Below, piece after piece: positions 1-64,000 of a DNA stretch of 64,000 bases (position 1 is its first letter; every line of letters starts with the position of its first letter). Source of the stretch: Phycisphaera sp. (GTDB lineage: Bacteria; Planctomycetota; Phycisphaerae; Phycisphaerales; Zrk34). The translations under genes were made by a program, and so were the position numbers. The notes beneath the pieces were generated by a model, which worked only from the letters and a program-made list of their open reading frames with translations, was not told the DNA's origin and did not search any database. The DNA is taken from contig WGMA01000031.1 of assembly GCA_016125285.1 (NCBI GenBank), positions 1 to 64,000 on the forward strand, in the 5' to 3' direction.

Positions 1-1
1 C

Positions 2-3000
2 CAGGAACTGGGGGACTACCAGACGCTGTTCGTGGCGGCCGGCGACGTCAACGGCGACGGCTACATCGACTTCGTCGAGGCCAACGGCGACAACAAGAAC
101 AACCGCGTCTACCTCAACGACGGCACGGGCGCCTTCACCCAAACCGGGCAGAAGCTGACCAAGATACGCACCACCAGCGTGGCCCTGGGTGATGTGGATG
201 GCGATGGCGACCTCGACCTGATCGAGGCGACGGTATCGGGAACGAACCTCCGATTGAACGACGGGTCGGGGAACTTCACGGCGTCGGTGACGAGTCTGAG
301 CAGCCGTGAGACGTACGCGGTGGTGCTGGCGGACATCGACGGCGACGGTGACCTGGACCTGATCGAGGGGCACTACCAAGAGGACAATCCGGCTCCGAAC
401 CACATCCTGCTGAACGATGGATCGGGCAACTTTGCCGATTATCTGCAGTTCGGCTTCACGGGCCAGACGCACGCGCTGGCGGCGGGCGACGTGGACGGCG
501 ACGGCGACCTGGACATCTTCGAGGGCAGCTACTACGGGATTCCCAACAAGCTGTGGCTCAACGCGTTCGTGGACCTGGGCGACGCGCCGTCGTCGTTCGG
601 CACGACGCTGCTGAACGACGGGGCGCGTCACGGCGACAGTTCGCTGACGCTTGGTGCGTCGGTGGACCTGGAGATCGATGGCCAGCCGTCGGCGGGCGCC
701 GACGGCGACGGATCGGACGACGACGGCGTGACGTTCGGCGCTTTGCGTGTGGGCCAGACGGACGCGACGGTGACGGTGAACGTGCAGGGCGGCTCGGGCA
801 AGCTGGACGCGTGGATCGACTTCAACGGAGACGGGACGTTTCAGGACGGCGCCGAGCATGTGATCTTCAGCACGGCGGTGTCGGTGGGCGACAACGACGT
901 GACGTTCGACATCCCGGGCTGGGCGTTGCCAGGCTCGACGTACGCGCGTTTCCGGTTGAGCAGTGTGGGCGGGATCGGGCCGATCGGCTCGATCCTGGAC
1001 GGCGAGGTGGAAGACTACGTGGTGACGCTGGCGGCTCCGACGGGTTCGAGCGGGGCGCTGGTGGACAGCGGCCAGACGTTCGACACCAACGACGGGACAC
1101 TCGGCACGGCGTTCGCGGACCTCGACGGCGACGGGGACCTGGACGTGATTACGGGCAGCCCCGGAGCGATCCGTGTGTACTTCAACGACGGTGCGGGTCA
1201 CTTCACCGACAGCATGCAGTTGCTGGTCTCGGAGAACACGTACGCGATCGCGGCCGGCGACCTGGACGGCGACGGCGACATCGACTTCGTGGCGGGCAAC
1301 GACGGTCAGAAGAGCCGGATTTACTTCAACGACGGGACGGGATACTTCACGACGTCGACGACGCTGTTCAATGTCGATGACACGGTCGAGGTGCTGCTGC
1401 CGGACATCGACGGCGACGGTGACCTGGACTACATGGTGATCAACCACGGCGGCAGCAGCTGGGTGTACTTCAACGATGGTTCGGGCGGCTACAACAACCG
1501 GGTCTACGTGGGCTTCGGTTCCGGCGAGACACGCGGCGCGGCGGTGGGCGACGTCGACAACGATGGGGACCTGGACATCATCGAGGCACGCGACGGGGGC
1601 TTCGCGAACGCGGTCCTGTTGAACGACGGGCTGAGCAACTTCAGCAGCAGCGCGAGCCTGTCGACCGACCTGACACGTGACGTGGCGCTGGGCGATGTGA
1701 ACGGCGACGGGTTCCTGGACCTGATCGAGGCGACGGTCAACGGCCTCGTGCTGCGTCTGAACGATGGCACGGGCGACTTCTCGACGGGTTCGACGTCGCT
1801 GGACAGCAACGCGACGTATACGGCGGTGCTGGTGGACATCGACGGCGACGGCGACCTGGACATCGTCGAGGGCAACTACAGCGCGGCCAACCGCGTGCTG
1901 TTCAACGACGGCTCGGGCAGCTTCACCGACTCCGGCCAGACGCTGGGCACATCCGCGACGTTCGCCCTGGCCGTCGGCGACGTCGACGGCGACGGCGACA
2001 TCGACGTCTTCGAGGGCGCATACGGACAGCCCAACACGCTGTGGCTCAACGTCTTGACGACAGAGTACGACTGGAACGGCGTGGACACGCTGACGATCCT
2101 GATGTCTGCGGACGCGGTCGTTTCGGTTGATGAGGCGGCCGGGACGGTGCGGTTCACCAGTTCGAACGGGTTCTTGCCGATCGGCACGGTTGCGCCGACG
2201 ATCGGCGCGGGCTACATCGAGTTCGCCGCGGCGGACATCGCGACGTCGCTGGTATTCAACAACGACAACGTCAGTTTCGCGACGAGCGAGGCGTCGCTGA
2301 ACGGCGTCAGTTTCGACAGCGGCACGGTTACGTCCGGCACGATCACGATCACGCTGGCCAACTCGGTTGGGGACACCGACGCGGACGACATCGTGTTCAA
2401 CGGCGGGGCGATCAGCAGCGGCGGCGCGGTGACGATCTCCACGGAACTCGGCGACGTCACCAGCCCCGGTGCGGCGACGACGGACATCACCGCGTCGTCG
2501 CTGGCGATCACCGCCACATCGGGCGTCGGTGTGACGGACGCGATCCAGACCGCGGTCGGCAACTTCGAGGCGTCGACCGACACCGGCGGCGTCTTCGTCG
2601 ACAACACCGGCGACCTGACGCTCGGCGGTGTCGACGCGACGCTGACCGGCGTCGACACGATTACGTCCGGCGACATCATCGTCACGGCGGTCGGCTACGT
2701 AGTCCTGGACGAGGATTCCGCGGCGGCAGCTGGCGGCGGCGTGTCGTTCATCGCCACTGATTACGTGCGGATCAACTCGACGCTGATAACCGCGGGCGGC
2801 GACATCGTGTTGAACTCCGACAGCGATGAAGATCTGGCGGGCTGGATCCGCGTCCAGGCGGCGGTCACTTCGAACGGTGGCGATATCACGCTCGGCGGCG
2901 GCGCCGACCCGCTGACCACCCCGGCGTGGGGCGGTCCCGGCCAGACCGACGGCATCAACTTCACCGCGAGCGGCAGCCTGTCCTCTGACTCCGGAGACAT

Positions 3001-6000
3001 CTCGCTGCGCGGTCACGGGCGGAACGGCACCAACAATCTTGCGCAGGGATTGAACCTCAATGGCGACATCGTCACGACCTCGGGCAACGTCTCGCTTTGG
3101 GGCCAGGGTGGCGACTCGGCGTCGACGAACAACGGTGAAGGCGTCCTCCTCGATAGCGGGGCGACTGTTCGTTCCGACACCGGGGACATCGACGTGACCG
3201 GTTTCGGCGGCGGCGGCGCGCGCAGCAATCACTACGGGGTGAATCTCCAGGACAAGAGCACGATTCAGGTCGGCGCCGGCGACCTGACGATCAGTGCCAC
3301 GGGTGGATCGAACGATAGTCCAGGGTTCCGCCTGTCGCCGGCCTCGAGTGGAAAACTCATCTCCACGGGATCGGGCTCGATCACCGTCACGGGTATTGGT
3401 AACGGCGGCGAGCCCGGCATTCTGATCGGCGACAACCAGACCATTGTGGGTGGTTCATTGGCGACCGGCGACATCACGTTCATCACGGATGATTTCAACG
3501 CGGGCGGCGCGACGATCCAATCCACGGGAAATCTGTACGTCATCCCCTACACCGCCTCGACCAGCATCGGTATCGGCGGCGGTTCGGGCTCGCTGAACAT
3601 CAGCGATGGTGAGATCAACCTCTTCCAGGACGGATTCGCCAGCATCACCATCGGCGACACCGCCGGCGGCACGGGTACGGTCAACATCAACACCGCCACG
3701 TTCCGTGATCCGGTGACCATTGCCGGTGGCACGATCCTCGATGCCGCCAGCGGTACGGACGTCAGCGCGCCGTCGATCACGCTCATCGGCGACGTAGCGC
3801 CGGGCGTGCTCGTCGTTTCGGGCGACCTGACGCTCGATGACGACGATACGCTGTCCATCGAGATCGGCGGCACGACGCCAGGCAGCGCTTCCACGGACTA
3901 CGACCAGGTCGCGGTCGCTGGAGGCGTCACGATCGGCGCCAACGTCGCGCTGAACCTGTCCGCCAAGTCTCCCTTCGTTCCGACGGGGGGCGAGACCTAC
4001 ACGATCCTCGACAACGACGGCGTTGACCCGATCGTGGGCACGTTCAGCGGCCTCGCGGAGGGTGCGTACATCCTGAGCTTCCTGGGCACGAATATGGTTG
4101 CCCAGATCACCTATCAGGGTGGCAGCGGCAACGACGTAGTGCTGACCGCGTTCGGCGTGGATTTCGGTGACGCCCCGTCGCCCTACGAGACGACCGCCGC
4201 CGAAGACGGCGCTCGTCACCTCGACGCCGGGCCCATGCTCGGCGCCAATCGTGACAGTGAACTCGACGGAACGCATTCGACGGACGCCGACTACGACGAT
4301 CTCAACGGCGCGACGCCCGACGACGAGGACGGCGTCGTGTTCGGCATACTGCCGTTCACCACGGGTTCGAGCCGGACAGGCACGGTGGCGATCGATCTCG
4401 AGTCGCCGGACGGAGCGGGCAACTACCTCGACGCATGGATCGACTTCAACAATGACGGCGACTGGGACGATGCGGGCGAGCACATCTTCGCCGCCTATGA
4501 CCTGGGAACATCGGCCGGAGTCCAGACGCTGTCGTTCACAATTCCGGCGGGGGTGGCGGCGGGCGATCGGTATGCGCGGTTCCGGGTGAGCACCACCGGA
4601 GGCCTGCTGTCGACGGGGCTGGCGCTTGACGGTGAGGTGGAGGACCATCTGGCGGTATTCGAAAACGTCGCGCCCCCGGCGCCGGTCGATGTTGACGCGA
4701 CGGCCAACAGCATCACGGAATCTGCAACGATCGGTACGCTCGTTGGCATCACCGCGTCATCGATCGATCTCAACGGCGATACGATCACCTACTCACTGGC
4801 CGACGACGCGGGGGGGCGCTTTCAGATCGACGGTTTGACGGGCGTCGTGACCGTAAGCAACGCCGGGCTGTTGGACTACGAGACGTCGAGCAGTCACGAC
4901 ATCACCGTGCGGGCAAGTGATGGCGCGCTGTACTCGGACTCGATATTCACGATCGCCGTCACGAACGTGTCGCCGTCGACGCCCGTGGATCGCGACGCGA
5001 CGTCCAACGGCGTGGTGGAGGGCGCGGCGACGGGCACGCCGGTCGGTGTCACGGCCTATTCGATTGATCCGAGCGGTCCGGCGGTGATGTACAGCCTGAC
5101 CGACGATGCCGGCGGTCGCTTCCAGGTCGATGGGGCGACGGGCGTGGTGACCGTGCTCGACGGCACACTGCTGGATTACGAGACCGCGACCAGTCACGAC
5201 ATCACGGTTCAGGCGAGCGACGGCGCCGGCGGAACGAGCACGCAGACGTTCACGATTGCCGTCGACAACGTGGCTCCGTCGACGCCGATCGACGCAGATG
5301 CCTCGGCGAACGCTATCGCCGAGGGCGCCGCGATGGGCACGCCGGTTGGCGTCACGGCGTCGTCAATGGATCCCAACGGCCCGGCGGTGATGTACACGCT
5401 GACCGATGATGCGGGCGGCCGTTTCCAGATCGACGGTGCGACCGGCGTTGTGACGGTGCTTGACGGTTCGCTGATTGATTTCGACGCGGAGGACAGCCAC
5501 GACATCGTGGTGCGCGCCAGCGATCCGGCCGGCCTCTACGACGAGATGTCCTTCACCATTGCGGTGACGAACGTCGCGCCTTCGACGCCGACCGACACAA
5601 ACGGCGCAGTGAACGCCGTAAGTGAGGGCTCGCCGAATGGGGTATCCGTCGGCCTCACCGCGTCGTCGTCCGATCCGTCCGGCGGCACGATCAACTACAC
5701 ACTCGTCGATGACGCCGGTGGACGATTCAAGATCAACAGATCAACCGGTGTCGTGTCGGTGGCCCGCGGCACACTGATCGACTTCGAGACGGCGACCTCG
5801 CATGTCATCACGGTGCGGGCGACCGACGGCGGCGGCCTGTTCAGCGAGGCGTCGTTCGTGATCGACGTACTCAACGTCGCGCCGTCCGCGCCGAACGATG
5901 CGAATTCCACGGCCAATCGGGTCGTCGAAGGGGCGGCGTCGGGAACGTCCGTCGGGTTGACGGCATCGTCGTCGGACCCGTCCGGCGGCCCGATTGTGTT

Positions 6001-9000
6001 TACGCTCGTCAATGACGCCGGCGGACGTTTCCAGGTCGATAGCGCGACCGGTGTCGTCACGGTGTTGGACGGCTCGCTGCTCGACTACGAGACCGCGACG
6101 AGCCACAGCGTGACGGTCCGGGCGAGCGATCCGGCCGGTCTCTATCACGACACAACGTTCTCGATCGCGGTTTTGAACGTCGCGCCGTCGTCGCCGGTCG
6201 ATGCGGACGCGGCCGACAATCGTGTGGCCGAAGGCGCGACGGCCGGCACGCCGGTCGGCATCACGGCGAGTGCGACGGATCCCGGCGGCGGCACGCTGAC
6301 GTACACGCTGCCGAACAACGCCGGCGGCCGCTTCCAGATCGACGGCGTGACCGGCGTCATCACCGTCCTCAATGGGTCGCTGCTGAACTTTGAGAGCGCG
6401 TCGAGCCACACCATCGTGGCGCGGGCGGCGGACCCCGCCGGCCTCTATCGTGACGCGACATTTGTCGTGAGCCTGGACAACGTCGCGCCGTCGGCGCCGG
6501 CCGACGTGGACGGCGCGACGAACGCGGTGTACGAAGACGCTTCGTTTGGGACGTCGGTCGGCATCAAGGCTTCGTCGAGCGATCCGTCGGGCGGCACGAT
6601 CACGTACTCGCTGACCGATGACGCGGGCGGTCGCTTCCGGATCAACAGTTCGACCGGCGACGTCTCCGTCGCGAACGGCAGCCTGCTGGATTACGAGTCC
6701 GCCACCACGCACAACATCGTCGTGCGCGCCGCCGATCCAGCGGGATTGTTCAACGAGACGGCGTTCACCGTAGAGGTGCTGAACGTGTCCCCGTCGGCGG
6801 TGACCGATGGTGATTACACGGCCAACTCCGTCGCGGAGGGCGCCGCAACAGGAACACCCGTCGGCGTCACGGCGACATCCAGCGACCCGGCCGGCGGCAC
6901 GATCGTTTACACGCTGGTCGACGACGCGGGCGACCGATTCCAGATCGACGCCGCGACCGGCGTCGTGAGTGTGCTCGATGGATCGCTGTTGGACTTCGAC
7001 ACCGCCACGAGCCACAACGTGACCGTCCGCGCCAGCGATCCCGCGGGCCTGTACCGCGAGGCGACGTTCGCGATCGCCGTGTCAAACGTCGCTCCATCGG
7101 CGCCGGTCGACGCCGAGGCGGATGTGAACAGCGTGCCCGAGGGCGCGGCGAACGGGACGCTGGTGGGGATCACCGCGATGGCCGTCGATCCGTCGGGCGG
7201 CGCCGTCGCCTACAGCCTTTCCAGCAACGCGGGCGGTCGCTTCCAGATCGACCCGACGACCGGTGTCGTGTCGGTGCGCGGCGGCTCGCTGCTCGACTAC
7301 GAGACGGCGACGAGTCACACGATTCGGGTCCGTGCGACCGACACGTCGGGTCTTTACAGCGACGCGATGTTCGTCATCAACATCACGAACATCGCGCCCG
7401 TTGCGGTCGATGACGCGTCCGTCGTCGCTGAGGACCACACCTTGTATGGTGTCTCGGTGCTCGCCAACGACAGCGACGCGCCGTCTGGTTCGCCGCAGAA
7501 GATTCAGGCGTCATTGGTGGGGGACGTGGCACACGGCGCACTTACGCTGGCGTCCAACGGCTCGTTCACCTACACCCCGGACGCCGATTTCAACGGCGTC
7601 GACTCGTTCACCTATCGTGCGGTCGATGCGGGCGGGGCTGCATCAAATCTGGCGACCGTGACGATCACGGTGGGCTCGGTTAATGACGCGCCGGTCGCTG
7701 TGGCCGACGCCTTTGCGATCGACGAGGACCAGACGCTCGCGGGCGTATCGGTGCTGGACAATGATAGCGATGTACACGGCGGGGCGCCGAGCGAAAACAA
7801 CACGCCGCTCGTCGTCTCGTTGATCGACGATGCGACGCGCGGCACGCTGTGGCTCAACGCGGACGGGACGTTCACGTATACCCCCGATGCGGACTTCAAC
7901 GGCGTCGACCGCTTCACGTACCGCGTGACCGACAGTCTCGGCGGCGTGTCCGATGAAGCGGTGGTAACGATCACGATCACCGGCCAAAACGATCCGCCGA
8001 TCGTTGTCGACGACGCGTACGTCGTGCCCGAAGACGGCGCGATCGCCGGGTTGAGCGTGCTGACGAATGACTCGGATCATCACGGCGGCGCGCCCGGTGA
8101 GTCCAACACACCGCTCACCGTGCAACTCGTCAGCGGCCCGAGCCACGGCGTGCTGGTCCTCGATCCGTCGGGCGTGTTCTCCTACACGCCGGATGCCGAC
8201 TTCAACGGCGTGGACTCGTTCACGTATCGTGCGATCGACAGCCTCGGCGCGGCGTCGGACGTGGCGACCGCGACTTTCGCCGTGCTCTCGATCAACGACA
8301 CGCCGGCGCCGGTGGACGACATGTTCGTTACGGACGAAGACACCGCGTTGGTCGGCGACGTGTTCAACGGTGAGAGCGATCTGCACGGCGGGGCGCCGAG
8401 CGAGAACAACCTGCCGCTGACCGCGCAGCTTCTCGCCGGGCCATCGCACGGCGTGTTGACGCTGAACACCGACGGCACGTTTACGTACTCGCCGGATGCG
8501 GACTACAACGGCGCCGATGTGTTTACGTACCGTACCATCGACAGCCTCGGCGGCGCGTCGGCGCCCGCGACGGCGATGGTGCTCGTCAACTCGATCAATG
8601 ACGCGCCGGTCGCGGCGAACGATGCGGCGGCGACCGACGAAGACACTGTCGTGACAGGGAACGTGCTGCTGAATGACACGGACCTCCACGGCGGCGCTCC
8701 GGATGAATCCAACACGCCCCTGTCCGCGCAGCTCGTCAGCGGCCCCGCGCACGGCACGCTGATGCTGAACGCCGACGGCGCGTACACGTACACGCCGGAC
8801 GCGGACTACAACGGTGTTGATGCGTTCACGTACCGCGCCGTCGACAGCCTGGGCGGTGTGTCCGATGCGGCCACGGTCACCGTGACGGTCCGCGCACGCA
8901 ACGACGCGCCGGTGGCGATCGACGATACATTCAGCGTCGATGAGGACACGCCGCTGGTCGGCGCATCGGTCCTGGCCAACGACGCGGACGTCGACTCGCC

Positions 9001-10744
9001 GGCGCTCGCGGCGTCCTTGGTGGACGGCCCTGACCACGGCACACTCCTCTTCCATGGCGACGGCACGTTCGCCTACACGCCGGACACCAACTTCAACGGC
9101 CTCGACACGTTCACGTACACGGTGTCCGACGGCCTGGCGACGAGCAACGTCGCGACGGTGACCGTCCAGGTGAATCCCGTCAACGATGCGCCGATGCTTG
9201 TGCCTGATGTCGTGATCGGCTCGCCCGATGGGCCGACGGTCATCGACGTGCTGGCCAACGATAGTGACCCTGACGGCGAAACGCCGATGATTGTGGACGT
9301 CACGCAGCCCGGAGCGGGCTCGGCGGTCATCAATCCCGACGGCACCATCACCTACACGCCCGGTGTCGGCGTCGCGGGTGTGGATAGGTTCACGTACACG
9401 GTGCGCGACGCGGCGGGCGCCGAGCGGACGTCGACGGTGGACGTTACGACGCCGATCCGCTTCGGCGACGGCATCGCGCGACGAATGATCTTCACCGACA
9501 CCGACGGCACGCGTGTGGTGATGACGCTGTTCGGCGCGGTCGGGCTGGTCACGCCCGGCGAGCCGGGCGTCACCGTTGAGATCCGACGTGGCACGATGTA
9601 CCTGACGCGCGACGGCGGCGTTAGCGTAGACGGGCTGTGGATCGATCCGTCAAGCCGCGACGGGCGTCTGTTGGTGCAGGCACGGGGCGGCGACGGCGTG
9701 CTCAGCATTCACGACGTCAGCATCGGCGATACGTTCGGCGCGGTGATCGCCGCGCAGCTTCGGGTCACGGGCGACATCGATGTCGATGGCGGGCTTGACA
9801 TGCTCGTGCTCGGCGACATCAGCGGCGGCGATCAGCAGATTGTTACGATCGGCGCCGATGCGACGGACCCGCGCGGTTCGCTTGTGTTTCGTGCAGGGAT
9901 CGTGGTCAACGCGTCGGTCTACTCCGACACGCCGCTGGCCCTGTTGCAGGTCACGTCGTGGATCGACACCGGCGACGCGCCCGATGAGATTGTCACGCCG
10001 TGGATCGGGCGGCTGCTGTCCACAGGCAACGGCAGGGCGGGCACGGCGGGCGACTTCGGTGCGGACCTGCGTCTCGTCGGGCCGACCGGAACCCAGCCGG
10101 CGCTGGGCTACGCGATGGTCCGCGGCATCCTGCACGACGCAAGGTGGATGATCGGCGGCGCCGCGACCTCGATTGTCGCGGGCCAGATCGATCGCGTCTC
10201 GTTTGACCTGAACGGGCGGCTGAATCAGATTCGGTCGGGCAACGCCATGGGAGTGGCGATCGACGCCGAGTCGCTGGGCTTGCTTTCGGTTCGCGGCGAC
10301 CTGATCGACGCGACCATCGACGTGCTGACCGACGCTGATCGGGTTCAGGTGACCGGCGAGTTCGGCAACGCGCGATTGAGGGCCGGAGGCGACATCGGCC
10401 TGGCCTACCTCGGCGCGATGCGCAGCGCGGAGGTGTTCGCGGGGGTCAACGCGGCGGTGGGCGGGCTGCCTGACAGCGAGGCGGACTTCAACCTGCTCGA
10501 GCCTGCGGGGATCGGCGCCCTGCGAACGGGGTCGTTCCGAGATTCCAACGTCGCGGCCGCGTCGCTCGGACGGATCGATCTCGGCAGCGTCACCGCAGAC
10601 AACTCGGGCTCACCGTTCGGCGTTGCGACGCAGTCCTTCGGCCAGATCACCTATCGTGACGGAACGACCGGCGTCCGGCTCCGGAACCCGCTCGAGGTGG
10701 AAACGACGCGATTCGACGAAGACTTCATCGTGCGGATCTTTTGA
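2..10744 (+). CDS. Giant secreted repeat protein (FG-GAP, GEVED, cadherin-like, tandem-95), 5' truncated by window edge
   Basis: The frame is open to the first base, so the N-terminus lies outside the window; the GTG at 32 falls inside a repeat and is not the start. Over 3,570 residues are visible. Order by nucleotide: four FG-GAP/VCBS blades with DxDGDGDLD calcium-type loops (2-560), a GEVED domain beginning DLGDAPSS and ending GEVEDY (about 570-1030), seven more FG-GAP blades (about 1090-2055), a Gly/Asp/Thr-rich beta-helix-like stretch resembling haemagglutinin or autotransporter-associated repeats (about 2070-4150), a second GEVED domain (about 4157-4650), nine cadherin-like repeats (4673-7396), seven tandem-95/Big-type repeats (7397-9451) and a unique C-terminal region (9452-10744). 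The likely role is a surface or secreted adhesin or matrix protein; this is inferred from domain content. No LPXTG, PEP-CTERM or RTX sorting signal is visible at the C-terminus. Confidence 0.9.
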   Translation, partial: QELGDYQTLFVAAGDVNGDGYIDFVEANGDNKNNRVYLNDGTGAFTQTGQKLTKIRTTSVALGDVDGDGDLDLIEATVSGTNLRLNDGSGNFTASVTSLSSRETYAVVLADIDGDGDLDLIEGHYQEDNPAPNHILLNDGSGNFADYLQFGFTGQTHALAAGDVDGDGDLDIFEGSYYGIPNKLWLNAFVDLGDAPSSFGTTLLNDGARHGDSSLTLGASVDLEIDGQPSAGADGDGSDDDGVTFGALRVGQTDATVTVNVQGGSGKLDAWIDFNGDGTFQDGAEHVIFSTAVSVGDNDVTFDIPGWALPGSTYARFRLSSVGGIGPIGSILDGEVEDYVVTLAAPTGSSGALVDSGQTFDTNDGTLGTAFADLDGDGDLDVITGSPGAIRVYFNDGAGHFTDSMQLLVSENTYAIAAGDLDGDGDIDFVAGNDGQKSRIYFNDGTGYFTTSTTLFNVDDTVEVLLPDIDGDGDLDYMVINHGGSSWVYFNDGSGGYNNRVYVGFGSGETRGAAVGDVDNDGDLDIIEARDGGFANAVLLNDGLSNFSSSASLSTDLTRDVALGDVNGDGFLDLIEATVNGLVLRLNDGTGDFSTGSTSLDSNATYTAVLVDIDGDGDLDIVEGNYSAANRVLFNDGSGSFTDSGQTLGTSATFALAVGDVDGDGDIDVFEGAYGQPNTLWLNVLTTEYDWNGVDTLTILMSADAVVSVDEAAGTVRFTSSNGFLPIGTVAPTIGAGYIEFAAADIATSLVFNNDNVSFATSEASLNGVSFDSGTVTSGTITITLANSVGDTDADDIVFNGGAISSGGAVTISTELGDVTSPGAATTDITASSLAITATSGVGVTDAIQTAVGNFEASTDTGGVFVDNTGDLTLGGVDATLTGVDTITSGDIIVTAVGYVVLDEDSAAAAGGGVSFIATDYVRINSTLITAGGDIVLNSDSDEDLAGWIRVQAAVTSNGGDITLGGGADPLTTPAWGGPGQTDGINFTASGSLSSDSGDISLRGHGRNGTNNLAQGLNLNGDIVTTSGNVSLWGQGGDSASTNNGEGVLLDSGATVRSDTGDIDVTGFGGGGARSNHYGVNLQDKSTIQVGAGDLTISATGGSNDSPGFRLSPASSGKLISTGSGSITVTGIGNGGEPGILIGDNQTIVGGSLATGDITFITDDFNAGGATIQSTGNLYVIPYTASTSIGIGGGSGSLNISDGEINLFQDGFASITIGDTAGGTGTVNINTATFRDPVTIAGGTILDAASGTDVSAPSITLIGDVAPGVLVVSGDLTLDDDDTLSIEIGGTTPGSASTDYDQVAVAGGVTIGANVALNLSAKSPFVPTGGETYTILDNDGVDPIVGTFSGLAEGAYILSFLGTNMVAQITYQGGSGNDVVLTAFGVDFGDAPSPYETTAAEDGARHLDAGPMLGANRDSELDGTHSTDADYDDLNGATPDDEDGVVFGILPFTTGSSRTGTVAIDLESPDGAGNYLDAWIDFNNDGDWDDAGEHIFAAYDLGTSAGVQTLSFTIPAGVAAGDRYARFRVSTTGGLLSTGLALDGEVEDHLAVFENVAPPAPVDVDATANSITESATIGTLVGITASSIDLNGDTITYSLADDAGGRFQIDGLTGVVTVSNAGLLDYETSSSHDITVRASDGALYSDSIFTIAVTNVSPSTPVDRDATSNGVVEGAATGTPVGVTAYSIDPSGPAVMYSLTDDAGGRFQVDGATGVVTVLDGTLLDYETATSHDITVQASDGAGGTSTQTFTIAVDNVAPSTPIDADASANAIAEGAAMGTPVGVTASSMDPNGPAVMYTLTDDAGGRFQIDGATGVVTVLDGSLIDFDAEDSHDIVVRASDPAGLYDEMSFTIAVTNVAPSTPTDTNGAVNAVSEGSPNGVSVGLTASSSDPSGGTINYTLVDDAGGRFKINRSTGVVSVARGTLIDFETATSHVITVRATDGGGLFSEASFVIDVLNVAPSAPNDANSTANRVVEGAASGTSVGLTASSSDPSGGPIVFTLVNDAGGRFQVDSATGVVTVLDGSLLDYETATSHSVTVRASDPAGLYHDTTFSIAVLNVAPSSPVDADAADNRVAEGATAGTPVGITASATDPGGGTLTYTLPNNAGGRFQIDGVTGVITVLNGSLLNFESASSHTIVARAADPAGLYRDATFVVSLDNVAPSAPADVDGATNAVYEDASFGTSVGIKASSSDPSGGTITYSLTDDAGGRFRINSSTGDVSVANGSLLDYESATTHNIVVRAADPAGLFNETAFTVEVLNVSPSAVTDGDYTANSVAEGAATGTPVGVTATSSDPAGGTIVYTLVDDAGDRFQIDAATGVVSVLDGSLLDFDTATSHNVTVRASDPAGLYREATFAIAVSNVAPSAPVDAEADVNSVPEGAANGTLVGITAMAVDPSGGAVAYSLSSNAGGRFQIDPTTGVVSVRGGSLLDYETATSHTIRVRATDTSGLYSDAMFVINITNIAPVAVDDASVVAEDHTLYGVSVLANDSDAPSGSPQKIQASLVGDVAHGALTLASNGSFTYTPDADFNGVDSFTYRAVDAGGAASNLATVTITVGSVNDAPVAVADAFAIDEDQTLAGVSVLDNDSDVHGGAPSENNTPLVVSLIDDATRGTLWLNADGTFTYTPDADFNGVDRFTYRVTDSLGGVSDEAVVTITITGQNDPPIVVDDAYVVPEDGAIAGLSVLTNDSDHHGGAPGESNTPLTVQLVSGPSHGVLVLDPSGVFSYTPDADFNGVDSFTYRAIDSLGAASDVATATFAVLSINDTPAPVDDMFVTDEDTALVGDVFNGESDLHGGAPSENNLPLTAQLLAGPSHGVLTLNTDGTFTYSPDADYNGADVFTYRTIDSLGGASAPATAMVLVNSINDAPVAANDAAATDEDTVVTGNVLLNDTDLHGGAPDESNTPLSAQLVSGPAHGTLMLNADGAYTYTPDADYNGVDAFTYRAVDSLGGVSDAATVTVTVRARNDAPVAIDDTFSVDEDTPLVGASVLANDADVDSPALAASLVDGPDHGTLLFHGDGTFAYTPDTNFNGLDTFTYTVSDGLATSNVATVTVQVNPVNDAPMLVPDVVIGSPDGPTVIDVLANDSDPDGETPMIVDVTQPGAGSAVINPDGTITYTPGVGVAGVDRFTYTVRDAAGAERTSTVDVTTPIRFGDGIARRMIFTDTDGTRVVMTLFGAVGLVTPGEPGVTVEIRRGTMYLTRDGGVSVDGLWIDPSSRDGRLLVQARGGDGVLSIHDVSIGDTFGAVIAAQLRVTGDIDVDGGLDMLVLGDISGGDQQIVTIGADATDPRGSLVFRAGIVVNASVYSDTPLALLQVTSWIDTGDAPDEIVTPWIGRLLSTGNGRAGTAGDFGADLRLVGPTGTQPALGYAMVRGILHDARWMIGGAATSIVAGQIDRVSFDLNGRLNQIRSGNAMGVAIDAESLGLLSVRGDLIDATIDVLTDADRVQVTGEFGNARLRAGGDIGLAYLGAMRSAEVFAGVNAAVGGLPDSEADFNLLEPAGIGALRTGSFRDSNVAAASLGRIDLGSVTADNSGSPFGVATQSFGQITYRDGTTGVRLRNPLEVETTRFDEDFIVRIF
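4673..7396 (+). repeat. Nine tandem cadherin-like repeats of about 303 bp
   Basis: Nine consecutive units of 100-102 codons lie inside the giant protein gene. Each starts near P-S-x-P-x-D, carries E-G-x-x-x-G-T-x-V-G and DDAGGRFQID-TGVVTV cores, and ends in x-V-x-N-V-A/S. The units are close to identical in length and very similar in sequence, as expected of a coding tandem array that expands and contracts by recombination. Confidence 0.9.
7397..9451 (+). repeat. Seven tandem-95 / Big-type repeats
   Basis: Seven units of about 85-103 codons follow the cadherin-like array. Each begins with V-x-D-D-x-x-x-x-x-E-D, has a V-L-x-N-D-x-D turn and a YTPDADFNGVDSFTYR-like strand, and ends in N-D-A-P. 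The last unit lacks the E-D motif and is more divergent. Four of the seven carry an added H-G-G-A-P-x-E-x-N loop, which marks them as recent copies of one another. Confidence 0.88.
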
Positions 10745-10804
10745 GTGACTTGTCGATGATCGCACGACCGTAGCCGAGTACAAGCGCGGTCTGGTTGAGG
10801 ATTG

Positions 10805-13800
10805 CTACTTGTTGTTCGATTTCTCGAGCAGGTCGTCGAGGATGTCGGCGCCGGCTTTGGGCTTCTTGGGGCCGTCGAGCGAGCGGTCGAGTTGGCGTTC
10901 GGCTTTCGAGCTCTCGGCGACGACGAGCGTTCCCCACAGTTGCGGTTCGAGGCGGGCCTCGAGGGCTTCGTCGCTGGTGCCGGTGGCCAGCATGTTGCTC
11001 CAGTAGGTGCGCCGCTTAACGGTGTGGCCGTCGTCGCTGGTGAGCACGCCCCAGTCGAAGCGGAGCAGTTGGCCGGGGAGGGGCTGCCAGTTGAGTTCGC
11101 GCAGCGGGATGATGGCGATGAAGGTGTACCGTGTGTTGTCGCGATCGGGTGCGTAGTTGAGTGTCGCGCCGGTGAGGCGCACGACGCGGTCGAAACGCGT
11201 CGTGCCGCCGGCGGGCGTGTGGGTCTCCCACGCGGTCTTCGCATCGGCGCCGCTGGCGACGGGCTGGTAGAGCACGGCCTGCGGCTTACCCTCCGCGAAC
11301 GTGAACAGCAGCCGCATGTCGCCGGCAATCGGCGCGGTGCGGTTGGCGGGCGCGGCGGGGTCGACGCCGATCAGCACGTCCAGACACGCGCCGGTCTTGA
11401 AGTAGCGGTGGAAGTCATCGCCGGAGTTACGCAGCAGGCCGTTCGGCGACGACACCGTCCAGCGCACGGCGAGCGAGTCCTTGTCGTACCCGATGCCGAA
11501 TTCCACACCGTCGATCTCCGCGACGACGGGGATGTCTCCGCCGGTTTTCATCGGCAGGCACTCCAGCGTCTTCGCCTGGCTCTTCACCTCACGCCGCGCC
11601 AGCTCCGCCTGTCGGGCGCGCACGGTGCGCAGGTCGTCGGGCGTCACGTCCATATCGCCGCTCATCCGTTTGAAGTCGTCGATGCCGGTCACCTCCCACA
11701 GGCCGATGTAGTTGTGCCCGTGCACGATGTAGTACCTGCCGTCGGGCGCCTTGACGAAGTAGCCGTGGAAGTGTTCCTGCCCGGCGGTGAGGTTGTCGAA
11801 GGACTGGCCGCGCGCGACGGTGGGGCGGGACGAGTCGACGATGCTGCGCGGGTCGAACTTGTGGCGCGTGATCTGACCGGCGAGCAGGCCGTCGGCCGTC
11901 CAGATCTTCCACATGCCGTTGTTGGCGTGGACGACGACGAACTCGCCGAGGTCGCCGGCCGACGCGACCTCGTGGCCGATCACGCCGAACTCGTTGGTGA
12001 CATAGCCCGGCGCCCACGGCGGCAGGTAGAGCCCCGACACGCTCGGGTGCGACGTGCCGTAACGCCACAGCGCGTGGCCCTTCGCGTCGACAACATGGTT
12101 CTCGCGATCCGTGCCTTCGACGGTCTCATAGGCGTCATCCGCCTGCACGCTCAGTGAGAGCAGCGAGCCGTCGTTCAGCTCGTAGCTGCCCGAGCGGTCG
12201 GCCCGCGTCGCTTCGTAGATCGGTACGCCGTTCGGCTGGATCGACGTCGGCGCGTACAGCCGCGTGCCGGCCCAGCAGCGCATCTTCTCGTTCATCCGGC
12301 CGATGTGTACGCGCTGCGCACCGGGCGCCTTCGCTTCGAGCGTCACTTCCTCCGCGTCCACACGCGCGTCGCCGTTGCGGTCGGCCCAGATGAACGTGTA
12401 ATCCTTCGGCGTCTTGACCGGGTCCATCATTATCAGCACGCCCGGCGACTTGAGCTCGTTGAACTTGTCGGCCTCGCCGAACGCCGCGACGGGCTTCGCC
12501 GTGCCGTGCTCCGCCTCGTAGAGGTAGATGCGCGTGAGCTCCTGCGTCGAGCTGTACGACAGCGGTGACTCCACGAGGTACGTGCGGCCACCATGCGCGA
12601 TCGGCACGCAGTCGGTCGGCAGCCACTCCGCGAGCATGTTCTTCACACGTGACACGCCGGTATCCCAGTCGATCGCGAACTCGACCTGGTTGTAGAACAG
12701 CCGCGACTTGTCGTGCGGGTCGAGCACGCCGCCGCCGCCGTAGCTGGTGTTGCCGTAGAACTCGTGCACGAATTGGCCGTCGGCGTCGTACTGCACGATG
12801 CGGCGCGGCACGTTCTGACTCTCCACCACCCACAGCTGACGCTTCGCATCGACCACCAGCTCGGCTACCTGATCGAACTTCTCCGCGTCCCACGGTCCCG
12901 GCTTCTGGCCGCCCGGCCTGCCGATCGTGCGCAGCGGGCTTCCGTCGCGGCCGAACACACGGACGTTCTTGTCCGGCAGCACATACACGTAGAACGCGCC
13001 GTCGGGGCCGACGGTCATGCGATGCGCCGTCACGTCGTGGCCGTCGATCGGCGGCAGCTCGGGTTGCGTGGCGCCGGTGTTGGTGTCGATGCGGACGACG
13101 CGGTGGTGCTGGATGCCGTAGAGCGCACCGTCGGGGCCGTAGCACAGTGACGCGGGTGATTCGGCGACGCCGCCGGCGGTGTCCTTCGCGGTGAATTCAC
13201 GCACGACCTTGCCGGACGCGCCGTCGCGCAGCTCGACGCGGTGATAGACGAGCGGGTCGAGCGACGGTTCCTGACCGAGGTAGCCGAGCGCGGCGACGCC
13301 GTAGACGCTGCAGCGTCGGCGGTCGAGCGTGCGGCCGCCGCGGTCGTGACGCATGGTCGCGGTGCCGCGCTCGTTGGAGTCGAGCCACTGCTCGGTGACG
13401 CGCAGCCGGACGGCGCGCGTCTTGATCTGGCCGTCGAACGAGACGTAACCGTCCATGTAACGCGCCCAGTCGGCGCGGGTGAACGCGGGGAAGTAGCCGT
13501 CGCGCCGCACCTGTTTGTACGTGGCGACGTTCCGCCAACCCGGCGCGTCGGTCAGCGTCACGTCGCGCCCCGCGCCGCCCGCAGCCTGGTCGTCCCACAC
13601 GTCGATCTCGGTCACCGCGCCGTCGATCTCCTTGATCGCCAGTCCCGCGAGACCTACCGCCTCGGGCCATTCGAGCAGGTACACGCCCGGGTCCTCCGTC
13701 GACACGGGCTTCGTGCGCTTGGCGTCCCACTCGCCCGCCGCGTTGATCTCGCCGGAGCTCACACGCACCTTCGCCTTCGGCGTCAGATCAGCGAAGCGGC

Positions 13801-16144
13801 GGCGCAGCAGCTTGAGCCCCTCAAAGCTGGCGAACCAGTCGGCCTTCGATACCGACGCGCCGGCCTTCGGCGCGTCGCCGCCGGAGACGAGCTGGTCGAG
13901 GCCGAACCCGCTGTCCTCCTTCTTCTTCGCGGCCGACGTGGCGAGCAGGTCGTCGATCAGGTTCTCCTCGCCCGTGTCGGCCTTGCGCCGCACGCGGATG
14001 CGTAACGCCCGCGTGCGCGTGTCAGGCGGCATCGGCACGCACGTCCAGCTTCCCGGGCGCGGCTTCTGCGGCGCGGGTTGCCACTGTGACTCGTCGTTCG
14101 GGTTCGGCGGGTACTTCGCGCCGGTCTTGTGCACGGCCAGGTCGACGACGTACTCCGGGCCGAGGTTCGGCAGCACGACGCTGCCTAGCGGGATCGCCTC
14201 CTTGAACGCGAGCAGGATGTACTGCTGTTTGGCGGTGCCGACGGTGTCGAGCGTGATGGGGAACTGCGTTTCGCGGTGGCCCGGCCGCACGTCGTTCTGT
14301 CCGGCGGGCGCGCCGGTGAGGCGCAGCAGGCGGAGGAAGTCGACGCGCGGCATCGGCTCGACGGTCTGGTTGCCGGTGGGGTTGGGGATCTTCGCGGGGA
14401 ACCACGGCAGGCAGTGTTCGAGGTCGACGACGTCGGCGCGGGTCGCGTTGTCGAGCCACGGTTCGGCGGCGTTCCACGACATGGCGATCACGCCGTCGTG
14501 CGCCGTAATGCCGACCAGCCTGCCCTGACGCTCGGGTCCGGTCAGTGTCGCGATGCGCTCGATCTGGTGCGTCTGGGGATCGAGGCGGTGCAGCGCGTCG
14601 TTCTCCTGGATGTAGAGGAAGCGTCCGTCACCGGCGAGTTGGCCGACGCCGCTAAACGCGCGAAAGCCGTGCTTGCCCCACAGTTTCTTGCCGCTCAGGT
14701 CGCACTCGATCAGGCCCACGCCGCTCTCGACGCCGGGCGCGCCGAAGTACACGCGGTCGCCGCTCGCCGCGCCGGTGTGGATCGACGAGTGATCCGCGAG
14801 CCAGCCGTTCGGCCCCGACTCCCCGGTCAGCCACGGCGTCCGATCGGAAAAGAACTGCGGCGCGTTGGGGTACACCGCCGTCTGATACTTCAGCCCGATC
14901 TGCGGCGACGCGATCGCCTTCCATCGATATCGCCCTGCGGGCACGACCTGGCCCGTCTCGTCCTTCAGGTCCCAATACTCGACGGTCGGCCCACGCTTGC
15001 GATCCACCTGCGCCACGAGGTTGCGCACGTGACGCCCGGCCTCGTCGGTCACCACGACCGCCAACTGCCCGTCGAACGGTTGCTCGAACGCGATCGCCTT
15101 ACCGGGCGGCGCCTGCGCCGTCGCATCGACGGTCGCGGCGGGGGAGCTGGTGAACGCGTCCATACGATCCACCACGGCGATCGGGCTGCGCTGACACGCG
15201 GTCATCTCAACCTTGATCGCGATCGTCTTCAGGGCGTCGAACGCGAGCAGCCGATCGTGCAGCCGATCGCGGTCACGCAGCTGCTCATGCAGCACGCGCG
15301 GCTCAATCCGTCGCCACGCCTTCTTCGGCGCGACCGCCGGATTCAGGTCCGACTCGCCGCGGTAGACGTACACGGCGTACGTGTCGGCGTTGCAGCTGAG
15401 CCACATTGCGTCGATCGTCTGCGGCGCGTCCCACGACAGGATGTACCACGACGGTAGCACGTCGCTCACCGCGGCGCGCGGCACATGCTTGGGCGAGTTC
15501 GGGCGGGGGTCGCGACCGGTGTTGGTCCACGATTCACCCATCGGGATGGCGTTGGGGCGCGAGCCGAACGGCGCCTTCTCACCGCTGCCGACGGCCACGG
15601 GCGTGAGGTTCGTCAGCCGCTGCTTCCACGCCAGCCAGCTCCACTCGCCACGGAAGTTGCGGTTTACAACAAGCCGCACCGCACGCGTCGTGAAACCCGC
15701 GGGGAACACCTCGACGCTCGCGATGTCGCGCCAGTCCGCGTCGGCGGCCTGGCTGACGGCGTCGTCGAAGTCCGACCGCAGCGTCTGCACGACGATGCGT
15801 CCGCCGTCGGTGTAGCCCGAGCCGAACGCCGCGGTCCCGATCACGACCGGCTCCTTGAACGCCAGCACGACCTGCGACCCGGCCGACAGCGTGTCACTGC
15901 GGCTCGCGGCCTTTTCGGTGATCGCGGCGAAGTGGGCGTTGAACGTCGCCTCATCGATCGGCGAGCGCTTGTCGGGTGAGATCACGGCGGAGTTCGCACC
16001 GTCGACCAGCGCGAACGTGAACGCGGGTGTCGTCGGCTCGTCGGCTCGCGCGGCGGGCGTATTGGTCGCGCCCGCGACGAGCGCGACCAGCACAAGGAAT
16101 AGCCGCGCGTGAATCTGCATACGCGTCTGGAACAAAGGTCGCAT
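10805..16144 (-). CDS. Very large secreted beta-propeller protein with FlgD-type Ig domain and CBM9/DOMON-like C-terminus (paralogue A)
   Basis: Protein of 1,779 residues. I chose the ATG at 16144 because GGAG lies 6 nt upstream and a signal peptide follows (MRPLFQTRMQIHARLFLVLVA through ATNTPAARA). An in-frame ATG at 16183 would overlap the end of the preceding gene and has no such support. Visible parts: an N-terminal discoidin-like region, a FlgD-type Ig segment (about 345-420, ending GRYRWKAI), a long mid-region with NHL/PQQ-like propeller repeats, and a C-terminal beta-sandwich (about 1540-1779) with V-L-I-G-V-D-P and R-L-L-F-T-F motifs resembling CBM9/DOMON-like domains. The whole matches the upstream neighbour in domain order, so the two are paralogues in one operon. 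Function unknown; binding of sugar or haem at the C-terminus is only a family-based guess. Confidence 0.85.
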   Translation of the reverse strand: MRPLFQTRMQIHARLFLVLVALVAGATNTPAARADEPTTPAFTFALVDGANSAVISPDKRSPIDEATFNAHFAAITEKAASRSDTLSAGSQVVLAFKEPVVIGTAAFGSGYTDGGRIVVQTLRSDFDDAVSQAADADWRDIASVEVFPAGFTTRAVRLVVNRNFRGEWSWLAWKQRLTNLTPVAVGSGEKAPFGSRPNAIPMGESWTNTGRDPRPNSPKHVPRAAVSDVLPSWYILSWDAPQTIDAMWLSCNADTYAVYVYRGESDLNPAVAPKKAWRRIEPRVLHEQLRDRDRLHDRLLAFDALKTIAIKVEMTACQRSPIAVVDRMDAFTSSPAATVDATAQAPPGKAIAFEQPFDGQLAVVVTDEAGRHVRNLVAQVDRKRGPTVEYWDLKDETGQVVPAGRYRWKAIASPQIGLKYQTAVYPNAPQFFSDRTPWLTGESGPNGWLADHSSIHTGAASGDRVYFGAPGVESGVGLIECDLSGKKLWGKHGFRAFSGVGQLAGDGRFLYIQENDALHRLDPQTHQIERIATLTGPERQGRLVGITAHDGVIAMSWNAAEPWLDNATRADVVDLEHCLPWFPAKIPNPTGNQTVEPMPRVDFLRLLRLTGAPAGQNDVRPGHRETQFPITLDTVGTAKQQYILLAFKEAIPLGSVVLPNLGPEYVVDLAVHKTGAKYPPNPNDESQWQPAPQKPRPGSWTCVPMPPDTRTRALRIRVRRKADTGEENLIDDLLATSAAKKKEDSGFGLDQLVSGGDAPKAGASVSKADWFASFEGLKLLRRRFADLTPKAKVRVSSGEINAAGEWDAKRTKPVSTEDPGVYLLEWPEAVGLAGLAIKEIDGAVTEIDVWDDQAAGGAGRDVTLTDAPGWRNVATYKQVRRDGYFPAFTRADWARYMDGYVSFDGQIKTRAVRLRVTEQWLDSNERGTATMRHDRGGRTLDRRRCSVYGVAALGYLGQEPSLDPLVYHRVELRDGASGKVVREFTAKDTAGGVAESPASLCYGPDGALYGIQHHRVVRIDTNTGATQPELPPIDGHDVTAHRMTVGPDGAFYVYVLPDKNVRVFGRDGSPLRTIGRPGGQKPGPWDAEKFDQVAELVVDAKRQLWVVESQNVPRRIVQYDADGQFVHEFYGNTSYGGGGVLDPHDKSRLFYNQVEFAIDWDTGVSRVKNMLAEWLPTDCVPIAHGGRTYLVESPLSYSSTQELTRIYLYEAEHGTAKPVAAFGEADKFNELKSPGVLIMMDPVKTPKDYTFIWADRNGDARVDAEEVTLEAKAPGAQRVHIGRMNEKMRCWAGTRLYAPTSIQPNGVPIYEATRADRSGSYELNDGSLLSLSVQADDAYETVEGTDRENHVVDAKGHALWRYGTSHPSVSGLYLPPWAPGYVTNEFGVIGHEVASAGDLGEFVVVHANNGMWKIWTADGLLAGQITRHKFDPRSIVDSSRPTVARGQSFDNLTAGQEHFHGYFVKAPDGRYYIVHGHNYIGLWEVTGIDDFKRMSGDMDVTPDDLRTVRARQAELARREVKSQAKTLECLPMKTGGDIPVVAEIDGVEFGIGYDKDSLAVRWTVSSPNGLLRNSGDDFHRYFKTGACLDVLIGVDPAAPANRTAPIAGDMRLLFTFAEGKPQAVLYQPVASGADAKTAWETHTPAGGTTRFDRVVRLTGATLNYAPDRDNTRYTFIAIIPLRELNWQPLPGQLLRFDWGVLTSDDGHTVKRRTYWSNMLATGTSDEALEARLEPQLWGTLVVAESSKAERQLDRSLDGPKKPKAGADILDDLLEKSNNK

Positions 16145-16179
16145 AAAGGACTCCGAATACGAATGCCACGCATGCGCGT

Positions 16180-19100
16180 TCACTTGGATGACTCAAACTG
16201 CACGGCGCCCCACAGGTTCGGGTGCAGCATGATCTCGCCGGGGATATCGTCGACGAGCATCGTCGCGCGGTTCGCCCAGTAGGACCGCAGTTGCGTGTCG
16301 GTGCCCTCGGCGTTGCCGAACGTCACGCCGAAGTCGGTGCGGAGCGGTTTGCTCGACGGCTTGAGCCCGATGGCGGCGAGCGGGATCTTCGCGTCGACGA
16401 CGTAGCCCTGGTTGTTTGTCTTGACCTGGATCGCCGCGCCGGTCAGACGCTCGACGTTGTCGACCGTCTCGCCGCGCCAGGGCGACGTGAACTGGATCGG
16501 GTTCTTGGCGTTGGGCTTGCGGTGCTGATACAGCACGGCGATCGGCTGGCCCTCGAACGGCGCGATCAACAGACGCTGATCACCTTCGACGGGCCCGCGG
16601 CGCTTCGCGTCGGCGTCGGGGTTTACGCCGATCTGGATGTCGACGGTGTCGCCCGTCGCGAACAGCGTCGTCCAGTCGCGGCCGTTGTTGATCCACGGTG
16701 ACGGGTCTTGGACTTGGTACGTGAGGTGCAGGTTGTCGCCTTCCACCGCGGCGTCCAGCACGACCTTGAACCGGCCGCTCTGATCCCACGCCAGCTCCCC
16801 GGGCAGCCGCAGCGTCTTGGCGGGCTGTTTGTCGGCGATACGGCGCAGCTTGCTTCGCTCAGCCGCGGCGATCTGCTCGTTGGTCACGCGGATCGATCCG
16901 TCCATGCGTTTGGCCTGGTCGATGCCGTGCAGTTCATAGATGCGGTAGGGGCCGTGGCCGATCTGCACGTAGTACCTGCCGTCGGTCGCGGACCGCTCAA
17001 ACATCCCGCCGAAGATCTCGCCGCCGAGCCGGTACTCGTTCATCAGGTAGCTGACGCGCACGTCGGTGAACGCCTCGTCGAGGTAGAGCCCGTCCGACGT
17101 CAGCATGAAGCAGCGACCGTGATTGCCGTTGAGGAAGAACACGTCGGCCTTGTCGTCGAACGGCGCCATGCCGATGATCGCCATCGTGCCCTGCATCACG
17201 CCCGTCTCCGGAAGCGGCGCGTCGTGCGAGCCGTGCACGTCGCTCCAATGGTTCGGGTAGGTCCACACACGCTTGCCGTGCGCGTCGTACGCGTTCATCT
17301 CCGGCGAGGAGTTGAAGATGAACCGCCCGAACCGGTCGCGCGCCGTCGACACGCCCTCACGTTTGTAGCCCTCGGTCAGATCGATGTCCGTCGCGTTGTT
17401 GTTTACGGCGTCCTGCAGCGACGGGTAGTCCGGGATGCCGTTGGCGAGAAATCCCTTCGGCTTGATCTCGACGATCTTGACCTGCTTGCCCACGGCGACG
17501 GGGAAGCGCAGCGTCAGCGAGTCCTGCCGGTGTCCCCACGCGCCGTCGGCGAACTTCACGCCCTCGTCGGTGAACGTGAACTCGTCCTTCTGCGGCTGGC
17601 CGTCACCGTTGCGATCGACCCACAGCACGCCGCCGACGCGACCGGCCCACGGCTTGCCCTCGCCGCCGCGCCCGGCCTTCTCATCCTTGCGCTTCTCGGG
17701 CCACTTCTCGTAGAACGCGTCGATGTACGCCTGGGGCGGGTCCCACTCGCAGCCGTACGCGAAGTGATGCGTGCCGCACGCCGCGGCGATCTCTCGGATC
17801 GAACCGTCGTCGAACACCTCGCAGATCAGCGCGATCTTGCCGCGGGCGCACAGGAATGTGCGACCGGCCTCGCGGAACACCGAGTAGCCCTGCGGGTAAT
17901 AGTGCTCGAAGTGGGCGTCGCTCAGCGCCATGACGTGCGTCGGTCGGGCCGTGCCTTTGTCGATATCGATGTCCCAGAAGCACCCGAGGCCGATCCAGCG
18001 ACGCGGGTTCTGCGGATCGAAGCCCGAGCCGTCGCCGCCGTAGTGGGGGATGCCGAACTTCTCGTACACGACCGTCTTCTTACTGAGGTCCCACGCCATC
18101 ACGCGCTTCGGATTCCAACGCTTCTCGGTGACCCACAGCTTGCCGTTCGGGCCGATCGCCAGCCCCGCGGGGTTGACCATGCGGTCGGCGTCGTAGCGTC
18201 CCTTGTACGGCCCGCCGGGCTTGCCGATCGTCTCGACGTGCTTGCCGTCGGCGGTGAAGTGCTGTACCTGGTGCGACGCGTCGTCGCTGACGTAGAGGTC
18301 GCCGTTAGGCGCGACGGTGATACCCGCCAGGTCCATGCCGTTGGCGTCGACGATCCGCTTGCCGTCTTTGACGCGCACCACGCCGTCGTCGGTCGCCGCG
18401 TAAATCACGTCGTTCAGCGACGCGAGATGACGCACGCCCCGCAGCGCGATCTTGTCGAGTTGCTTGCCCGTCGCCGCGTCGAACACGAGCACGGCGTTTT
18501 TGCCGCGCGAACCGACGTAGAGCTTGCCCTCGCTCACCGCAAGACCGCCGAGGTTGTAGCTGTGCAGGTCGGGGTGCGCCGAACCCGGGCCGACCTCCAT
18601 GACGTCGGCCTCGAACGCGCGGAGCTTGCCGGGAAACTCGACGACCTTGCCGGTATTCAGATCGTACCGCGCCACGGTCAGCGTCCAGTGCGACTTCCAG
18701 TCGTCGCGCTTCCAATCGATGTCCCTCGAGCCGCCCCAGCCGAAGCCGTCCTGCGCGCAGTAGAGGTACTTGTCGTCGACGGCGATCGCGTTGTGGCCGA
18801 TGCCGAATCCCTGCTGGTGCTCGTAGCCCTGCACGAAGTTGCCTTCGGGGTCGAGCGCGAGCAGCGCCCAGCCGCCCTCGGTGACGGGCGCGGCGAAGTA
18901 GATGTGCTTGCTGTCGGCGACCGCGTCTTGCAGCAGGCCGTGATTCGGGCCCCACGGACGCGCGTTGATCGGCTCGCGGCCCCCGGCGAACGACATGCGG
19001 AAGTCGGGCTTGATGCCCGGGTGCGTCACGCCTCGCCAGTGGTAGTCGCCGGGCGGCACGAGTTGGCCGTTCTCGTCGAAGCCGTCCCAGACGACCGTGT

Positions 19101-21288
19101 TGCGACCGGCGTTGAACGCACGCCCAGACACGAGATTTCGCACGCGTTCACCCGCGGCATTCTCGATCACGATCGTGGCCTTGCCGTCGCTCGGCTGCGT
19201 GAAGTCGATGCGGATCTGTTCCTTCCGCTCGGCGACGACCTCGTGGTAGTTCCGCATGTCGAACGCCGCCCAGTCCGCGGGACTGTCGCTGAACGGCGCG
19301 TGGATCGGGCGGTGGTCGTTGAAGCCCAGCCGCTCCTGCTGCGTGCCGAGCCGCACGAACGCCGCAACGCGGAGGTGCGACCAGTCGCCCTCAGGCAACT
19401 GCAGGCTGGCGCCGTCGACGATGTAGGCGTCGCGGTCGTTGGCCACGCCAAGCGTCACTGAACTCGAGGCCTCGGGCACACGCAGCGCGACGCCCTTGTT
19501 GGTCACGGCGACCGCGACCGGGATGCCGCCGGGGTGGCCGATGCTGTAGTAGTCACTCTCGGTGATGCCGCTGACGACGCTCGCCTTCACGTGGTGGACC
19601 TTCTGCTCGGCGGACGGCTGAGGCGTGCCGCCGCTGTCAAAGGTCAGTTTCACCAGCCGCTGCTTGCCTTCCTCGTAGACGACCACGCGATCGCCGGACA
19701 CCGCCGCGATCGTCGGCGACGCGAGCCCGTCGTACGTGCCGATCACCGCGTCGTTCTCCAGCGACTCGAACAGCTGCACGCGCCCCTTCTCCGGATCGCT
19801 GACGACGAGCCGCTTGCCGTCGCCCTGGATGAACACGCCCTTGCCGAACCCGGTCAGCCGCTTGTCTTCCTTCCAGCCGTCGTCGACCTCACGGTAAGCG
19901 ACGATCGATCCGCGGTCCGCTGCGAGCAGCCGCCCGCCGAACCACGCCAGGCTGGTGCACTTCTCGAGCCCGGGGATCGTTACCGACCGCGGGTTGTCGC
20001 CGATGTCACCGTTCGTGCCCAGCGAAAAGTCCATCGCCTTGCCGTTCGGCTCGGTAACGATCAGCCGGTGCTGCCCCTTGGCGTTCGTCAGCGCCGCCGA
20101 GCCGTACGTCGTTTCGTTGAGCGTTACGCCCTCGACGCCGCGCGCCTCGAGGTGCGCCCATCCGCTCTCGTCGATCGCGTCGCCGCGCACCTTCTGCGTG
20201 TAGCTGTAGTGCTTCTTGATGAAGCAGATCGTCTTGCCGTTCAGCACGACGGGCTGCGTCGTGTAGTACGGCTCGACGTCGCCGAGCGTGAACGGCGTCT
20301 CCGGTGAGGCCGTCCACCGCAGGCTCCCGCGCGGCGTCCAGACGTTGCCCTCCGCGTCAAGCGCCAACGCGCCGAGCCCGACAAGCGGCCCGATCCGCCG
20401 CACGACCTCCATCCGCGACTCGTCGTTCTTCCACTCCAGCAACTGAACGACGCCCTCGAAGCCCGACACCGCGAACAGGTTGTCCCGCACGTGCACCAGC
20501 CCGGCGCCATGGCCGATGTCCACGCTCTGCGGTAGGTAGCCGATGAACGATCCCGACGCGCCGCCAGCCACGACGCCGGGGTCGGGCTCGAACTGTGCGT
20601 TGAAGCGGAAGATCGTGCCGTGATACGCGAAGGAATACCAGTAGTCGCCGATCTTCTGCGGGCGCCCTCCGTTGAATGGACGCGGGTAGCCCGCGACCGC
20701 CGCGCCGTCGCGCCACGCGTTGACCTGATTGTTGCCGAATGCGTAGATCGTGCCGTCGACGTCGACGACGAGGCTGTAGATCGAGTCCACGCCTTTGGCG
20801 ATCAACGTCCGCTCGCCGGACTTCGGGTCCAGCCACATCAGCTGCCCGCCGTCGTGGATCACGGCCTTGCCGTTGACGCTCCCCGCCGCCAGCGTCTCGA
20901 CGTTGCCGTTCAGGCGTTCGATCTGCGCGTCCCTCTCGGCGGTGACCGGCAGGCGGTAGATCGCCTTACCGATCAGCATCAGCAGCGTGTCGTCGGCGAG
21001 CGTGAGCTGATCGTGCAGCCGGTGCGCCTCGTTAGGCAGCTCGAACGACGCGAGCAGTCGGCCGTCCAACGCGTAACGATTCAGCCGCGTCGTGCCGCCG
21101 CGCTCCCACAGCGTGTTGAACCGGTCGAGCACCGGCCCCATCCCGGTGGCGGGCTTGCCGGCGAACGCCGCACGCGTGTCGTCCTCACCACCCGAGTTGC
21201 CAAGGACACCGGCGAACCGAAGTTCCCCGGCGTGCGCGGCGCAGGCGGACATCAGGATCACGACAACATAGACCAGTCGATTCATCAT
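16180..21288 (-). CDS. Very large secreted beta-propeller protein with FlgD-type Ig domain and CBM9/DOMON-like C-terminus (paralogue B)
   Basis: Protein of 1,702 residues starting at ATG 21288 (an adjacent ATG at 21285 is equally possible). The following [20 protein letters not shown] is a clear signal peptide. An in-frame ATG at 21312 has no ribosome binding site and would add eight residues before the signal peptide. Parts: N-terminal NHL-like propeller strands, a FlgD-type Ig segment near 693-755 ([15 protein letters not shown]), a second propeller block with NHL-like repeats ([19 protein letters not shown]), and a C-terminal beta-sandwich (about 1493-1702) with [10 protein letters not shown] and R-S-Y-W-A-N, matching paralogue A. 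It is 44 nt downstream of the FecR/LamG gene and 35 nt upstream of paralogue A, so all belong to one transcription unit. Biochemical role unknown. Confidence 0.85.
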
Positions 21289-21332
21289 CACTCGGCTTTC
21301 TAAAGGAGTCATTGGCGGCAGGGTCGGGCAGG

Positions 21333-22901
21333 CTACGGGTTCGCCCACAGCAACGTGGGCTGACCGCGCCGCATCTCGGCCTGGATCTCCGCTTCGCTCA
21401 AGGCGCGATCCCAGATCGCGACCTCGTCGATCCGGCCGTTGAACGACCGAACCGGGGCGTACTGTCCGATGGCGAGCCAGTTGCCGATGCGGCAAACGCC
21501 CGGTCGGATGCGGCTGTCCTTTTTCAGTGAACACGCGTAGGCTCGCTCGCCGTTGACATAGACCACCGTCTTGCCGGTGACGAGCGAGAACGTCGCGACC
21601 AGGTGCGCCCATTCGCTCATCGGCACGACGGGCTTCCAGTGCTGCTGATCGCGATCCCGTGCGTCGAAGAGGTCGGTGTAGGGCGCGCCGCGGCGTTGGA
21701 TCTGCACGTGGAGGTCGCCGCTGTCCCAGCCGTTCGAGTCGAACACGGCGTTGAGCGGGTTGTCCAGCCGATTCACCATCACCCACGCCGCAATCGTCAG
21801 CTCCTGGTAATCGCCGTCGACGTTCAGTTCGGCGTAGTCTTCCGGGCCGTCGAACAGCAGCGCGTCCTTGCCGTGCCACCGCCCCGATCCCCAGCGTGCG
21901 CCGTGGATCGTCGCGTCGGACACCGTGTGGGACCCGCTTGTCTGCAGGTTGCGGAGCAGCGTCGGCTGGTCCTTGTCGCGTTCGAAGGAGAACATCGCGA
22001 TCAGGCCGGGGTCGCTCAGACGCTTGTCGCGCTCGGAGAGCCAGCGTCGAAACCCGATGCCGTCTGGCATGGGAAACGCTTCGGGCCTGACGGTTTCAGA
22101 CTCGCTCGGCTTCCCGTCCCTGTACTCGAACGCCTGGCCGCCCTGGACGCTGCGGATCAGGTCGTTGGACTTCGGACTCCGCACGTTCACCTGCCCGTCG
22201 AACACGAGCAGCGACTCCATGTCGGTGTCGCGATCGACGCGGAGGCCGAACTCGGTGCCGACGTCCTCGAACTTCGCGCTGCGTGTCTCGACCGTGAAGC
22301 CCTTTGCGGTGGGGGGCACGATGGCGCGGACGCTGCCGTACTCGAGGCGGGTGTGCAGCGGGTCGACCAGCTCGAACCGCGCGGGGCTCTCGACGACGAG
22401 GTCGGCGCTGTTGTTGAAACGCAGGTGGATCGTGCCCGACCGCAGTTCGTACGTCCCGCGTGTGAAGCCGTCGTCGCTGGCGGCGCGTGGCGTGGCGAAC
22501 TGAGCGTCCACCTGATTGACGACCATCGCCAACGCGTTGCTAGGCCGGTGTGGCTTGTCGGCGCCCGACGGAGGCGCCACGTCGCTGCCCGGGCGCGGCC
22601 ACAGCACGAACGCGATGCACGCCGCGGCGACCAGCCACGGTACGCTCCGCCGCGCTATCGCCACCGCCTGCCGCCGCTTGTGATGTTCAAACGAAAACGC
22701 ATCCGTCGGCTCGCGGTGCGCTTCGGTTAGCGCCGTCTCGAATCCGGCCAGTTCCACGAAGCGCCGCTGCGCCCACTCCGAGCCGTCGAGCAGCTCCGCG
22801 AGTTCCATCTTCTCTTCGGCGGAAAGCTCGCCGCGCAGCTGTCGCTCGACCAGCTGCGACAGCCGCTCTTCGTCGGGATGTGACACGGTGGGGGCGTTCA
22901 T
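21333..22901 (-). CDS. FecR-domain membrane protein with C-terminal LamG/concanavalin-like domain (putative anti-sigma partner)
   Basis: Protein of 522 residues. The ATG at 22901 overlaps the stop of the sigma factor gene (ATGA), implying translational coupling. Residues 1-70 form a cytoplasmic helical region of anti-sigma-like composition ([17 protein letters not shown]). Residues about 86-102 are a single membrane segment ([16 protein letters not shown]). Residues 150-260 match the FecR fold, with [18 protein letters not shown] and VFDGQVNV. Residues 300-520 are a LamG-like jelly roll ([27 protein letters not shown]). In the known FecR logic, a periplasmic signal is passed to an ECF sigma factor. 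Here the LamG domain could be the sensor for a glycan; that step is inference. Confidence 0.88.
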
Positions 22902-23431
22902 GCCGAGGGCTCCCGTGTCATGCGCAGGCGGACGCAATCGCCGAGTTGCTGCTTGGTGCGGAACAGACGCTTTCGGACCGTCTCGAGCGTGATGCTCAGG
23001 GCCTTGCCGATCTCGGGATACGCGGCGTTCTCTTCGTAGCGCAGGCGGATGATCTCGCGGCCGTTCTGAGGCAGCCGCGACAGGCACTCGCGCAGGCAGT
23101 CGACCCGGTAGGGCGTGTCCTCATCGGACTGATGCTTCGCGAACGCCGCGTCCATCGCGTCCTGTAGCACGCGGTCCTCGACGGGCAGTTCGCGGCGGTT
23201 CTTGCGGATGTAGCTGAGCACCTGCAGACGCACGATCGTGCGACACCACGCCAGCATCGACGTGCCTTCCTCGAAGTCCTCATACTTGCGGGCGACGACG
23301 ACAAACGTATTCTGCACAACGTCTTGCGCGGCGGGATAGTCCGACAGCATCGCGTACGCGTAAGCCGTCAACGCCGACTGATGCGCCAGCGCCGCCTTGA
23401 GAATCCGGTCTCGGGACTCGTGATCGTTCAT
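22898..23431 (-). CDS. ECF RNA polymerase sigma factor (Rhodopirellula/Verrucomicrobium type)
   Basis: Protein of 177 residues with sigma-70 region 2 at about 13-80 (ALTAYAYAMLSDYPAAQDVV, then WCRTIVRLQVLSYIRKNRR) and region 4 at about 110-165 (LSRLPQNGREIIRLRYEEN, then TLETVRKRLFRTKQQL). The order and spacing match the ECF subfamily that is abundant in Planctomycetes and Verrucomicrobia. I chose the ATG at 23431 rather than an upstream in-frame ATG at 23503, because the extra residues would read through the intergenic inverted repeat and are not sigma-like. It is the first gene of the operon with FecR/LamG and the two propeller proteins. The inverted repeat at 23461-23507 sits 30 nt upstream and may regulate it. 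Confidence 0.92.
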   Translation of the reverse strand: MNDHESRDRILKAALAHQSALTAYAYAMLSDYPAAQDVVQNTFVVVARKYEDFEEGTSMLAWCRTIVRLQVLSYIRKNRRELPVEDRVLQDAMDAAFAKHQSDEDTPYRVDCLRECLSRLPQNGREIIRLRYEENAAYPEIGKALSITLETVRKRLFRTKQQLGDCVRLRMTREPSA

Positions 23432-23460
23432 GGCTACTACTTGAATATCACGTCGGGCGT

Positions 23461-23507
23461 GATCGTGGACAAGAAAAATCTGTTTCGAAGGTTTTCTGTC
23501 CACGATC
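23461..23507. promoter_or_regulatory. Strong inverted repeat in the divergent intergenic gap
   Basis: Arms GATCGTGGACA (23461-23471) and TGTCCACGATC (23497-23507) are perfectly complementary. Pairing continues for five more base pairs (GAAAA with TTTTC) after a single bulged A at 23472, enclosing a loop of about 14 nt. It lies between the divergent sigma factor and DUF1592-type cytochrome genes, 30 bp and 72 bp from the two chosen starts. It could be a dyad operator for a repressor shared by both operons, or a hairpin in one of the leaders. It is not a classical terminator for either neighbour because it precedes both genes. Confidence 0.6.
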
Positions 23508-23578
23508 CGCTACGCCGCGGCATTCATGTTGTGGGTAACCATGAGTCGAATCCGAGTCAATCACACATGATGAGCGAC

Positions 23579-26002
23579 ATGAAGTTCCATCGAGCCGCCC
23601 TCGTCCTGTTCTGCCTGGCCGTGTCGGCGTCCGCGGCGTCGGGCGCTGCGCCTTCGTTCGAGAAGGATATCCAGCCGTTCCTCGACGCGTACTGCGTCAA
23701 GTGTCACAACGAGACGAAGCACAAGGGCGACCTGCGGTTCGACACGCTGTCGAAGGACGTCGGTGCTGACGACGCGCCGCACTGGGCGGAGGTGATGGAG
23801 CGGATCAGCTCGGGCGAGATGCCGCCGGAGGAGCAGCGGAAGCGACCGACCGCCGAGCAGGGCGCCGCGGTCGTGGACTGGCTGTCCGCACGCATCCACG
23901 AGGGCGAGGCGAAGCGGCTGGCCAAGCGCGACCGCGTGACCTACAACCGCCTGACGCGTGACGAGTACGTCAACACCGTCCGCGACCTGATCGGCGTGCA
24001 GTACGACGCGTCGGACCCCGGCGGGCTGCTGGAGGACGCCGAGTGGCACGGCTTCGAGCGCCTCGGCTCGGTGCTCACGCTCTCGCCGTCGCACATCGAC
24101 AAGTACATGACCGCCGCGGAGGTGGTGCTGAACGAGGCGTACCCCGACAAGCCGATCGAATACGCCGAGGCGACGAAGCCGGCCGAGACGGTCGACCCGA
24201 AATACCAGCCGGAACACTACGCGCGCCTCAAGGAAGCCGGGCTGCTCGACAAGGTGCGGTTCGAGATGTGGCCGGGCGATCTGTTTCGCGGAGGCAACGC
24301 GTACAACCACGTGAAGTTTCCCGGCCCGGGCGTCTACGAGATCACGGTCAAGCTCAGCGGCCTGAAGCCTCCGAACGGTCCGGCGCCGCGTCTGCACGTG
24401 TACGAGGCGAACCTGGACCGCGTGCTGTTCGAGCAGGACGTGATCGCGCCGGAGGATCAGCCGACGACCGTGACGTTTCGCGCGCACTTCCCCAGCGATC
24501 GTGGGCCTAACATTCAGCTGATCAACATGGTGCCGGAGATCAGCCTCAACTTCACGCACCGTTCGGCACGTCACGGCCGAAAGCCGTTCGTCAGCATCGC
24601 CGATGGACGCATGCCGTGGCAGATGAAGCTTACCGACGAGCAGGGCCAGCCGCGGTATCCGTTCCTGATCATCGACTCGACTTCGATGCGCGGCCCGATC
24701 GTCACGGAGCAGGAGCAGCAACGCCGCGACGAATACATGCCGAAGGACACGGAGAACATGGATCAGGTTCGCGCCGGCCTGGCCGCGATGGCGAAGCGCG
24801 CCTTTCGGCGTCCGCTCTACAACGGCGAGCTGGACGTGTACGTCGGCATCGTCGACAGTGAACTCGCCGCCGGGGAAAAATTCCGCGACGCGGTCAAGTC
24901 GGCGATGACGGCGATCCTCTGCTCCAAGAGCTTTCTGTTCATCGCGGAGGGCGACGAGAACGTCAACCGCAACACGCTCAACGACTGGGAGATCGCTACG
25001 CGTCTGTCTTACCTGCTGTGGAGCACGATGCCGGACGACGAGCTGTTCAAGCTCGCCGAGCAGGGCAAGCTGCACGACAAGGCCGAGCTGGAGCGTCAGC
25101 TCGACCGCATGCTCGCCGACCCGCGCGCCGAGCGGTTCGCCGTGTCGTTCCCTACGCAGTGGCTTCGCCTGCGTAAGGTCGGCATGTTTCCGCCCGACAA
25201 GAAGCTCTACCCGAACTACGATTCGCACCTCGAGCAGAGCATGATCGGCGAGACCACCGCGTTCTTCGGCGAGGTGCTCAGAAGCAACCTGACGCTCCGC
25301 GAGTTCCTCGACTCCGACTGGACGATGGTCAATCCCCGGCTTGCCAAGTTCTACGGCATCCCGAACATCACGAGGGACGAGTTCCAACGCGTGAAGCTCG
25401 ATCCCGAGTGCCACCGCGGGGGGATCCTGACGCAGGCGGCGATCCTTTCGCTGACGTCGGACGGCACCCGTCAGCGTCCGGTGCACCGCGGGGCGTGGGT
25501 TTCCGAGGCGATCTTCGGCAAGACGCCGCCGCCACCACCGGCCAACGTCGCGCCCATCGAGCCCACGCCCGTCGGCCAGCCCAAGGCGACGCTGCGGATG
25601 AAGCTCGACGCACACAAGACCAACCCGACCTGCGCGGCGTGCCATCGCAAGATCGACCCGCTCGGTCTGGCGTTCGACAACTACAACGCGATCGGCGCAT
25701 GGCGGACGCACGAACGGGTTGAAGGCGCCGGAGACGACCCGGTCGTCGACGCCAGCGGTGAGCTGCCCGACGGGCGCACGTTCAAGAACGCCGAGGAGTT
25801 CAAGCAGCTGCTGCTAGACGACATCGACGCGTTCAACAAAACGTTCGTCGAGAAGCTGGCGACCTACGGGATGCGCCGCACTGTGACTTTTGATGACCGC
25901 GAGGGCCTGAAGGCGATCGCGAAGTTCAGCCGCGACAACGACTACCGCGTCCGCGACATCGTGCGGGCGTTCGTGTTATCCGATCTGTTCCAGAAACGCT
26001 AA
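23579..26002 (+). CDS. Secreted c-type cytochrome of the DUF1587/DUF1595/DUF1592/DUF1588/DUF1585 architecture
   Basis: Protein of 807 residues. ATG 23579 gives a clean signal peptide ([20 protein letters not shown]); ATGs at 23567 and 23570 would add only 3-4 residues. A haem c site CVKCH is at 39-43, after which the domains run in the usual order: DUF1587 ([19 protein letters not shown]), DUF1595, DUF1592 ([15 protein letters not shown]), DUF1588 ([20 protein letters not shown]) and DUF1585 (C-terminus ending [15 protein letters not shown]). A second CxxCH (CAACH) is near 685. These proteins are common in Planctomycetes and have no established activity. It is followed by a DUF1552 gene, its usual partner, and diverges from an ECF sigma operon that may control it. 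Confidence 0.9.
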
Positions 26003-26018
26003 CGCAGGGGCACCCGTG

Positions 26019-27383
26019 ATGAACATCCCACGAAAGACCTGGCAGATGAGCCGCCGACACGTGCTGCGTGGACTGGGCGTGTCGATCGCGCTGCCGATGC
26101 TCGACTGCATGGCCGCGGCGGACCTGCCGAAGCCGACGCCGCCGAAACGCAGCGTGTTCCTGTACATCCCCAACGGCGTCAATACGCTGACGTGGCAGAT
26201 CGAGCAGGCGGGTGCCGACTACGTGTTCACCTCGCCGCTGGCGTCGCTCGAGCGTCACCGCGCCGAGCTGTCGCCGATCAGCGGCCTGCACCACCCGATG
26301 GTGCTCGGCAAGAATCACCAGTGCGATAAGGTTTGGCTGACCGGCGCCGACGTCCCGGCCAACGGCGGGGCGTTCCGCAACACGGTCTCCGCTGACCAGC
26401 TGATGGCCGAGGTGCAGGGCAAGGTGACGCGGTTCCCTTCGCTTGAGCTGGCGGTGGAAGGGCACTCGCTGGCGTGGTCGCGCGACGGGATCCAGATCCC
26501 CGCGGAGCGCAACGTCAAGTCGATCTTCGATCGGCTGTTCGGCGACGACCGCGGCGGCAAGGACGTCGTCCGCCGCCGGCTGAACCGCCGCGGCAGCATT
26601 CTCGACGCGGTACTCACCGACGCCCGGCGCGTCAACGGCAAGCTCGGCGCCGCCGACCGCAACAAGCTCGACGAGTACCTCACGGCGGTGCGGCAGGTTG
26701 AGGTGCAGACCGAGCGCGCCGACGCCTGGCTGGACGTGCCCAAGCCGAAGATCCCGCCGGAGGAAGCCGCACACTTCTCGCGGAAGCTCGACATGTCACG
26801 CGTGCGGGAGTACCACCGCACGTTCTACGACCTGATGGTGCTCGCGCTCCGCACCGACATGACGCGCGTCATCACGTGCATGATCTGCAGTGAATCCAAC
26901 GGCGGCGCGATCCCGGACATCGGCATCTCGCAGACCCGTCACGCGCTGTCGCACCACAACGGCGACCCGGAACAGCTGCGTCGCCTCACGGAGACCGACA
27001 CGTTCCTCGTCGAGCAGTTCAGCTACTTCCTCGATCAGCTCAAGACCCACCAGGACCATGACAGCTGCCTGCTCGACACGACGCAGGTTCTCTGGGGCAG
27101 CGGCATGGCGTACGGCCACAGCCACGGCAACGCCAACCTGCCCACGCTTTACGCCGGCGGCAAGGCGCTGGGCGTGAAGCATGGCCAGCACGTCGACTTC
27201 AACCTGCCGAAGATCGGCCACTACAACGTCGCGGTCCCCAACGAGCACTACAAGATCTGCGGACGCCCGGTCGACGAGAAGGCGCGCCTGAGCAACCTGC
27301 TGCTGACGATGCTGCAGCGCGTCGACGTCGAGGCCGAACAGTTCCAGGACAGCGTCGGCACGATCTCGCAGGTCGTGGCGTAG
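26019..27383 (+). CDS. Tat-exported DUF1552 protein
   Basis: Protein of 454 residues. The ATG at 26019 directly follows an in-frame GTG (26016); AGGGG lies 8 nt upstream. The N-terminus has a twin-arginine signal ([19 protein letters not shown]), so it is probably folded before export. The rest matches DUF1552: the early FLYIPNGVN strand, [11 protein letters not shown], then [20 protein letters not shown], and a C-terminal [15 protein letters not shown] stretch that recalls the alkaline-phosphatase-like fold of the related DUF1501 proteins. It starts 16 nt after the cytochrome gene. Known families place DUF1552 beside DUF1592-type cytochromes; what the pair does is not established. Confidence 0.9.
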
Positions 27384-27424
27384 CGCCGCACGAGTCCAAC
27401 GAATCCCGATCGAAACCGACCGAC

Positions 27425-28645
27425 ATGCAAAGACACGCCGCCATACTGTTGATCGCCTGCCTGTTGCTGGCCAAAGGACTCGCGCACGCGGGCGACCCAC
27501 CGAAGTTCCGCACGGACGACAACGCCGACAGGAACCTGCCGTGGTACCGGCCGGTAGCTGGCGAGTTTCCGCCCGCGAATTCCGCTCACTACATCTCCGG
27601 CGAACTCATCGGTATCGATCACATCGAGCGTGGGCTCGTGCTCCGGGTGGATCGCGACGACAGCCAGAACGCCGGCTACTTTGACCTGCCGCTCCACGCG
27701 TCGATGCTGCCCTATGGGTCGATCTATTACCACGGGGCGCCCGCCGCGCTGAAGGACATCCCGCTCGGCACGCACATGCACGGATGGTTCTACGACCGCC
27801 CCGACGATGCGGGACGCCTGTGGAAGGATGGCCGCCGTACGGACGTGCTGTTCAACCAGCGCGTCTCCAACGAGGCCGACTTTACGCAGTGCTTCCGGCT
27901 CGAAGACGACTTCACCTACTACGCGTCGCGACAGCAGGCATGGAAGATCGACACGGTCGATCTGGCCGCGATGAAGCTCACCGCCACGCTTCAGCACGAC
28001 GGCAAGCCGATCGGCAAGGCCAGCGCGTTTGACCTGCGCGACAGCACGATCGTGTTCGAGGGCAACGGGTTCGGCACGCTCAAGAGCATCAAGCCGGGGC
28101 AGATGGTGCAGTTGAACGTGACGTGGGCGACGCTCTACGGCCCCGGTCGCGTCGTGCAGATCTGGCTTGATGAGCAGAGCCGCTCGCTCGCGACTGCGCA
28201 CCAGCTCGCGCGGCACCGCGACCACATCCGCGAACGCGGCTACCCGGGCTGGGTCGCGGCGGTGGACGATGAGAAGCGGGTCGTCACGATCACGTTCTTC
28301 GACAGTATCGACCCCGACCTGTTCAAGGACCTGACGAGCACAAACCCCGAGCCGCTCGGCTGGCCCACCTCGGAGTACGACAAAGGCAACCTTTCGCCGA
28401 AGGGGAACATCGTCGTGGCGCGCGAGTCGCTGATGACGTACGAGCCGGTCAACGATCGCAAGGGCGGCAACATCCTCCGCATCGGTGAGGTGCCGGTGCG
28501 GCCGGGCTGTAGCGGCGTGCAGATCGACGTGCAGTGCGGCATCCTGCTCGAAGGCTTCCGCCCGGGCAAGATCGTGCGTTTCTATCCGGCGACCTGGCCC
28601 GTGATCGCGCTGCCGAAGGAAGAGTCGTTCTACGGCCGCGAGTAG
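27425..28645 (+). CDS. Secreted protein of unknown function
   Basis: Protein of 406 residues with a signal peptide (MQRHAAILLIACLLLAKG up to AHAG). I do not recognise the family. The mature part has repeated short beta-rich segments of the type H-Y-I-S-G-E-L-I-G-I-D-H and V-R-P-G-C-S-G-V-Q-I-D-V, a Tyr/His cluster (YGSIYYHG, THMHGWFYDRPD) and no haem or metal-site consensus I can name. It lies 41 bp after the DUF1552 gene on the same strand, so it is likely the third gene of that operon and exported to the same compartment. The next gene is convergent, leaving 44 bp with no clear terminator. Confidence 0.75.
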   Translation: MQRHAAILLIACLLLAKGLAHAGDPPKFRTDDNADRNLPWYRPVAGEFPPANSAHYISGELIGIDHIERGLVLRVDRDDSQNAGYFDLPLHASMLPYGSIYYHGAPAALKDIPLGTHMHGWFYDRPDDAGRLWKDGRRTDVLFNQRVSNEADFTQCFRLEDDFTYYASRQQAWKIDTVDLAAMKLTATLQHDGKPIGKASAFDLRDSTIVFEGNGFGTLKSIKPGQMVQLNVTWATLYGPGRVVQIWLDEQSRSLATAHQLARHRDHIRERGYPGWVAAVDDEKRVVTITFFDSIDPDLFKDLTSTNPEPLGWPTSEYDKGNLSPKGNIVVARESLMTYEPVNDRKGGNILRIGEVPVRPGCSGVQIDVQCGILLEGFRPGKIVRFYPATWPVIALPKEESFYGRE

Positions 28646-28689
28646 CGTACCGATCGCGAAGCACCGTTCGTGTCCGTGTCGGGTGTCCG

Positions 28690-30156
28690 TCACGCAAGGA
28701 TCGGGTCGAGCACGTGTCCGTGCACGTCGGTCAGGCGACGGTCGATGCCGTTGTGCCGGAACGTGAGCTTGGTGTGGTCGATGCCGAGCAGGTGAAGGAT
28801 CGTGGCGTGCAGGTCGTAGCAGGGGATCGGCGTAAGAGCCTTCCATCCCCATTCGTCACTCTCACCATAGGCGACGCCGGGCTTGAGTCCCGCGCCCGCG
28901 AGCCACGTCACGAACGTGCCGCCGTTGTGATCGCGCCCGGCGGAGCCCTGACTGAACGGCATGCGTCCGAACTCGGTGGTCCAGATGACCAGCGTGTCTT
29001 CGAGCATGCCGCGCTGCTTGAGGTCGCGGACGAGCGCGGCGGCGGGCTTGTCGACCTGGCTTGCGATGGCCGGTAGCTCCGTGGGGATGTTCGCGTGGTT
29101 GTCCCAGTTCTTGGTCGGGCCGCCCGCGCCGCTCCAGACCTGCACGAACCGCACGCCGCGCTCGAGCATGCGCCGGGCAAGCAGGCAGCGTCGGCCGAAA
29201 TCTTCGGTTGGCGCCTCGTTCACGCCGTAGGCGCTCAGCGTGTCCTTCGACTCACCCTTGAGATCGAACAGCTCGGGCACGGACAACTGCATCTTCGCCG
29301 CGAGTTCGTAGGACTCGATACGCGCCCCGAGGCGCGAGTCGCCCGGGTGCTGCTCCTGGTACGCGCGGTTCATCTGCTGAAGCAGCTCGCGTCCCTCGCT
29401 CTCACTCTCCGGCGTGACAAAGCCCGCCTCTTTGGGCGGCATCAGGTGGGAAATCGGATTGGGCGATGAGGCCTTCACAAGCGTGCCCTGATGCTGGGCG
29501 GGCAGAAACCCTGCCGAGAAGTTGCCCTGGTTGTTGTAGGGCAGGCCGCGTGCATCGGGCATGACGATGAACGCGGGCAGGTTGTCGTTGATGCGTCCCA
29601 GTGCGTAGGAGATCCACGCGCCCATGCACGGGAAGCCGGGCAGCACGAAGCCCGTGTTCTGCATGTAGCTCGCCAGGCCGTGCACATTGCTCTTCGTAAC
29701 CATCGAAGTCAGGAACGTCAGGTCGTCGACGATCCCCGCCATGTGCGGCAGCACGCTGCTGACCCATCGGCCGCAGTCGCCGTGCCGCTTGAAGTCGAAC
29801 GGACTCTTGAGCACCTTGAACCCCGCCGAGCCGGTGACCGATTCAACCTTCTCGCCCGAGCCCGGGTCGAACTTCTGCCCGTCGAGTTCCGTGAGGCGTG
29901 GCTTGGGATCGAAGGTGTCGACCTGGCTGGCGCCGCCGTTCATGAACAGTTGCACGATGCGCTTGGCCTTCGCGCGGTGATGGATGCCGCCGTTGAGGTC
30001 GGCGCGCGGCGCACCGACGCCGGCGTCCTTCGCGAGCAGGTCGCTCTGTCCGAGCAGCTGCGACAGGGCGATGCCGGCGAAGCCTCCGCCGATCCCGCTC
30101 AGCAGGTCGCGTCGCGGAATTGTCGTGACGATTCGTGATGCGCTTGATCGATCCAT
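28690..30156 (-). CDS. Tat-exported DUF1501 protein
   Basis: Protein of 488 residues. ATG 30156 is preceded by GAGGA 11 nt upstream. The N-terminus carries a twin-arginine signal (IPRRDLLSGIGGGFAGIALS). DUF1501 marks include [20 protein letters not shown], the phrase GFPCMGAWISYALG, the WTTEFGRMPFSQGSAGRDHN block and the C-terminal YDLHATILHLLGIDHTKL with TDVHGHV. The fold is related to the alkaline phosphatase/sulfatase superfamily, but the family has no established substrate. It is the last gene of the IclR-cytochrome-DUF1501 operon, 31 bp after the cytochrome gene. Confidence 0.93.
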   Translation of the reverse strand: MDRSSASRIVTTIPRRDLLSGIGGGFAGIALSQLLGQSDLLAKDAGVGAPRADLNGGIHHRAKAKRIVQLFMNGGASQVDTFDPKPRLTELDGQKFDPGSGEKVESVTGSAGFKVLKSPFDFKRHGDCGRWVSSVLPHMAGIVDDLTFLTSMVTKSNVHGLASYMQNTGFVLPGFPCMGAWISYALGRINDNLPAFIVMPDARGLPYNNQGNFSAGFLPAQHQGTLVKASSPNPISHLMPPKEAGFVTPESESEGRELLQQMNRAYQEQHPGDSRLGARIESYELAAKMQLSVPELFDLKGESKDTLSAYGVNEAPTEDFGRRCLLARRMLERGVRFVQVWSGAGGPTKNWDNHANIPTELPAIASQVDKPAAALVRDLKQRGMLEDTLVIWTTEFGRMPFSQGSAGRDHNGGTFVTWLAGAGLKPGVAYGESDEWGWKALTPIPCYDLHATILHLLGIDHTKLTFRHNGIDRRLTDVHGHVLDPILA

Positions 30157-30187
30157 GGTGGCAATCGTCCTCGCTAGGCGGTTCCGG

Positions 30188-33100
30188 TCAGTTCACGAAC
30201 ATGAAATCGTTGCTGTTGAGGATGACGCGACACGCGTTCGCCAGGCCGTGCTTCTTCACGTACGCGCCTACAGCGGCGGCTTCGTCGTTGGTCGGCGGGC
30301 GGGCGCACGTCAGCTCGAAGAGCGTGCGGACCTGGTCGTCGAGGTCGGCGTGCTCGCGCCGCAGGCGGTCCGCCATGTGCTCGCAGTACCGCAGCAGGAA
30401 GCGGTCGTTGAGCATCGCCAGGGCCTGCGGCGCGGTGAACGAGGTCGTGCGCTTCGGCGTCAGCTGCGATGCGTCGGGGCAGTCCAACGCGTCCATGAAC
30501 GGGTCGGGCACGGTGCGGAAGATGAAGCGGTAGACGCAGCGCCGTCGGGCGGCGGGGCTGTCGACGTCGAAGCCGTCGTAGTCGAGGTTCGGTGTCACGT
30601 GCACGCCCTTGCTCGTGTTGAACTGCCTCGCGGACGGGCCGCCCATCGTCAGGTCGATCTTACCGCTCATCGCCAGCAACGCGTCGCGCAGCTCCTCGGC
30701 GTCGAGGCGCGTGCGGTTCATCCGCCATAGGTAGTGGTTGTCGGCGTCGCTCGCGGCGTATTTCTCGTTGTCGGTCACGGACTGTCGGTACGCCGCGCTG
30801 GTGACGATCAGCCGGTGCAGGCTCTTGAGCGATCCGCCGTGATCGCGGAACCATACGGCCAGCCAGTCGAGCAGCTGCGGGTGCGTCGGCAGCGAGCCGT
30901 TGCGGCCGAAGTCGTTCGGCGTGTCGACGATGCCGCGGCCGAAGTGGTACTGCCACACGCGATTCACGATCGATCGCCACGTCAGCACGTTCTCATCAGC
31001 GCTGAGCCAGTTCGCCAACGCCACACGCCGGGCGCCTTCGTCGTCCATGTCGTCGAGCTTGAACCGCGACTCGAGCCCCTCGACGCATCCCAGCGTGCCG
31101 GGAACCGCCGGCTTGATCGGCGAGCGGATGTCGCCGCGCCGCAGCACCGAAACCGGGCGCGGCGTCTTGGCCGGGACGAAATTGCCCTTGGCGGCGAAGT
31201 CGCTCGCGACCGCGTACACCAGCTGGACCGGCGGTAGCGCCGCCAGCGCCTTGTCGTTTTCGTCGCGCAGCACGTGCAGCGCCAGCGCCGCGCTCTGATC
31301 CGCGGTGCGTTGCGCCGGGGCGCCCTTGAGGATCGATGTCAGTTCCGCCGTCAGGCTCGTCATGCTGGCGATCGACGGGGCGGACGTCGCCGACAGCCGG
31401 GGCCGGCCGATCAGGTGAACGCTGCCGTGCAACTGCTCGAGCACGATCTTCAACACGACGCCGTCCTTCGCGTCGATCGGCGTTTTCAGTTCGAACACGG
31501 CGAAGTGCGGCTTGCCGACCTCCGGGTAGATGCCCCACGCCGTGGTCGGGTTGCCGTCCAGCGCGTGCTCGATGGTCCATCCCTGCTGGTTGAAATCGGC
31601 GGTGGGGCGGTGAAGTTCGACGGGCTTCATGGCCGCGGGATCGGACGCTGGCGCGGCGAACAGCTTGAACTCCGACAGGTGCAGGTTGCCGTTGTCCTGC
31701 CGTCCTGGCCCGTTGTGATAGAGGCTCGCGTCGGTCATGACCTCGAGGCGCACCGCGGTGATGCGATCGAGCCTGGGCGACGCGGTGATCGTGTACGTGT
31801 CCTTGTCCGGCCGCGCGCCGCTGAACACGATCGAGCCATCGGCCTGCGGCGTCGCGGTCGCGCCACCGGCGGATTCGATCGACTCCGGCGTGAGCACCGT
31901 CCACACATTGCCCTCGGCGATCTCCTTGTCCCACGCGCTGACGCGCGACTGAACGTCGACGCTCAGCAGTATCTCTCGCGGCACGCGTCCGGCCTTGATG
32001 TCCGCCTGCATCGCCAGCAACGCCCGCCGCCTGGCGCCGTGCTCCGGGTCGGGGTCGTACGCGCGATCGACGCGATCCACGCCCGCGAACACGGCCTGCA
32101 GGCTGTAGTAATCCTCCTGCGAGATCGGGTCGAACTTGTGGTTGTGGCAGCGGGCGCAGTGCACGGTCGAACTGACGAACGTGGACATCGTTGTCATGAT
32201 GATGTCGTCACGATCGAGGATGCGCGCCATCTTCTTGTCGAGCGTGCCGTCTTGAATGCCCATCTGCGAACTCTCGTCCCACGGACCGGCAGCCAGAAAG
32301 CCGGTGGCGATCACGCCCTGCGGATCGTTCGGCATCAGCACGTCGCCGGCGACCTGCTCGCGGACGAACTGTGCGTAGGGCTTGTCGTCGTTGAACGACC
32401 GGACGAGATAGTCGCGGTAGGGCCAGGCGTTGTCACGCGGGGCGTCCTCGTCGTGGCCGTGCGTCTCGGCCCAGTGGATGATGTCCATCCAGTGCCGCGC
32501 CCATCGCTCGCCGTAACGCGGGCTCGCGAGCAGCCGGTCGACGACACGCTCGTACGCCTGCGGTGAGTCGTCGGCGATAAACGCGTCGACCTCCGCGGGC
32601 GTCGGCGGCAGGCCGGTGAGGTCGAACGTCACGCGCCGGATGAGCGTGCGTTTGTCCGCCGGCGGCGACAGCTTAAAGCCCTTCTCCTGCAGCTTGGCGA
32701 TGACGAAGGCGTCGATCGGCGTAAGCACGCGGTCCTGTTGTTGCTTGACCTGCGGCGCCGGCGAGTTGTGCAGCGGCAGCAACGACCAGTGCGTCGGCCG
32801 CGTGTCGGCCGCCGCGTCCGCCTCGGCCGGCCAGTTCGCGCCCTGGTCGATCCACGCGCGGAGCACGCCGATCTGCTTGGCGGTCAGACGCTCACCCTTC
32901 GGGGGCATGATCATGTCTTCGTCGAGGCCCGCGACGTAGTGGATCAGCATGCTCGTCGCGCTGTTGCCCGCGGTGATCGCTTCTCCGATCGATCCCCCCT
33001 CAAGTGCATCGGCCTTGCGATCGAGTCGGTAGTCACTCTTGTGCTTCTCCGGGCCGTGGCACTTGAAGCAGCGTTCCTTAAACAGCGGCTGAACGTCGCG

Positions 33101-33250
33101 AATAAAGTCGATCTTCTTTTCCGCGGGCTTGGGCAGGCGGCTCAGCAGATCCCTTTCCGTCTCCTGCGCACGCGCGGTCGTCGTCGCGGCCCCGAGCCCG
33201 ACGACGATCGTCGCGATACACCACAGAAGCATGCGACGCGTGGCGCTCAC
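30188..33250 (-). CDS. Secreted DUF1549/DUF1553 c-type cytochrome
   Basis: Protein of 1,020 residues. The GTG at 33250 overlaps the TGA of the IclR gene (GTGA) with GGAG 7 nt upstream; the ATG at 33232 is a weaker alternative. A signal peptide follows ([14 protein letters not shown] to TTTARA). Haem c sites: CFKCH at 61-65 (Planctomycete cytochrome C domain) and CARCH near 362. DUF1549 is marked by [20 protein letters not shown] and [20 protein letters not shown], and DUF1553 by [20 protein letters not shown] and the C-terminal [15 protein letters not shown]. Between them is a roughly 150-residue beta-rich insert ([17 protein letters not shown]) resembling a discoidin-like module. Likely an extracytoplasmic redox protein; donor, acceptor and substrate unknown. 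Confidence 0.92.
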   Translation of the reverse strand: [1020 protein letters not shown]

Positions 33251-34068
33251 TTCATCTCTCCGATAAGGCTCGATACGCGATCGCCCGCGGCTTTGACCTG
33301 GATGCCGAGTTCGCGGAAGCGGGTCTTGGGCATGCGCTTCGCCGGTCCGGAAATCCAGATCGTGCCCACGACGGCATCGGTCGCGTCGAAGATCGGGGCG
33401 GCGATACAGTGGATGCCTTCGTCGGCCTCCGCGTAGTCGGTAGAGTAGCCGTCGGACAGAATCTGCTCGCATTCACGCAGCAGCGCGGCCTTCCGCGTGA
33501 TGGTGCGCGGCGTGCATCGCACCAAATCGATCTGGTCGATCACCGCGTCCCGCCGCGCGTCGGGCATGTGCGCCAGCAGCAGCTTGCCGGGGGCGTTGTT
33601 GTACAGCGGAAAGCGCAGGCCGAGGTCGACGGCGATACGCAGCGCTTCGAGGCCCTCGACCTGATCGATGATCACGCCCTCCAGGCCGTTTAGCACGCCC
33701 AACTGAACGGTCTCGCGTGTCTCGTCCCGCAGCGCGGTCATCGCCTCGTGCGAGATCGCGGGGAGGCTGACGCTGCCCCAACGCGGCGGCGCCAGGCGGA
33801 GCAGTTGGGGCGTGAGCTGAAACGCCTTCGATCCCGCGTCACGCGACAGATAACCTCGCGCCAGCAGGGTCTGCGTGATGCGGAACACGGCGTTCATCGG
33901 GAAGCCGAGCTGATCGCTCAGCTCGGACAGCGTGTATCCGGTTGGCGAAGTGCTCAGCAGTTCGAGGATGTCGAGGGATCGATCGAGGGCGGGGACCGAT
34001 CCTGGCGATGACGCGTCGGCGTCGGCGGCGGATCGCTCGGCTGTGCTGGGCGTCTTGACTCGGCTCAT
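33247..34068 (-). CDS. IclR-family transcriptional regulator (first of two)
   Basis: Protein of 273 residues from ATG 34068. The winged helix-turn-helix is at about 27-80 (ALDRSLDILELLSTSPTGYT, then LSELSDQLGFPMNAVFRITQ), and the IclR effector domain fills about 95-265 (SHEAMTALRDETRETVQLGV, NNAPGKLLLAHMPD, EGIHCIAAPIFDATDAVVGT). It is the first gene of the operon with the DUF1549/1553 cytochrome and the DUF1501 protein, and overlaps the former. It probably controls its own operon through the palindrome at 34084-34097; that link is inferred from position. The effector is unknown, though many IclR proteins respond to sugar acids or aromatic acids. Confidence 0.93.
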   Translation of the reverse strand: MSRVKTPSTAERSAADADASSPGSVPALDRSLDILELLSTSPTGYTLSELSDQLGFPMNAVFRITQTLLARGYLSRDAGSKAFQLTPQLLRLAPPRWGSVSLPAISHEAMTALRDETRETVQLGVLNGLEGVIIDQVEGLEALRIAVDLGLRFPLYNNAPGKLLLAHMPDARRDAVIDQIDLVRCTPRTITRKAALLRECEQILSDGYSTDYAEADEGIHCIAAPIFDATDAVVGTIWISGPAKRMPKTRFRELGIQVKAAGDRVSSLIGEMK

Positions 34069-34083
34069 CGTGTGCTCACGTGT

Positions 34084-34097
34084 TTCTACAAGTAGAA
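34084..34097. promoter_or_regulatory. Perfect 14-bp palindrome, candidate IclR operator
   Basis: The top strand reads TTCTACAAGTAGAA, a perfect TTCTAC/GTAGAA dyad with a 2-bp centre. It lies 16-29 bp upstream of the IclR start and just downstream of the predicted -10 of that gene, a position typical of autorepression. Confidence 0.5.
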
Positions 34098-34111
34098 GTC
34101 ATTCCGGATAT

Positions 34112-34141
34112 AGAATACGCAGCGGCAGCCGCGCCGGTCAA
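34112..34141 (-). promoter_or_regulatory. Sigma-70-like promoter of the IclR-cytochrome-DUF1501 operon
   Basis: On the minus strand TTGACC (34141-34136) is followed by an 18-bp spacer and TATTCT (34117-34112). The predicted transcription start falls near 34105, before the 14-bp palindrome and the ATG at 34068. Confidence 0.45.
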
Positions 34142-34234
34142 GCGATCGGCGCAAAAAGCGGTTCAATCGCCGCGTGATCGCGGCGGCGTCGGGAGTCGTC
34201 AGAGGAATGGCGGGGCGGAGAACCGGTTCGTCGC

Positions 34235-34981
34235 TCAGGCCTTATGGCGGTTTCGAAATTCGCTGGGCGTCACTCGCATGACCTGCTTGAATTGCCGCGC
34301 GAAGTAGTTCTGGTCGCTGAACCCGCATCGGAACGCGACCTCGCCGATCGACAGAGCCCTGCCGGACAGGTGTCCGCACGCGTCGTGGATCCGCAGCCGG
34401 ATGAGGAACTGCCGCGGCGTCATGCGGAAGTTCTTCTTGAACTCGCGATGAAACTGAGGGACGGAGAGGTGGCACTTGCGTGCGAGCGTCGCGACCTCCA
34501 CGTCGTCGCGGTAATGTTCCTGCAGGTGTTCGACGGCGGGCAGCACGCGCGTAAACGGATTAAGGCGTTTGTCCGCGGCGTTCAACTGGCGACTGATGCC
34601 GACCAGGCCGGCGATCTTTCCGGCCGCGTCACGCAGCGGAAACTTGCTGGTGCAGAACCAGCTGAGCAATCCGGCGCTGGTGACGTTCAGTTCGATCCGC
34701 TCGAGCACCGGCTCACCGGTCCGGATCACGTACGCGTCGTCCTCCGCAAACGCGGTCGCCAGGCTGGTTGGAAAGAAATCGTGGCTGGATTTGCCGCGCA
34801 TGTCTTCGGGCGGCACGAAGCGAAACAGGGCGTGCTTGTGTGTCGTGTTGCACGCGACGAGCCTGCTTTGTCGGTCCTTGACGAAGAACAGGACACCGGG
34901 CACGAACTCGAACAGCCGGCAGATGTTGTCATCGAACCGTAGGTTCTCAAAGAATTCAGGATCAAGGATGGTCGGTGTCAT
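34235..34981 (-). CDS. AraC-family regulator with N-terminal PAS domain
   Basis: Protein of 248 residues from ATG 34981 (AGGA 8 nt upstream). Residues about 20-135 form a PAS fold (ICRLFEFVPGVLFFVKDRQS, then FPLRDAAGKIAGLVGISRQL). Residues about 145-245 hold the two AraC helix-turn-helices, including IGEVAFRCGFSDQNYFARQF and the closing MRVTPSEFRNRHK. It diverges from a sulfatase gene. The 207-bp gap between them carries a 21-bp-spaced direct repeat, the usual operator geometry for AraC monomers, so the sulfatase is its likely target. The PAS domain points to sensing a cytoplasmic ligand, which cannot be identified here. Confidence 0.92.
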   Translation of the reverse strand: MTPTILDPEFFENLRFDDNICRLFEFVPGVLFFVKDRQSRLVACNTTHKHALFRFVPPEDMRGKSSHDFFPTSLATAFAEDDAYVIRTGEPVLERIELNVTSAGLLSWFCTSKFPLRDAAGKIAGLVGISRQLNAADKRLNPFTRVLPAVEHLQEHYRDDVEVATLARKCHLSVPQFHREFKKNFRMTPRQFLIRLRIHDACGHLSGRALSIGEVAFRCGFSDQNYFARQFKQVMRVTPSEFRNRHKA

Positions 34982-35093
34982 TCGGGCGTCCTGCCTGCGA
35001 GTTGTTTGTGCTAAGAATAGTCACGGTGCAAGCGGTCGGCAACGTCATTCATCGTACGAGTTGGCGATCGGCTGGCTCCGGTTTGATATTTGT

Positions 35094-35131
35094 GTGCTAG
35101 CCTTTCGGCGGTCGGTGCTAGCGTTTTCGCG
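35094..35131 (+). promoter_or_regulatory. Direct repeat with 21-bp period, candidate AraC binding sites
   Basis: GTGCTAGCCTTTCGGCG (35094-35110) and GTGCTAGCGTTTTCGCG (35115-35131) match at 14 of 17 positions, with GTGCTAGC identical, and their starts are exactly 21 bp apart. A weaker GTGCTAAG occurs at 35008-35015, close to the AraC gene. The pair lies 58-95 bp upstream of the sulfatase start, where a class II activator would contact polymerase. Confidence 0.55.
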
Positions 35132-35188
35132 TCACGTGATCGTATGGTGAGATAGAGCTTCAACCCTGGCACAGAGAGGAATCGAGCG

Positions 35189-36703
35189 ATGACGACGCGC
35201 GCATTCAATCGGCTGACCGGACTCGCTCTGCTTGCCATCGCGTGCCTCACGCTGTCGCCGGGACGCCTCGCCGCGGCGCAGGAACGCGGGCGGCCCAACA
35301 TCGTCTGGATCGTCGCCGAGAACCTCAAACTCGACCTCGGCTGTTACGGCGCGCAGCACGTCAGGACACCGAACCTCGATGGCCTCGCTGCGAAGGGCGT
35401 GCTCTATACGAAGGTGTTCGCCACCGCGCCGGTGTGCGCGACCAGCCGCAGCGCCTTCTTTACCGGCATGTATCAGACGACGACCGACACGCAGAACATG
35501 CGATCGCACCGTGACGACGACTACCGCCTGCCCGAGGGCGTGCGGCCGCTCACGCATCGACTCAAGGACGCGGGCTACACCACCGGCAACATCACAACGA
35601 TCGGGGGTGAGGTTGTCGGCTCCGGCAAGCTCGACCTCAACTTCGTTCACGAGGGCAAGCTGTACGACACCAACGCGTGGGAAGACCTGCCGAAGCATCA
35701 GCCGTTCTTCGCGCAGATCAACACGCTTGAGGCGGAGTACGACATCTACGATCGGCAGACCTGGCGTGTGCCGCGCGTGAAGTGGAAGGGCGAGGACCAG
35801 CACGAGAAGATCGCGAAGCCGCAGGACGTCACACCGCCGCCGTATTACCCGGACCATCCGCTGGTGCGCGAGGAGTGGGCGCGGTACCTCAATTCGGTCT
35901 CCGGGCTTGACAAGACCATCGGCAAGATCCTCAGGCGGATCGAAGACGACGGGCTCGCCGACGACACGGTCATCATCTTCTTCGCCGACAACGGCCGACT
36001 CGAGCCGCGCGGCATCCACTGGCTGTACGACACGGGCATCCACGTGCCGATGATCGTGTACTGGCCGAAGAACTTCCCTGCGCCGGGCAACTACAAGCCG
36101 GGCACGGTCAGCGACGAGCTGATCAGCCTCATCGACGTCACCGCCACGACGCTTAGGTGCGCCGGGATCGCGCGCCCGTTGGGTATGCACGGGCGCGCGT
36201 TTCTCGGTGACCGCCTCGGACCGCCGCGGCAGTTCACGTTCTCGGCGCGCGACCGCATCGATGAAACCGTCAATCGTATCCGCAGCGTGCGCGGCCCGAA
36301 GTACCACTACATCCGCAACTACTACCCGGACCGGAGCTTCACTTCGCTGAACCGCTACAAGGAAAAGTGCTTCCCGATCAAGCCGCTGATGCGCAAGCTC
36401 ATGGCCGAGGGCAAGCTCACGGGCCCGCCCGCGGAGCTGATGTCGCCGACCGTCGCGCCCGAGCAACTGTTCGACACCGAGGCCGATCCTTACGAGATTC
36501 ACAACCTTGTCGACTCCGACAAGCCCGAGCATCACGACGCGCTGGTCCGCATGCGTGCGGCGCTGGACACGTGGATCGTCGAGACGCAGGACCAGGGCGT
36601 GTTCCCCGAGCCTAAGGAGGTTGTTGCGCCGTTCGAGAAGGAGATGCACGACTGGTTCGGGACCCCGGACTGGTATCCGTACAAGTCGAGCGGGTCGAAT
36701 TGA
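35189..36703 (+). CDS. Secreted sulfatase (heparan-N-sulfatase-like S1 family) with atypical active-site motif
   Basis: Protein of 504 residues from ATG 35189 (AGAGGA 8 nt upstream), with signal peptide MTTRAFNRLTGLALLAIACL to GRLAAA. The sulfatase fold is clear: RPNIVWIVAENLKLDLGCYG, then TPNLDGLAAKGVLYTKVF, the maturation site CATSR at 83-87, the metal-site region FFADNG near 265, and WLYDTGIHVPMIVYWP. The cysteine that becomes formylglycine is present, but the usual C-x-P/A-x-R has Thr at the third position, and the first metal ligands are E-N instead of D-D. The E-N form is seen in some sulfamidase-like enzymes. The likely substrate class is a sulfated polysaccharide. Probably activated by the divergent PAS-AraC regulator. 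No sulfatase-maturase gene is present in the window. Confidence 0.88.
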   Translation: MTTRAFNRLTGLALLAIACLTLSPGRLAAAQERGRPNIVWIVAENLKLDLGCYGAQHVRTPNLDGLAAKGVLYTKVFATAPVCATSRSAFFTGMYQTTTDTQNMRSHRDDDYRLPEGVRPLTHRLKDAGYTTGNITTIGGEVVGSGKLDLNFVHEGKLYDTNAWEDLPKHQPFFAQINTLEAEYDIYDRQTWRVPRVKWKGEDQHEKIAKPQDVTPPPYYPDHPLVREEWARYLNSVSGLDKTIGKILRRIEDDGLADDTVIIFFADNGRLEPRGIHWLYDTGIHVPMIVYWPKNFPAPGNYKPGTVSDELISLIDVTATTLRCAGIARPLGMHGRAFLGDRLGPPRQFTFSARDRIDETVNRIRSVRGPKYHYIRNYYPDRSFTSLNRYKEKCFPIKPLMRKLMAEGKLTGPPAELMSPTVAPEQLFDTEADPYEIHNLVDSDKPEHHDALVRMRAALDTWIVETQDQGVFPEPKEVVAPFEKEMHDWFGTPDWYPYKSSGSN

Positions 36704-36757
36704 TTGCTTCGCGGATCAGCGCAGAACGCTCGGCGGCGGCATCAGCGCCGCTTGTGT

Positions 36758-37998
<1,241 letters not shown>

Positions 37999-38002
<4 letters not shown>

Positions 38003-38411
38003 GACTGCGTGCCTCCGGCCGGGTCGGACTCGCCGCTCGACGCCGCCTTCGCGAGCAGCGCCTCGATCTTGCCGAGCAGGCGTTTGAGGTCGACAGGCTT
38101 GGTGTCGTAGTCGTCGCATCCCGCGTCGAGCGCCTTGCGGCGGTCCTCGGCGAGCGCGTGGGCGGTCAGCGCGATGATCGGCGTCGTGCTGATCGACACG
38201 TCGGAGTCCTCGCGGATCATGCGTGTCGCCGCCCAGCCGTCCATGACGGGCAGGCTCATGTCCATCAGGATCAGGTCGGGCCGTTCGCCGCGGGCCATCG
38301 CCACGCCCTGTTCGCCGTCGACGGCCATGATGACGTCGTAGTCGCGGCGCGACAGCCGACGCGAGAGCATGTCGCGATTCATCTCGTTGTCTTCGACGAT
38401 GAGGATCTTGC

Positions 38412-38415
<4 letters not shown>
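37999..38415 (-). CDS. Single-domain response regulator (CheY-like)
   Basis: Protein of 138 residues consisting of one receiver domain: E8-D9 acidic pocket, phosphoacceptor D52 (LILMDMSLPVMDGW), ALTAHA and YDTKPVD. There is no output domain. ATG 38415 overlaps the stop of the hybrid kinase gene (ATGA), and its own stop overlaps the start of the RR-PP2C gene, so the three are translationally chained. Its first helix (EDNEMNRDMLSRRLSRR) is almost identical to that of the downstream regulator, which points to duplication within the operon. It may be a phosphate relay or sink between kinase and phosphatase. Confidence 0.93.
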
Positions 38416-40994
<2,579 letters not shown>

Positions 40995-41029
40995 GCACGC
41001 GCCGCCGTGTCAACCGGGCTTGCGAGCGT

Positions 41030-42337
41030 CTATTGAATCAGGTGCTCGATGCCGAACACGAAAGTCTTGCCCGGGCGGAGCCCGTCGTCGTGGTTGAGCG
41101 GAAAGGCCACGCCGGCCTTCAGGTGCGTCGTCTCGAAAATGTTGACCTTGGCGCCGAAGCCGACGTCGACCGGCGAGTCACCGACGCCGTCGCCGCTGTG
41201 CTCCCACCGGCCGAGGATGTCCGCCGAGAGCGTCACGCGCTCGTGGATGGAGTACTCGGTGCCCACGGCGTAGCGGATGTTGCTGAGGCTGGTCTCGTCG
41301 GCGACCAGCTCGTAGCCGAGGTTGAGGTGCGGCTTGAAGTTGCCGAACGCCTTGGCGAGGATCGCCACGACCTGCAGCCGCGTGTGCCCGGTGCCGAGCA
41401 GGTTCGACTCGTCGCCGGTCGGCAGGATGATCTGGCCGGCGACCGCGAAGTCGGGCAGGTCCTCGTCGCCGCGCAGGAAGTTGTACTTGGTGCGGAGGGC
41501 GATGTCGCCGATGCCGGTGGCGTCGCCGCCGGTCTGCGACGTGCGCGCGTCGAAGTCGGGTCCGCCGTCGGGGTCCGGCCCGGGCGGCTCGTGGAAGTTG
41601 TGCACATCGTTGATCGGGCTGTTGTCGATGATCGACGCGGTGGCGTGGGCCTCGGCGTGGGTGTGCACGATGGGGAGGATCACGCCGACGTCCCACTGGT
41701 CGTTGATGCCGTACTCGGCGAACAGCTCGGCGACGTCCTGATCGAGCTCAAGGTCGATGTCGACGAGGATCTCGTCCAGTTCGAAGTCGAACGTCGGGCC
41801 CATCGGGCCGAACGGCTGAAAGGGCGCGAGCATGCCGTCGGGCACGCCGAACCCGCCGTTGCCCGCGACGTCGGGGTGCTTGAGGCGGAACGACAGATCG
41901 TCGAGCTTGTTGCCTTCGAAATACTTGTACTCGATGCGCGAGTAGGTCATGCCGATATTGATGTTGCCCTTGCCGACGGTCGTTGCGCTCTCGGCGAAGA
42001 TTGGGCCGAGGCTCCCGGTCGTACGCACCGGCAGGCCGGTCTCCAGATCGAGGATGAAACCGACGACGGCCGACGACGTCGAGGTGCCGCCGATGTTCGA
42101 CGACACGGCCTCGCTGAGCCCGCTGAGCGCGTCGGCCGCTTCGTCGGTGAAGTGCGCGTCGTGCCCGCCCGCCGAGACAGCCAGACGGATGCCGTCACCG
42201 CCGTAAAGGTCCTTGATGACGTCGCGCAGATCGCCGCCTGCCCGCGCCTTTGGCGATGCGGCGCCGACCGTCACCGCAATGGCAACAGCCCCTAGCCAGA
42301 CTCTGGCCGTGTACTTCCCCGAGATTGTGCTACGCAT
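41030..42337 (-). CDS. Outer-membrane beta-barrel protein (transporter/MetA-like)
   Basis: Protein of 435 residues. ATG 42337 has AGGGG 6 nt upstream and leads into a signal peptide (LGAVAIAVTVGAASPKARA). The mature protein begins with an acidic region (DLYGGDGIRLAVSAGGHDAH) and then has alternating strands typical of a barrel (GKGNINIGMTYSRIEYKYF, QWDVGVILPIVHTHAEAHAT, GIGDIALRTKYNF, FAVAGQIILPTGDESNLLGT, LKAGVAFPLNHDDG). The pattern GDIALRTKYNF-LPTGD is characteristic of the MetA-pathway/transporter-like barrel group. It may be a pore for the ligand sensed by this operon, but no substrate can be assigned. It is 42 bp after the substrate-binding protein gene and 35 bp before the kinase. Confidence 0.8.
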   Translation of the reverse strand: MRSTISGKYTARVWLGAVAIAVTVGAASPKARAGGDLRDVIKDLYGGDGIRLAVSAGGHDAHFTDEAADALSGLSEAVSSNIGGTSTSSAVVGFILDLETGLPVRTTGSLGPIFAESATTVGKGNINIGMTYSRIEYKYFEGNKLDDLSFRLKHPDVAGNGGFGVPDGMLAPFQPFGPMGPTFDFELDEILVDIDLELDQDVAELFAEYGINDQWDVGVILPIVHTHAEAHATASIIDNSPINDVHNFHEPPGPDPDGGPDFDARTSQTGGDATGIGDIALRTKYNFLRGDEDLPDFAVAGQIILPTGDESNLLGTGHTRLQVVAILAKAFGNFKPHLNLGYELVADETSLSNIRYAVGTEYSIHERVTLSADILGRWEHSGDGVGDSPVDVGFGAKVNIFETTHLKAGVAFPLNHDDGLRPGKTFVFGIEHLIQ

Positions 42338-42379
42338 GATCGACCCCTGATCTCTACGTGAGTGCCCTTGTGTGGTGTG

Positions 42380-43375
42380 TCAGCGGATCACTTCGTCCGC
42401 CTGTGCAATGATGCTCTCAGGTACGCTGATCCCCATTTTCTTCGCGGCCCTGAGGTTAACGACTAGGCTGGTCTTGCGCGCCATCGTGAACGGCACCGAC
42501 GCGGCGTCCTTCCCTGACAGGATGAGGTTCGCCAGTTCGCCGGCCTGCTGGCCGATATCTTCGCTGCTCGCAAAGCAAAGCGAAAGTGTCGTGCCGAGCT
42601 GCGCCTGCGACTTCGAGATGCCGACCACCGGCACCTTCAGCCGATACGACACGTCTAGAAGACGCTCGACCACGCGCGGCGCCAGGCACGCGTTGTCCGG
42701 CACCAGCCACAACGCGTCGAGCTTGGCGTCCTTGAATTCGTTGATCGCCTTGATCGCGTCGCCCGGCCCGTCGATCGGCTTGGCGAGCAGGGTGATGCCG
42801 AGCTTCTCCGCGGCCTGCTGAGCTTCACGGATCAGGAAGCCCGTCGTGTCATTTGCGTAGATCGTGCCTACACGCTGCAGACCCGGGATGAGGCTCTTGA
42901 GGGTCTGCAGCGTCTGTTCGGGCGACACGTTCATACTCGCGCCGGTGATGTTGTCCTGGTTCGCCGCGAGGATGCTCGGGGGGTTCAGCACCATCGAGTA
43001 TACGACCGGCGTGCTGGTCTTCGTCTGCACCGCCGCACGCAGGGCGTAGATGCCCACGGCGTAGATCAGGTCGGGCTTGTCCTCGGTGAGGATCTTCTCG
43101 AAGACCTTCTTCGCGGCGCCCGGGTCGCGTTCGCCTTTCAGGTCGTAGGTGGCGATGACCTTGTGGTGCGTCGACTTCTCGAAGCCCTTCACCGCGTCGC
43201 GATAGGCCGGGGCGTTTGCGCTAAGCAGCACGACCACGTTCTCCGCGTGGCAGGGCGTCGAGGCGGTCGCAATCAGAGTGACGGCGGTGAGGAGCAGCGC
43301 GTACGGAAGCACGGCCGCGCAGGAGATGCGCCGGCGAAACGAACCGTTTTTGTGTCGTCCGTCGCGGCTCAACAT
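42380..43375 (-). CDS. ABC-type substrate-binding protein (ABC_sub_bind family), likely sensor input
   Basis: Protein of 331 residues from ATG 43375. A TTG two codons upstream (43381) is better spaced from GAGG and may be the true start. A signal anchor or peptide (AAVLPYALLLTAVTLIATAS to PCHA) is followed by the periplasmic binding fold of the ABC_sub_bind family: VVVLLSANAPAYRDAVKGF, PDLIYAVGIYALRAAV, PVVYSMVLNPPSILA, GTIYANDTTGFLIREAQQAA, LDALWLVPDNACLAP and RKTSLVVNLRAAKKMGISVP. No permease or ATPase gene for this protein is adjacent; the operon continues with an outer-membrane barrel and a two-component system. It therefore probably delivers a ligand to the hybrid kinase instead of to a transporter. 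Confidence 0.85.
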   Translation of the reverse strand: MLSRDGRHKNGSFRRRISCAAVLPYALLLTAVTLIATASTPCHAENVVVLLSANAPAYRDAVKGFEKSTHHKVIATYDLKGERDPGAAKKVFEKILTEDKPDLIYAVGIYALRAAVQTKTSTPVVYSMVLNPPSILAANQDNITGASMNVSPEQTLQTLKSLIPGLQRVGTIYANDTTGFLIREAQQAAEKLGITLLAKPIDGPGDAIKAINEFKDAKLDALWLVPDNACLAPRVVERLLDVSYRLKVPVVGISKSQAQLGTTLSLCFASSEDIGQQAGELANLILSGKDAASVPFTMARKTSLVVNLRAAKKMGISVPESIIAQADEVIR

Positions 43376-43423
43376 ATTCAATTGGGCCTCAACCGGTTAC
43401 AGGGTGTTTGGCCTAAGAAATTC

Positions 43424-43452
43424 AGTATATCAGTCTGATGTCGGCATGACTA
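43424..43452 (-). promoter_or_regulatory. Sigma-70-like promoter of the five-gene signalling operon
   Basis: Minus strand: TAGTCA (43452-43447), 17-bp spacer, TATACT (43429-43424). The -10 matches 5 of 6 consensus positions and the -35 4 of 6. The predicted start near 43417 gives a leader of about 40 nt before the substrate-binding protein gene. The remaining gap up to 43562 holds no gene that I can support. Confidence 0.42.
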
Positions 43453-43562
43453 CGCGATATGGCGCACCAAACTGCGAATTTACGCCCGTTCCGCCCGATA
43501 ATCCATGGTTAATACGCGGCATTTGCGCGGCGGTTCGCCGGCGTGTGCGTGGCGGGGCGGTG

Positions 43563-44933
43563 TCAGGTCGCCGCGGTCTTGCCACGCCGACCCAGGCGCA
43601 GCCAGCCGCGTCGCTTGGCGGTGTCGATGAGCACCGCGGCGAGCAGGATCGCGCCCAGCACGATCTTCTGGTTGAACGGATCGACCTCCGTGAGGTTCAT
43701 GCCGTTGCGGATCACTGCGATGATGAACGCGCCGATGAGCGTGCCGAGCATCTTGCCCTCGCCGCCCATCAGGCTCGTGCCGCCGACGACGACCGCGGCG
43801 ATGACGTCAAGTTCGTACATCAGGCCGAACTTCGGATCACCGCTCTTGAACTGCGAGGCGAGCACGATGCCGCCGAGTCCGGCCAACGCGCCGCACATCG
43901 TGTAGACGAACAGCAGCACGCGTCGCACGGGCACGCCGCTGAGCCGCGCCGCCTCCGCGTTGCCGCCGACCGCGTAGATGTATCGGCCGAGCGTGGTCCG
44001 CGTCATCACCACATGAGCGATCGCATAGAGAGCAACCATCATGATGACGCCGTTCGGGACGCCCGCCGTGTCGCCGCGACCGAGCCAGATGAACGTCTCC
44101 GGCACGGCGTTGATCGACTCGCCCGCCGACAGCCGCCACGCCAGCCCACTGGCGATCAGCATCATCGCGAGCGTCGCGATGAACGGCGGCACCTCGAACA
44201 CCGTCACCGTCACGCCGGACAGCGCGCCGATCATCGCGCACACGGCGATCGCCGCGGCGCAGCTGAGCACCATCGCCCCGGCGCCCGCCTCGGCGCCGCC
44301 GGCCGCGTCGCGGATGAGGATCGCCGCGACCACCGCCGACAGCGCGATCAGCGAGCCCACGGACAGGTCGATCCCCGACGTGATGATCACCATCGTCATG
44401 CCGATCGCGATCACGGCGATCACCACGATCTGGTTCGCGACGTTCAGCAGGTTGTCGGTCTTGAGAAAGTTCGGCCAGCGGTAGCTCTGCGGCGTGGCGA
44501 CCGTCACCTTGCCGAGCGCGGGGTACTTCGCCGCGAGATTATCGAACACGGTCCACCGCGACGTTGCCTCGTTCGTCGCGATCACGTCGAGCTTCATCCC
44601 CGCCGCGGCGATGCGGTCGAGCGCCTTGCGTGCGTCGCTCGGCTGACCCTTGACGGTCTCGGCGATCGTGCCGCCCGCGCCCTCGATGCGGGCGCGGATC
44701 GCATCGATGAACAGCTCGTCGTCCTTCGTGTCGCGCGCCGCGATGAGCACCGACGCGCCGCCGCCGTGCGTGGCGATGATCTGCCGAGCCACCGCGTCGC
44801 CGCCGTCGGCCCCGGTGGGGTGCTGCTCCGCGAGCGTCGCGATGCTGTAATAGCCGCACAGCAGCAGCAGCACGAAGACCATGCCGTAGTCTGTAACGAA
44901 GCGCGACCATGCGGAGTGTGATTGCTCGGTCAT
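43563..44933 (-). CDS. Sugar ABC transporter permease (RbsC-like) with inserted periplasmic domain
   Basis: Protein of 456 residues from ATG 44933 (AGGA 5 nt upstream). From residue about 165 it is a standard RbsC/BPD_transp_2 permease with multiple membrane helices (IVVIAVIAIGMTMVIITSGI, DLSVGSLIALSAVVAAILI) and the cytoplasmic loop GRYIYAVGGNAEAARLSGVP, ending in AAVVVGGTSLMGGEGKMLGT and IVLGAILLAAVLID. Between the first helix (about 15-35) and the second lies an extra stretch of about 120 residues (36-155) that is hydrophilic and alternates strands and helices, like one lobe of a type-1 periplasmic binding protein (SVLIAARDTKDDELFIDAIR). It is the last gene of the RbsB-A-C-type operon, 15 bp after the ATPase gene. 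Confidence 0.92.
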   Translation of the reverse strand: MTEQSHSAWSRFVTDYGMVFVLLLLCGYYSIATLAEQHPTGADGGDAVARQIIATHGGGASVLIAARDTKDDELFIDAIRARIEGAGGTIAETVKGQPSDARKALDRIAAAGMKLDVIATNEATSRWTVFDNLAAKYPALGKVTVATPQSYRWPNFLKTDNLLNVANQIVVIAVIAIGMTMVIITSGIDLSVGSLIALSAVVAAILIRDAAGGAEAGAGAMVLSCAAAIAVCAMIGALSGVTVTVFEVPPFIATLAMMLIASGLAWRLSAGESINAVPETFIWLGRGDTAGVPNGVIMMVALYAIAHVVMTRTTLGRYIYAVGGNAEAARLSGVPVRRVLLFVYTMCGALAGLGGIVLASQFKSGDPKFGLMYELDVIAAVVVGGTSLMGGEGKMLGTLIGAFIIAVIRNGMNLTEVDPFNQKIVLGAILLAAVLIDTAKRRGWLRLGRRGKTAAT

Positions 44934-44948
44934 TGAAATCCTTCTTGG

Positions 44949-46451
44949 TCAGCGCACCGCCAGACGCATGACGTCTTCCTGCGTGGCGTTGGCCACGTCG
45001 GTGATCTCACCGGTGATGCGCCCCTCGTGCATCACCAGCACGCGGTCGCTCATGCCCAGCACCTCGGGCAGTTCGGAGCTGATCATGACGATCGCCTTGC
45101 CCTGGACCGCGAGCTCGTTGATCAGCAGGTAGATCTCGTACTTCGCGCCGACGTCGATGCCGCGGGTCGGCTCGTCGAAGATGATCACCTCGGCGTCGCG
45201 CTCGAGCCATTTCGCCAGCACGACCTTCTGCTGGTTGCCGCCCGACAGGTTCTTCGCCAACTGCTCCTGGTGCGGGATCTTGATGCGGAGCGACTCGACA
45301 TAGTGGCGAAACCGTTCACGCTCGCGGCGATGATCGATCCATCCCGCCGTCGCGAGGCGCGGCAGATTCGGCAGAGCGAAGTTGTCACGCACGGACTGGC
45401 CGAGCACGAGCCCCTGCGACTTGCGGTCCTCGGTAAGCAGGCAGACGCCGTGCCGGATCGCGTCGCGCGGCTGGCGGATGTCGAGCATCTTGCTGTCGAG
45501 TTCGATCGTGCCGGCGTCGCGCCGATCCGCGCCGAAGATCAGCCGCGCGGTCTCGGTTCGGCCCGACCCGACCAGGCCCGTCAGCCCGAGCACCTCGCCG
45601 CGCCGCACCTCGAACGACACGTCCTTCACCGCCTCGCCGCGCCGCAGACCCTTGACCACGAGCCGCGGCCCGCCGATAGCCGTCGTGTGCTTGGGGAATT
45701 CGCTGTCGAGCTTGCGGCCGACCATCATCTCGATGAGGCGCTCGCGGTCGATGTCGTCGATCGCCTCCGTGCCGATGTACTGGCCATCCCGCAGCACGGT
45801 CACGCGGTCGGCGATCGAGTCAATCTCGTCGAGGCGGTGGCTGATGTAGATCACGCCGATGCCCTGCGCCGTCAGTTCGCGGATGATGTCGAACAGGTGG
45901 TCGACCTCCTTCGGCGTCAGCGTTGCGGAGGGTTCGTCCATCACGATGATGCGTGCGTCGAGCGACAGCGCCTTGGCGATCTCGACGATCTGCTGCTGCG
46001 CGACGGTCAGTCGGCCGCACGGCACGTCGATCGGCACGGGCACGCCGATCCGCCTGAACAACTCCGTGGCTCGGCGCGCCTCGTCACGCCGGTTGATGAA
46101 TCCCGCAGACGACCGCTCGCGGCCGAGGAAGATGTTCTCCCGCGCCGTGAGGCCCGGCACGAGATTGAACTCCTGGTAGATCACGCCGATGCCCGCACGC
46201 TGCGCGTCGATCGGGTTCGCGATGTGCTGCTCGACGCCGTCGACGCGGATCGTCCCTGCGTTCGGCACGTGCGCCCCGGCGAGGATCTTGATCAGCGTGC
46301 TCTTGCCCGCGCCGTTCTCGCCGAGCAGCGCCACGACCTCGCCGGCGTGCACGGTCAGGTCGACGCCGCGCAGCGCGTGCACGCCGGGGAACGACTTGTC
46401 GATCCCGCGCATCTCGAGCAGTGGGGCGGCAGTGTGGGTCGCGGTGGTCAC
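44949..46451 (-). CDS. Sugar ABC transporter ATP-binding protein (RbsA-like, two ABC domains)
   Basis: Protein of 500 residues from GTG 46451 (AAGG 8 nt upstream), 10 bp after the substrate-binding protein gene. The first ABC domain has Walker A GENGAGKST (44-52), signature-like LTVAQQQIVEIAKAL and Walker B ARIIVMDEPSATL. The second has a degenerate Walker A (GLVGSGRTETARLIFG), as is usual in the RbsA/MglA group, with an intact LSGGNQQKVVLAKWL signature and VIIFDEPTRGIDVGA. It powers uptake of the sugar or polyol bound by the downstream-acting lipoprotein component. The sugar cannot be assigned from the ATPase. Confidence 0.95.
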   Translation of the reverse strand: MTTATHTAAPLLEMRGIDKSFPGVHALRGVDLTVHAGEVVALLGENGAGKSTLIKILAGAHVPNAGTIRVDGVEQHIANPIDAQRAGIGVIYQEFNLVPGLTARENIFLGRERSSAGFINRRDEARRATELFRRIGVPVPIDVPCGRLTVAQQQIVEIAKALSLDARIIVMDEPSATLTPKEVDHLFDIIRELTAQGIGVIYISHRLDEIDSIADRVTVLRDGQYIGTEAIDDIDRERLIEMMVGRKLDSEFPKHTTAIGGPRLVVKGLRRGEAVKDVSFEVRRGEVLGLTGLVGSGRTETARLIFGADRRDAGTIELDSKMLDIRQPRDAIRHGVCLLTEDRKSQGLVLGQSVRDNFALPNLPRLATAGWIDHRRERERFRHYVESLRIKIPHQEQLAKNLSGGNQQKVVLAKWLERDAEVIIFDEPTRGIDVGAKYEIYLLINELAVQGKAIVMISSELPEVLGMSDRVLVMHEGRITGEITDVANATQEDVMRLAVR

Positions 46452-46461
46452 GTCGCGTGCC

Positions 46462-47472
46462 TTACTGGAGCTCGGGGTCCTTCTCGGCGTCGGCTTTGCG
46501 GTACAACTCGGTCGGGATCAGTTGCTCGGCCGGGACCTCTTCGCCGGCGAAATGCCTGACCATCGTCTGCACGGTCAGTCGGCCGATCTTGTCGGGGAAC
46601 TGGATCGGGTCGGCGTAGATCTTGCCTTCCTTGATCGCCTGCTTACCGATCGGCTGGCCGTCGAACGCGATGATCTTGACCTGGTCCGTCTTGCCGGCTT
46701 TGGCGAGCGCGGCGTACGCGCCGAGCGCGGACGGGTCGTTGATCGCGAAGATCCCCGCCAGATCGCCGTTCGCCTGCAGCGCGTCCTCCGCGGCCTTGAA
46801 TCCCTCGTCCTGCACGCCGCCGCCGGGCAGCGTCGCAACGATCTCGATCTTGCCGCCCTTGCCCGCCGCGTTGTGCGCGTCGATCACTTCCTTGAAGCCC
46901 TGCACGCGAAGCTGGCACGACTCGGCCTGCTGAAAGTGCAGCACCGCGACCTTGCCGCCCGCCTCGCCCAGCGCCTCGATCATCGCGTCGCCCGCGAGCC
47001 GGCCGCCCTGCAGGTTGTCCGTGGCGATGTGCGACACGGCCTTTGCTTCCGGATCCGTGCACGCCAGGTCGCAGGTGAACACCGGGATGCCCGCCTCGTT
47101 GGCCTTGCGGATCGCCGGGCCGATCGACTTCGCGTCGCACGGGTTCAGCACGATCGCCGACACGCCCTTGGTGATGAAGTCGTCGATCTGGTTCGACTGC
47201 TTCTGCACGTCGCGTTCGCCGCTCACGACGATGACGTCGTACCCGTTCTTCGCCGCCTCGTCGGTGATGCTGTCGGCGATCACCTTGAAGAACGGGTTGG
47301 TCATGGTCAGCGTGCTGAACCCGATCGTGCCCTTCGACGCGGCGGACTTGGCGCCGCCACCGGCGCCCGCCGTGCTTGTCGCGCCGCCGGAGTTGGGCGA
47401 TTCGCCGCACCCGCCCATCGACAGCAGCCCCAGTGTCAGTACGATCGCGATCGCCCTCGTCGCCTGATTCAT
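46462..47472 (-). CDS. Sugar ABC transporter substrate-binding lipoprotein (RbsB-like)
   Basis: Protein of 336 residues. ATG 47472 has AGGG 7 nt upstream and opens a lipoprotein signal (IVLTLGLLSMGGC, acylated Cys in GGC). After a Gly/Ala/Ser-rich linker the mature fold is a type-1 periplasmic binding protein: GTIGFSTLTMTNPFFKVIAD, KQSNQIDDFITKGVSAIVLN, AGIPVFTCDLACTD, HIATDNLQGGRLAGDAM, IFAINDPSALGAYAALAKAG and VKIIAFDGQP. These are ribose/galactose-type hallmarks, but the ligand is unknown. The promoter lies in the 177-bp gap shared with the divergent IclR gene. Confidence 0.93.
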   Translation of the reverse strand: MNQATRAIAIVLTLGLLSMGGCGESPNSGGATSTAGAGGGAKSAASKGTIGFSTLTMTNPFFKVIADSITDEAAKNGYDVIVVSGERDVQKQSNQIDDFITKGVSAIVLNPCDAKSIGPAIRKANEAGIPVFTCDLACTDPEAKAVSHIATDNLQGGRLAGDAMIEALGEAGGKVAVLHFQQAESCQLRVQGFKEVIDAHNAAGKGGKIEIVATLPGGGVQDEGFKAAEDALQANGDLAGIFAINDPSALGAYAALAKAGKTDQVKIIAFDGQPIGKQAIKEGKIYADPIQFPDKIGRLTVQTMVRHFAGEEVPAEQLIPTELYRKADAEKDPELQ

Positions 47473-47571
47473 GAGATCACCCTTTGCCTTGATTGCCGTG
47501 CCTGGTTGTGTGGTTCGACCGTCGCCCGGAGGTCGTCGCGGGCATCGTACCGCGATTTTTTCGTCAGGGGT

Positions 47572-47601
47572 TTGACGTGCGGCCGACGTGCAGACTATAT
47601 T
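47572..47601 (+). promoter_or_regulatory. Sigma-70-like promoter of the IclR-AroE-DUF4432-cytochrome operon
   Basis: TTGACG (47572-47577), 18-bp spacer, TATATT (47596-47601). The -10 overlaps the -10 of the opposite promoter. The predicted start is near 47608, inside the first 11-bp direct repeat. Confidence 0.55.
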
Positions 47602-47622
47602 CACATACGAAATCAATATCAA
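47594..47622 (-). promoter_or_regulatory. Sigma-70-like promoter of the sugar ABC transporter operon
   Basis: Minus strand: TTGATA (47622-47617), 17-bp spacer, TATAGT (47599-47594). Both boxes match 5 of 6 consensus positions at ideal spacing. The predicted leader to the substrate-binding protein ATG is about 115 nt. Confidence 0.58.
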
Positions 47623-47633
47623 ATACGAAATCA
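47605..47633. promoter_or_regulatory. Two 11-bp direct repeats with 18-bp period, candidate IclR operator
   Basis: ATACGAAATCA occurs at 47605-47615 and again at 47623-47633. The first copy sits in the spacer of the transporter promoter and at the start site of the IclR promoter. The second flanks the -35 of the transporter promoter. A regulator bound here would control both directions. Confidence 0.55.
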
Positions 47634-47649
47634 CTGAGAGGCGAAAATC

Positions 47650-48423
47650 GTGGCAGCGACGAAGACCACCGGCAAGGGCGTACCGAACCTCTGCCGCGGC
47701 ATGGCCGTGCTGGAGTACCTCGCGACGCACAACCGCAGCGCGACGATCACGGAGCTCGCCGAGCGGCTCGACTATCCGACCGCGTCGGTATTCCGCATCA
47801 CCGCCGCGCTCGAGGACATGGGCTACCTGTCACGCGACCCAGCGACGAAGGCGTACGCGCTGACGAATCAGTTCCTGCTGCTCGGCCAGCCGCAGGGGCG
47901 CGACCGCGGGCTGGTCGAAGCCGCGCTCCCGGCGATGCGCGCCGTGCGAAAGAAGACCGGCGAGACCACGCAACTCTGCTGCCTCGTCGACCGCGACGTT
48001 GTCATCCTCGAGCAGTTGCTCGCCACGCACCCGTTCAAGTACTCGGTGGACCTCGGCGCGCGCTGTCCGGTGTACAGCTGCGCGCCGGGCAAGGCGATGG
48101 TGGCGTTCATGCCGGACGACGCCCGCGAGGAGCTGATCGGTCGCCTGCGGTTCAAGAAGTTCACCGAGAACACGATCACCACGCGTGAGGCCTTCCGCCG
48201 CGAGCTCGACGAGATCCGCGCGTGCGGCTACGCGATCGACCGTGCCGAAGGCCTCGAGGGCATCCGCTGCATCGCGGCGCCGATCCGCGACCGTCACGGC
48301 CTGCCGGTCGGATCGATCACGATCGCCGGCCCGTCGGCTCGCATCCGCGAGGCGGACGACACGCGGATCGGGAAGATTGTCGCCGAGGCGTGCGCCAAGG
48401 CCGAGCAGAACTACAACGCGTAA
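47650..48423 (+). CDS. IclR-family transcriptional regulator (second of two)
   Basis: Protein of 257 residues from GTG 47650 (AGAGG 8 nt upstream). The winged helix-turn-helix is at about 12-70 (ITELAERLDYPTASVFRITA, then LEDMGYLSRDPATKAYAL) and the effector domain at about 85-250 (KTGETTQLCCLVDRDVVILE, CAPGKAMVAFMPDDAREEL, GIRCIAAPIRDRHGLPVGSI). It heads the operon with the AroE-like dehydrogenase, DUF4432 lipoprotein, cytochrome and DUF1501 genes and diverges from the sugar transporter. The direct repeats at 47605-47633 are its most likely binding sites. As with the first IclR gene, its operon ends in a DUF1549/1553-DUF1501 pair. Confidence 0.94.
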   Translation: MAATKTTGKGVPNLCRGMAVLEYLATHNRSATITELAERLDYPTASVFRITAALEDMGYLSRDPATKAYALTNQFLLLGQPQGRDRGLVEAALPAMRAVRKKTGETTQLCCLVDRDVVILEQLLATHPFKYSVDLGARCPVYSCAPGKAMVAFMPDDAREELIGRLRFKKFTENTITTREAFRRELDEIRACGYAIDRAEGLEGIRCIAAPIRDRHGLPVGSITIAGPSARIREADDTRIGKIVAEACAKAEQNYNA

Positions 48424-48452
48424 GACGCAAGAACCGAACAACGGAACAACGA

Positions 48453-49307
48453 ATGAGTGAGTTGAATTTTCTCAGTGAACTGACCGGCTGTTTCTCTAGG
48501 CCCTGCGCCGAGAACCCGAGCGTCGCGATGGTCGAGGCGGCGTATCACCGCCACGGCTTGGACTGGCGGTACATCAACTGCGAGGTCCCGCCGGAGCGGC
48601 TCGGCGACGCCGTGCTCGGCGCGCGGGCGATGGGGTGGCGCGGGTTCAACCTGTCGATCCCCAACAAGATCGAGATCATCCAATACCTAGACGGACTGGG
48701 CGAGTCGGCGCGGATCATCGGCGCGGTCAACTGCGTCGTGGCGCGCGACGGCAAACTCATCGGCGAGAACACCGACGGCAAGGGCTTCCTCCAGTCGCTG
48801 ACCGACAAGGTCGACCCGGCGGGCAAGTCGATGGTGATGTTCGGCGCGGGCGGCGCGGCGCGGGCGATCGGCGTCGAGGTCGCGATCGCGGGCGCGGCGA
48901 AGATCACCGTCGTCAATCGCAACGCGCAACGCGGCGGCGAACTGGTCACGCTGCTCAACGACAAGACACCCGCCGACGCGGATCTGGTGGTGTGGGACGG
49001 CGAATACCGCATCCCCGACGGCACGGACATCGTCGTCAACGCCACGTGCATCGGCCTTTTCCCTGACGTCGACGCGCGACTGCCGCTCGATGTGGACACG
49101 CTGAAGGAGGGCATGGTCGTCGCCGACGTGATCACCAACCCGCCGCGCACCCACCTCGTGCGCGACGCCGAGGCGCGCGGCTGCGTCGCGCTCGACGGCA
49201 TGGGCATGCTCGTCAACCAGGGCGTGATCGGCATCAAGTACTGGACGGGCATCGACGTCGACGCGTCGGTGATGCGGGCGAAGCTCGAAGCGATCTTCGG
49301 CGGCTGA
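48453..49307 (+). CDS. AroE-like (shikimate dehydrogenase superfamily) oxidoreductase, probably catabolic
   Basis: Protein of 284 residues from ATG 48453, 29 bp after the IclR gene. Family motifs: RGFNLSIPNK with the catalytic Lys, GENTDGKGF with the catalytic Asp, the nucleotide loop FGAGGAARAIGVEVA, and NRNAQRGGEL, which favours NADP. The N-terminal substrate loop departs from biosynthetic AroE: where shikimate is normally held by an S-x-S-P-x-x-H-N type segment, this protein reads TGCFSRPCAENPSVAMVEAA. With an IclR regulator, a sugar transporter and an epimerase-like protein as neighbours, it more likely oxidises a sugar-derived or quinate-like cyclitol than serves aromatic synthesis. The exact substrate is unknown. 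Confidence 0.88.
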   Translation: MSELNFLSELTGCFSRPCAENPSVAMVEAAYHRHGLDWRYINCEVPPERLGDAVLGARAMGWRGFNLSIPNKIEIIQYLDGLGESARIIGAVNCVVARDGKLIGENTDGKGFLQSLTDKVDPAGKSMVMFGAGGAARAIGVEVAIAGAAKITVVNRNAQRGGELVTLLNDKTPADADLVVWDGEYRIPDGTDIVVNATCIGLFPDVDARLPLDVDTLKEGMVVADVITNPPRTHLVRDAEARGCVALDGMGMLVNQGVIGIKYWTGIDVDASVMRAKLEAIFGG

Positions 49308-49319
49308 TCGAGTTCAACC

Positions 49320-50570
49320 ATGAAGCAGGCTGCGAAGACATCTATCACGTACGGGCTGCTGATCGCCGCCGCGCTCTGCGCAGGCTGCGCGACGAGCGAG
49401 CGCGTCGCCGTGCTCACCGACGCGACATCGAACACGCGCACCGACACGAAGACGATGCGATGGAGCGACGCGCCCGGCGTGACCGTGACGAAGCGCACGC
49501 TCCACGGCGGCAAGCAGGAGGGCGTCGAGGTCGTTACCGTCGACAACGGCGCGATCACCATCACCGTCATCCCCACACGCGGCATGAACATCCTCGACGT
49601 GCGCGACAGCCGCACCGGCGAGCGGCTGCTGGGGTGGGACTCGCCGGTCAAAGAGGTCGTGCACCCGCAATACATGAACCTCGAAAGCCGCGGCGGACTC
49701 GGCTGGCTCGAGGGATTCAACGAGTGGATGGTGCGCTGCGGACTCGAATTCGCGGGCCACCCGGGGCGCGACAAATTCGTGACGAACACCGGCGACGAGG
49801 CCGAGATGGACCTGACGCTGCACGGCAAGGTCGGCAACATCCCGGCGTCGCGCGTCGAGGTGTCGATCGACGACGCGCCGCCGCACCGCGTGCACGTCCG
49901 CGGCGTGGTGTACGAGCGGCTGTTCTACGGGCCGAAACTGAAGCTCGCGACGGACCTGTCGACCGAGCCCGGCAGCGGTGCGTTGCACATAGACGACACG
50001 GTCACGAACCAGGGCGCGTTCGACCAGGAATTCCAGCTGATCTACCACTGCAACTTCGGCCGCCCGCTGCTCGGCGAAGGGGCGCACGTGTCGGCGGCGG
50101 TGCAAAGCGTGACGCCGATGAACGCGCACGCCGCGGAGGGGATCGACGGCTACGCGACCTACGCCGGTCCGACGAAGGGTTTCGTCGAGCAGGTCTACCT
50201 GATTGAGCCGTACGCCGACGCGTCCGGCCGGACGATGGCGTTGGTGACGAACCCCGCGGGTGACCGCGCCGCGTCGTTGAGCTGGCCGATCGAGCAGCTG
50301 CCGTACCTGACGGTGTGGAAGAACACCGCGGCGGAGGCGAGCGGATACGTCACGGGCATCGAGCCGGCGACGGGCTTTCCGTTCAACCGGCGCGTCGAGC
50401 GCAAGGCCGGCCGCGTGCCGAAGCTCGCACCGGGCCAGACGCGTCGCTTCCAGCTCGACGTGAACGTCTATCGCGGTCGCGCCGATGTCGAGCGCGCGGC
50501 GCGAGCCGTGCAGGCCATCACAGCCGACCGCGCAGCCAAGGTCGTGCGCGAAGCGCCATCAACCGATTGA
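49320..50570 (+). CDS. DUF4432 lipoprotein of the aldose 1-epimerase superfamily
   Basis: Protein of 416 residues from ATG 49320, 12 bp after the dehydrogenase gene. It starts with a lipoprotein signal (GLLIAAALCAGC, acylated Cys at the end). The body matches DUF4432, a branch of the galactose-mutarotase-like fold: VIPTRGMNILDVRDSRTGER, SRGGLGWLEGFNEWMVRCGL, LTLHGKVGNIPASRVEV, LIYHCNFGRPLLGEG and TGIEPATGFPFNRRVE. Members in characterised contexts act on sugars or sugar derivatives. The lipid anchor places this one outside the cytoplasm, where it could act on the ligand before uptake by the adjacent ABC transporter. Confidence 0.88.
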   Translation: MKQAAKTSITYGLLIAAALCAGCATSERVAVLTDATSNTRTDTKTMRWSDAPGVTVTKRTLHGGKQEGVEVVTVDNGAITITVIPTRGMNILDVRDSRTGERLLGWDSPVKEVVHPQYMNLESRGGLGWLEGFNEWMVRCGLEFAGHPGRDKFVTNTGDEAEMDLTLHGKVGNIPASRVEVSIDDAPPHRVHVRGVVYERLFYGPKLKLATDLSTEPGSGALHIDDTVTNQGAFDQEFQLIYHCNFGRPLLGEGAHVSAAVQSVTPMNAHAAEGIDGYATYAGPTKGFVEQVYLIEPYADASGRTMALVTNPAGDRAASLSWPIEQLPYLTVWKNTAAEASGYVTGIEPATGFPFNRRVERKAGRVPKLAPGQTRRFQLDVNVYRGRADVERAARAVQAITADRAAKVVREAPSTD

Positions 50571-50596
50571 AGCCTGAACGCGAGGACCAGGGCGCC

Positions 50597-53500
50597 ATGT
50601 GGACCTCTTTGATGAAGTGTTGTGACCCGAGATCGATTGTCGCCGCGGCGGCCGTGTGCCTCGCGCTGTCGAGCACGCTGCGTGCCGCGCCACCGAGCGC
50701 CGAGGAGCTGGAGTTCTTCGAGAACCGCATCCGGCCGGTGCTCGTCGAGCACTGCTACGAGTGTCACAACAGCGTGAAGAAGGCGAAGGGCGGTCTGTCG
50801 GTGGACCATGCCGCGGCGATCGCGAAGGGCGGCGACACGGGCCCGCTGCTCAACGCGGCCGATCCGGACCGGAGCCTGCTGCTGCGTGTCATCCGGCATG
50901 AGGTGGACGATCTGAAGATGCCGAAGGGCGGGCCGAAGCTCGCGCCGGAGGTGATCGCGGACTTCGAGCGCTGGGTGAAGCTCGGCGCCCCCGATCCGCG
51001 GGACAAGGCGCCGACCGCGGAAGACCTCGCGGCCGCGACGTCGTGGGAGAACACCTTCGAGCGACGCCGGCACTGGTGGAGCTTCGTGCCGGTGCACAAA
51101 GTCGCGGCGCCGGAGGTCGCGAACGAGGCGTGGGCGCAGCACCCGATCGACCGGTTCGTCGACGCGAAACTCGCCGCGGCGCACGTCACGCCCGCTGACG
51201 TCGCGGATCGTCGGACGCTCATCCGCCGACTCAGCTACGGACTGATCGGCCTGCCGCCGACGTCCGAGCAGATCGATGCGTTCGTCAACGACCCCGCGCC
51301 CGACGCGTATGAGCGCCTCGTCGATCGTCTGCTCGCCGACCCGCGTTTCGGCGAGCGGTGGACGCGGCACTGGATGGACTGGTACCGCTACGCCGAGTCG
51401 CACGGCAGCGAGGGCGACCCGGCGATCCCCGAGGCGTGGCGCTACCGCGACTACCTCATCCGCGCGCTCAACGCGGACGTGCCCTACGACCAGCTCGTCC
51501 GCGAGCAGATCGCCGGCGACCTGCTGCCGGAGCCGCGCATCAACCGCGAGCTCGGCGTCAACGAGTCGGCGATCGGCGTCGCGCAGTACCGCTTCGTGTA
51601 TCACGGCTTCGCGCCCGTCGACGCGCTCGACGAGCAGGTGCGGTTCACCGACAACCAGATCGACGTGATCAGCAAGGCCGTGCTCGGCGTGACCGTGTCG
51701 TGCGCCCGCTGCCACAATCACAAGTTTGACGCGATCAGCCAGAGCGACTTCTACGCGTTGTACGGCGTGTTCGCGAGCTGCCGCCCGGCGATGATCACGA
51801 TCGACACGCCGGATCGATTCGCCGACAGCAAGACGACGCTGGCCCGGCTCAAGGGAGATATCCGCCGCGGCCTGGCCGACGCGTGGCTCGCGTCGCTCGA
51901 CGGTGTGGCGAAAGGGTTGTTCGACGAAAGGGCCGCGCCATGGCAGGGGGCGATGAAGGCGGCGGCGAAGGATCCGTCGGACCCGCTGTGGGCTTGGACG
52001 CAGCTGCGCGACAAGTCCGGCGACGCGTGGGGCAAGGCGTGGACGTCGGTCCATGAGCGCTATGAGCAGAGCGTCGAAGACCTCGCGGCGCAGCACGCGG
52101 TGTCCGGCGCGTGGCGGCTCGGCACGGACGACGCCGACGCGTGGCACACGGACGGCGTCGGGCTCGACGGGCGTGCGAGGGCCGGTGAGTTTTCCGTGCT
52201 GCCCGTCGGCGACCGCGCGATCACCGACGTCTACCCCGCGGGCGTCTACACGCACGGGCTTTCGACGAAGCTCAACGGGCTGCTCACGTCGCCGCGCTTC
52301 GAGGTCGACATGCAGCGGATCTTCGTCCGCGTCGCGGGTGACGGCGAGTCGATCGCGCGCTACGCGATGCAGAACTATCCGCGCAGCGGCACGGTCTACC
52401 CGGTGCAATACAACAAGGGCGGCGCGTTACGGTGGGTCAGCTGGGACATGAGCTATTGGAAGGGCGACCACGCGTACCTGGAGTTCGCGACGGCGAAGGA
52501 CACGCCGGTGCTGGTGAAGAATCAGGACCGCTCGTGGTTCGGCGTGACCGACGTCGTGATGACGCACGAGGGCGACCCGGCGCCGCGCGACGAGATGGCG
52601 GAGTTTGTCGCGCCGCTGTTTGAGGTCGACGCCGCGGACGCGCCGAGGTCGGCCGAGACGCTGGCGCAGCGGTATGTCGCGGCGCTGCGTGTGTGTGTCG
52701 AGGGGTTCAAGCGGAACGAGATGACCGACGCGCAGGCGAGATTCCTCGGCGCGTTCGTGCGGGCCGGGCTGCTGCCGAGTCGGCTCGCGGATCTCGGCGA
52801 CGTGTCGAAGCTCGTGGCGGCGTATCGCGACGCGGAGAAGGGCGTGCCCGTGCCGACGCGGTCGCCGGGCGTCGTGGAGGGCGACGCGTTCGATCAGCCG
52901 CTGTTCGTGCGCGGCAATCACAAGCAGCCCGGCGAGCCGGTGCGGCGGCGGTTTCTCGAAGCGTTCGGCGGCAAGCCGTACGGCAAGGAGAGCAGCGGCC
53001 GCCTCGGGCTCGCGCGTGACCTGACGGACCCGGCGAACCCGCTGACGAGCCGCGTGATCGTCAACCGCATCTGGCATCACCTGTTCGGCCGGGGGATCGT
53101 CGCGACGACGGACAACTTCGGCAAGCTCGGCGAGCGGCCGACGCATCCCGAGCTGCTGGACTACCTCGCGAGCCGGTTCGTCGAGCGCGGCTGGTCGATC
53201 AAGGACATGATCCGCTTCATGGTGACCAGTCGCACGTATCGCCTCGGCAGCCAGGCGCCGGCGGGCATCGCGACGACGGACCCGAACAACCGTCTCCTAT
53301 CGCATTTCCCCGTGCAGCGGCTCGACGCCGAGGCGATTCGCGACGCGATCCTCGCGGTGTCGGGGCAGCTGAGCGATCAGATGTACGGCCCGAGCGTGCC
53401 CGGCGGGTCGACACGCCGCAGCGTGTATGTTGCCGTCCGACGCAACGATCTCGACGATTTTCTTAAGGCGTTCGACGCGCCGGAACCGAACTCGACGCAG

Positions 53501-54691
53501 GGGCGGCGTCCATCGACGAACGTGCCGGCGCAGGCGCTGATGCTATTGAACGACGGCTTCGTAACGGACCGCGCGAACGCGTGGGCGAACGGCATGTTCA
53601 ACGCCTCGGGCCTGACCGACGAGCAGCGGATCGAGCGGATGTTCGTCGCGGCGGTGGGGCGGTCTCCGAGCGAAGACGAGATGCTGCGATGCCTGACGTT
53701 CGTACGCGGTGGCGGTGCGCGCGACGCAAAGGCGCAGCTTGAGCTCGCGGCGGTGCGGAAGGAATTGAACGCGACGGAAGCGGAGATCGACGCGATCGTC
53801 GCGCCGGTACGCACGCGGCTGCTCGCGGAGCGTGGCACGCGGCAGCCCGCGGTCGACGCGGCGGCCCCGCAGCCGATCGCGCGGTGGGAATTCGACGGCG
53901 ATGCGCGCGACGCGATCGGCGGATTGCACGGCACGCTGCGCGGCAAGGCGCGCATCGACAGCGGTGAACTCGTCGTCGACGGCGGCGATTCGTACGTCGA
54001 GACCGCGCCGCTCGATCGCACGCTCACCGCCAAGACGCTCGAGGCGTGGGTCCGACTCGATAATCTCGGCCAGCGCGGCGGCGGCGTGATGTCGTTGCAG
54101 ACGGACGGCGGCGACATGTTCGACGCGATCGTCTTCGGCGAGAAGGACCCGCGGCAGTGGATGGCGGGCAGCGACTTCTTCCGTCGAACCGAGTCGTTCA
54201 ACGGCGAGCCGGAGGCCGACGCCACGTCGCGGCTCGTGCACGTAGCGATCGTTTACCACGCGGACGGCACGGTCGTCGGCTACCGCGACGGCAGGCGATA
54301 CGGCGCGGCGTACCGATCGAAGGGGCCGCTGACGTTCGAGCCGGGCAAGTCGCAGGTGCTGTTCGGTCTGCGTCACGGCAACCCGTCGGGCAACCGCATG
54401 CTCAGCGGGCGCATCGCGCGGGCGTGCCTGTATGACCGGGCTTTGAGTGACGACGAGGTCGCGCGGTCCGCCGCCGCGGCAGGAACGGGCGTCACACACG
54501 AACAGGTGCTCGCCGCACTCGACGCCGATCAGCGGCGGCACGTCGAGCGCCTCGCGTCGGCCCGCGACACGCTGCGTGGTCGGCTCACCGCGGCGCAGGC
54601 CGTTGCGAGCGAGACCGGCGACACGCGCACCGCCTGGCGCGACCTCGCGCTGGCGATCTTCAACCTCAAGGAGTTCATCTACCTCCGATGA
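50597..54691 (+). CDS. Secreted DUF1549/DUF1553 c-type cytochrome with C-terminal LamG domain
   Basis: Protein of 1,364 residues from ATG 50597 (AGGG 5 nt upstream), with a signal peptide ending near SSTLRA. Haem c sites: CYECH at 53-57 (Planctomycete cytochrome C domain) and CARCH near 370. DUF1549 is marked by [20 protein letters not shown] and [20 protein letters not shown], and DUF1553 by [20 protein letters not shown] and [21 protein letters not shown] LamG-like lectin domain (about 1092-1290, [20 protein letters not shown] to [19 protein letters not shown]) is inserted between the conserved DUF1553 core and the C-terminus. Its stop overlaps the start of the DUF1501 gene (ATGA). The lectin domain suggests the redox unit is held on a polysaccharide; that is inference. 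Confidence 0.92.
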
Positions 54692-56166
54692 GCACGCCCA
54701 ACCCATCCCGCGTAAACGGACCACACACGTCGGCTCTGTCGCGGCGCGACATGCTGCGCCGCTGTTCAACGGGGTTCGGCCTGACGGCGCTGAGCGCGCT
54801 GATGGCGGACAAGACGATGGCGGCCGGTGTCGGCGCGACCGTCGACCCGGCGTCGACACGACCGCGTCCGCCGCAGTTTGCGCCGCGCGCCCGCAGTGTG
54901 ATCTTCTGCTACATGTCGGGCGGCGCGTCGCACGTCGACACGTTCGATCCCAAGCCGCGCCTCGTTCGCGACCACGGCAAGCCGATGCCGATGCCGATCG
55001 AGCGCACGCAGTTCAACAACAACGGCAACCTGATGGCCAGCCCGTGGACGTTCCGCCCGCGCGGGCGGTGCGGCACGCAGATCAGCGACCTGCTGCCGCA
55101 CCTCGGCTCCGTCGCCGACGAGCTGGCGGTGATCCGCTCGATGACCGCGAACTTCTCCGAGCACGCGCAGGGCAACTACTTCATGCACACCGGGTTCCCG
55201 TTCCTTGGCTACCCCAGCGCGGGCGCGTGGGCGAGCTACGGGCTGGGCAGCGAGTCGGACAACCTGCCGGGCTTCGTGGTGTTGCGCAGCGGCGGGGCGT
55301 CCATTCCGCACGGCGGCGTCGGCCTGTTTTCCAGCGGCTTTCTGCCCGCGGTGCATCAGGCGTCGATCATCACCGCCGACGCTCCGGAGCCGGTGCCGAA
55401 CATCAAGCCGCGCGGATCGGCGCCGCGTCAGCGCCGCACGCTCGATCTGATCGGCGACCTCGACACGCGGTTCGTCGACGCCACGCGGCGCGACACGCAG
55501 GTCGAGTCGGCGATCCGCAACTACGAAATGGCGTTCCGCATGCAGTCGGCCGTGCCGGAGTTGGTCGACATCAGCGGCGAGTCGGAGGCGACGAAGCGGC
55601 TCTACGGCCTCGATGACCGGGACCCGAAGAAGGCGGCGTACGCGCAGCAGTGCCTGCTCGCCCGGCGGCTCGTCGAGCGCGGCGTGCGCTTTATCGAGCT
55701 GTCGTGCCTGTCGTACAACATCGGCGGCGGCAACGGCCCCAACCCGTGGGACCAGCACGGCGATCTGGAGAACGGCCACGGCAAGATGGGCACGCAGATC
55801 GATCAGCCGATCGCCGGGCTCATCAAGGACCTGCGACAGCGCGGCCTGCTCGATCAGACGCTGATCGTGTGGGCGGGCGAATTCGGGCGGACGCCGTTCT
55901 CGCAGGGCTCGAAGGGGCGCGACCACGACCCCTTCGGCTTCAGCGTGTTCATGGCGGGTGGCGGTACGAAGGGCGGCACGGTGTACGGCGCGACCGATGA
56001 GTTCGGCTACCGCGCCACGGAGAACGTGTGCGACGTCTACGACATGTGGGCCACCGTGCTGCACCTGCTAGGCGTCGATCACGAACGCCTGACCTACCGA
56101 CACGGCGGGCGCGATCTGCGCCTGACCGACGTGCACGGTGACGTGCTGCACGACATCATCGCCTAG
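54688..56166 (+). CDS. Tat-exported DUF1501 protein
   Basis: Protein of 492 residues. The ATG at 54688 overlaps the stop of the cytochrome gene (ATGA). It carries a twin-arginine signal ([20 protein letters not shown]) and the DUF1501 marks [80 protein letters not shown] and TDVHGDV. It is the distant paralogue of the protein at 28690-30156 and occupies the same place, directly after a DUF1549/1553 cytochrome. Its stop codon shares the four-base CTAG with the stop of the convergent efflux pump gene. Confidence 0.93.
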
Positions 56167-59100
56167 ACGTCGGTGGGGGCGGTGCGGCGGGCGTTCCACC
56201 ACATGCCGATGCGGCGCGCGACGTAGAACAGCGTCGGCAGCACGAGCAGGATGGCGAAGTAGCCGGTGGCGACGCCGCCGACCATCGGCGCGGCGAGGCG
56301 GCGCATCGTGTCGGCGCCCGCGCCGGTGCCGAAGAGCAGCGGCACCAGCGCGATGAACGTCGTGGCCTCGGTCATCGTGATCGGTCGCACGCGCTGCACC
56401 GCGCCTTCGTATACCGCGTCCCACAGGTCAGCGGCGTTGCGCATGCGACCCGCCTTGACGGCGTTCGTATACGCGAGGTCGAGGTACAGCAGCTTGACCA
56501 GCCCGGTTTCGACCTCGAGCCCGGCCAGCGCGATCAGGCCGACCCACACCGCCACCGACATGTTGTAGTCCAGCAGATACAACAGCCAGATCGCCCCGAC
56601 GAGGCTGAGCGGGATGGTCAGCAGCACCAGCACCACGCGGAGCCAGCTGAACGTCGCGAGGTACAGCAGCAGCACGATGATCACGAGCGTCACCGGCAGC
56701 ACGATCGTCAGCCGCTTGCGTGCGGCCTCCATGTACTCGAACTGCCCGGACCACACGATGCTGTAGCCCGGCGGCAGCTTCACCTTCTCCGCGACGGCGC
56801 GCTGCGCGTTGGCGACGTAGGTGCCGACGTCGATCCCGGCGATGTCAACAAACACCCAGCTCGTGAGCCGTGCGTTCTCGCTCTTGAGCATCGGCGGGCC
56901 CTTGTGGATGTCGAACGCCGCGAGCTGACCGAGCGGGACCTGCGCGCCGGTCGGCGTGGCGACGAGCGTCTGCCGCAGCGCGGGCAGGTTGTCGCGCAGC
57001 TCGTGCGGGTAGCGCAGGTTGATCGGGTATCGCTCGAGGCCCTCGACGGTGTACGACACGTTCATGCCGCCCAGCGCGGTCATGATCACGTCCTGCACGT
57101 CGCCGACGGCCAGTCCGTAGCGTGCGATCTCGTCGCGGTTGATCTGGATGTCGAGGTAGTTGCCGCCGACCGACTTCTCGGGGAAGGCGCTGGTCGTGTA
57201 GTCGCTGATACGCTCATCGGACTTGATGACGGTGGCGATCTCGTTGGACAGCCCGGCGAGCGTCTTGAGGTCGGGCCCCATGACCTTCACGCCGACGGGC
57301 GTCTTGATGCCCGTCGACAGCATGTCGATGCGCGTCTTGATCGGCATGGTCCACGCGTTGGTCAGCCCGGGCGCCTTGACGATTTCGTTGAGGCCCGGCA
57401 CGTGCAGCGGCTTATCGGTGTTGGTCGGCAGGTTGTAGCCGTAGACGAGTTCGTCGACGGTGATCGGTCGCGTCTCCGGCCAGATGCGCGCCAGGCGCTC
57501 GCGCAGCCCGTCGGGCCAGCCGCTGAAGAAGCGGTCGACCGGGATCTGTCGCCAAAGCGTCTTGTCGCGGCGCAGCGTGACGGTCGTTTCGAACATGCTC
57601 GGCGGGGCGGGGTCGGTGGCGGTCTCCGATCGACCCGCCTTGCCCATCACGCTCTGCACCTCGGGAAACTGCATGAGGAGGCGGTCGGTCTGCTGGAGCA
57701 GTTCGCGGGCCTTGGACATGCTTACGCCGGGGTCGGTCGTCGGCATGTACAGCAGGTCGCCCTCCTCAAGCGGCGGCATGAACTCGCTGCCGAGCCGGTT
57801 CCACGGCAGAAGGATCGAGCACACCATGATGGTCGAAACGATCAGCGTGATCGGCCAGAGCCGGACGACGATGATCAGCGCGGGGCGGAAGACCCAGAAC
57901 AGCAGTCGGCTGAGCGGGAGCTTCTCCTCGGCCGTGATCCCCTGCGGCAGCAGCACGAACGCCGCAAACACCACCCAGCCGATCGTCAGCCACGTGCGGT
58001 ATGCCTCCAGCCCGCCGAGCGGCGCGCCGCTCATCAGGGCCACGGCCGGCCCGCCGATCAGGGCCACGTAGACGCTCCAGCGCAGCCAACGCGGCCAGGC
58101 TCGGGGAAGCAGCCGTTCGTTGACGAAGTACACCATCAGCACCGGTATGATCGTCACCGCGAGCACCGCCGCCGACGCCATCGAGAACGTCTTCGTCCAC
58201 GCCAGCGGCTTGAACATGCGGCCGGACTGCTCGCCGAGCGCGAACACGGGCAGGAAGCTGACGGTGATGATCAGCAGCGCGAAGAACAGCGAAGGTCCAA
58301 CCTCTGACGCGGCGTCGGCGATGATGTCGGCGCGCGGGCGCGGCGGATCGCCCGACGCGACGCGCGCCCGCTCGTGCAGCAGGTGCTTGTGCGCGTTCTC
58401 GACCATCACGATCGAGCTGTCGACCATCACGCCGATGGCGATCGCGATGCCGCCGAGGCTCATGATGTTCGCGTTGATGCCCATCAGGTGCATGACGAGC
58501 ACGCTGACCAGCACGCCGGTGGGCAGCACGAACAGCGCGACGAGGGCGCTGCGCGCGTGGAACAGGAAGATGATGATCGTCAGGCCGACGATCGCGATCT
58601 CCTCGATCAGCTCGCTCGTGAGCGTGTCGACGGAGCGGTTGATCAGGTCGCTGCGGTCATAGGCTGTGCGCAGCGCGACGCCCGGGGGCAGGCCGGTCTC
58701 CAGCTGCGCGAGCTTCGCGGTGACGCGCTGAATCGTCGTCCGCGCGTTCTCGCCGTAGCGCATGACGACGATGCCGCCGACGGTTTCGCCCTCGCCGTTC
58801 CAGTCGACGATGCCGCGGCGGATCTCCGGGCCGACGCGCACGTCGGCCACGTCGCCGAGGTAGATCGGTCGGCCCTCGCTGGTCGCTCCCAGCGCGACCT
58901 TGCGGAGCTGATCGAGCGCCTTGTCGGAGCGCACGTTCTCGATGAGCCGGCCCGCGGCGCGCGCCTCGGCGATCTCCGCGTCGCTCAGCGTGCCGACGTA
59001 CCCCAGCCCGCGCACCATGTACTCCGTCTCCGACATCTCGACGAGTCGGCCGCCCACGTCGCTGTTCGACCGCTGCACCTGCATCTTGACGCGCTGCAGC

Positions 59101-59876
59101 GGGATGTCGTACGCCAGCAGCTTCACCGGATCGACGACGACCTGGTACTGCTTGACGAACCCGCCGACGGGCGCGACCTCGCTGACGCCCTCGACGGCGG
59201 TCAGCTCGTAGCGCAGGTACCAGTCCTGCAGGCCGCGCAGGTCCGACAGGTCGACGTCGGGCCGCACGAGCGGTCGGCCGTCGAGCGGGCAGTGCTTCAC
59301 GTCGTCGCCGAACACGCGGTGATGCACGAGCCGGGCGCGCGCCGCGGCGTCGGGCGCGTCGTCCGGGTCCGCGTACCACTTGTCGTCGGTCGGGTCGCGC
59401 CACGCGCCGGTCTTGGCGTGCTCGGGGCAGTAGTTGCCGGTGACGAACGCGTACTCGTACACCCAGCCCACGCCCGTCGCGTCGGGGCCCAGCTGCGGCG
59501 ACACGTTCGTCGGCAGCGCGCCGCCGACGAAGCTCAGCTGCTCCAGCACGCGGCTCCGCGCCCAGTACATGTCCGTGCCGTCCTCGAAGATCACGTACAC
59601 GAAGCTCGTGCCGAACATGCTGTAACCGCGCACGGTCTTGGCGTACGGCACCGCCAGCATCGCCGTCGTCAGCGGGTACGTGACCTGGTCCTCGACGATC
59701 TGCGGCGCCTGACCCGCGTACTCCGTGCGGATCACGACCTGCACGTCGGACAGGTCCGGGATCGCGTCGACCGTGATCCGCGTCGTCGACCACACGCCCG
59801 CCACGATCACGAGGCCGGTCAGCACGACCACCATCGCGCGGTTCCGCACACACCACTCGATCAGCTTGCCGATCAT
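56163..59876 (-). CDS. cusA: Heavy-metal RND efflux pump, CusA/CzcA type, with Cys/His insertion
   Basis: Protein of 1,237 residues starting 1 nt after the adaptor stop. This is longer than the usual 1,030-1,050. It has the HME-RND pattern: first helix [19 protein letters not shown], porter segments [18 protein letters not shown] and [13 protein letters not shown], membrane motif [20 protein letters not shown], and [19 protein letters not shown] with the Met and charged residues typical of monovalent-metal pumps. An unusual insert at about 148-207 contains C150, H153, H185, H186, H195 and C196, a possible metal-binding loop in the periplasmic porter. Further extra length is in a membrane-adjacent stretch after [20 protein letters not shown]. 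The pump probably exports copper or silver, as inferred from the adaptor's metal-binding domains; zinc or cadmium cannot be excluded. Confidence 0.9.
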
Positions 59877-59877
59877 G

Positions 59878-61833
59878 TCACGCCTTCGCTTTCGTCGTGT
59901 CGTGGTTGTGCTCCGCGGGCGCGGCCGGCGCCGCGTCGCTCGGCTTGTCGTGACCCGCGCCCGTCACCGGCACCGCCACGCGCTTGTCGTAGCAGCGCAG
60001 CATCTGCGAGCCGAAGAACGGGTTCCGCACGTCGCCGGTCGGTTGCATCCAGTGCCCGCCGCCCTGGCCCTCGCGGTACATCGGGCAGCGCAGCTCCAGC
60101 ACGGGCTTGTCGAACGTCGGCGGCACGCCCGTCGCCCGCGTCAGCTTCGTCAGCGCGACGCTCAGGTCCGCGTAGATCAGCCGCGCCTTGTCCAACGCCT
60201 TCGCGTCGACCAGCTCCAGCGCCTTGCCGCGGACGATCGCCGCCTCGTCGTGCTTGTGCCAGAAGTGCTCGTCCTCGGGCAGCGGATTGCTCAGCAGCGT
60301 GTCTATCGACGCCGCGATCGTCCGTGCCGGTTCCGCCACGCCATCCGTCGTGTCCTTCGCCAGCGCGTCGCCGATGTCGAAGTACGCCTTGAGCAGCGTC
60401 ACGAGCTGCGCCGCCGCCGCGTCGGGCAGCGACTCGAGCTGGCTGACCTCCTCCGCCCTGGCGATCGCGACCTGGTCCGTCGCCAGCTGCCCCTTGATCA
60501 TCTTGGCCAGCGTGTCGCGGATCTTCGCCTCCGAGTCGATCAGGAACTGCCCGCTCGTGACGACCATCTCGCCGGGCCGCAGCCCGTCGAGCACCTGCAC
60601 CTTGCCGTCGTCGGTCTCCGGGCCGAGCACCACGTCGCGCGGCTCGAACTTCCCTTCGCCCTGCGACACGAACGCCACCGCACGCTGGCCCGTGTCGATC
60701 ACCGCCGAGCGCGGCGCCAGCGTCGTCGTCTCCGCCAGCGTGCCCATCAGCTCGACGTTCGCGTACATGCCCGGCTTGAGCACGCCGTTGGAGTTGTCGA
60801 ACTCCAGGCGGATCTGCACCGAACGCGTCTTCGTGTCGAGGTACGGGTAGATGTAGATCACCTTGCCCTCGAACGTCTGACCGGGGATGTACGGCAGCGT
60901 CATCACCGCGCGCTGCCCGACCGTCACGAACGGCAGCTGCTGCTCGTACAGCGTGACCATCACCCACACCTTCGACAGGTCGGCGATGCGGAACACCTGC
61001 ATGCCGGGGTCGACCTTCATGCCCTCGTTGGCGTGCTTGGCGATCACCACGCCCGTGTGCGGGCTGCGGATCGTCATCGTCTTGGCGGGCTTGCCGCTGG
61101 CCTGCAACGCGGCGATCTGCTGCGGCGTGATGTCGAAGTAGGACAGCTTCGTGCGCGCCGACTCGAGCAGCTGCTTGGCCGCCTCCGCCGCCTCCGGTAC
61201 GAACGCCGCGCCGATCTTGTCGCGGTTGCCCCACGCCAGCAGGTACTCCTCCTGCGCCGAGTACAGCTCCGGCGAGTACAGCTCGAACAGCGGCTGATCC
61301 TTCGTGACCCGCGCGCCGAGGTAGTCGACGTGCAGCTTCTCGATCCAGCCGTTGATCTTGATGTTTACGTCGCGCACGCCCGTCTCGTCGTAGTCGACCG
61401 TACCGACCGCGCGGATCGTCTTGACCAGCGGGCCCTCCGTCACCGGCTCGATCCGCACGCCGATGTTCTGCACCGTCATCGGGTTGATCGACACGTCGCC
61501 GGAGAACTTCGCCGGATCGATCGGCGTCAGCTTCATCTGGCACACGGGGCACAGGCCCGGCCGCGGCAGCACGACCCAAGGGTGCATGCCGCACGTGTAG
61601 TACTGCGGCGCGCCGCCGTGCGACGCGCCCCCCGCGTGCGCGTGCCCGCCGGACAGCATCCGCCGCAGCCCGTCGTACACCGGCGAGCCGACCAGCGTGC
61701 CGACCGCCAGCGCGGCGATCACCGCCGCCGTCGACAGGATCAGCACCTTCCTGCTCGGCCCCGGCACGGCGCGCGTCGATGCATCGTCGTTCGTGTGATC
61801 GTCACGCGTGTCGTCGTCATCGTGAGCGTTCAT
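59878..61833 (-). CDS. cusB: Heavy-metal efflux RND periplasmic adaptor (CusB type) with N- and C-terminal metal-binding domains
   Basis: Protein of 651 residues from ATG 61833, overlapping the outer-membrane factor stop (ATGA). A membrane anchor at about 29-48 follows a His/Asp-rich start. A heavy-metal-binding domain at about 78-105 has C81-x-M83-H84 and C95-x-x-C98 (YTCGMHP, LCPVCQMKLTP). The membrane-fusion core shows NIKINGWIEKLHVDYLGARV, IRSPHTGVVIAKHANEGMKV and VFRIADLSKVWVMVTLYEQQ. The C-terminal third is a DUF3347-like domain (LLKAYFDIGDALAKDTTDG; CPMYREGQGGGHWMQPTGD; NPFFGSQMLRCY), which in CusB/CusF-like proteins binds copper or silver. The protein hands metal to the CusA-type pump encoded next. 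Confidence 0.93.
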   Translation of the reverse strand: MNAHDDDDTRDDHTNDDASTRAVPGPSRKVLILSTAAVIAALAVGTLVGSPVYDGLRRMLSGGHAHAGGASHGGAPQYYTCGMHPWVVLPRPGLCPVCQMKLTPIDPAKFSGDVSINPMTVQNIGVRIEPVTEGPLVKTIRAVGTVDYDETGVRDVNIKINGWIEKLHVDYLGARVTKDQPLFELYSPELYSAQEEYLLAWGNRDKIGAAFVPEAAEAAKQLLESARTKLSYFDITPQQIAALQASGKPAKTMTIRSPHTGVVIAKHANEGMKVDPGMQVFRIADLSKVWVMVTLYEQQLPFVTVGQRAVMTLPYIPGQTFEGKVIYIYPYLDTKTRSVQIRLEFDNSNGVLKPGMYANVELMGTLAETTTLAPRSAVIDTGQRAVAFVSQGEGKFEPRDVVLGPETDDGKVQVLDGLRPGEMVVTSGQFLIDSEAKIRDTLAKMIKGQLATDQVAIARAEEVSQLESLPDAAAAQLVTLLKAYFDIGDALAKDTTDGVAEPARTIAASIDTLLSNPLPEDEHFWHKHDEAAIVRGKALELVDAKALDKARLIYADLSVALTKLTRATGVPPTFDKPVLELRCPMYREGQGGGHWMQPTGDVRNPFFGSQMLRCYDKRVAVPVTGAGHDKPSDAAPAAPAEHNHDTTKAKA

Positions 61834-63344
61834 TTCTCACCTCCGTTGTTCGTCTCGCTGGGTGTCGGTGTCGTCGACGCGTCGTGGTCGGCGGCGGGCG
61901 ACTGTCGCGCCAGGTCCTTGCCGACCACGCGCTGCAGGTCCGCGAAGTCCTGCTCGAGGCGCGTCGTGTTGCGGTGGTACATCACCTCGAAGTTCAGCAG
62001 CTTCCGCCAGTTGTCCACGAGCGTGAGGAAGTCGACCTTGCCCGCGGTGTACCCGCTGCGCGAGGCGTCGACGGTCTGCTGCGCCTGCGGGATGATCACG
62101 TCGCGGAACAGGATCGCCAGGCGCTGGTCCGCCTCGACCTTCGAGTACGCGTCCTGCACCTGGAACGCGACGCGGTTGTTCGTCGCCTGAAGGTCCGACA
62201 GGCCCTCCATCACGCCGCGGTGCGCCTCGCGTTCCGCCGCGTCGAGCTTCGCGTCCCAGATCGGCAGGTTCACCGCGAAGCCGAACCACCACTGGTCGTC
62301 ACCGTTGGCGATCTTCGACAGGCCCTCGTCCTTCACCGCCACGTAGTTGGCGCTGACCGTCACGTCGGGGATGCGGTTGAGCTTCGCGAGCTTCGACTGC
62401 TCGCGGAACATCTCGATGCGTTCGCGCACCTTCCGCATCGCCGGGCTGCTCGTCGCCGCGGTCGCCAGCAACGCGTCGAGCTTCAGGTCGAACGCCTGCA
62501 GGTCGACCGGCGTCGGCTCGGGCAGCTCCGCGCCGCCGGGGCGGTCGAGCATCTGGTTGAGCATCGCGATCGCGGTGGTGCGCTGCTGGCCGAGCGTGAT
62601 CAGCTCGCTGTCGAGCGTGCTGAGTTCGACGGAAGCCCGCAGCACGTCCTGCTGCGTCGCGGCGTTCGCACGCAGGCGCGCCCCGGCGATCTGGCGGAAC
62701 TGGTCGAGCAGGTCGTGGCTCTCGTGCGTCGCGTCGATCGCGCGCGTCGTGAAGTAGTACATCCAGTACGCCCGCCGCGTCTCGGCCACGACGTCCAGCG
62801 TCGTCTGGTTCAGGTCCGCCACCGCCATCGCCACGTCCTGCGCCGCGATGCGACCGGCCGCGCTGAGCTTGCCGGGCGTCGGCAGCTTCTGGCTGAGCCC
62901 CGCCATCAGGCCGACCTGCCCCGCGGCGGTCTCGGCCATCTCGCCGAACGGCGCGACCTGGAACATCGGGTCGCTGAGGCTGGTGACCTGCGGCACACGC
63001 TCGGCGAGCCGCGCCACCGTCTGCCGCGCCTTGCGGATCGACGGGTTACGCGCGATCGCCAGCCGGACGTAGTCGTCCGGGCCCCGCAGCGTGTCGGGGT
63101 TGACCGCGCTGCGCTCGCGCGCCGGCGCCGCGGTGGAGCCCGTCTCGCTGCGCAGCCGCTCGCGCACGCTGTTCAGCGCGGCGTCGCGGCGCGGCCAGTG
63201 TTCGTAAGGATCGGCGTCGAGCGGCCCGGCGCCGCACGCCGTCAGCGTCATCGCGGCGCCCAGCGCGGCCAACACGCTCAACACGGTCCGCGCGGTCCGC
63301 GCGGTCGCCACGCCGCGCACCCGGTTCCATCGGTCAGTCCACAT
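61830..63344 (-). CDS. cusC: Outer-membrane efflux lipoprotein (TolC/CusC type)
   Basis: Protein of 504 residues. ATG 63344 has AGGAG 8 nt upstream; an in-frame ATG at 63380 lacks one. A lipoprotein signal (AALGAAMTLTAC, acylated C37) leads into the TolC-like fold: long helices QTTLDVVAETRRAYWMYYFT and QLAGARL-type repeats, paired with GLMAGLSQKLPTPGKLSAAG and FGFAVNLPIWDAKLDAAERE, plus SGYTAGKVDFLTLVDNWRKL near the end. These two halves are the expected internal repeat. It forms the exit duct for the CusB-CusA complex. The 143-bp gap before it, down from the small Cys-rich gene, shows no other gene. Confidence 0.92.
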   Translation of the reverse strand: MWTDRWNRVRGVATARTARTVLSVLAALGAAMTLTACGAGPLDADPYEHWPRRDAALNSVRERLRSETGSTAAPARERSAVNPDTLRGPDDYVRLAIARNPSIRKARQTVARLAERVPQVTSLSDPMFQVAPFGEMAETAAGQVGLMAGLSQKLPTPGKLSAAGRIAAQDVAMAVADLNQTTLDVVAETRRAYWMYYFTTRAIDATHESHDLLDQFRQIAGARLRANAATQQDVLRASVELSTLDSELITLGQQRTTAIAMLNQMLDRPGGAELPEPTPVDLQAFDLKLDALLATAATSSPAMRKVRERIEMFREQSKLAKLNRIPDVTVSANYVAVKDEGLSKIANGDDQWWFGFAVNLPIWDAKLDAAEREAHRGVMEGLSDLQATNNRVAFQVQDAYSKVEADQRLAILFRDVIIPQAQQTVDASRSGYTAGKVDFLTLVDNWRKLLNFEVMYHRNTTRLEQDFADLQRVVGKDLARQSPAADHDASTTPTPSETNNGGEK

Positions 63345-63487
63345 CGGTTTCGCTCCTGCAAGCGGTCTGTTCACACGCAACCCCGTCGCGGCGCGACACG
63401 TCAGCCTCGCGCCGCCGCGCGCACGGACAGCGTGCGCGCGACATCATCGCCGTGGCGAACCACGGTGGTCGGGTCGAGTCGTGAGAT

Positions 63488-63895
63488 TCAGGTGGTGAGC
63501 TTGCAGCCGAGCGCGAGCAGGGAGGTGAGCGGCGGCGGTGCGCCGGCACGCGGCATCGTCGCGAGCGCGTCGCCGGGCGCGGCGTCGTTGAAAACGTCGA
63601 GCGTGAACAGCTGGACGGCGGCGAGGTCGACGCGCGACTGCCCGTCGGCGACGATCGCGTTGTGTCCGTCGGCGTCGATCGACCGGCAGGCGCAGCCGCG
63701 CATCAGCGGCGAGTCGGTCGGCGGGGCGACGGTCGCGGACGTGTGCACGCAGTTGGGGCAGCGCGGCTCGGCGGTTGACGCCGCACGCTGCGCCGCGGCC
63801 TTGGCCTCGCACGATCCACAGCAGCGCCAACCCAACGACCAGAACGCGATCGCGCCGGCCAGGAAGATTCGAAATATCGAATGACGTGTCGACAT
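63488..63895 (-). CDS. Small Cys-rich membrane-anchored protein heading the metal-efflux operon
   Basis: Protein of 135 residues from ATG 63895, with one hydrophobic segment (IFLAGAIAFWSLGW, about 8-22). Cysteines occur in pairs just outside it: R-C25-C26-G-S-C29, C46-P-N-C49 and C68-A-C70. The rest is low-complexity and Ala/Asp-rich. I do not recognise a family. The location at the head of the Cus operon and the thiol clusters suggest that it binds or senses the exported metal in the periplasm. There is no Shine-Dalgarno, and a TATAGT box lies 9 nt upstream of the ATG, so the message may be nearly leaderless. Confidence 0.62.
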   Translation of the reverse strand: MSTRHSIFRIFLAGAIAFWSLGWRCCGSCEAKAAAQRAASTAEPRCPNCVHTSATVAPPTDSPLMRGCACRSIDADGHNAIVADGQSRVDLAAVQLFTLDVFNDAAPGDALATMPRAGAPPPLTSLLALGCKLTT

Positions 63896-63904
63896 CTTTA
63901 GAAA

Positions 63905-63934
63905 ACTATACGACGTTCGCCTACACGAAGCCAG
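63905..63934 (-). promoter_or_regulatory. Probable promoter of the Cus operon, giving a near-leaderless start
   Basis: TATAGT (minus strand, 63910-63905) lies 9 nt upstream of the ATG at 63895. The best -35 is weak (CTGGCT, 63934-63929, 18-bp spacer). The rest of the window to 64000 holds no gene that I can support. Confidence 0.3.
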
Positions 63935-64000
63935 ATTCCGTAACCTTTAACGCTGCCATTCCAATTGAATTGTGATGTCGGCCGACGCGTCGCGGTATCG

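Follow-up and report, generated by a model that had tools for sequence, protein, structure and literature searches.

When an inverted repeat with long arms lies in the short gap between two divergent operons, one of them headed by an ECF-type sigma factor gene, is it an operator common to both, a hairpin in the sigma mRNA, or something else? We addressed this question for one such repeat in a 64-kb stretch of DNA (hereafter the window), taken from a genome of 6.1 Mb in a 90-contig assembly (97% complete) that probably belongs to Planctomycetota, judging by its protein families and by the record titles of relatives. Motifs, gaps and start codons were obtained with our own scripts, and gene starts with a gene caller based on codon scores. 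On the minus strand, the sigma gene (22898..23431) encodes a 177-aa protein with regions 2 and 4, for which the nearest NCBIfam model is TIGR02989, at a score under its cut-off; downstream of it lies a gene (21333..22901, minus strand) whose LamG-like product also matches FecR, at a score just below Pfam's cut-off. On the plus strand, a planctomycete cytochrome protein gene (23567..26002; PSCyt1, PSD3, PSD5, PSD4, PSCyt3 and PSD2 domains) is followed in the same direction by a gene for an HXXSHH (DUF1552) protein (26016..27383; gene caller's start at 26019). The best-supported sigma start is the ATG at 23431, and a candidate N-terminal extension through the stem from a GTG at 23503 was disfavoured, with the 24 extra codons scoring -2.2 and the next 24 scoring +2.5. 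The first-pass annotation had placed the repeat in a gap of 148 bp, 30 nt ahead of the sigma start, and both distances were close: the gap spans 135 bp to the cytochrome ATG at 23567 (147 bp if the ATG at 23579 is taken as the start), and the lower arm lies 29 nt from the sigma ATG.

The core dyad (23461..23507, no strand) was likewise present as first described, with perfect complementarity between the 11-bp arms GATCGTGGACA (23461-23471) and TGTCCACGATC (23497-23507), and five further pairs (GAAAA/TTTTC) inside the arms, past one unpaired A at 23472. Folded as RNA, it reached a z-score of -4.3 on the plus strand and -4.5 on the minus strand, none of 200 shuffles being equally stable on either strand; folded as DNA, it reached -4.3. 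The predicted minimum-energy fold of the minus strand exceeds this core and forms an extended imperfect dyad of 35 pairs (23439..23529, no strand; z -4.5) that leaves the sigma ATG unpaired. A 9-nt direct repeat, CGTGATCGT, which could be due to chance, occurs in the first sigma codons (23419-23427) and again at 23458-23466, overlapping the lower arm.

To assess how unusual such a dyad is, we counted perfect inverted repeats of at least 11 bp with loops of up to 40 nt in the window and found 7, against 2-5 in each of 8 Markov resamples, so that the perfect arm by itself is a modest excess over chance. We then scored hairpins in 185 control leaders drawn from 20 stretches of 20 kb and the window (183 without the window's own two). 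A z-score below -3 was reached by 13 of the 183 and a z-score below -4 by 9. Hairpins at z<-3 occurred in 8/64 leaders of sigma-factor genes versus 15/185 controls (Mann-Whitney p = 0.2 for the distributions as a whole; each set includes leaders of the window itself). A general hairpin feature of sigma-gene leaders, hinted at by a scan of 75 leaders, was dropped after this comparison. Because strong dyads reach this level in 13/183 controls without an excess in sigma-gene leaders, they are a background feature of the genome and no mark of sigma genes. Such dyads are accordingly not rare in this genome. Searching 24 divergent gaps beside sigma genes for inverted repeats returned mostly short palindromes and was uninformative. 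Other gaps of the same genome carry very strong dyads without a T run, such as the leaders of 7222-9720 (L189), 4352-4708 (L199) and 15966-17351 (L197) and the gap between 3644 and 3786 (L195), and the intergenic words CCAATGACCAATG and TTGGTCATTGG recur in L190, L197 and L198, possibly as a dispersed repeat family.

Reading the two arms outward gave a different view of the locus. Both sides carry TGTCCACGATC-N14-ATTCA in the same register, and in the 6.1 Mb this composite occurs without mismatch at two sites only, one per arm. Weaker matches numbered 74, and 27 of the 28 for which we examined the locus fall inside genes; in keeping with this, the excess of forward matches (76, against 8 for the reversed pattern) was taken to reflect coding sequence. 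The likeness is confined to blocks: identity between the two sides is 5/14 over the 14 nt separating them, and the outer flanks are alike again (ATTCA, then GT, GT; P = 0.0019 for that register, register -4 scoring equally high).

On the sigma side (minus strand), TGTCCACGATC (23461..23471) contains TGTCCA at 23466-23471 as a proposed -35-like box, and a putative -10-like box, TATTCA (23442..23447), follows 18 nt past it and ends 10 nt before the ATG. On the cytochrome side (plus strand), an identical TGTCCACGATC (23497..23507) is followed at the same 18-nt spacing by CATTCA (23521..23526), the corresponding candidate -10-like box. Upstream of these boxes, the sigma side has a T-tract in the inner stem and loop (CAGATTTTTC, 23473..23482, minus strand), and the cytochrome side has GAAGGTTTTC (23487..23496, plus strand), at best a weak copy of it. 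A standard scan of the gap for sigma-70-type promoters found none, and a loose scan reached at most 8/12 (TTGTCC-N17-GATATT), overlapping the same sigma-side boxes.

To compare these boxes with the leaders of other sigma-factor genes, we searched the genome for sigma-70 region 2 and obtained 76 matches, with contigs C55, C32, C12, C15 and C29 rich in them; two relatives, G007 and G008, had 122 and 115 matches. Discarding one truncated match (C15:145-228) left 75, of which 72 had a 130-nt leader; in 64 of these the gap measured 90 nt or more, and leaving out the window locus gives 63. We refer to these as sigma-gene leaders, with the qualification that a few members, such as L179 (348 codons), have long frames that make an ECF identity improbable, and that the leaders L116/L153 and L152/L184 share one gap each and are hence not independent.

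Expectation-maximisation on the 63 leaders, with the window locus held out, yielded the motif aA.ATTTTTC, located 41-90 nt before the start in 38 of the 48 leaders scoring above 6. Its core TTTTTC was present in 16/63 sigma-gene leaders versus 8/183 controls (p = 9e-6) in the forward direction, and in 5/63 and 3/183 respectively on the reverse strand. A second block, aTGT..aGAt, mostly follows the T-tract at a distance of a few nt, and TAT/TAG words cluster about 30-45 nt further on. The held-out sigma-side T-tract scored 13.3 at 41 nt before the ATG, a value reached by none of the 183 controls and by 7/63 sigma-gene leaders. When a second box, 6, 8 or 10 nt wide, was added to the T-tract, the sigma side was equalled by 0, 2 and 0 of 183 controls; the learned width-6 box is not TGT-like, and the width-10 box corresponds to TTGTCCACGA, with 14/63 sigma-gene leaders scoring as high. 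On the cytochrome side, GAAGGTTTTC scored 7.2 (matched by 23/183 controls), the top T-tract score of the leader, 8.2, fell outside the arm (AATCTGTTTC, 23477-23486; 11/183 controls as high), and the combined scores were equalled by 34, 7 and 11 of 183 controls for the three widths. Since the learned element is undistinctive there, the case for a cytochrome promoter leans on identity with the sigma side.

The spacing of the boxes was examined in the same sets. The gap from T-tract to TGTCCA is 0-1 nt on both window sides, and in 44 other leaders, 11 of 19 TGT..A occurrences lie 5-9 nt past the T-tract. A [T/C]AT box stands 18 nt past TGTnnA on both window sides (the class spacing of 17-19 nt being partly derived from the window), and the pattern TGT..A-N18-[TC]AT occurred in 6/63 other sigma-gene leaders in the forward direction, in none in reverse and in 0/183 controls. 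A loose sigma-70-type two-box pattern showed the opposite trend, being found in 30/183 control leaders forward and 17 reverse (7.6 expected), versus 6/63 sigma-gene leaders forward and 3 reverse (4.1 expected).

For comparison in another genus of the same family, we took from G008 40 sigma-gene leaders out of the 115 matches, in listing order and skipping long frames and loci already in use, together with 150 controls from stretches that may include sigma genes. The combined element separated the 40 leaders from the 150 controls with p = 4e-7, 1e-9 and 3e-12 for widths 6, 8 and 10, and a spacing of 17-19 nt occurred in 8/40 leaders versus 3/150 controls. The exact N18 spacing was not enriched there (1/40 versus 1/150), nor was TTTTTC (4/40 versus 11/150). 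The sigma-70-type two-box pattern was present in 32/150 controls forward (5 reverse) and in 2/40 sigma-gene leaders (3 reverse). In total, 9 + 9 patterns were tried on the leaders of the window's genome and 8 in the comparison with G008, in addition to the three second-box widths. All these p-values are exploratory, as the choice of patterns was guided by inspecting the same leaders; the window locus was held out, however, and the G008 leaders were fetched afterwards.

Taken together, we favour, with a probability of roughly 0.45, the reading that the dyad consists of two near-identical outward-facing promoters placed back to back. The first would drive transcription of the ECF sigma gene with its LamG/FecR-like partner, and the second that of the divergent cytochrome (PSCyt1/DUF1592)-DUF1552 operon. 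In both, TGTCCACGATC would supply a TGTCCA -35-like box, followed 18 nt outward by a -10-like box, [T/C]ATTCA; the upstream T-tract is clear on the sigma side and only weak on the cytochrome side, and the two promoters would share the short A/T-rich centre. A single holoenzyme could then read both promoters, so that both operons would respond together, and the hairpin potential would be a by-product of the mirror arrangement. If the promoter reading holds, both transcription starts would fall outside the stem. With 10 nt between the end of the sigma-side -10-like box and the ATG, the sigma mRNA would have almost no leader and would leave out the stem; the cytochrome mRNA, its start expected near 23533, would lack the stem as well.

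A wider generalisation, which we regard as tentative and somewhat doubtful, is that a single promoter class (T-tract, TGTnnA, about 18 nt, yAT), absent from ordinary genes, is common to dozens of sigma-factor genes across this planctomycete family, and that the window holds this class mirrored back to back, placing a private cytochrome operon and the sigma gene under the same holoenzyme and leaving the dyad as a by-product.

Which sigma factor would read the pair was approached through the recognition helix, LETVRKRLFRTKQQL, the columns of which were chosen by residue number rather than from a structure. Its identity to the helices of three full-protein factors with TGTCCA leaders was 0.27, 0.27 and 0.18, within the 0.14-0.41 range of the other 30 full proteins. 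As the helix is no closer to the former than to the latter, plain autoregulation becomes less likely: positive autoregulation, in which the sigma factor reads its own promoter, is possible but unsupported by this comparison, and control of the pair by another sigma factor is possible.

The perfect 11-bp arms within a 135-bp divergent gap would also suit an operator, on which a dimeric or multimeric DNA-binding protein bound to the two GATCGTGGACA arms controls both operons, and the likeness of the arms exceeds what a -35 box alone requires. We nevertheless consider an operator unlikely. A distance of 36 bp from one arm centre to the other, with 25 nt separating the arms, would be long for one dimer, and the sigma side is already explained by an element common to other sigma-factor genes. 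At up to one mismatch, the arm pattern GTGGACANGAAAA has 19 sites in the genome, of which the window site alone has a perfect 7-nt partner no more than 60 nt away; the same count spoke against a mobile or repeated element, as did a search with a 91-base query, which matched elsewhere over stretches of 14-22 bases only. A neutral or relic inverted repeat without a present role, left by an old insertion end or an inverted duplication, would agree with the frequency of intergenic dyads in this genome (the 13/183 leaders above) and with a gene order seen nowhere else in the genomes searched. It is in our opinion quite unlikely, since the genome holds no other copy and the arm identity is confined to two blocks at the promoter-like boxes, separated by a dissimilar stretch. 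No second copy of the stem was found in the 6.1 Mb, and a 14-mer adjoining the stem, which does recur, was located within long coding frames at all 11 loci checked.

A structured RNA in the leader of the sigma mRNA, acting by attenuation, stability or start-site control, could draw on the stability of the fold, which no shuffle equalled on either strand. Stable hairpins are not in excess in sigma-gene leaders (8/64 versus 15/185 at z<-3), however, the predicted fold leaves the ATG free of pairing, and the promoter-like boxes between stem and ATG would put the transcription starts outside the stem. Rfam 15 covariance models gave no match up to an E-value of 5 in 22800-24200, which also set aside a known structured RNA. 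We thus judge an RNA leader decidedly improbable. An intrinsic terminator was rejected as well, with no terminator-like site in 23300-23700 (in a scan of loops of 3-8 nt) and no T run after the stem on either strand. The regulatory role first proposed for the dyad accordingly divides: a control element common to both operons is supported by the arms and by the sigma-side match, whereas a hairpin in the sigma leader is not favoured.

To find the same arrangement elsewhere, we searched for relatives of both proteins. For the sigma factor, the family (8 other genomes) gave no match at E<=1e-25. With up to 8 candidates scored per genome, the order (399 other genomes) gave none at E<=1e-28; at E<=1e-30, on the same basis, 392 genomes of the phylum (the window's own included) yielded one other genome, at 41% identity. 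The two sigma relatives in G044 have neither TGTCCA nor TGGACA in the upstream 330 nt. Relatives of the cytochrome protein were found in 313 stretches, and we kept the best 80. None of these 80 has a divergent sigma gene beside the cytochrome gene (72 of them with more than 900 nt upstream), and none has TGGACA-N5-60-TGTCCA within 300 nt before the cytochrome match. The neighbours also differ, by inspection of translated frames, for a 65%-identity cytochrome relative in G442 and for two paralogues in the same genome. The divergent gene order of the window was found nowhere else among the genomes and loci searched. In two of the 80 loci, L212 and L226, a sigma gene does lie upstream, at a distance of about 1.7 kb, but it points the same way as the cytochrome gene, in contrast to the window. 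Six contigs (L224, L225, L238, L244, L249 and L261) are titled Klebsiella pneumoniae or Akkermansia muciniphila and carry cytochrome genes of planctomycete/verrucomicrobial type at 61-66% identity; they are possibly mislabelled metagenome bins.

This lineage is very rich in sigma factors, and the promoter pair, if true, would give one of them a concrete target in the divergent cytochrome operon. The common leader element would provide a sequence handle on how sigma genes themselves are switched on. The locus also calls for caution, as mirrored promoters, rather than an RNA structure, can underlie a long dyad in a divergent gap. Among the literature titles and abstract openings listed, from a collection missing most subscription journals, none describes a promoter motif for planctomycete ECF genes, which is weak evidence of absence. 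A 2021 review describes the N-terminally extended ECFs of Planctomycetes as experimentally unstudied (PMC8103513).

Among known systems, the closest parallel in layout is ECF41, with promoters of the form TGTCACA-n16-CGTC, a bipartite motif that can precede the sigma gene as well as the target gene, and with divergent orientation in less than 20% of sigma/target pairs (PMC3426412). The window resembles this system in its TGTC-type -35, in a -10 about 16 nt on and in a motif ahead of both sigma gene and putative target. It differs in having TGTCCAC on both sides in place of TGTCACA, ATATTCA and GCATTCA in place of CGTC at a spacing of 16 +/- 1, and other targets; in its sigma factor, of 177 aa, regions 2 and 4 were the only ones found, whereas ECF41 factors have a C-terminal extension. 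Autoregulated ECF genes offer a second parallel: the same review cites a regulon-prediction study in which about 55% of ECFs are autoregulated (PMC8103513). The window is alike in that the sigma gene and the adjacent operon share a promoter-like sequence, and unlike in that the comparison of recognition helices gave autoregulation no support. By protein family, the sigma factor comes nearest to TIGR02989 (Sig-70_gvs1, the Rhodopirellula/Verrucomicrobium family), its best NCBIfam match, which it covers over nearly the whole model at 116.6 bits while missing the curated cut-off of 124.55 bits. Set beside these systems, the arrangement is ordinary in kind, and the candidate promoter class is the more useful by-product of the analysis.

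Follow-up and report, generated by a model that had tools for sequence, protein, structure and literature searches.

IclR-family regulators have been surveyed (Suvorova and Gelfand 2021, PMC8222616), and the operators of group 1 follow the consensus GKTYCRY-W3-4-RYGRAMC. In that survey, tandem sites with centres 18-22 nt apart were predicted in 94 orthologous groups and interpreted as tetramer binding, the usual zone of the sites was -20 to -80 before the regulated gene, the sites of PcaU and PobR included an extra direct half-site, and planctomycetes were absent from the taxonomic table (PMC8222616). Bidirectional promoters of E. coli are the second relevant system; their starts commonly lie 10, 18 or 23 bp apart, and five such promoters showed little polymerase competition in vitro at basal activity (Warman et al. 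2026, PMC12825309). At acrA/acrR, a transporter operon and the gene of its local repressor diverge from a shared -10 that bears a regulator site (PMC12825309). For the PSCyt/PSD genes, involvement in carbohydrate metabolism is no more than a suspicion (PMC5615132).

In this study, a divergent promoter between an IclR operon and a sugar transporter operon was analysed in a 64,000-nt stretch of planctomycete DNA (hereafter the window) and in the remaining contigs of the same genome. The locus is likely a bidirectional promoter carrying a tandem operator of the IclR protein encoded next to it, and this protein would repress its own operon, the RbsABC-type transporter and a PSCyt operon on another contig, C8. 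The arrangement is an ordinary kind of device; new are a candidate planctomycete operator form, whose centre has two bases, and the proposed connection of a sugar transporter with PSCyt genes.

Divergent operons and their promoter pair

The genes of the two operons are as follows.

47650-48423, plus strand: IclR-family regulator (HTH_IclR PF09339, 7.5e-15; IclR_C PF01614, 2e-40; both above the gathering cut-off)
48453-49307, plus strand: shikimate/quinate dehydrogenase-like protein (AroE family)
49320-50570, plus strand: DUF4432 protein
50573-54691, plus strand: PSCyt1-DUF1549-DUF1553 planctomycete cytochrome with a Laminin_G_3 domain
54688-56166, plus strand: DUF1501 protein
46462-47472, minus strand: RbsB-like sugar-binding lipoprotein, first gene of the divergent operon
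44949-46451, minus strand: sugar ABC transporter ATPase (RbsA/AraG type)
43563-44933, minus strand: sugar ABC transporter permease (RbsC type)

The regulator scored below the cut-offs of all NCBIfam equivalogs, including BhcR (185.5 against 350), PcaR/PcaU (148.4 against 284.75), IclR (131 against 380), KdgR (123 against 275) and AllR (99 against 406). The nearest known structures of the sugar-binding protein are ribose-binding proteins, and no named transporter model gave it a score above the cut-off. In two other genera, the genes of its closest relatives immediately follow genes of glycoside hydrolase family 32 (L098, 2-1480; L099, 2578-3975), a weak hint that fructose or fructosides may be the substrate. 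Orthologues of the transporter reached 65% identity, and no IclR gene was adjacent to them in the loci examined.

The 177-bp gap between the leftward and the rightward operon contains two sigma70-like promoters.

47572-47601, plus strand: predicted promoter TTGACG-N18-TATATT of the IclR operon (hexamers at 47572-47577 and 47596-47601; 10/12 consensus matches)
47594-47622, minus strand: predicted promoter TTGATA-N17-TATAGT of the sugar ABC operon (hexamers at 47622-47617 and 47599-47594)

The opposite -10 hexamers overlap in a common -10 region (47594-47601), and the hexamers and spacings were found at 47572-47622 as the first-pass annotation had described them. A scan of 2.1 kb recovered three promoter-like sites, as against 0.2 +/- 0.4 in shuffled sequence, and two of the three form the divergent pair. 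Transcription usually starts 6-7 nt after the -10. The hexamer positions thus predict starts at about 47608 (plus) and 47587 (minus), approximately 21 bp apart; the plus start lies to the right of the minus start, so the transcripts would diverge without overlap. The hexamer coordinates thereby rule out opposing, overlapping transcripts, and the earlier description of the promoters as face-to-face had the geometry wrong. RNA polymerase is unable to occupy a shared promoter in both orientations at once. The suggestion that the two operons are mutually exclusive is nevertheless unsupported, because the little competition found at basal activity in E. coli implies that overlap of the -10 alone does not make operons mutually exclusive (PMC12825309). 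The predicted separation of about 21 bp falls within the 10-23 bp of the promoters tested there. The layout resembles that of acrA/acrR, where the regulator is of the TetR family and the starts are mapped, whereas the regulator in the window is of the IclR family and the starts are predicted.

Tandem candidate operators across the promoters

The 11-mer ATACGAAATCA occurs twice across the promoter pair with an 18-bp period. These are its only two exact matches in the 6,085,941 bases (90 contigs) of the genome, the reversed control giving none. The repeat is present as first reported; its true length is 15 nt, TCA[C/A]ATACGAAATCA, at 47601-47615 and 47619-47633 on the plus strand. Sixteen bases, instead of the 17 bp given earlier, separate the second repeat from the GTG at 47650. 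The repeats had also been placed over the start of one promoter and the -35 and spacer of the other. The second 11-mer (47623-47633) lies immediately beside the minus -35 (47617-47622) without covering it; the cover is provided by the full 16-bp site at 47616-47631. Reading the 11-mer as the half-site of one large direct-repeat site was dropped after the C8 copy and an IclR paralogue of the window were aligned, and two 16-bp palindromes were adopted instead. The recognition unit is probably such a palindrome, with the 11-mer as one arm plus the centre.

47598-47613, minus strand: candidate IclR-type site 1, ATTTCGTATGTGAATA (13/16 to GKTYCRY-WW-RYGRAMC; C8 equivalent TTTTCCTATGTGAATA)
47616-47631, minus strand: candidate IclR-type site 2, ATTTCGTATTTGATAT (12/16 to the same pattern; C8 equivalent ATTTCTTATTTGAAAT)

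On the plus promoter, site 1 spans the -10 and the start region, and on the minus promoter it spans the spacer and some of the -10; site 2 covers the minus -35. The four minus-strand units, two in the window and two on C8, are imperfect palindromes of the form ATTTC-N6-GAAWT; ATTTCTTATTTGAAAT has perfect 5-bp arms, and the individual sites are weak palindromes with 4-6 of 8 pairs. The agreement of the two window sites with the half-sites GKTYCRY ... RYGRAMC (13 and 12 of 16) is accordingly approximate, and single matches of 12-13/16 are common when taken one at a time. Chance does not account for two features, namely the existence of a further genomic copy with a matching period, and the 25% GC of the element in window DNA of 67% GC.

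Compared with group 1 of the IclR survey, the half-site class WTTYCRY/RYGRAAW (subgroup WTT) is the same, the 18-nt centre spacing found at the window pair, on C8 and at the paralogue of the window lies within the published 18-22 nt, and the site centres, which precede the start of iclR by 44 and 26 nt, lie inside the 20-80 nt zone. The window sites differ in having a centre of 2 nt, as against 3-4 nt in the published consensus, and the consensus with a 3- or 4-nt centre gave no match at the candidate positions. PcaU and PobR, with their three-box operators, are likewise IclR-family proteins with a directly repeated half-site; there, a third half-site is added to one compact site, whereas the window carries two whole pseudo-palindromes.

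The second copy on contig C8

The first-pass annotation had proposed a genome search for pairs of ATACGAAATCA. The exact pair occurs nowhere else, and a degenerate pair with the 18-bp period was found on C8. The 15-mer with up to 3 mismatches matched 154 places in the genome; two of these, C8:69747 and C8:69765, share a strand and repeat the distance of 18 bp. The second copy of the module (C8:69744-69777) is identical to window positions 47594-47633 at 34/40 positions, whereas the next best match to the 40-bp element, within 283 kb of sequence from the same genome, reached 25/40. We estimate a probability well below 0.01 that a 40-bp match of this quality would arise by chance at any place in the genome; BLASTN of the C8 copy gave E = 0.35, a value that scores the best 21-bp piece only. 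A leftward promoter, TTGAAA-N17-TAGAGT, is in register at C8, and the rightward (plus) promoter is not conserved in the alignment. A 30-bp consensus pattern drawn from both copies matched only two places genome-wide, with none in the reversed control, and no convincing copy was found among 297 other genomes of the class. Three-mismatch matches in two other genomes (L117, L118) were set aside, as neither had an adjacent IclR or PSCyt gene and one lay within coding sequence.

That the repeat arose by chance tandem duplication of an AT-rich 18-mer, serving no regulator, is very improbable. Exact 11-mers repeated within 40 nt are not rare in themselves, with about a dozen distinct cases in the 64-kb window; against this reading, there is one further copy of the two-unit element, likewise placed in a promoter with the register kept, at an identity well above the background maximum of 25.

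The gene directly after the C8 copy encodes PSCyt1, DUF1587, DUF1595, DUF1592, DUF1588 and DUF1585 domains and is followed by a DUF1552 gene. The genome contains 53 PSCyt1 domains in total, about 1 gene in 100 by our estimate, so that a PSCyt gene is unlikely to be the C8 target by chance. The predicted -10 at C8 (L085, 7731-7741) stands 9 nt before the ATG of the PSCyt gene; either the transcript is nearly leaderless or it starts elsewhere.

Near matches of the type ATTTCGGAT were rejected as operator copies, being members of dispersed repeats. These repeats, with 7-nt units (AATCCGAAATCCGAAATCC), often form inverted pairs and occur both within and between genes of the same genome (L092, L095, L084, L076, L075, L132).

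IclR relatives and the proposed control

A paralogous iclR gene in the window shows a parallel layout.

33247-34068, minus strand: paralogous iclR, with 16-bp palindromes at 34083 and 34101, exactly 18 bp apart

Its tandem pair, ATTCTATATCCGGAAT and CTTCTACTTGTAGAAA, stands just before its start and differs from the sites at 47598-47631. The palindromes include TTCTACTTGTAGAA, and in this region (28690-34116, minus strand) the iclR gene is followed by a PSCyt/DUF1549/DUF1553 gene (30188-33472) and a DUF1501 gene (28690-30156). Across the 64 kb, two sites of at least 12/16 were found 18 bp apart at three places, two of which precede the two iclR genes; these thresholds were picked after the data had been seen, and the count is therefore support and not proof.

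The closest homologue of the regulator in the searched genomes of its family, order and class had only 45% identity, and a scan of genome contigs returned only distant IclR proteins. Footprinting by orthologues was abandoned, as no homologue exceeded this identity and the homologues carry another motif, GTTTGTTATATAGAAC. A 16-mer like GTTTGTTATATAGAAC was present in the 220 nt upstream of 12 of the 22 planctomycete homologues at 12/16 or better, and of eight at 13 or better. Upstream of the homologue at L054, from another planctomycete family, GTTTCGCATATGAAAC matches at 16/16 with a 2-nt centre; together with the GTTTGTTATATAGAAC-like 16-mers, this suggests that a short centre may be the norm in this group. 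The recognition helix reads TASVFRI in the 47650-48423 protein, mostly KNSVFRI in the homologues, and MNAVFRI in the paralogue of the window.

The first-pass proposal that the IclR protein encoded alongside has its candidate operator here is thus well supported, as a prediction, by the motif type, the tandem spacing, the position, the second genomic copy and the parallel layout of the paralogue. It is improbable that the repeats instead serve a different regulator, such as a global or carbon-status factor, with the iclR gene a mere neighbour and the C8 copy part of the regulon of that factor. Such a reading would fit the 8 kb examined on C8, in which no IclR gene was found, the different sequence before the IclR homologues, and the predicted nature of the pairing between protein and operator. 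A global factor should, however, have many sites, and only two places were found in 6.1 Mb; the half-sites and their spacing are of the IclR type; and the recognition helix differs along with the operator, the paralogue having yet another sequence in both.

In the proposed control by the IclR protein, two dimers (one tetramer) would bind the two 16-bp sites. Occupancy of site 2 would block the -35 of the transporter promoter. Occupancy of site 1 would mask the spacer and some of the -10 of that promoter, and in the regulator's own promoter the -10 with the start region. As the two sites together overlie both promoters, one complex could shut off both directions, thereby combining autoregulation of the iclR operon with control of the transporter; joint repression of both operons is the likeliest outcome. 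IclR would be released by a ligand, which is probably taken up through the transporter and is a sugar or a related metabolite; the transporter and the iclR-aroE-DUF4432-PSCyt-DUF1501 operon would then be induced together, and the PSCyt1/DUF1592-DUF1552 operon on C8 would come under the same regulator by the same rule.

The IclR family includes activators. We infer repression here. Activation of the transporter promoter by IclR, whether by itself or combined with autorepression in the manner of PcaU and PobR in other bacteria, is unlikely, even more so than control by another factor. The score of 148 bits to the PcaR/PcaU model points towards activation, though it is below the cut-off; the overlap of the candidate sites with the -35, spacer and -10 of the transporter promoter, where both hexamers match the consensus closely, speaks for occlusion rather than recruitment.

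A candidate operator that a monosaccharide transporter shares with a remote PSCyt operon points to a testable regulator and an inducer class, and it offers a candidate operator form for planctomycete IclR proteins, a group outside the table of the published survey (PMC8222616). Of the seven iclR homologues examined from the same taxonomic family, five shared an operon with a PSCyt gene or diverged from one; of 17 from other families, none did (flanks of up to 1.5 kb on each side). We tentatively suggest, at somewhat less than even confidence, that IclR proteins with 16-bp operators may be dedicated switches for operons of the PSCyt/DUF1501 type in this planctomycete family, tying the cytochromes to the uptake of a particular sugar; if so, the C8 operon and the window operon would act on one substrate.

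A third IclR gene of the genome, on contig C19 (L086, 6300-6700), diverges from a PSCyt1 gene across GTTTGTTATATAGAAC, and this copy has the same sequence as the 16-mer that precedes a homologue from another genus (L007).
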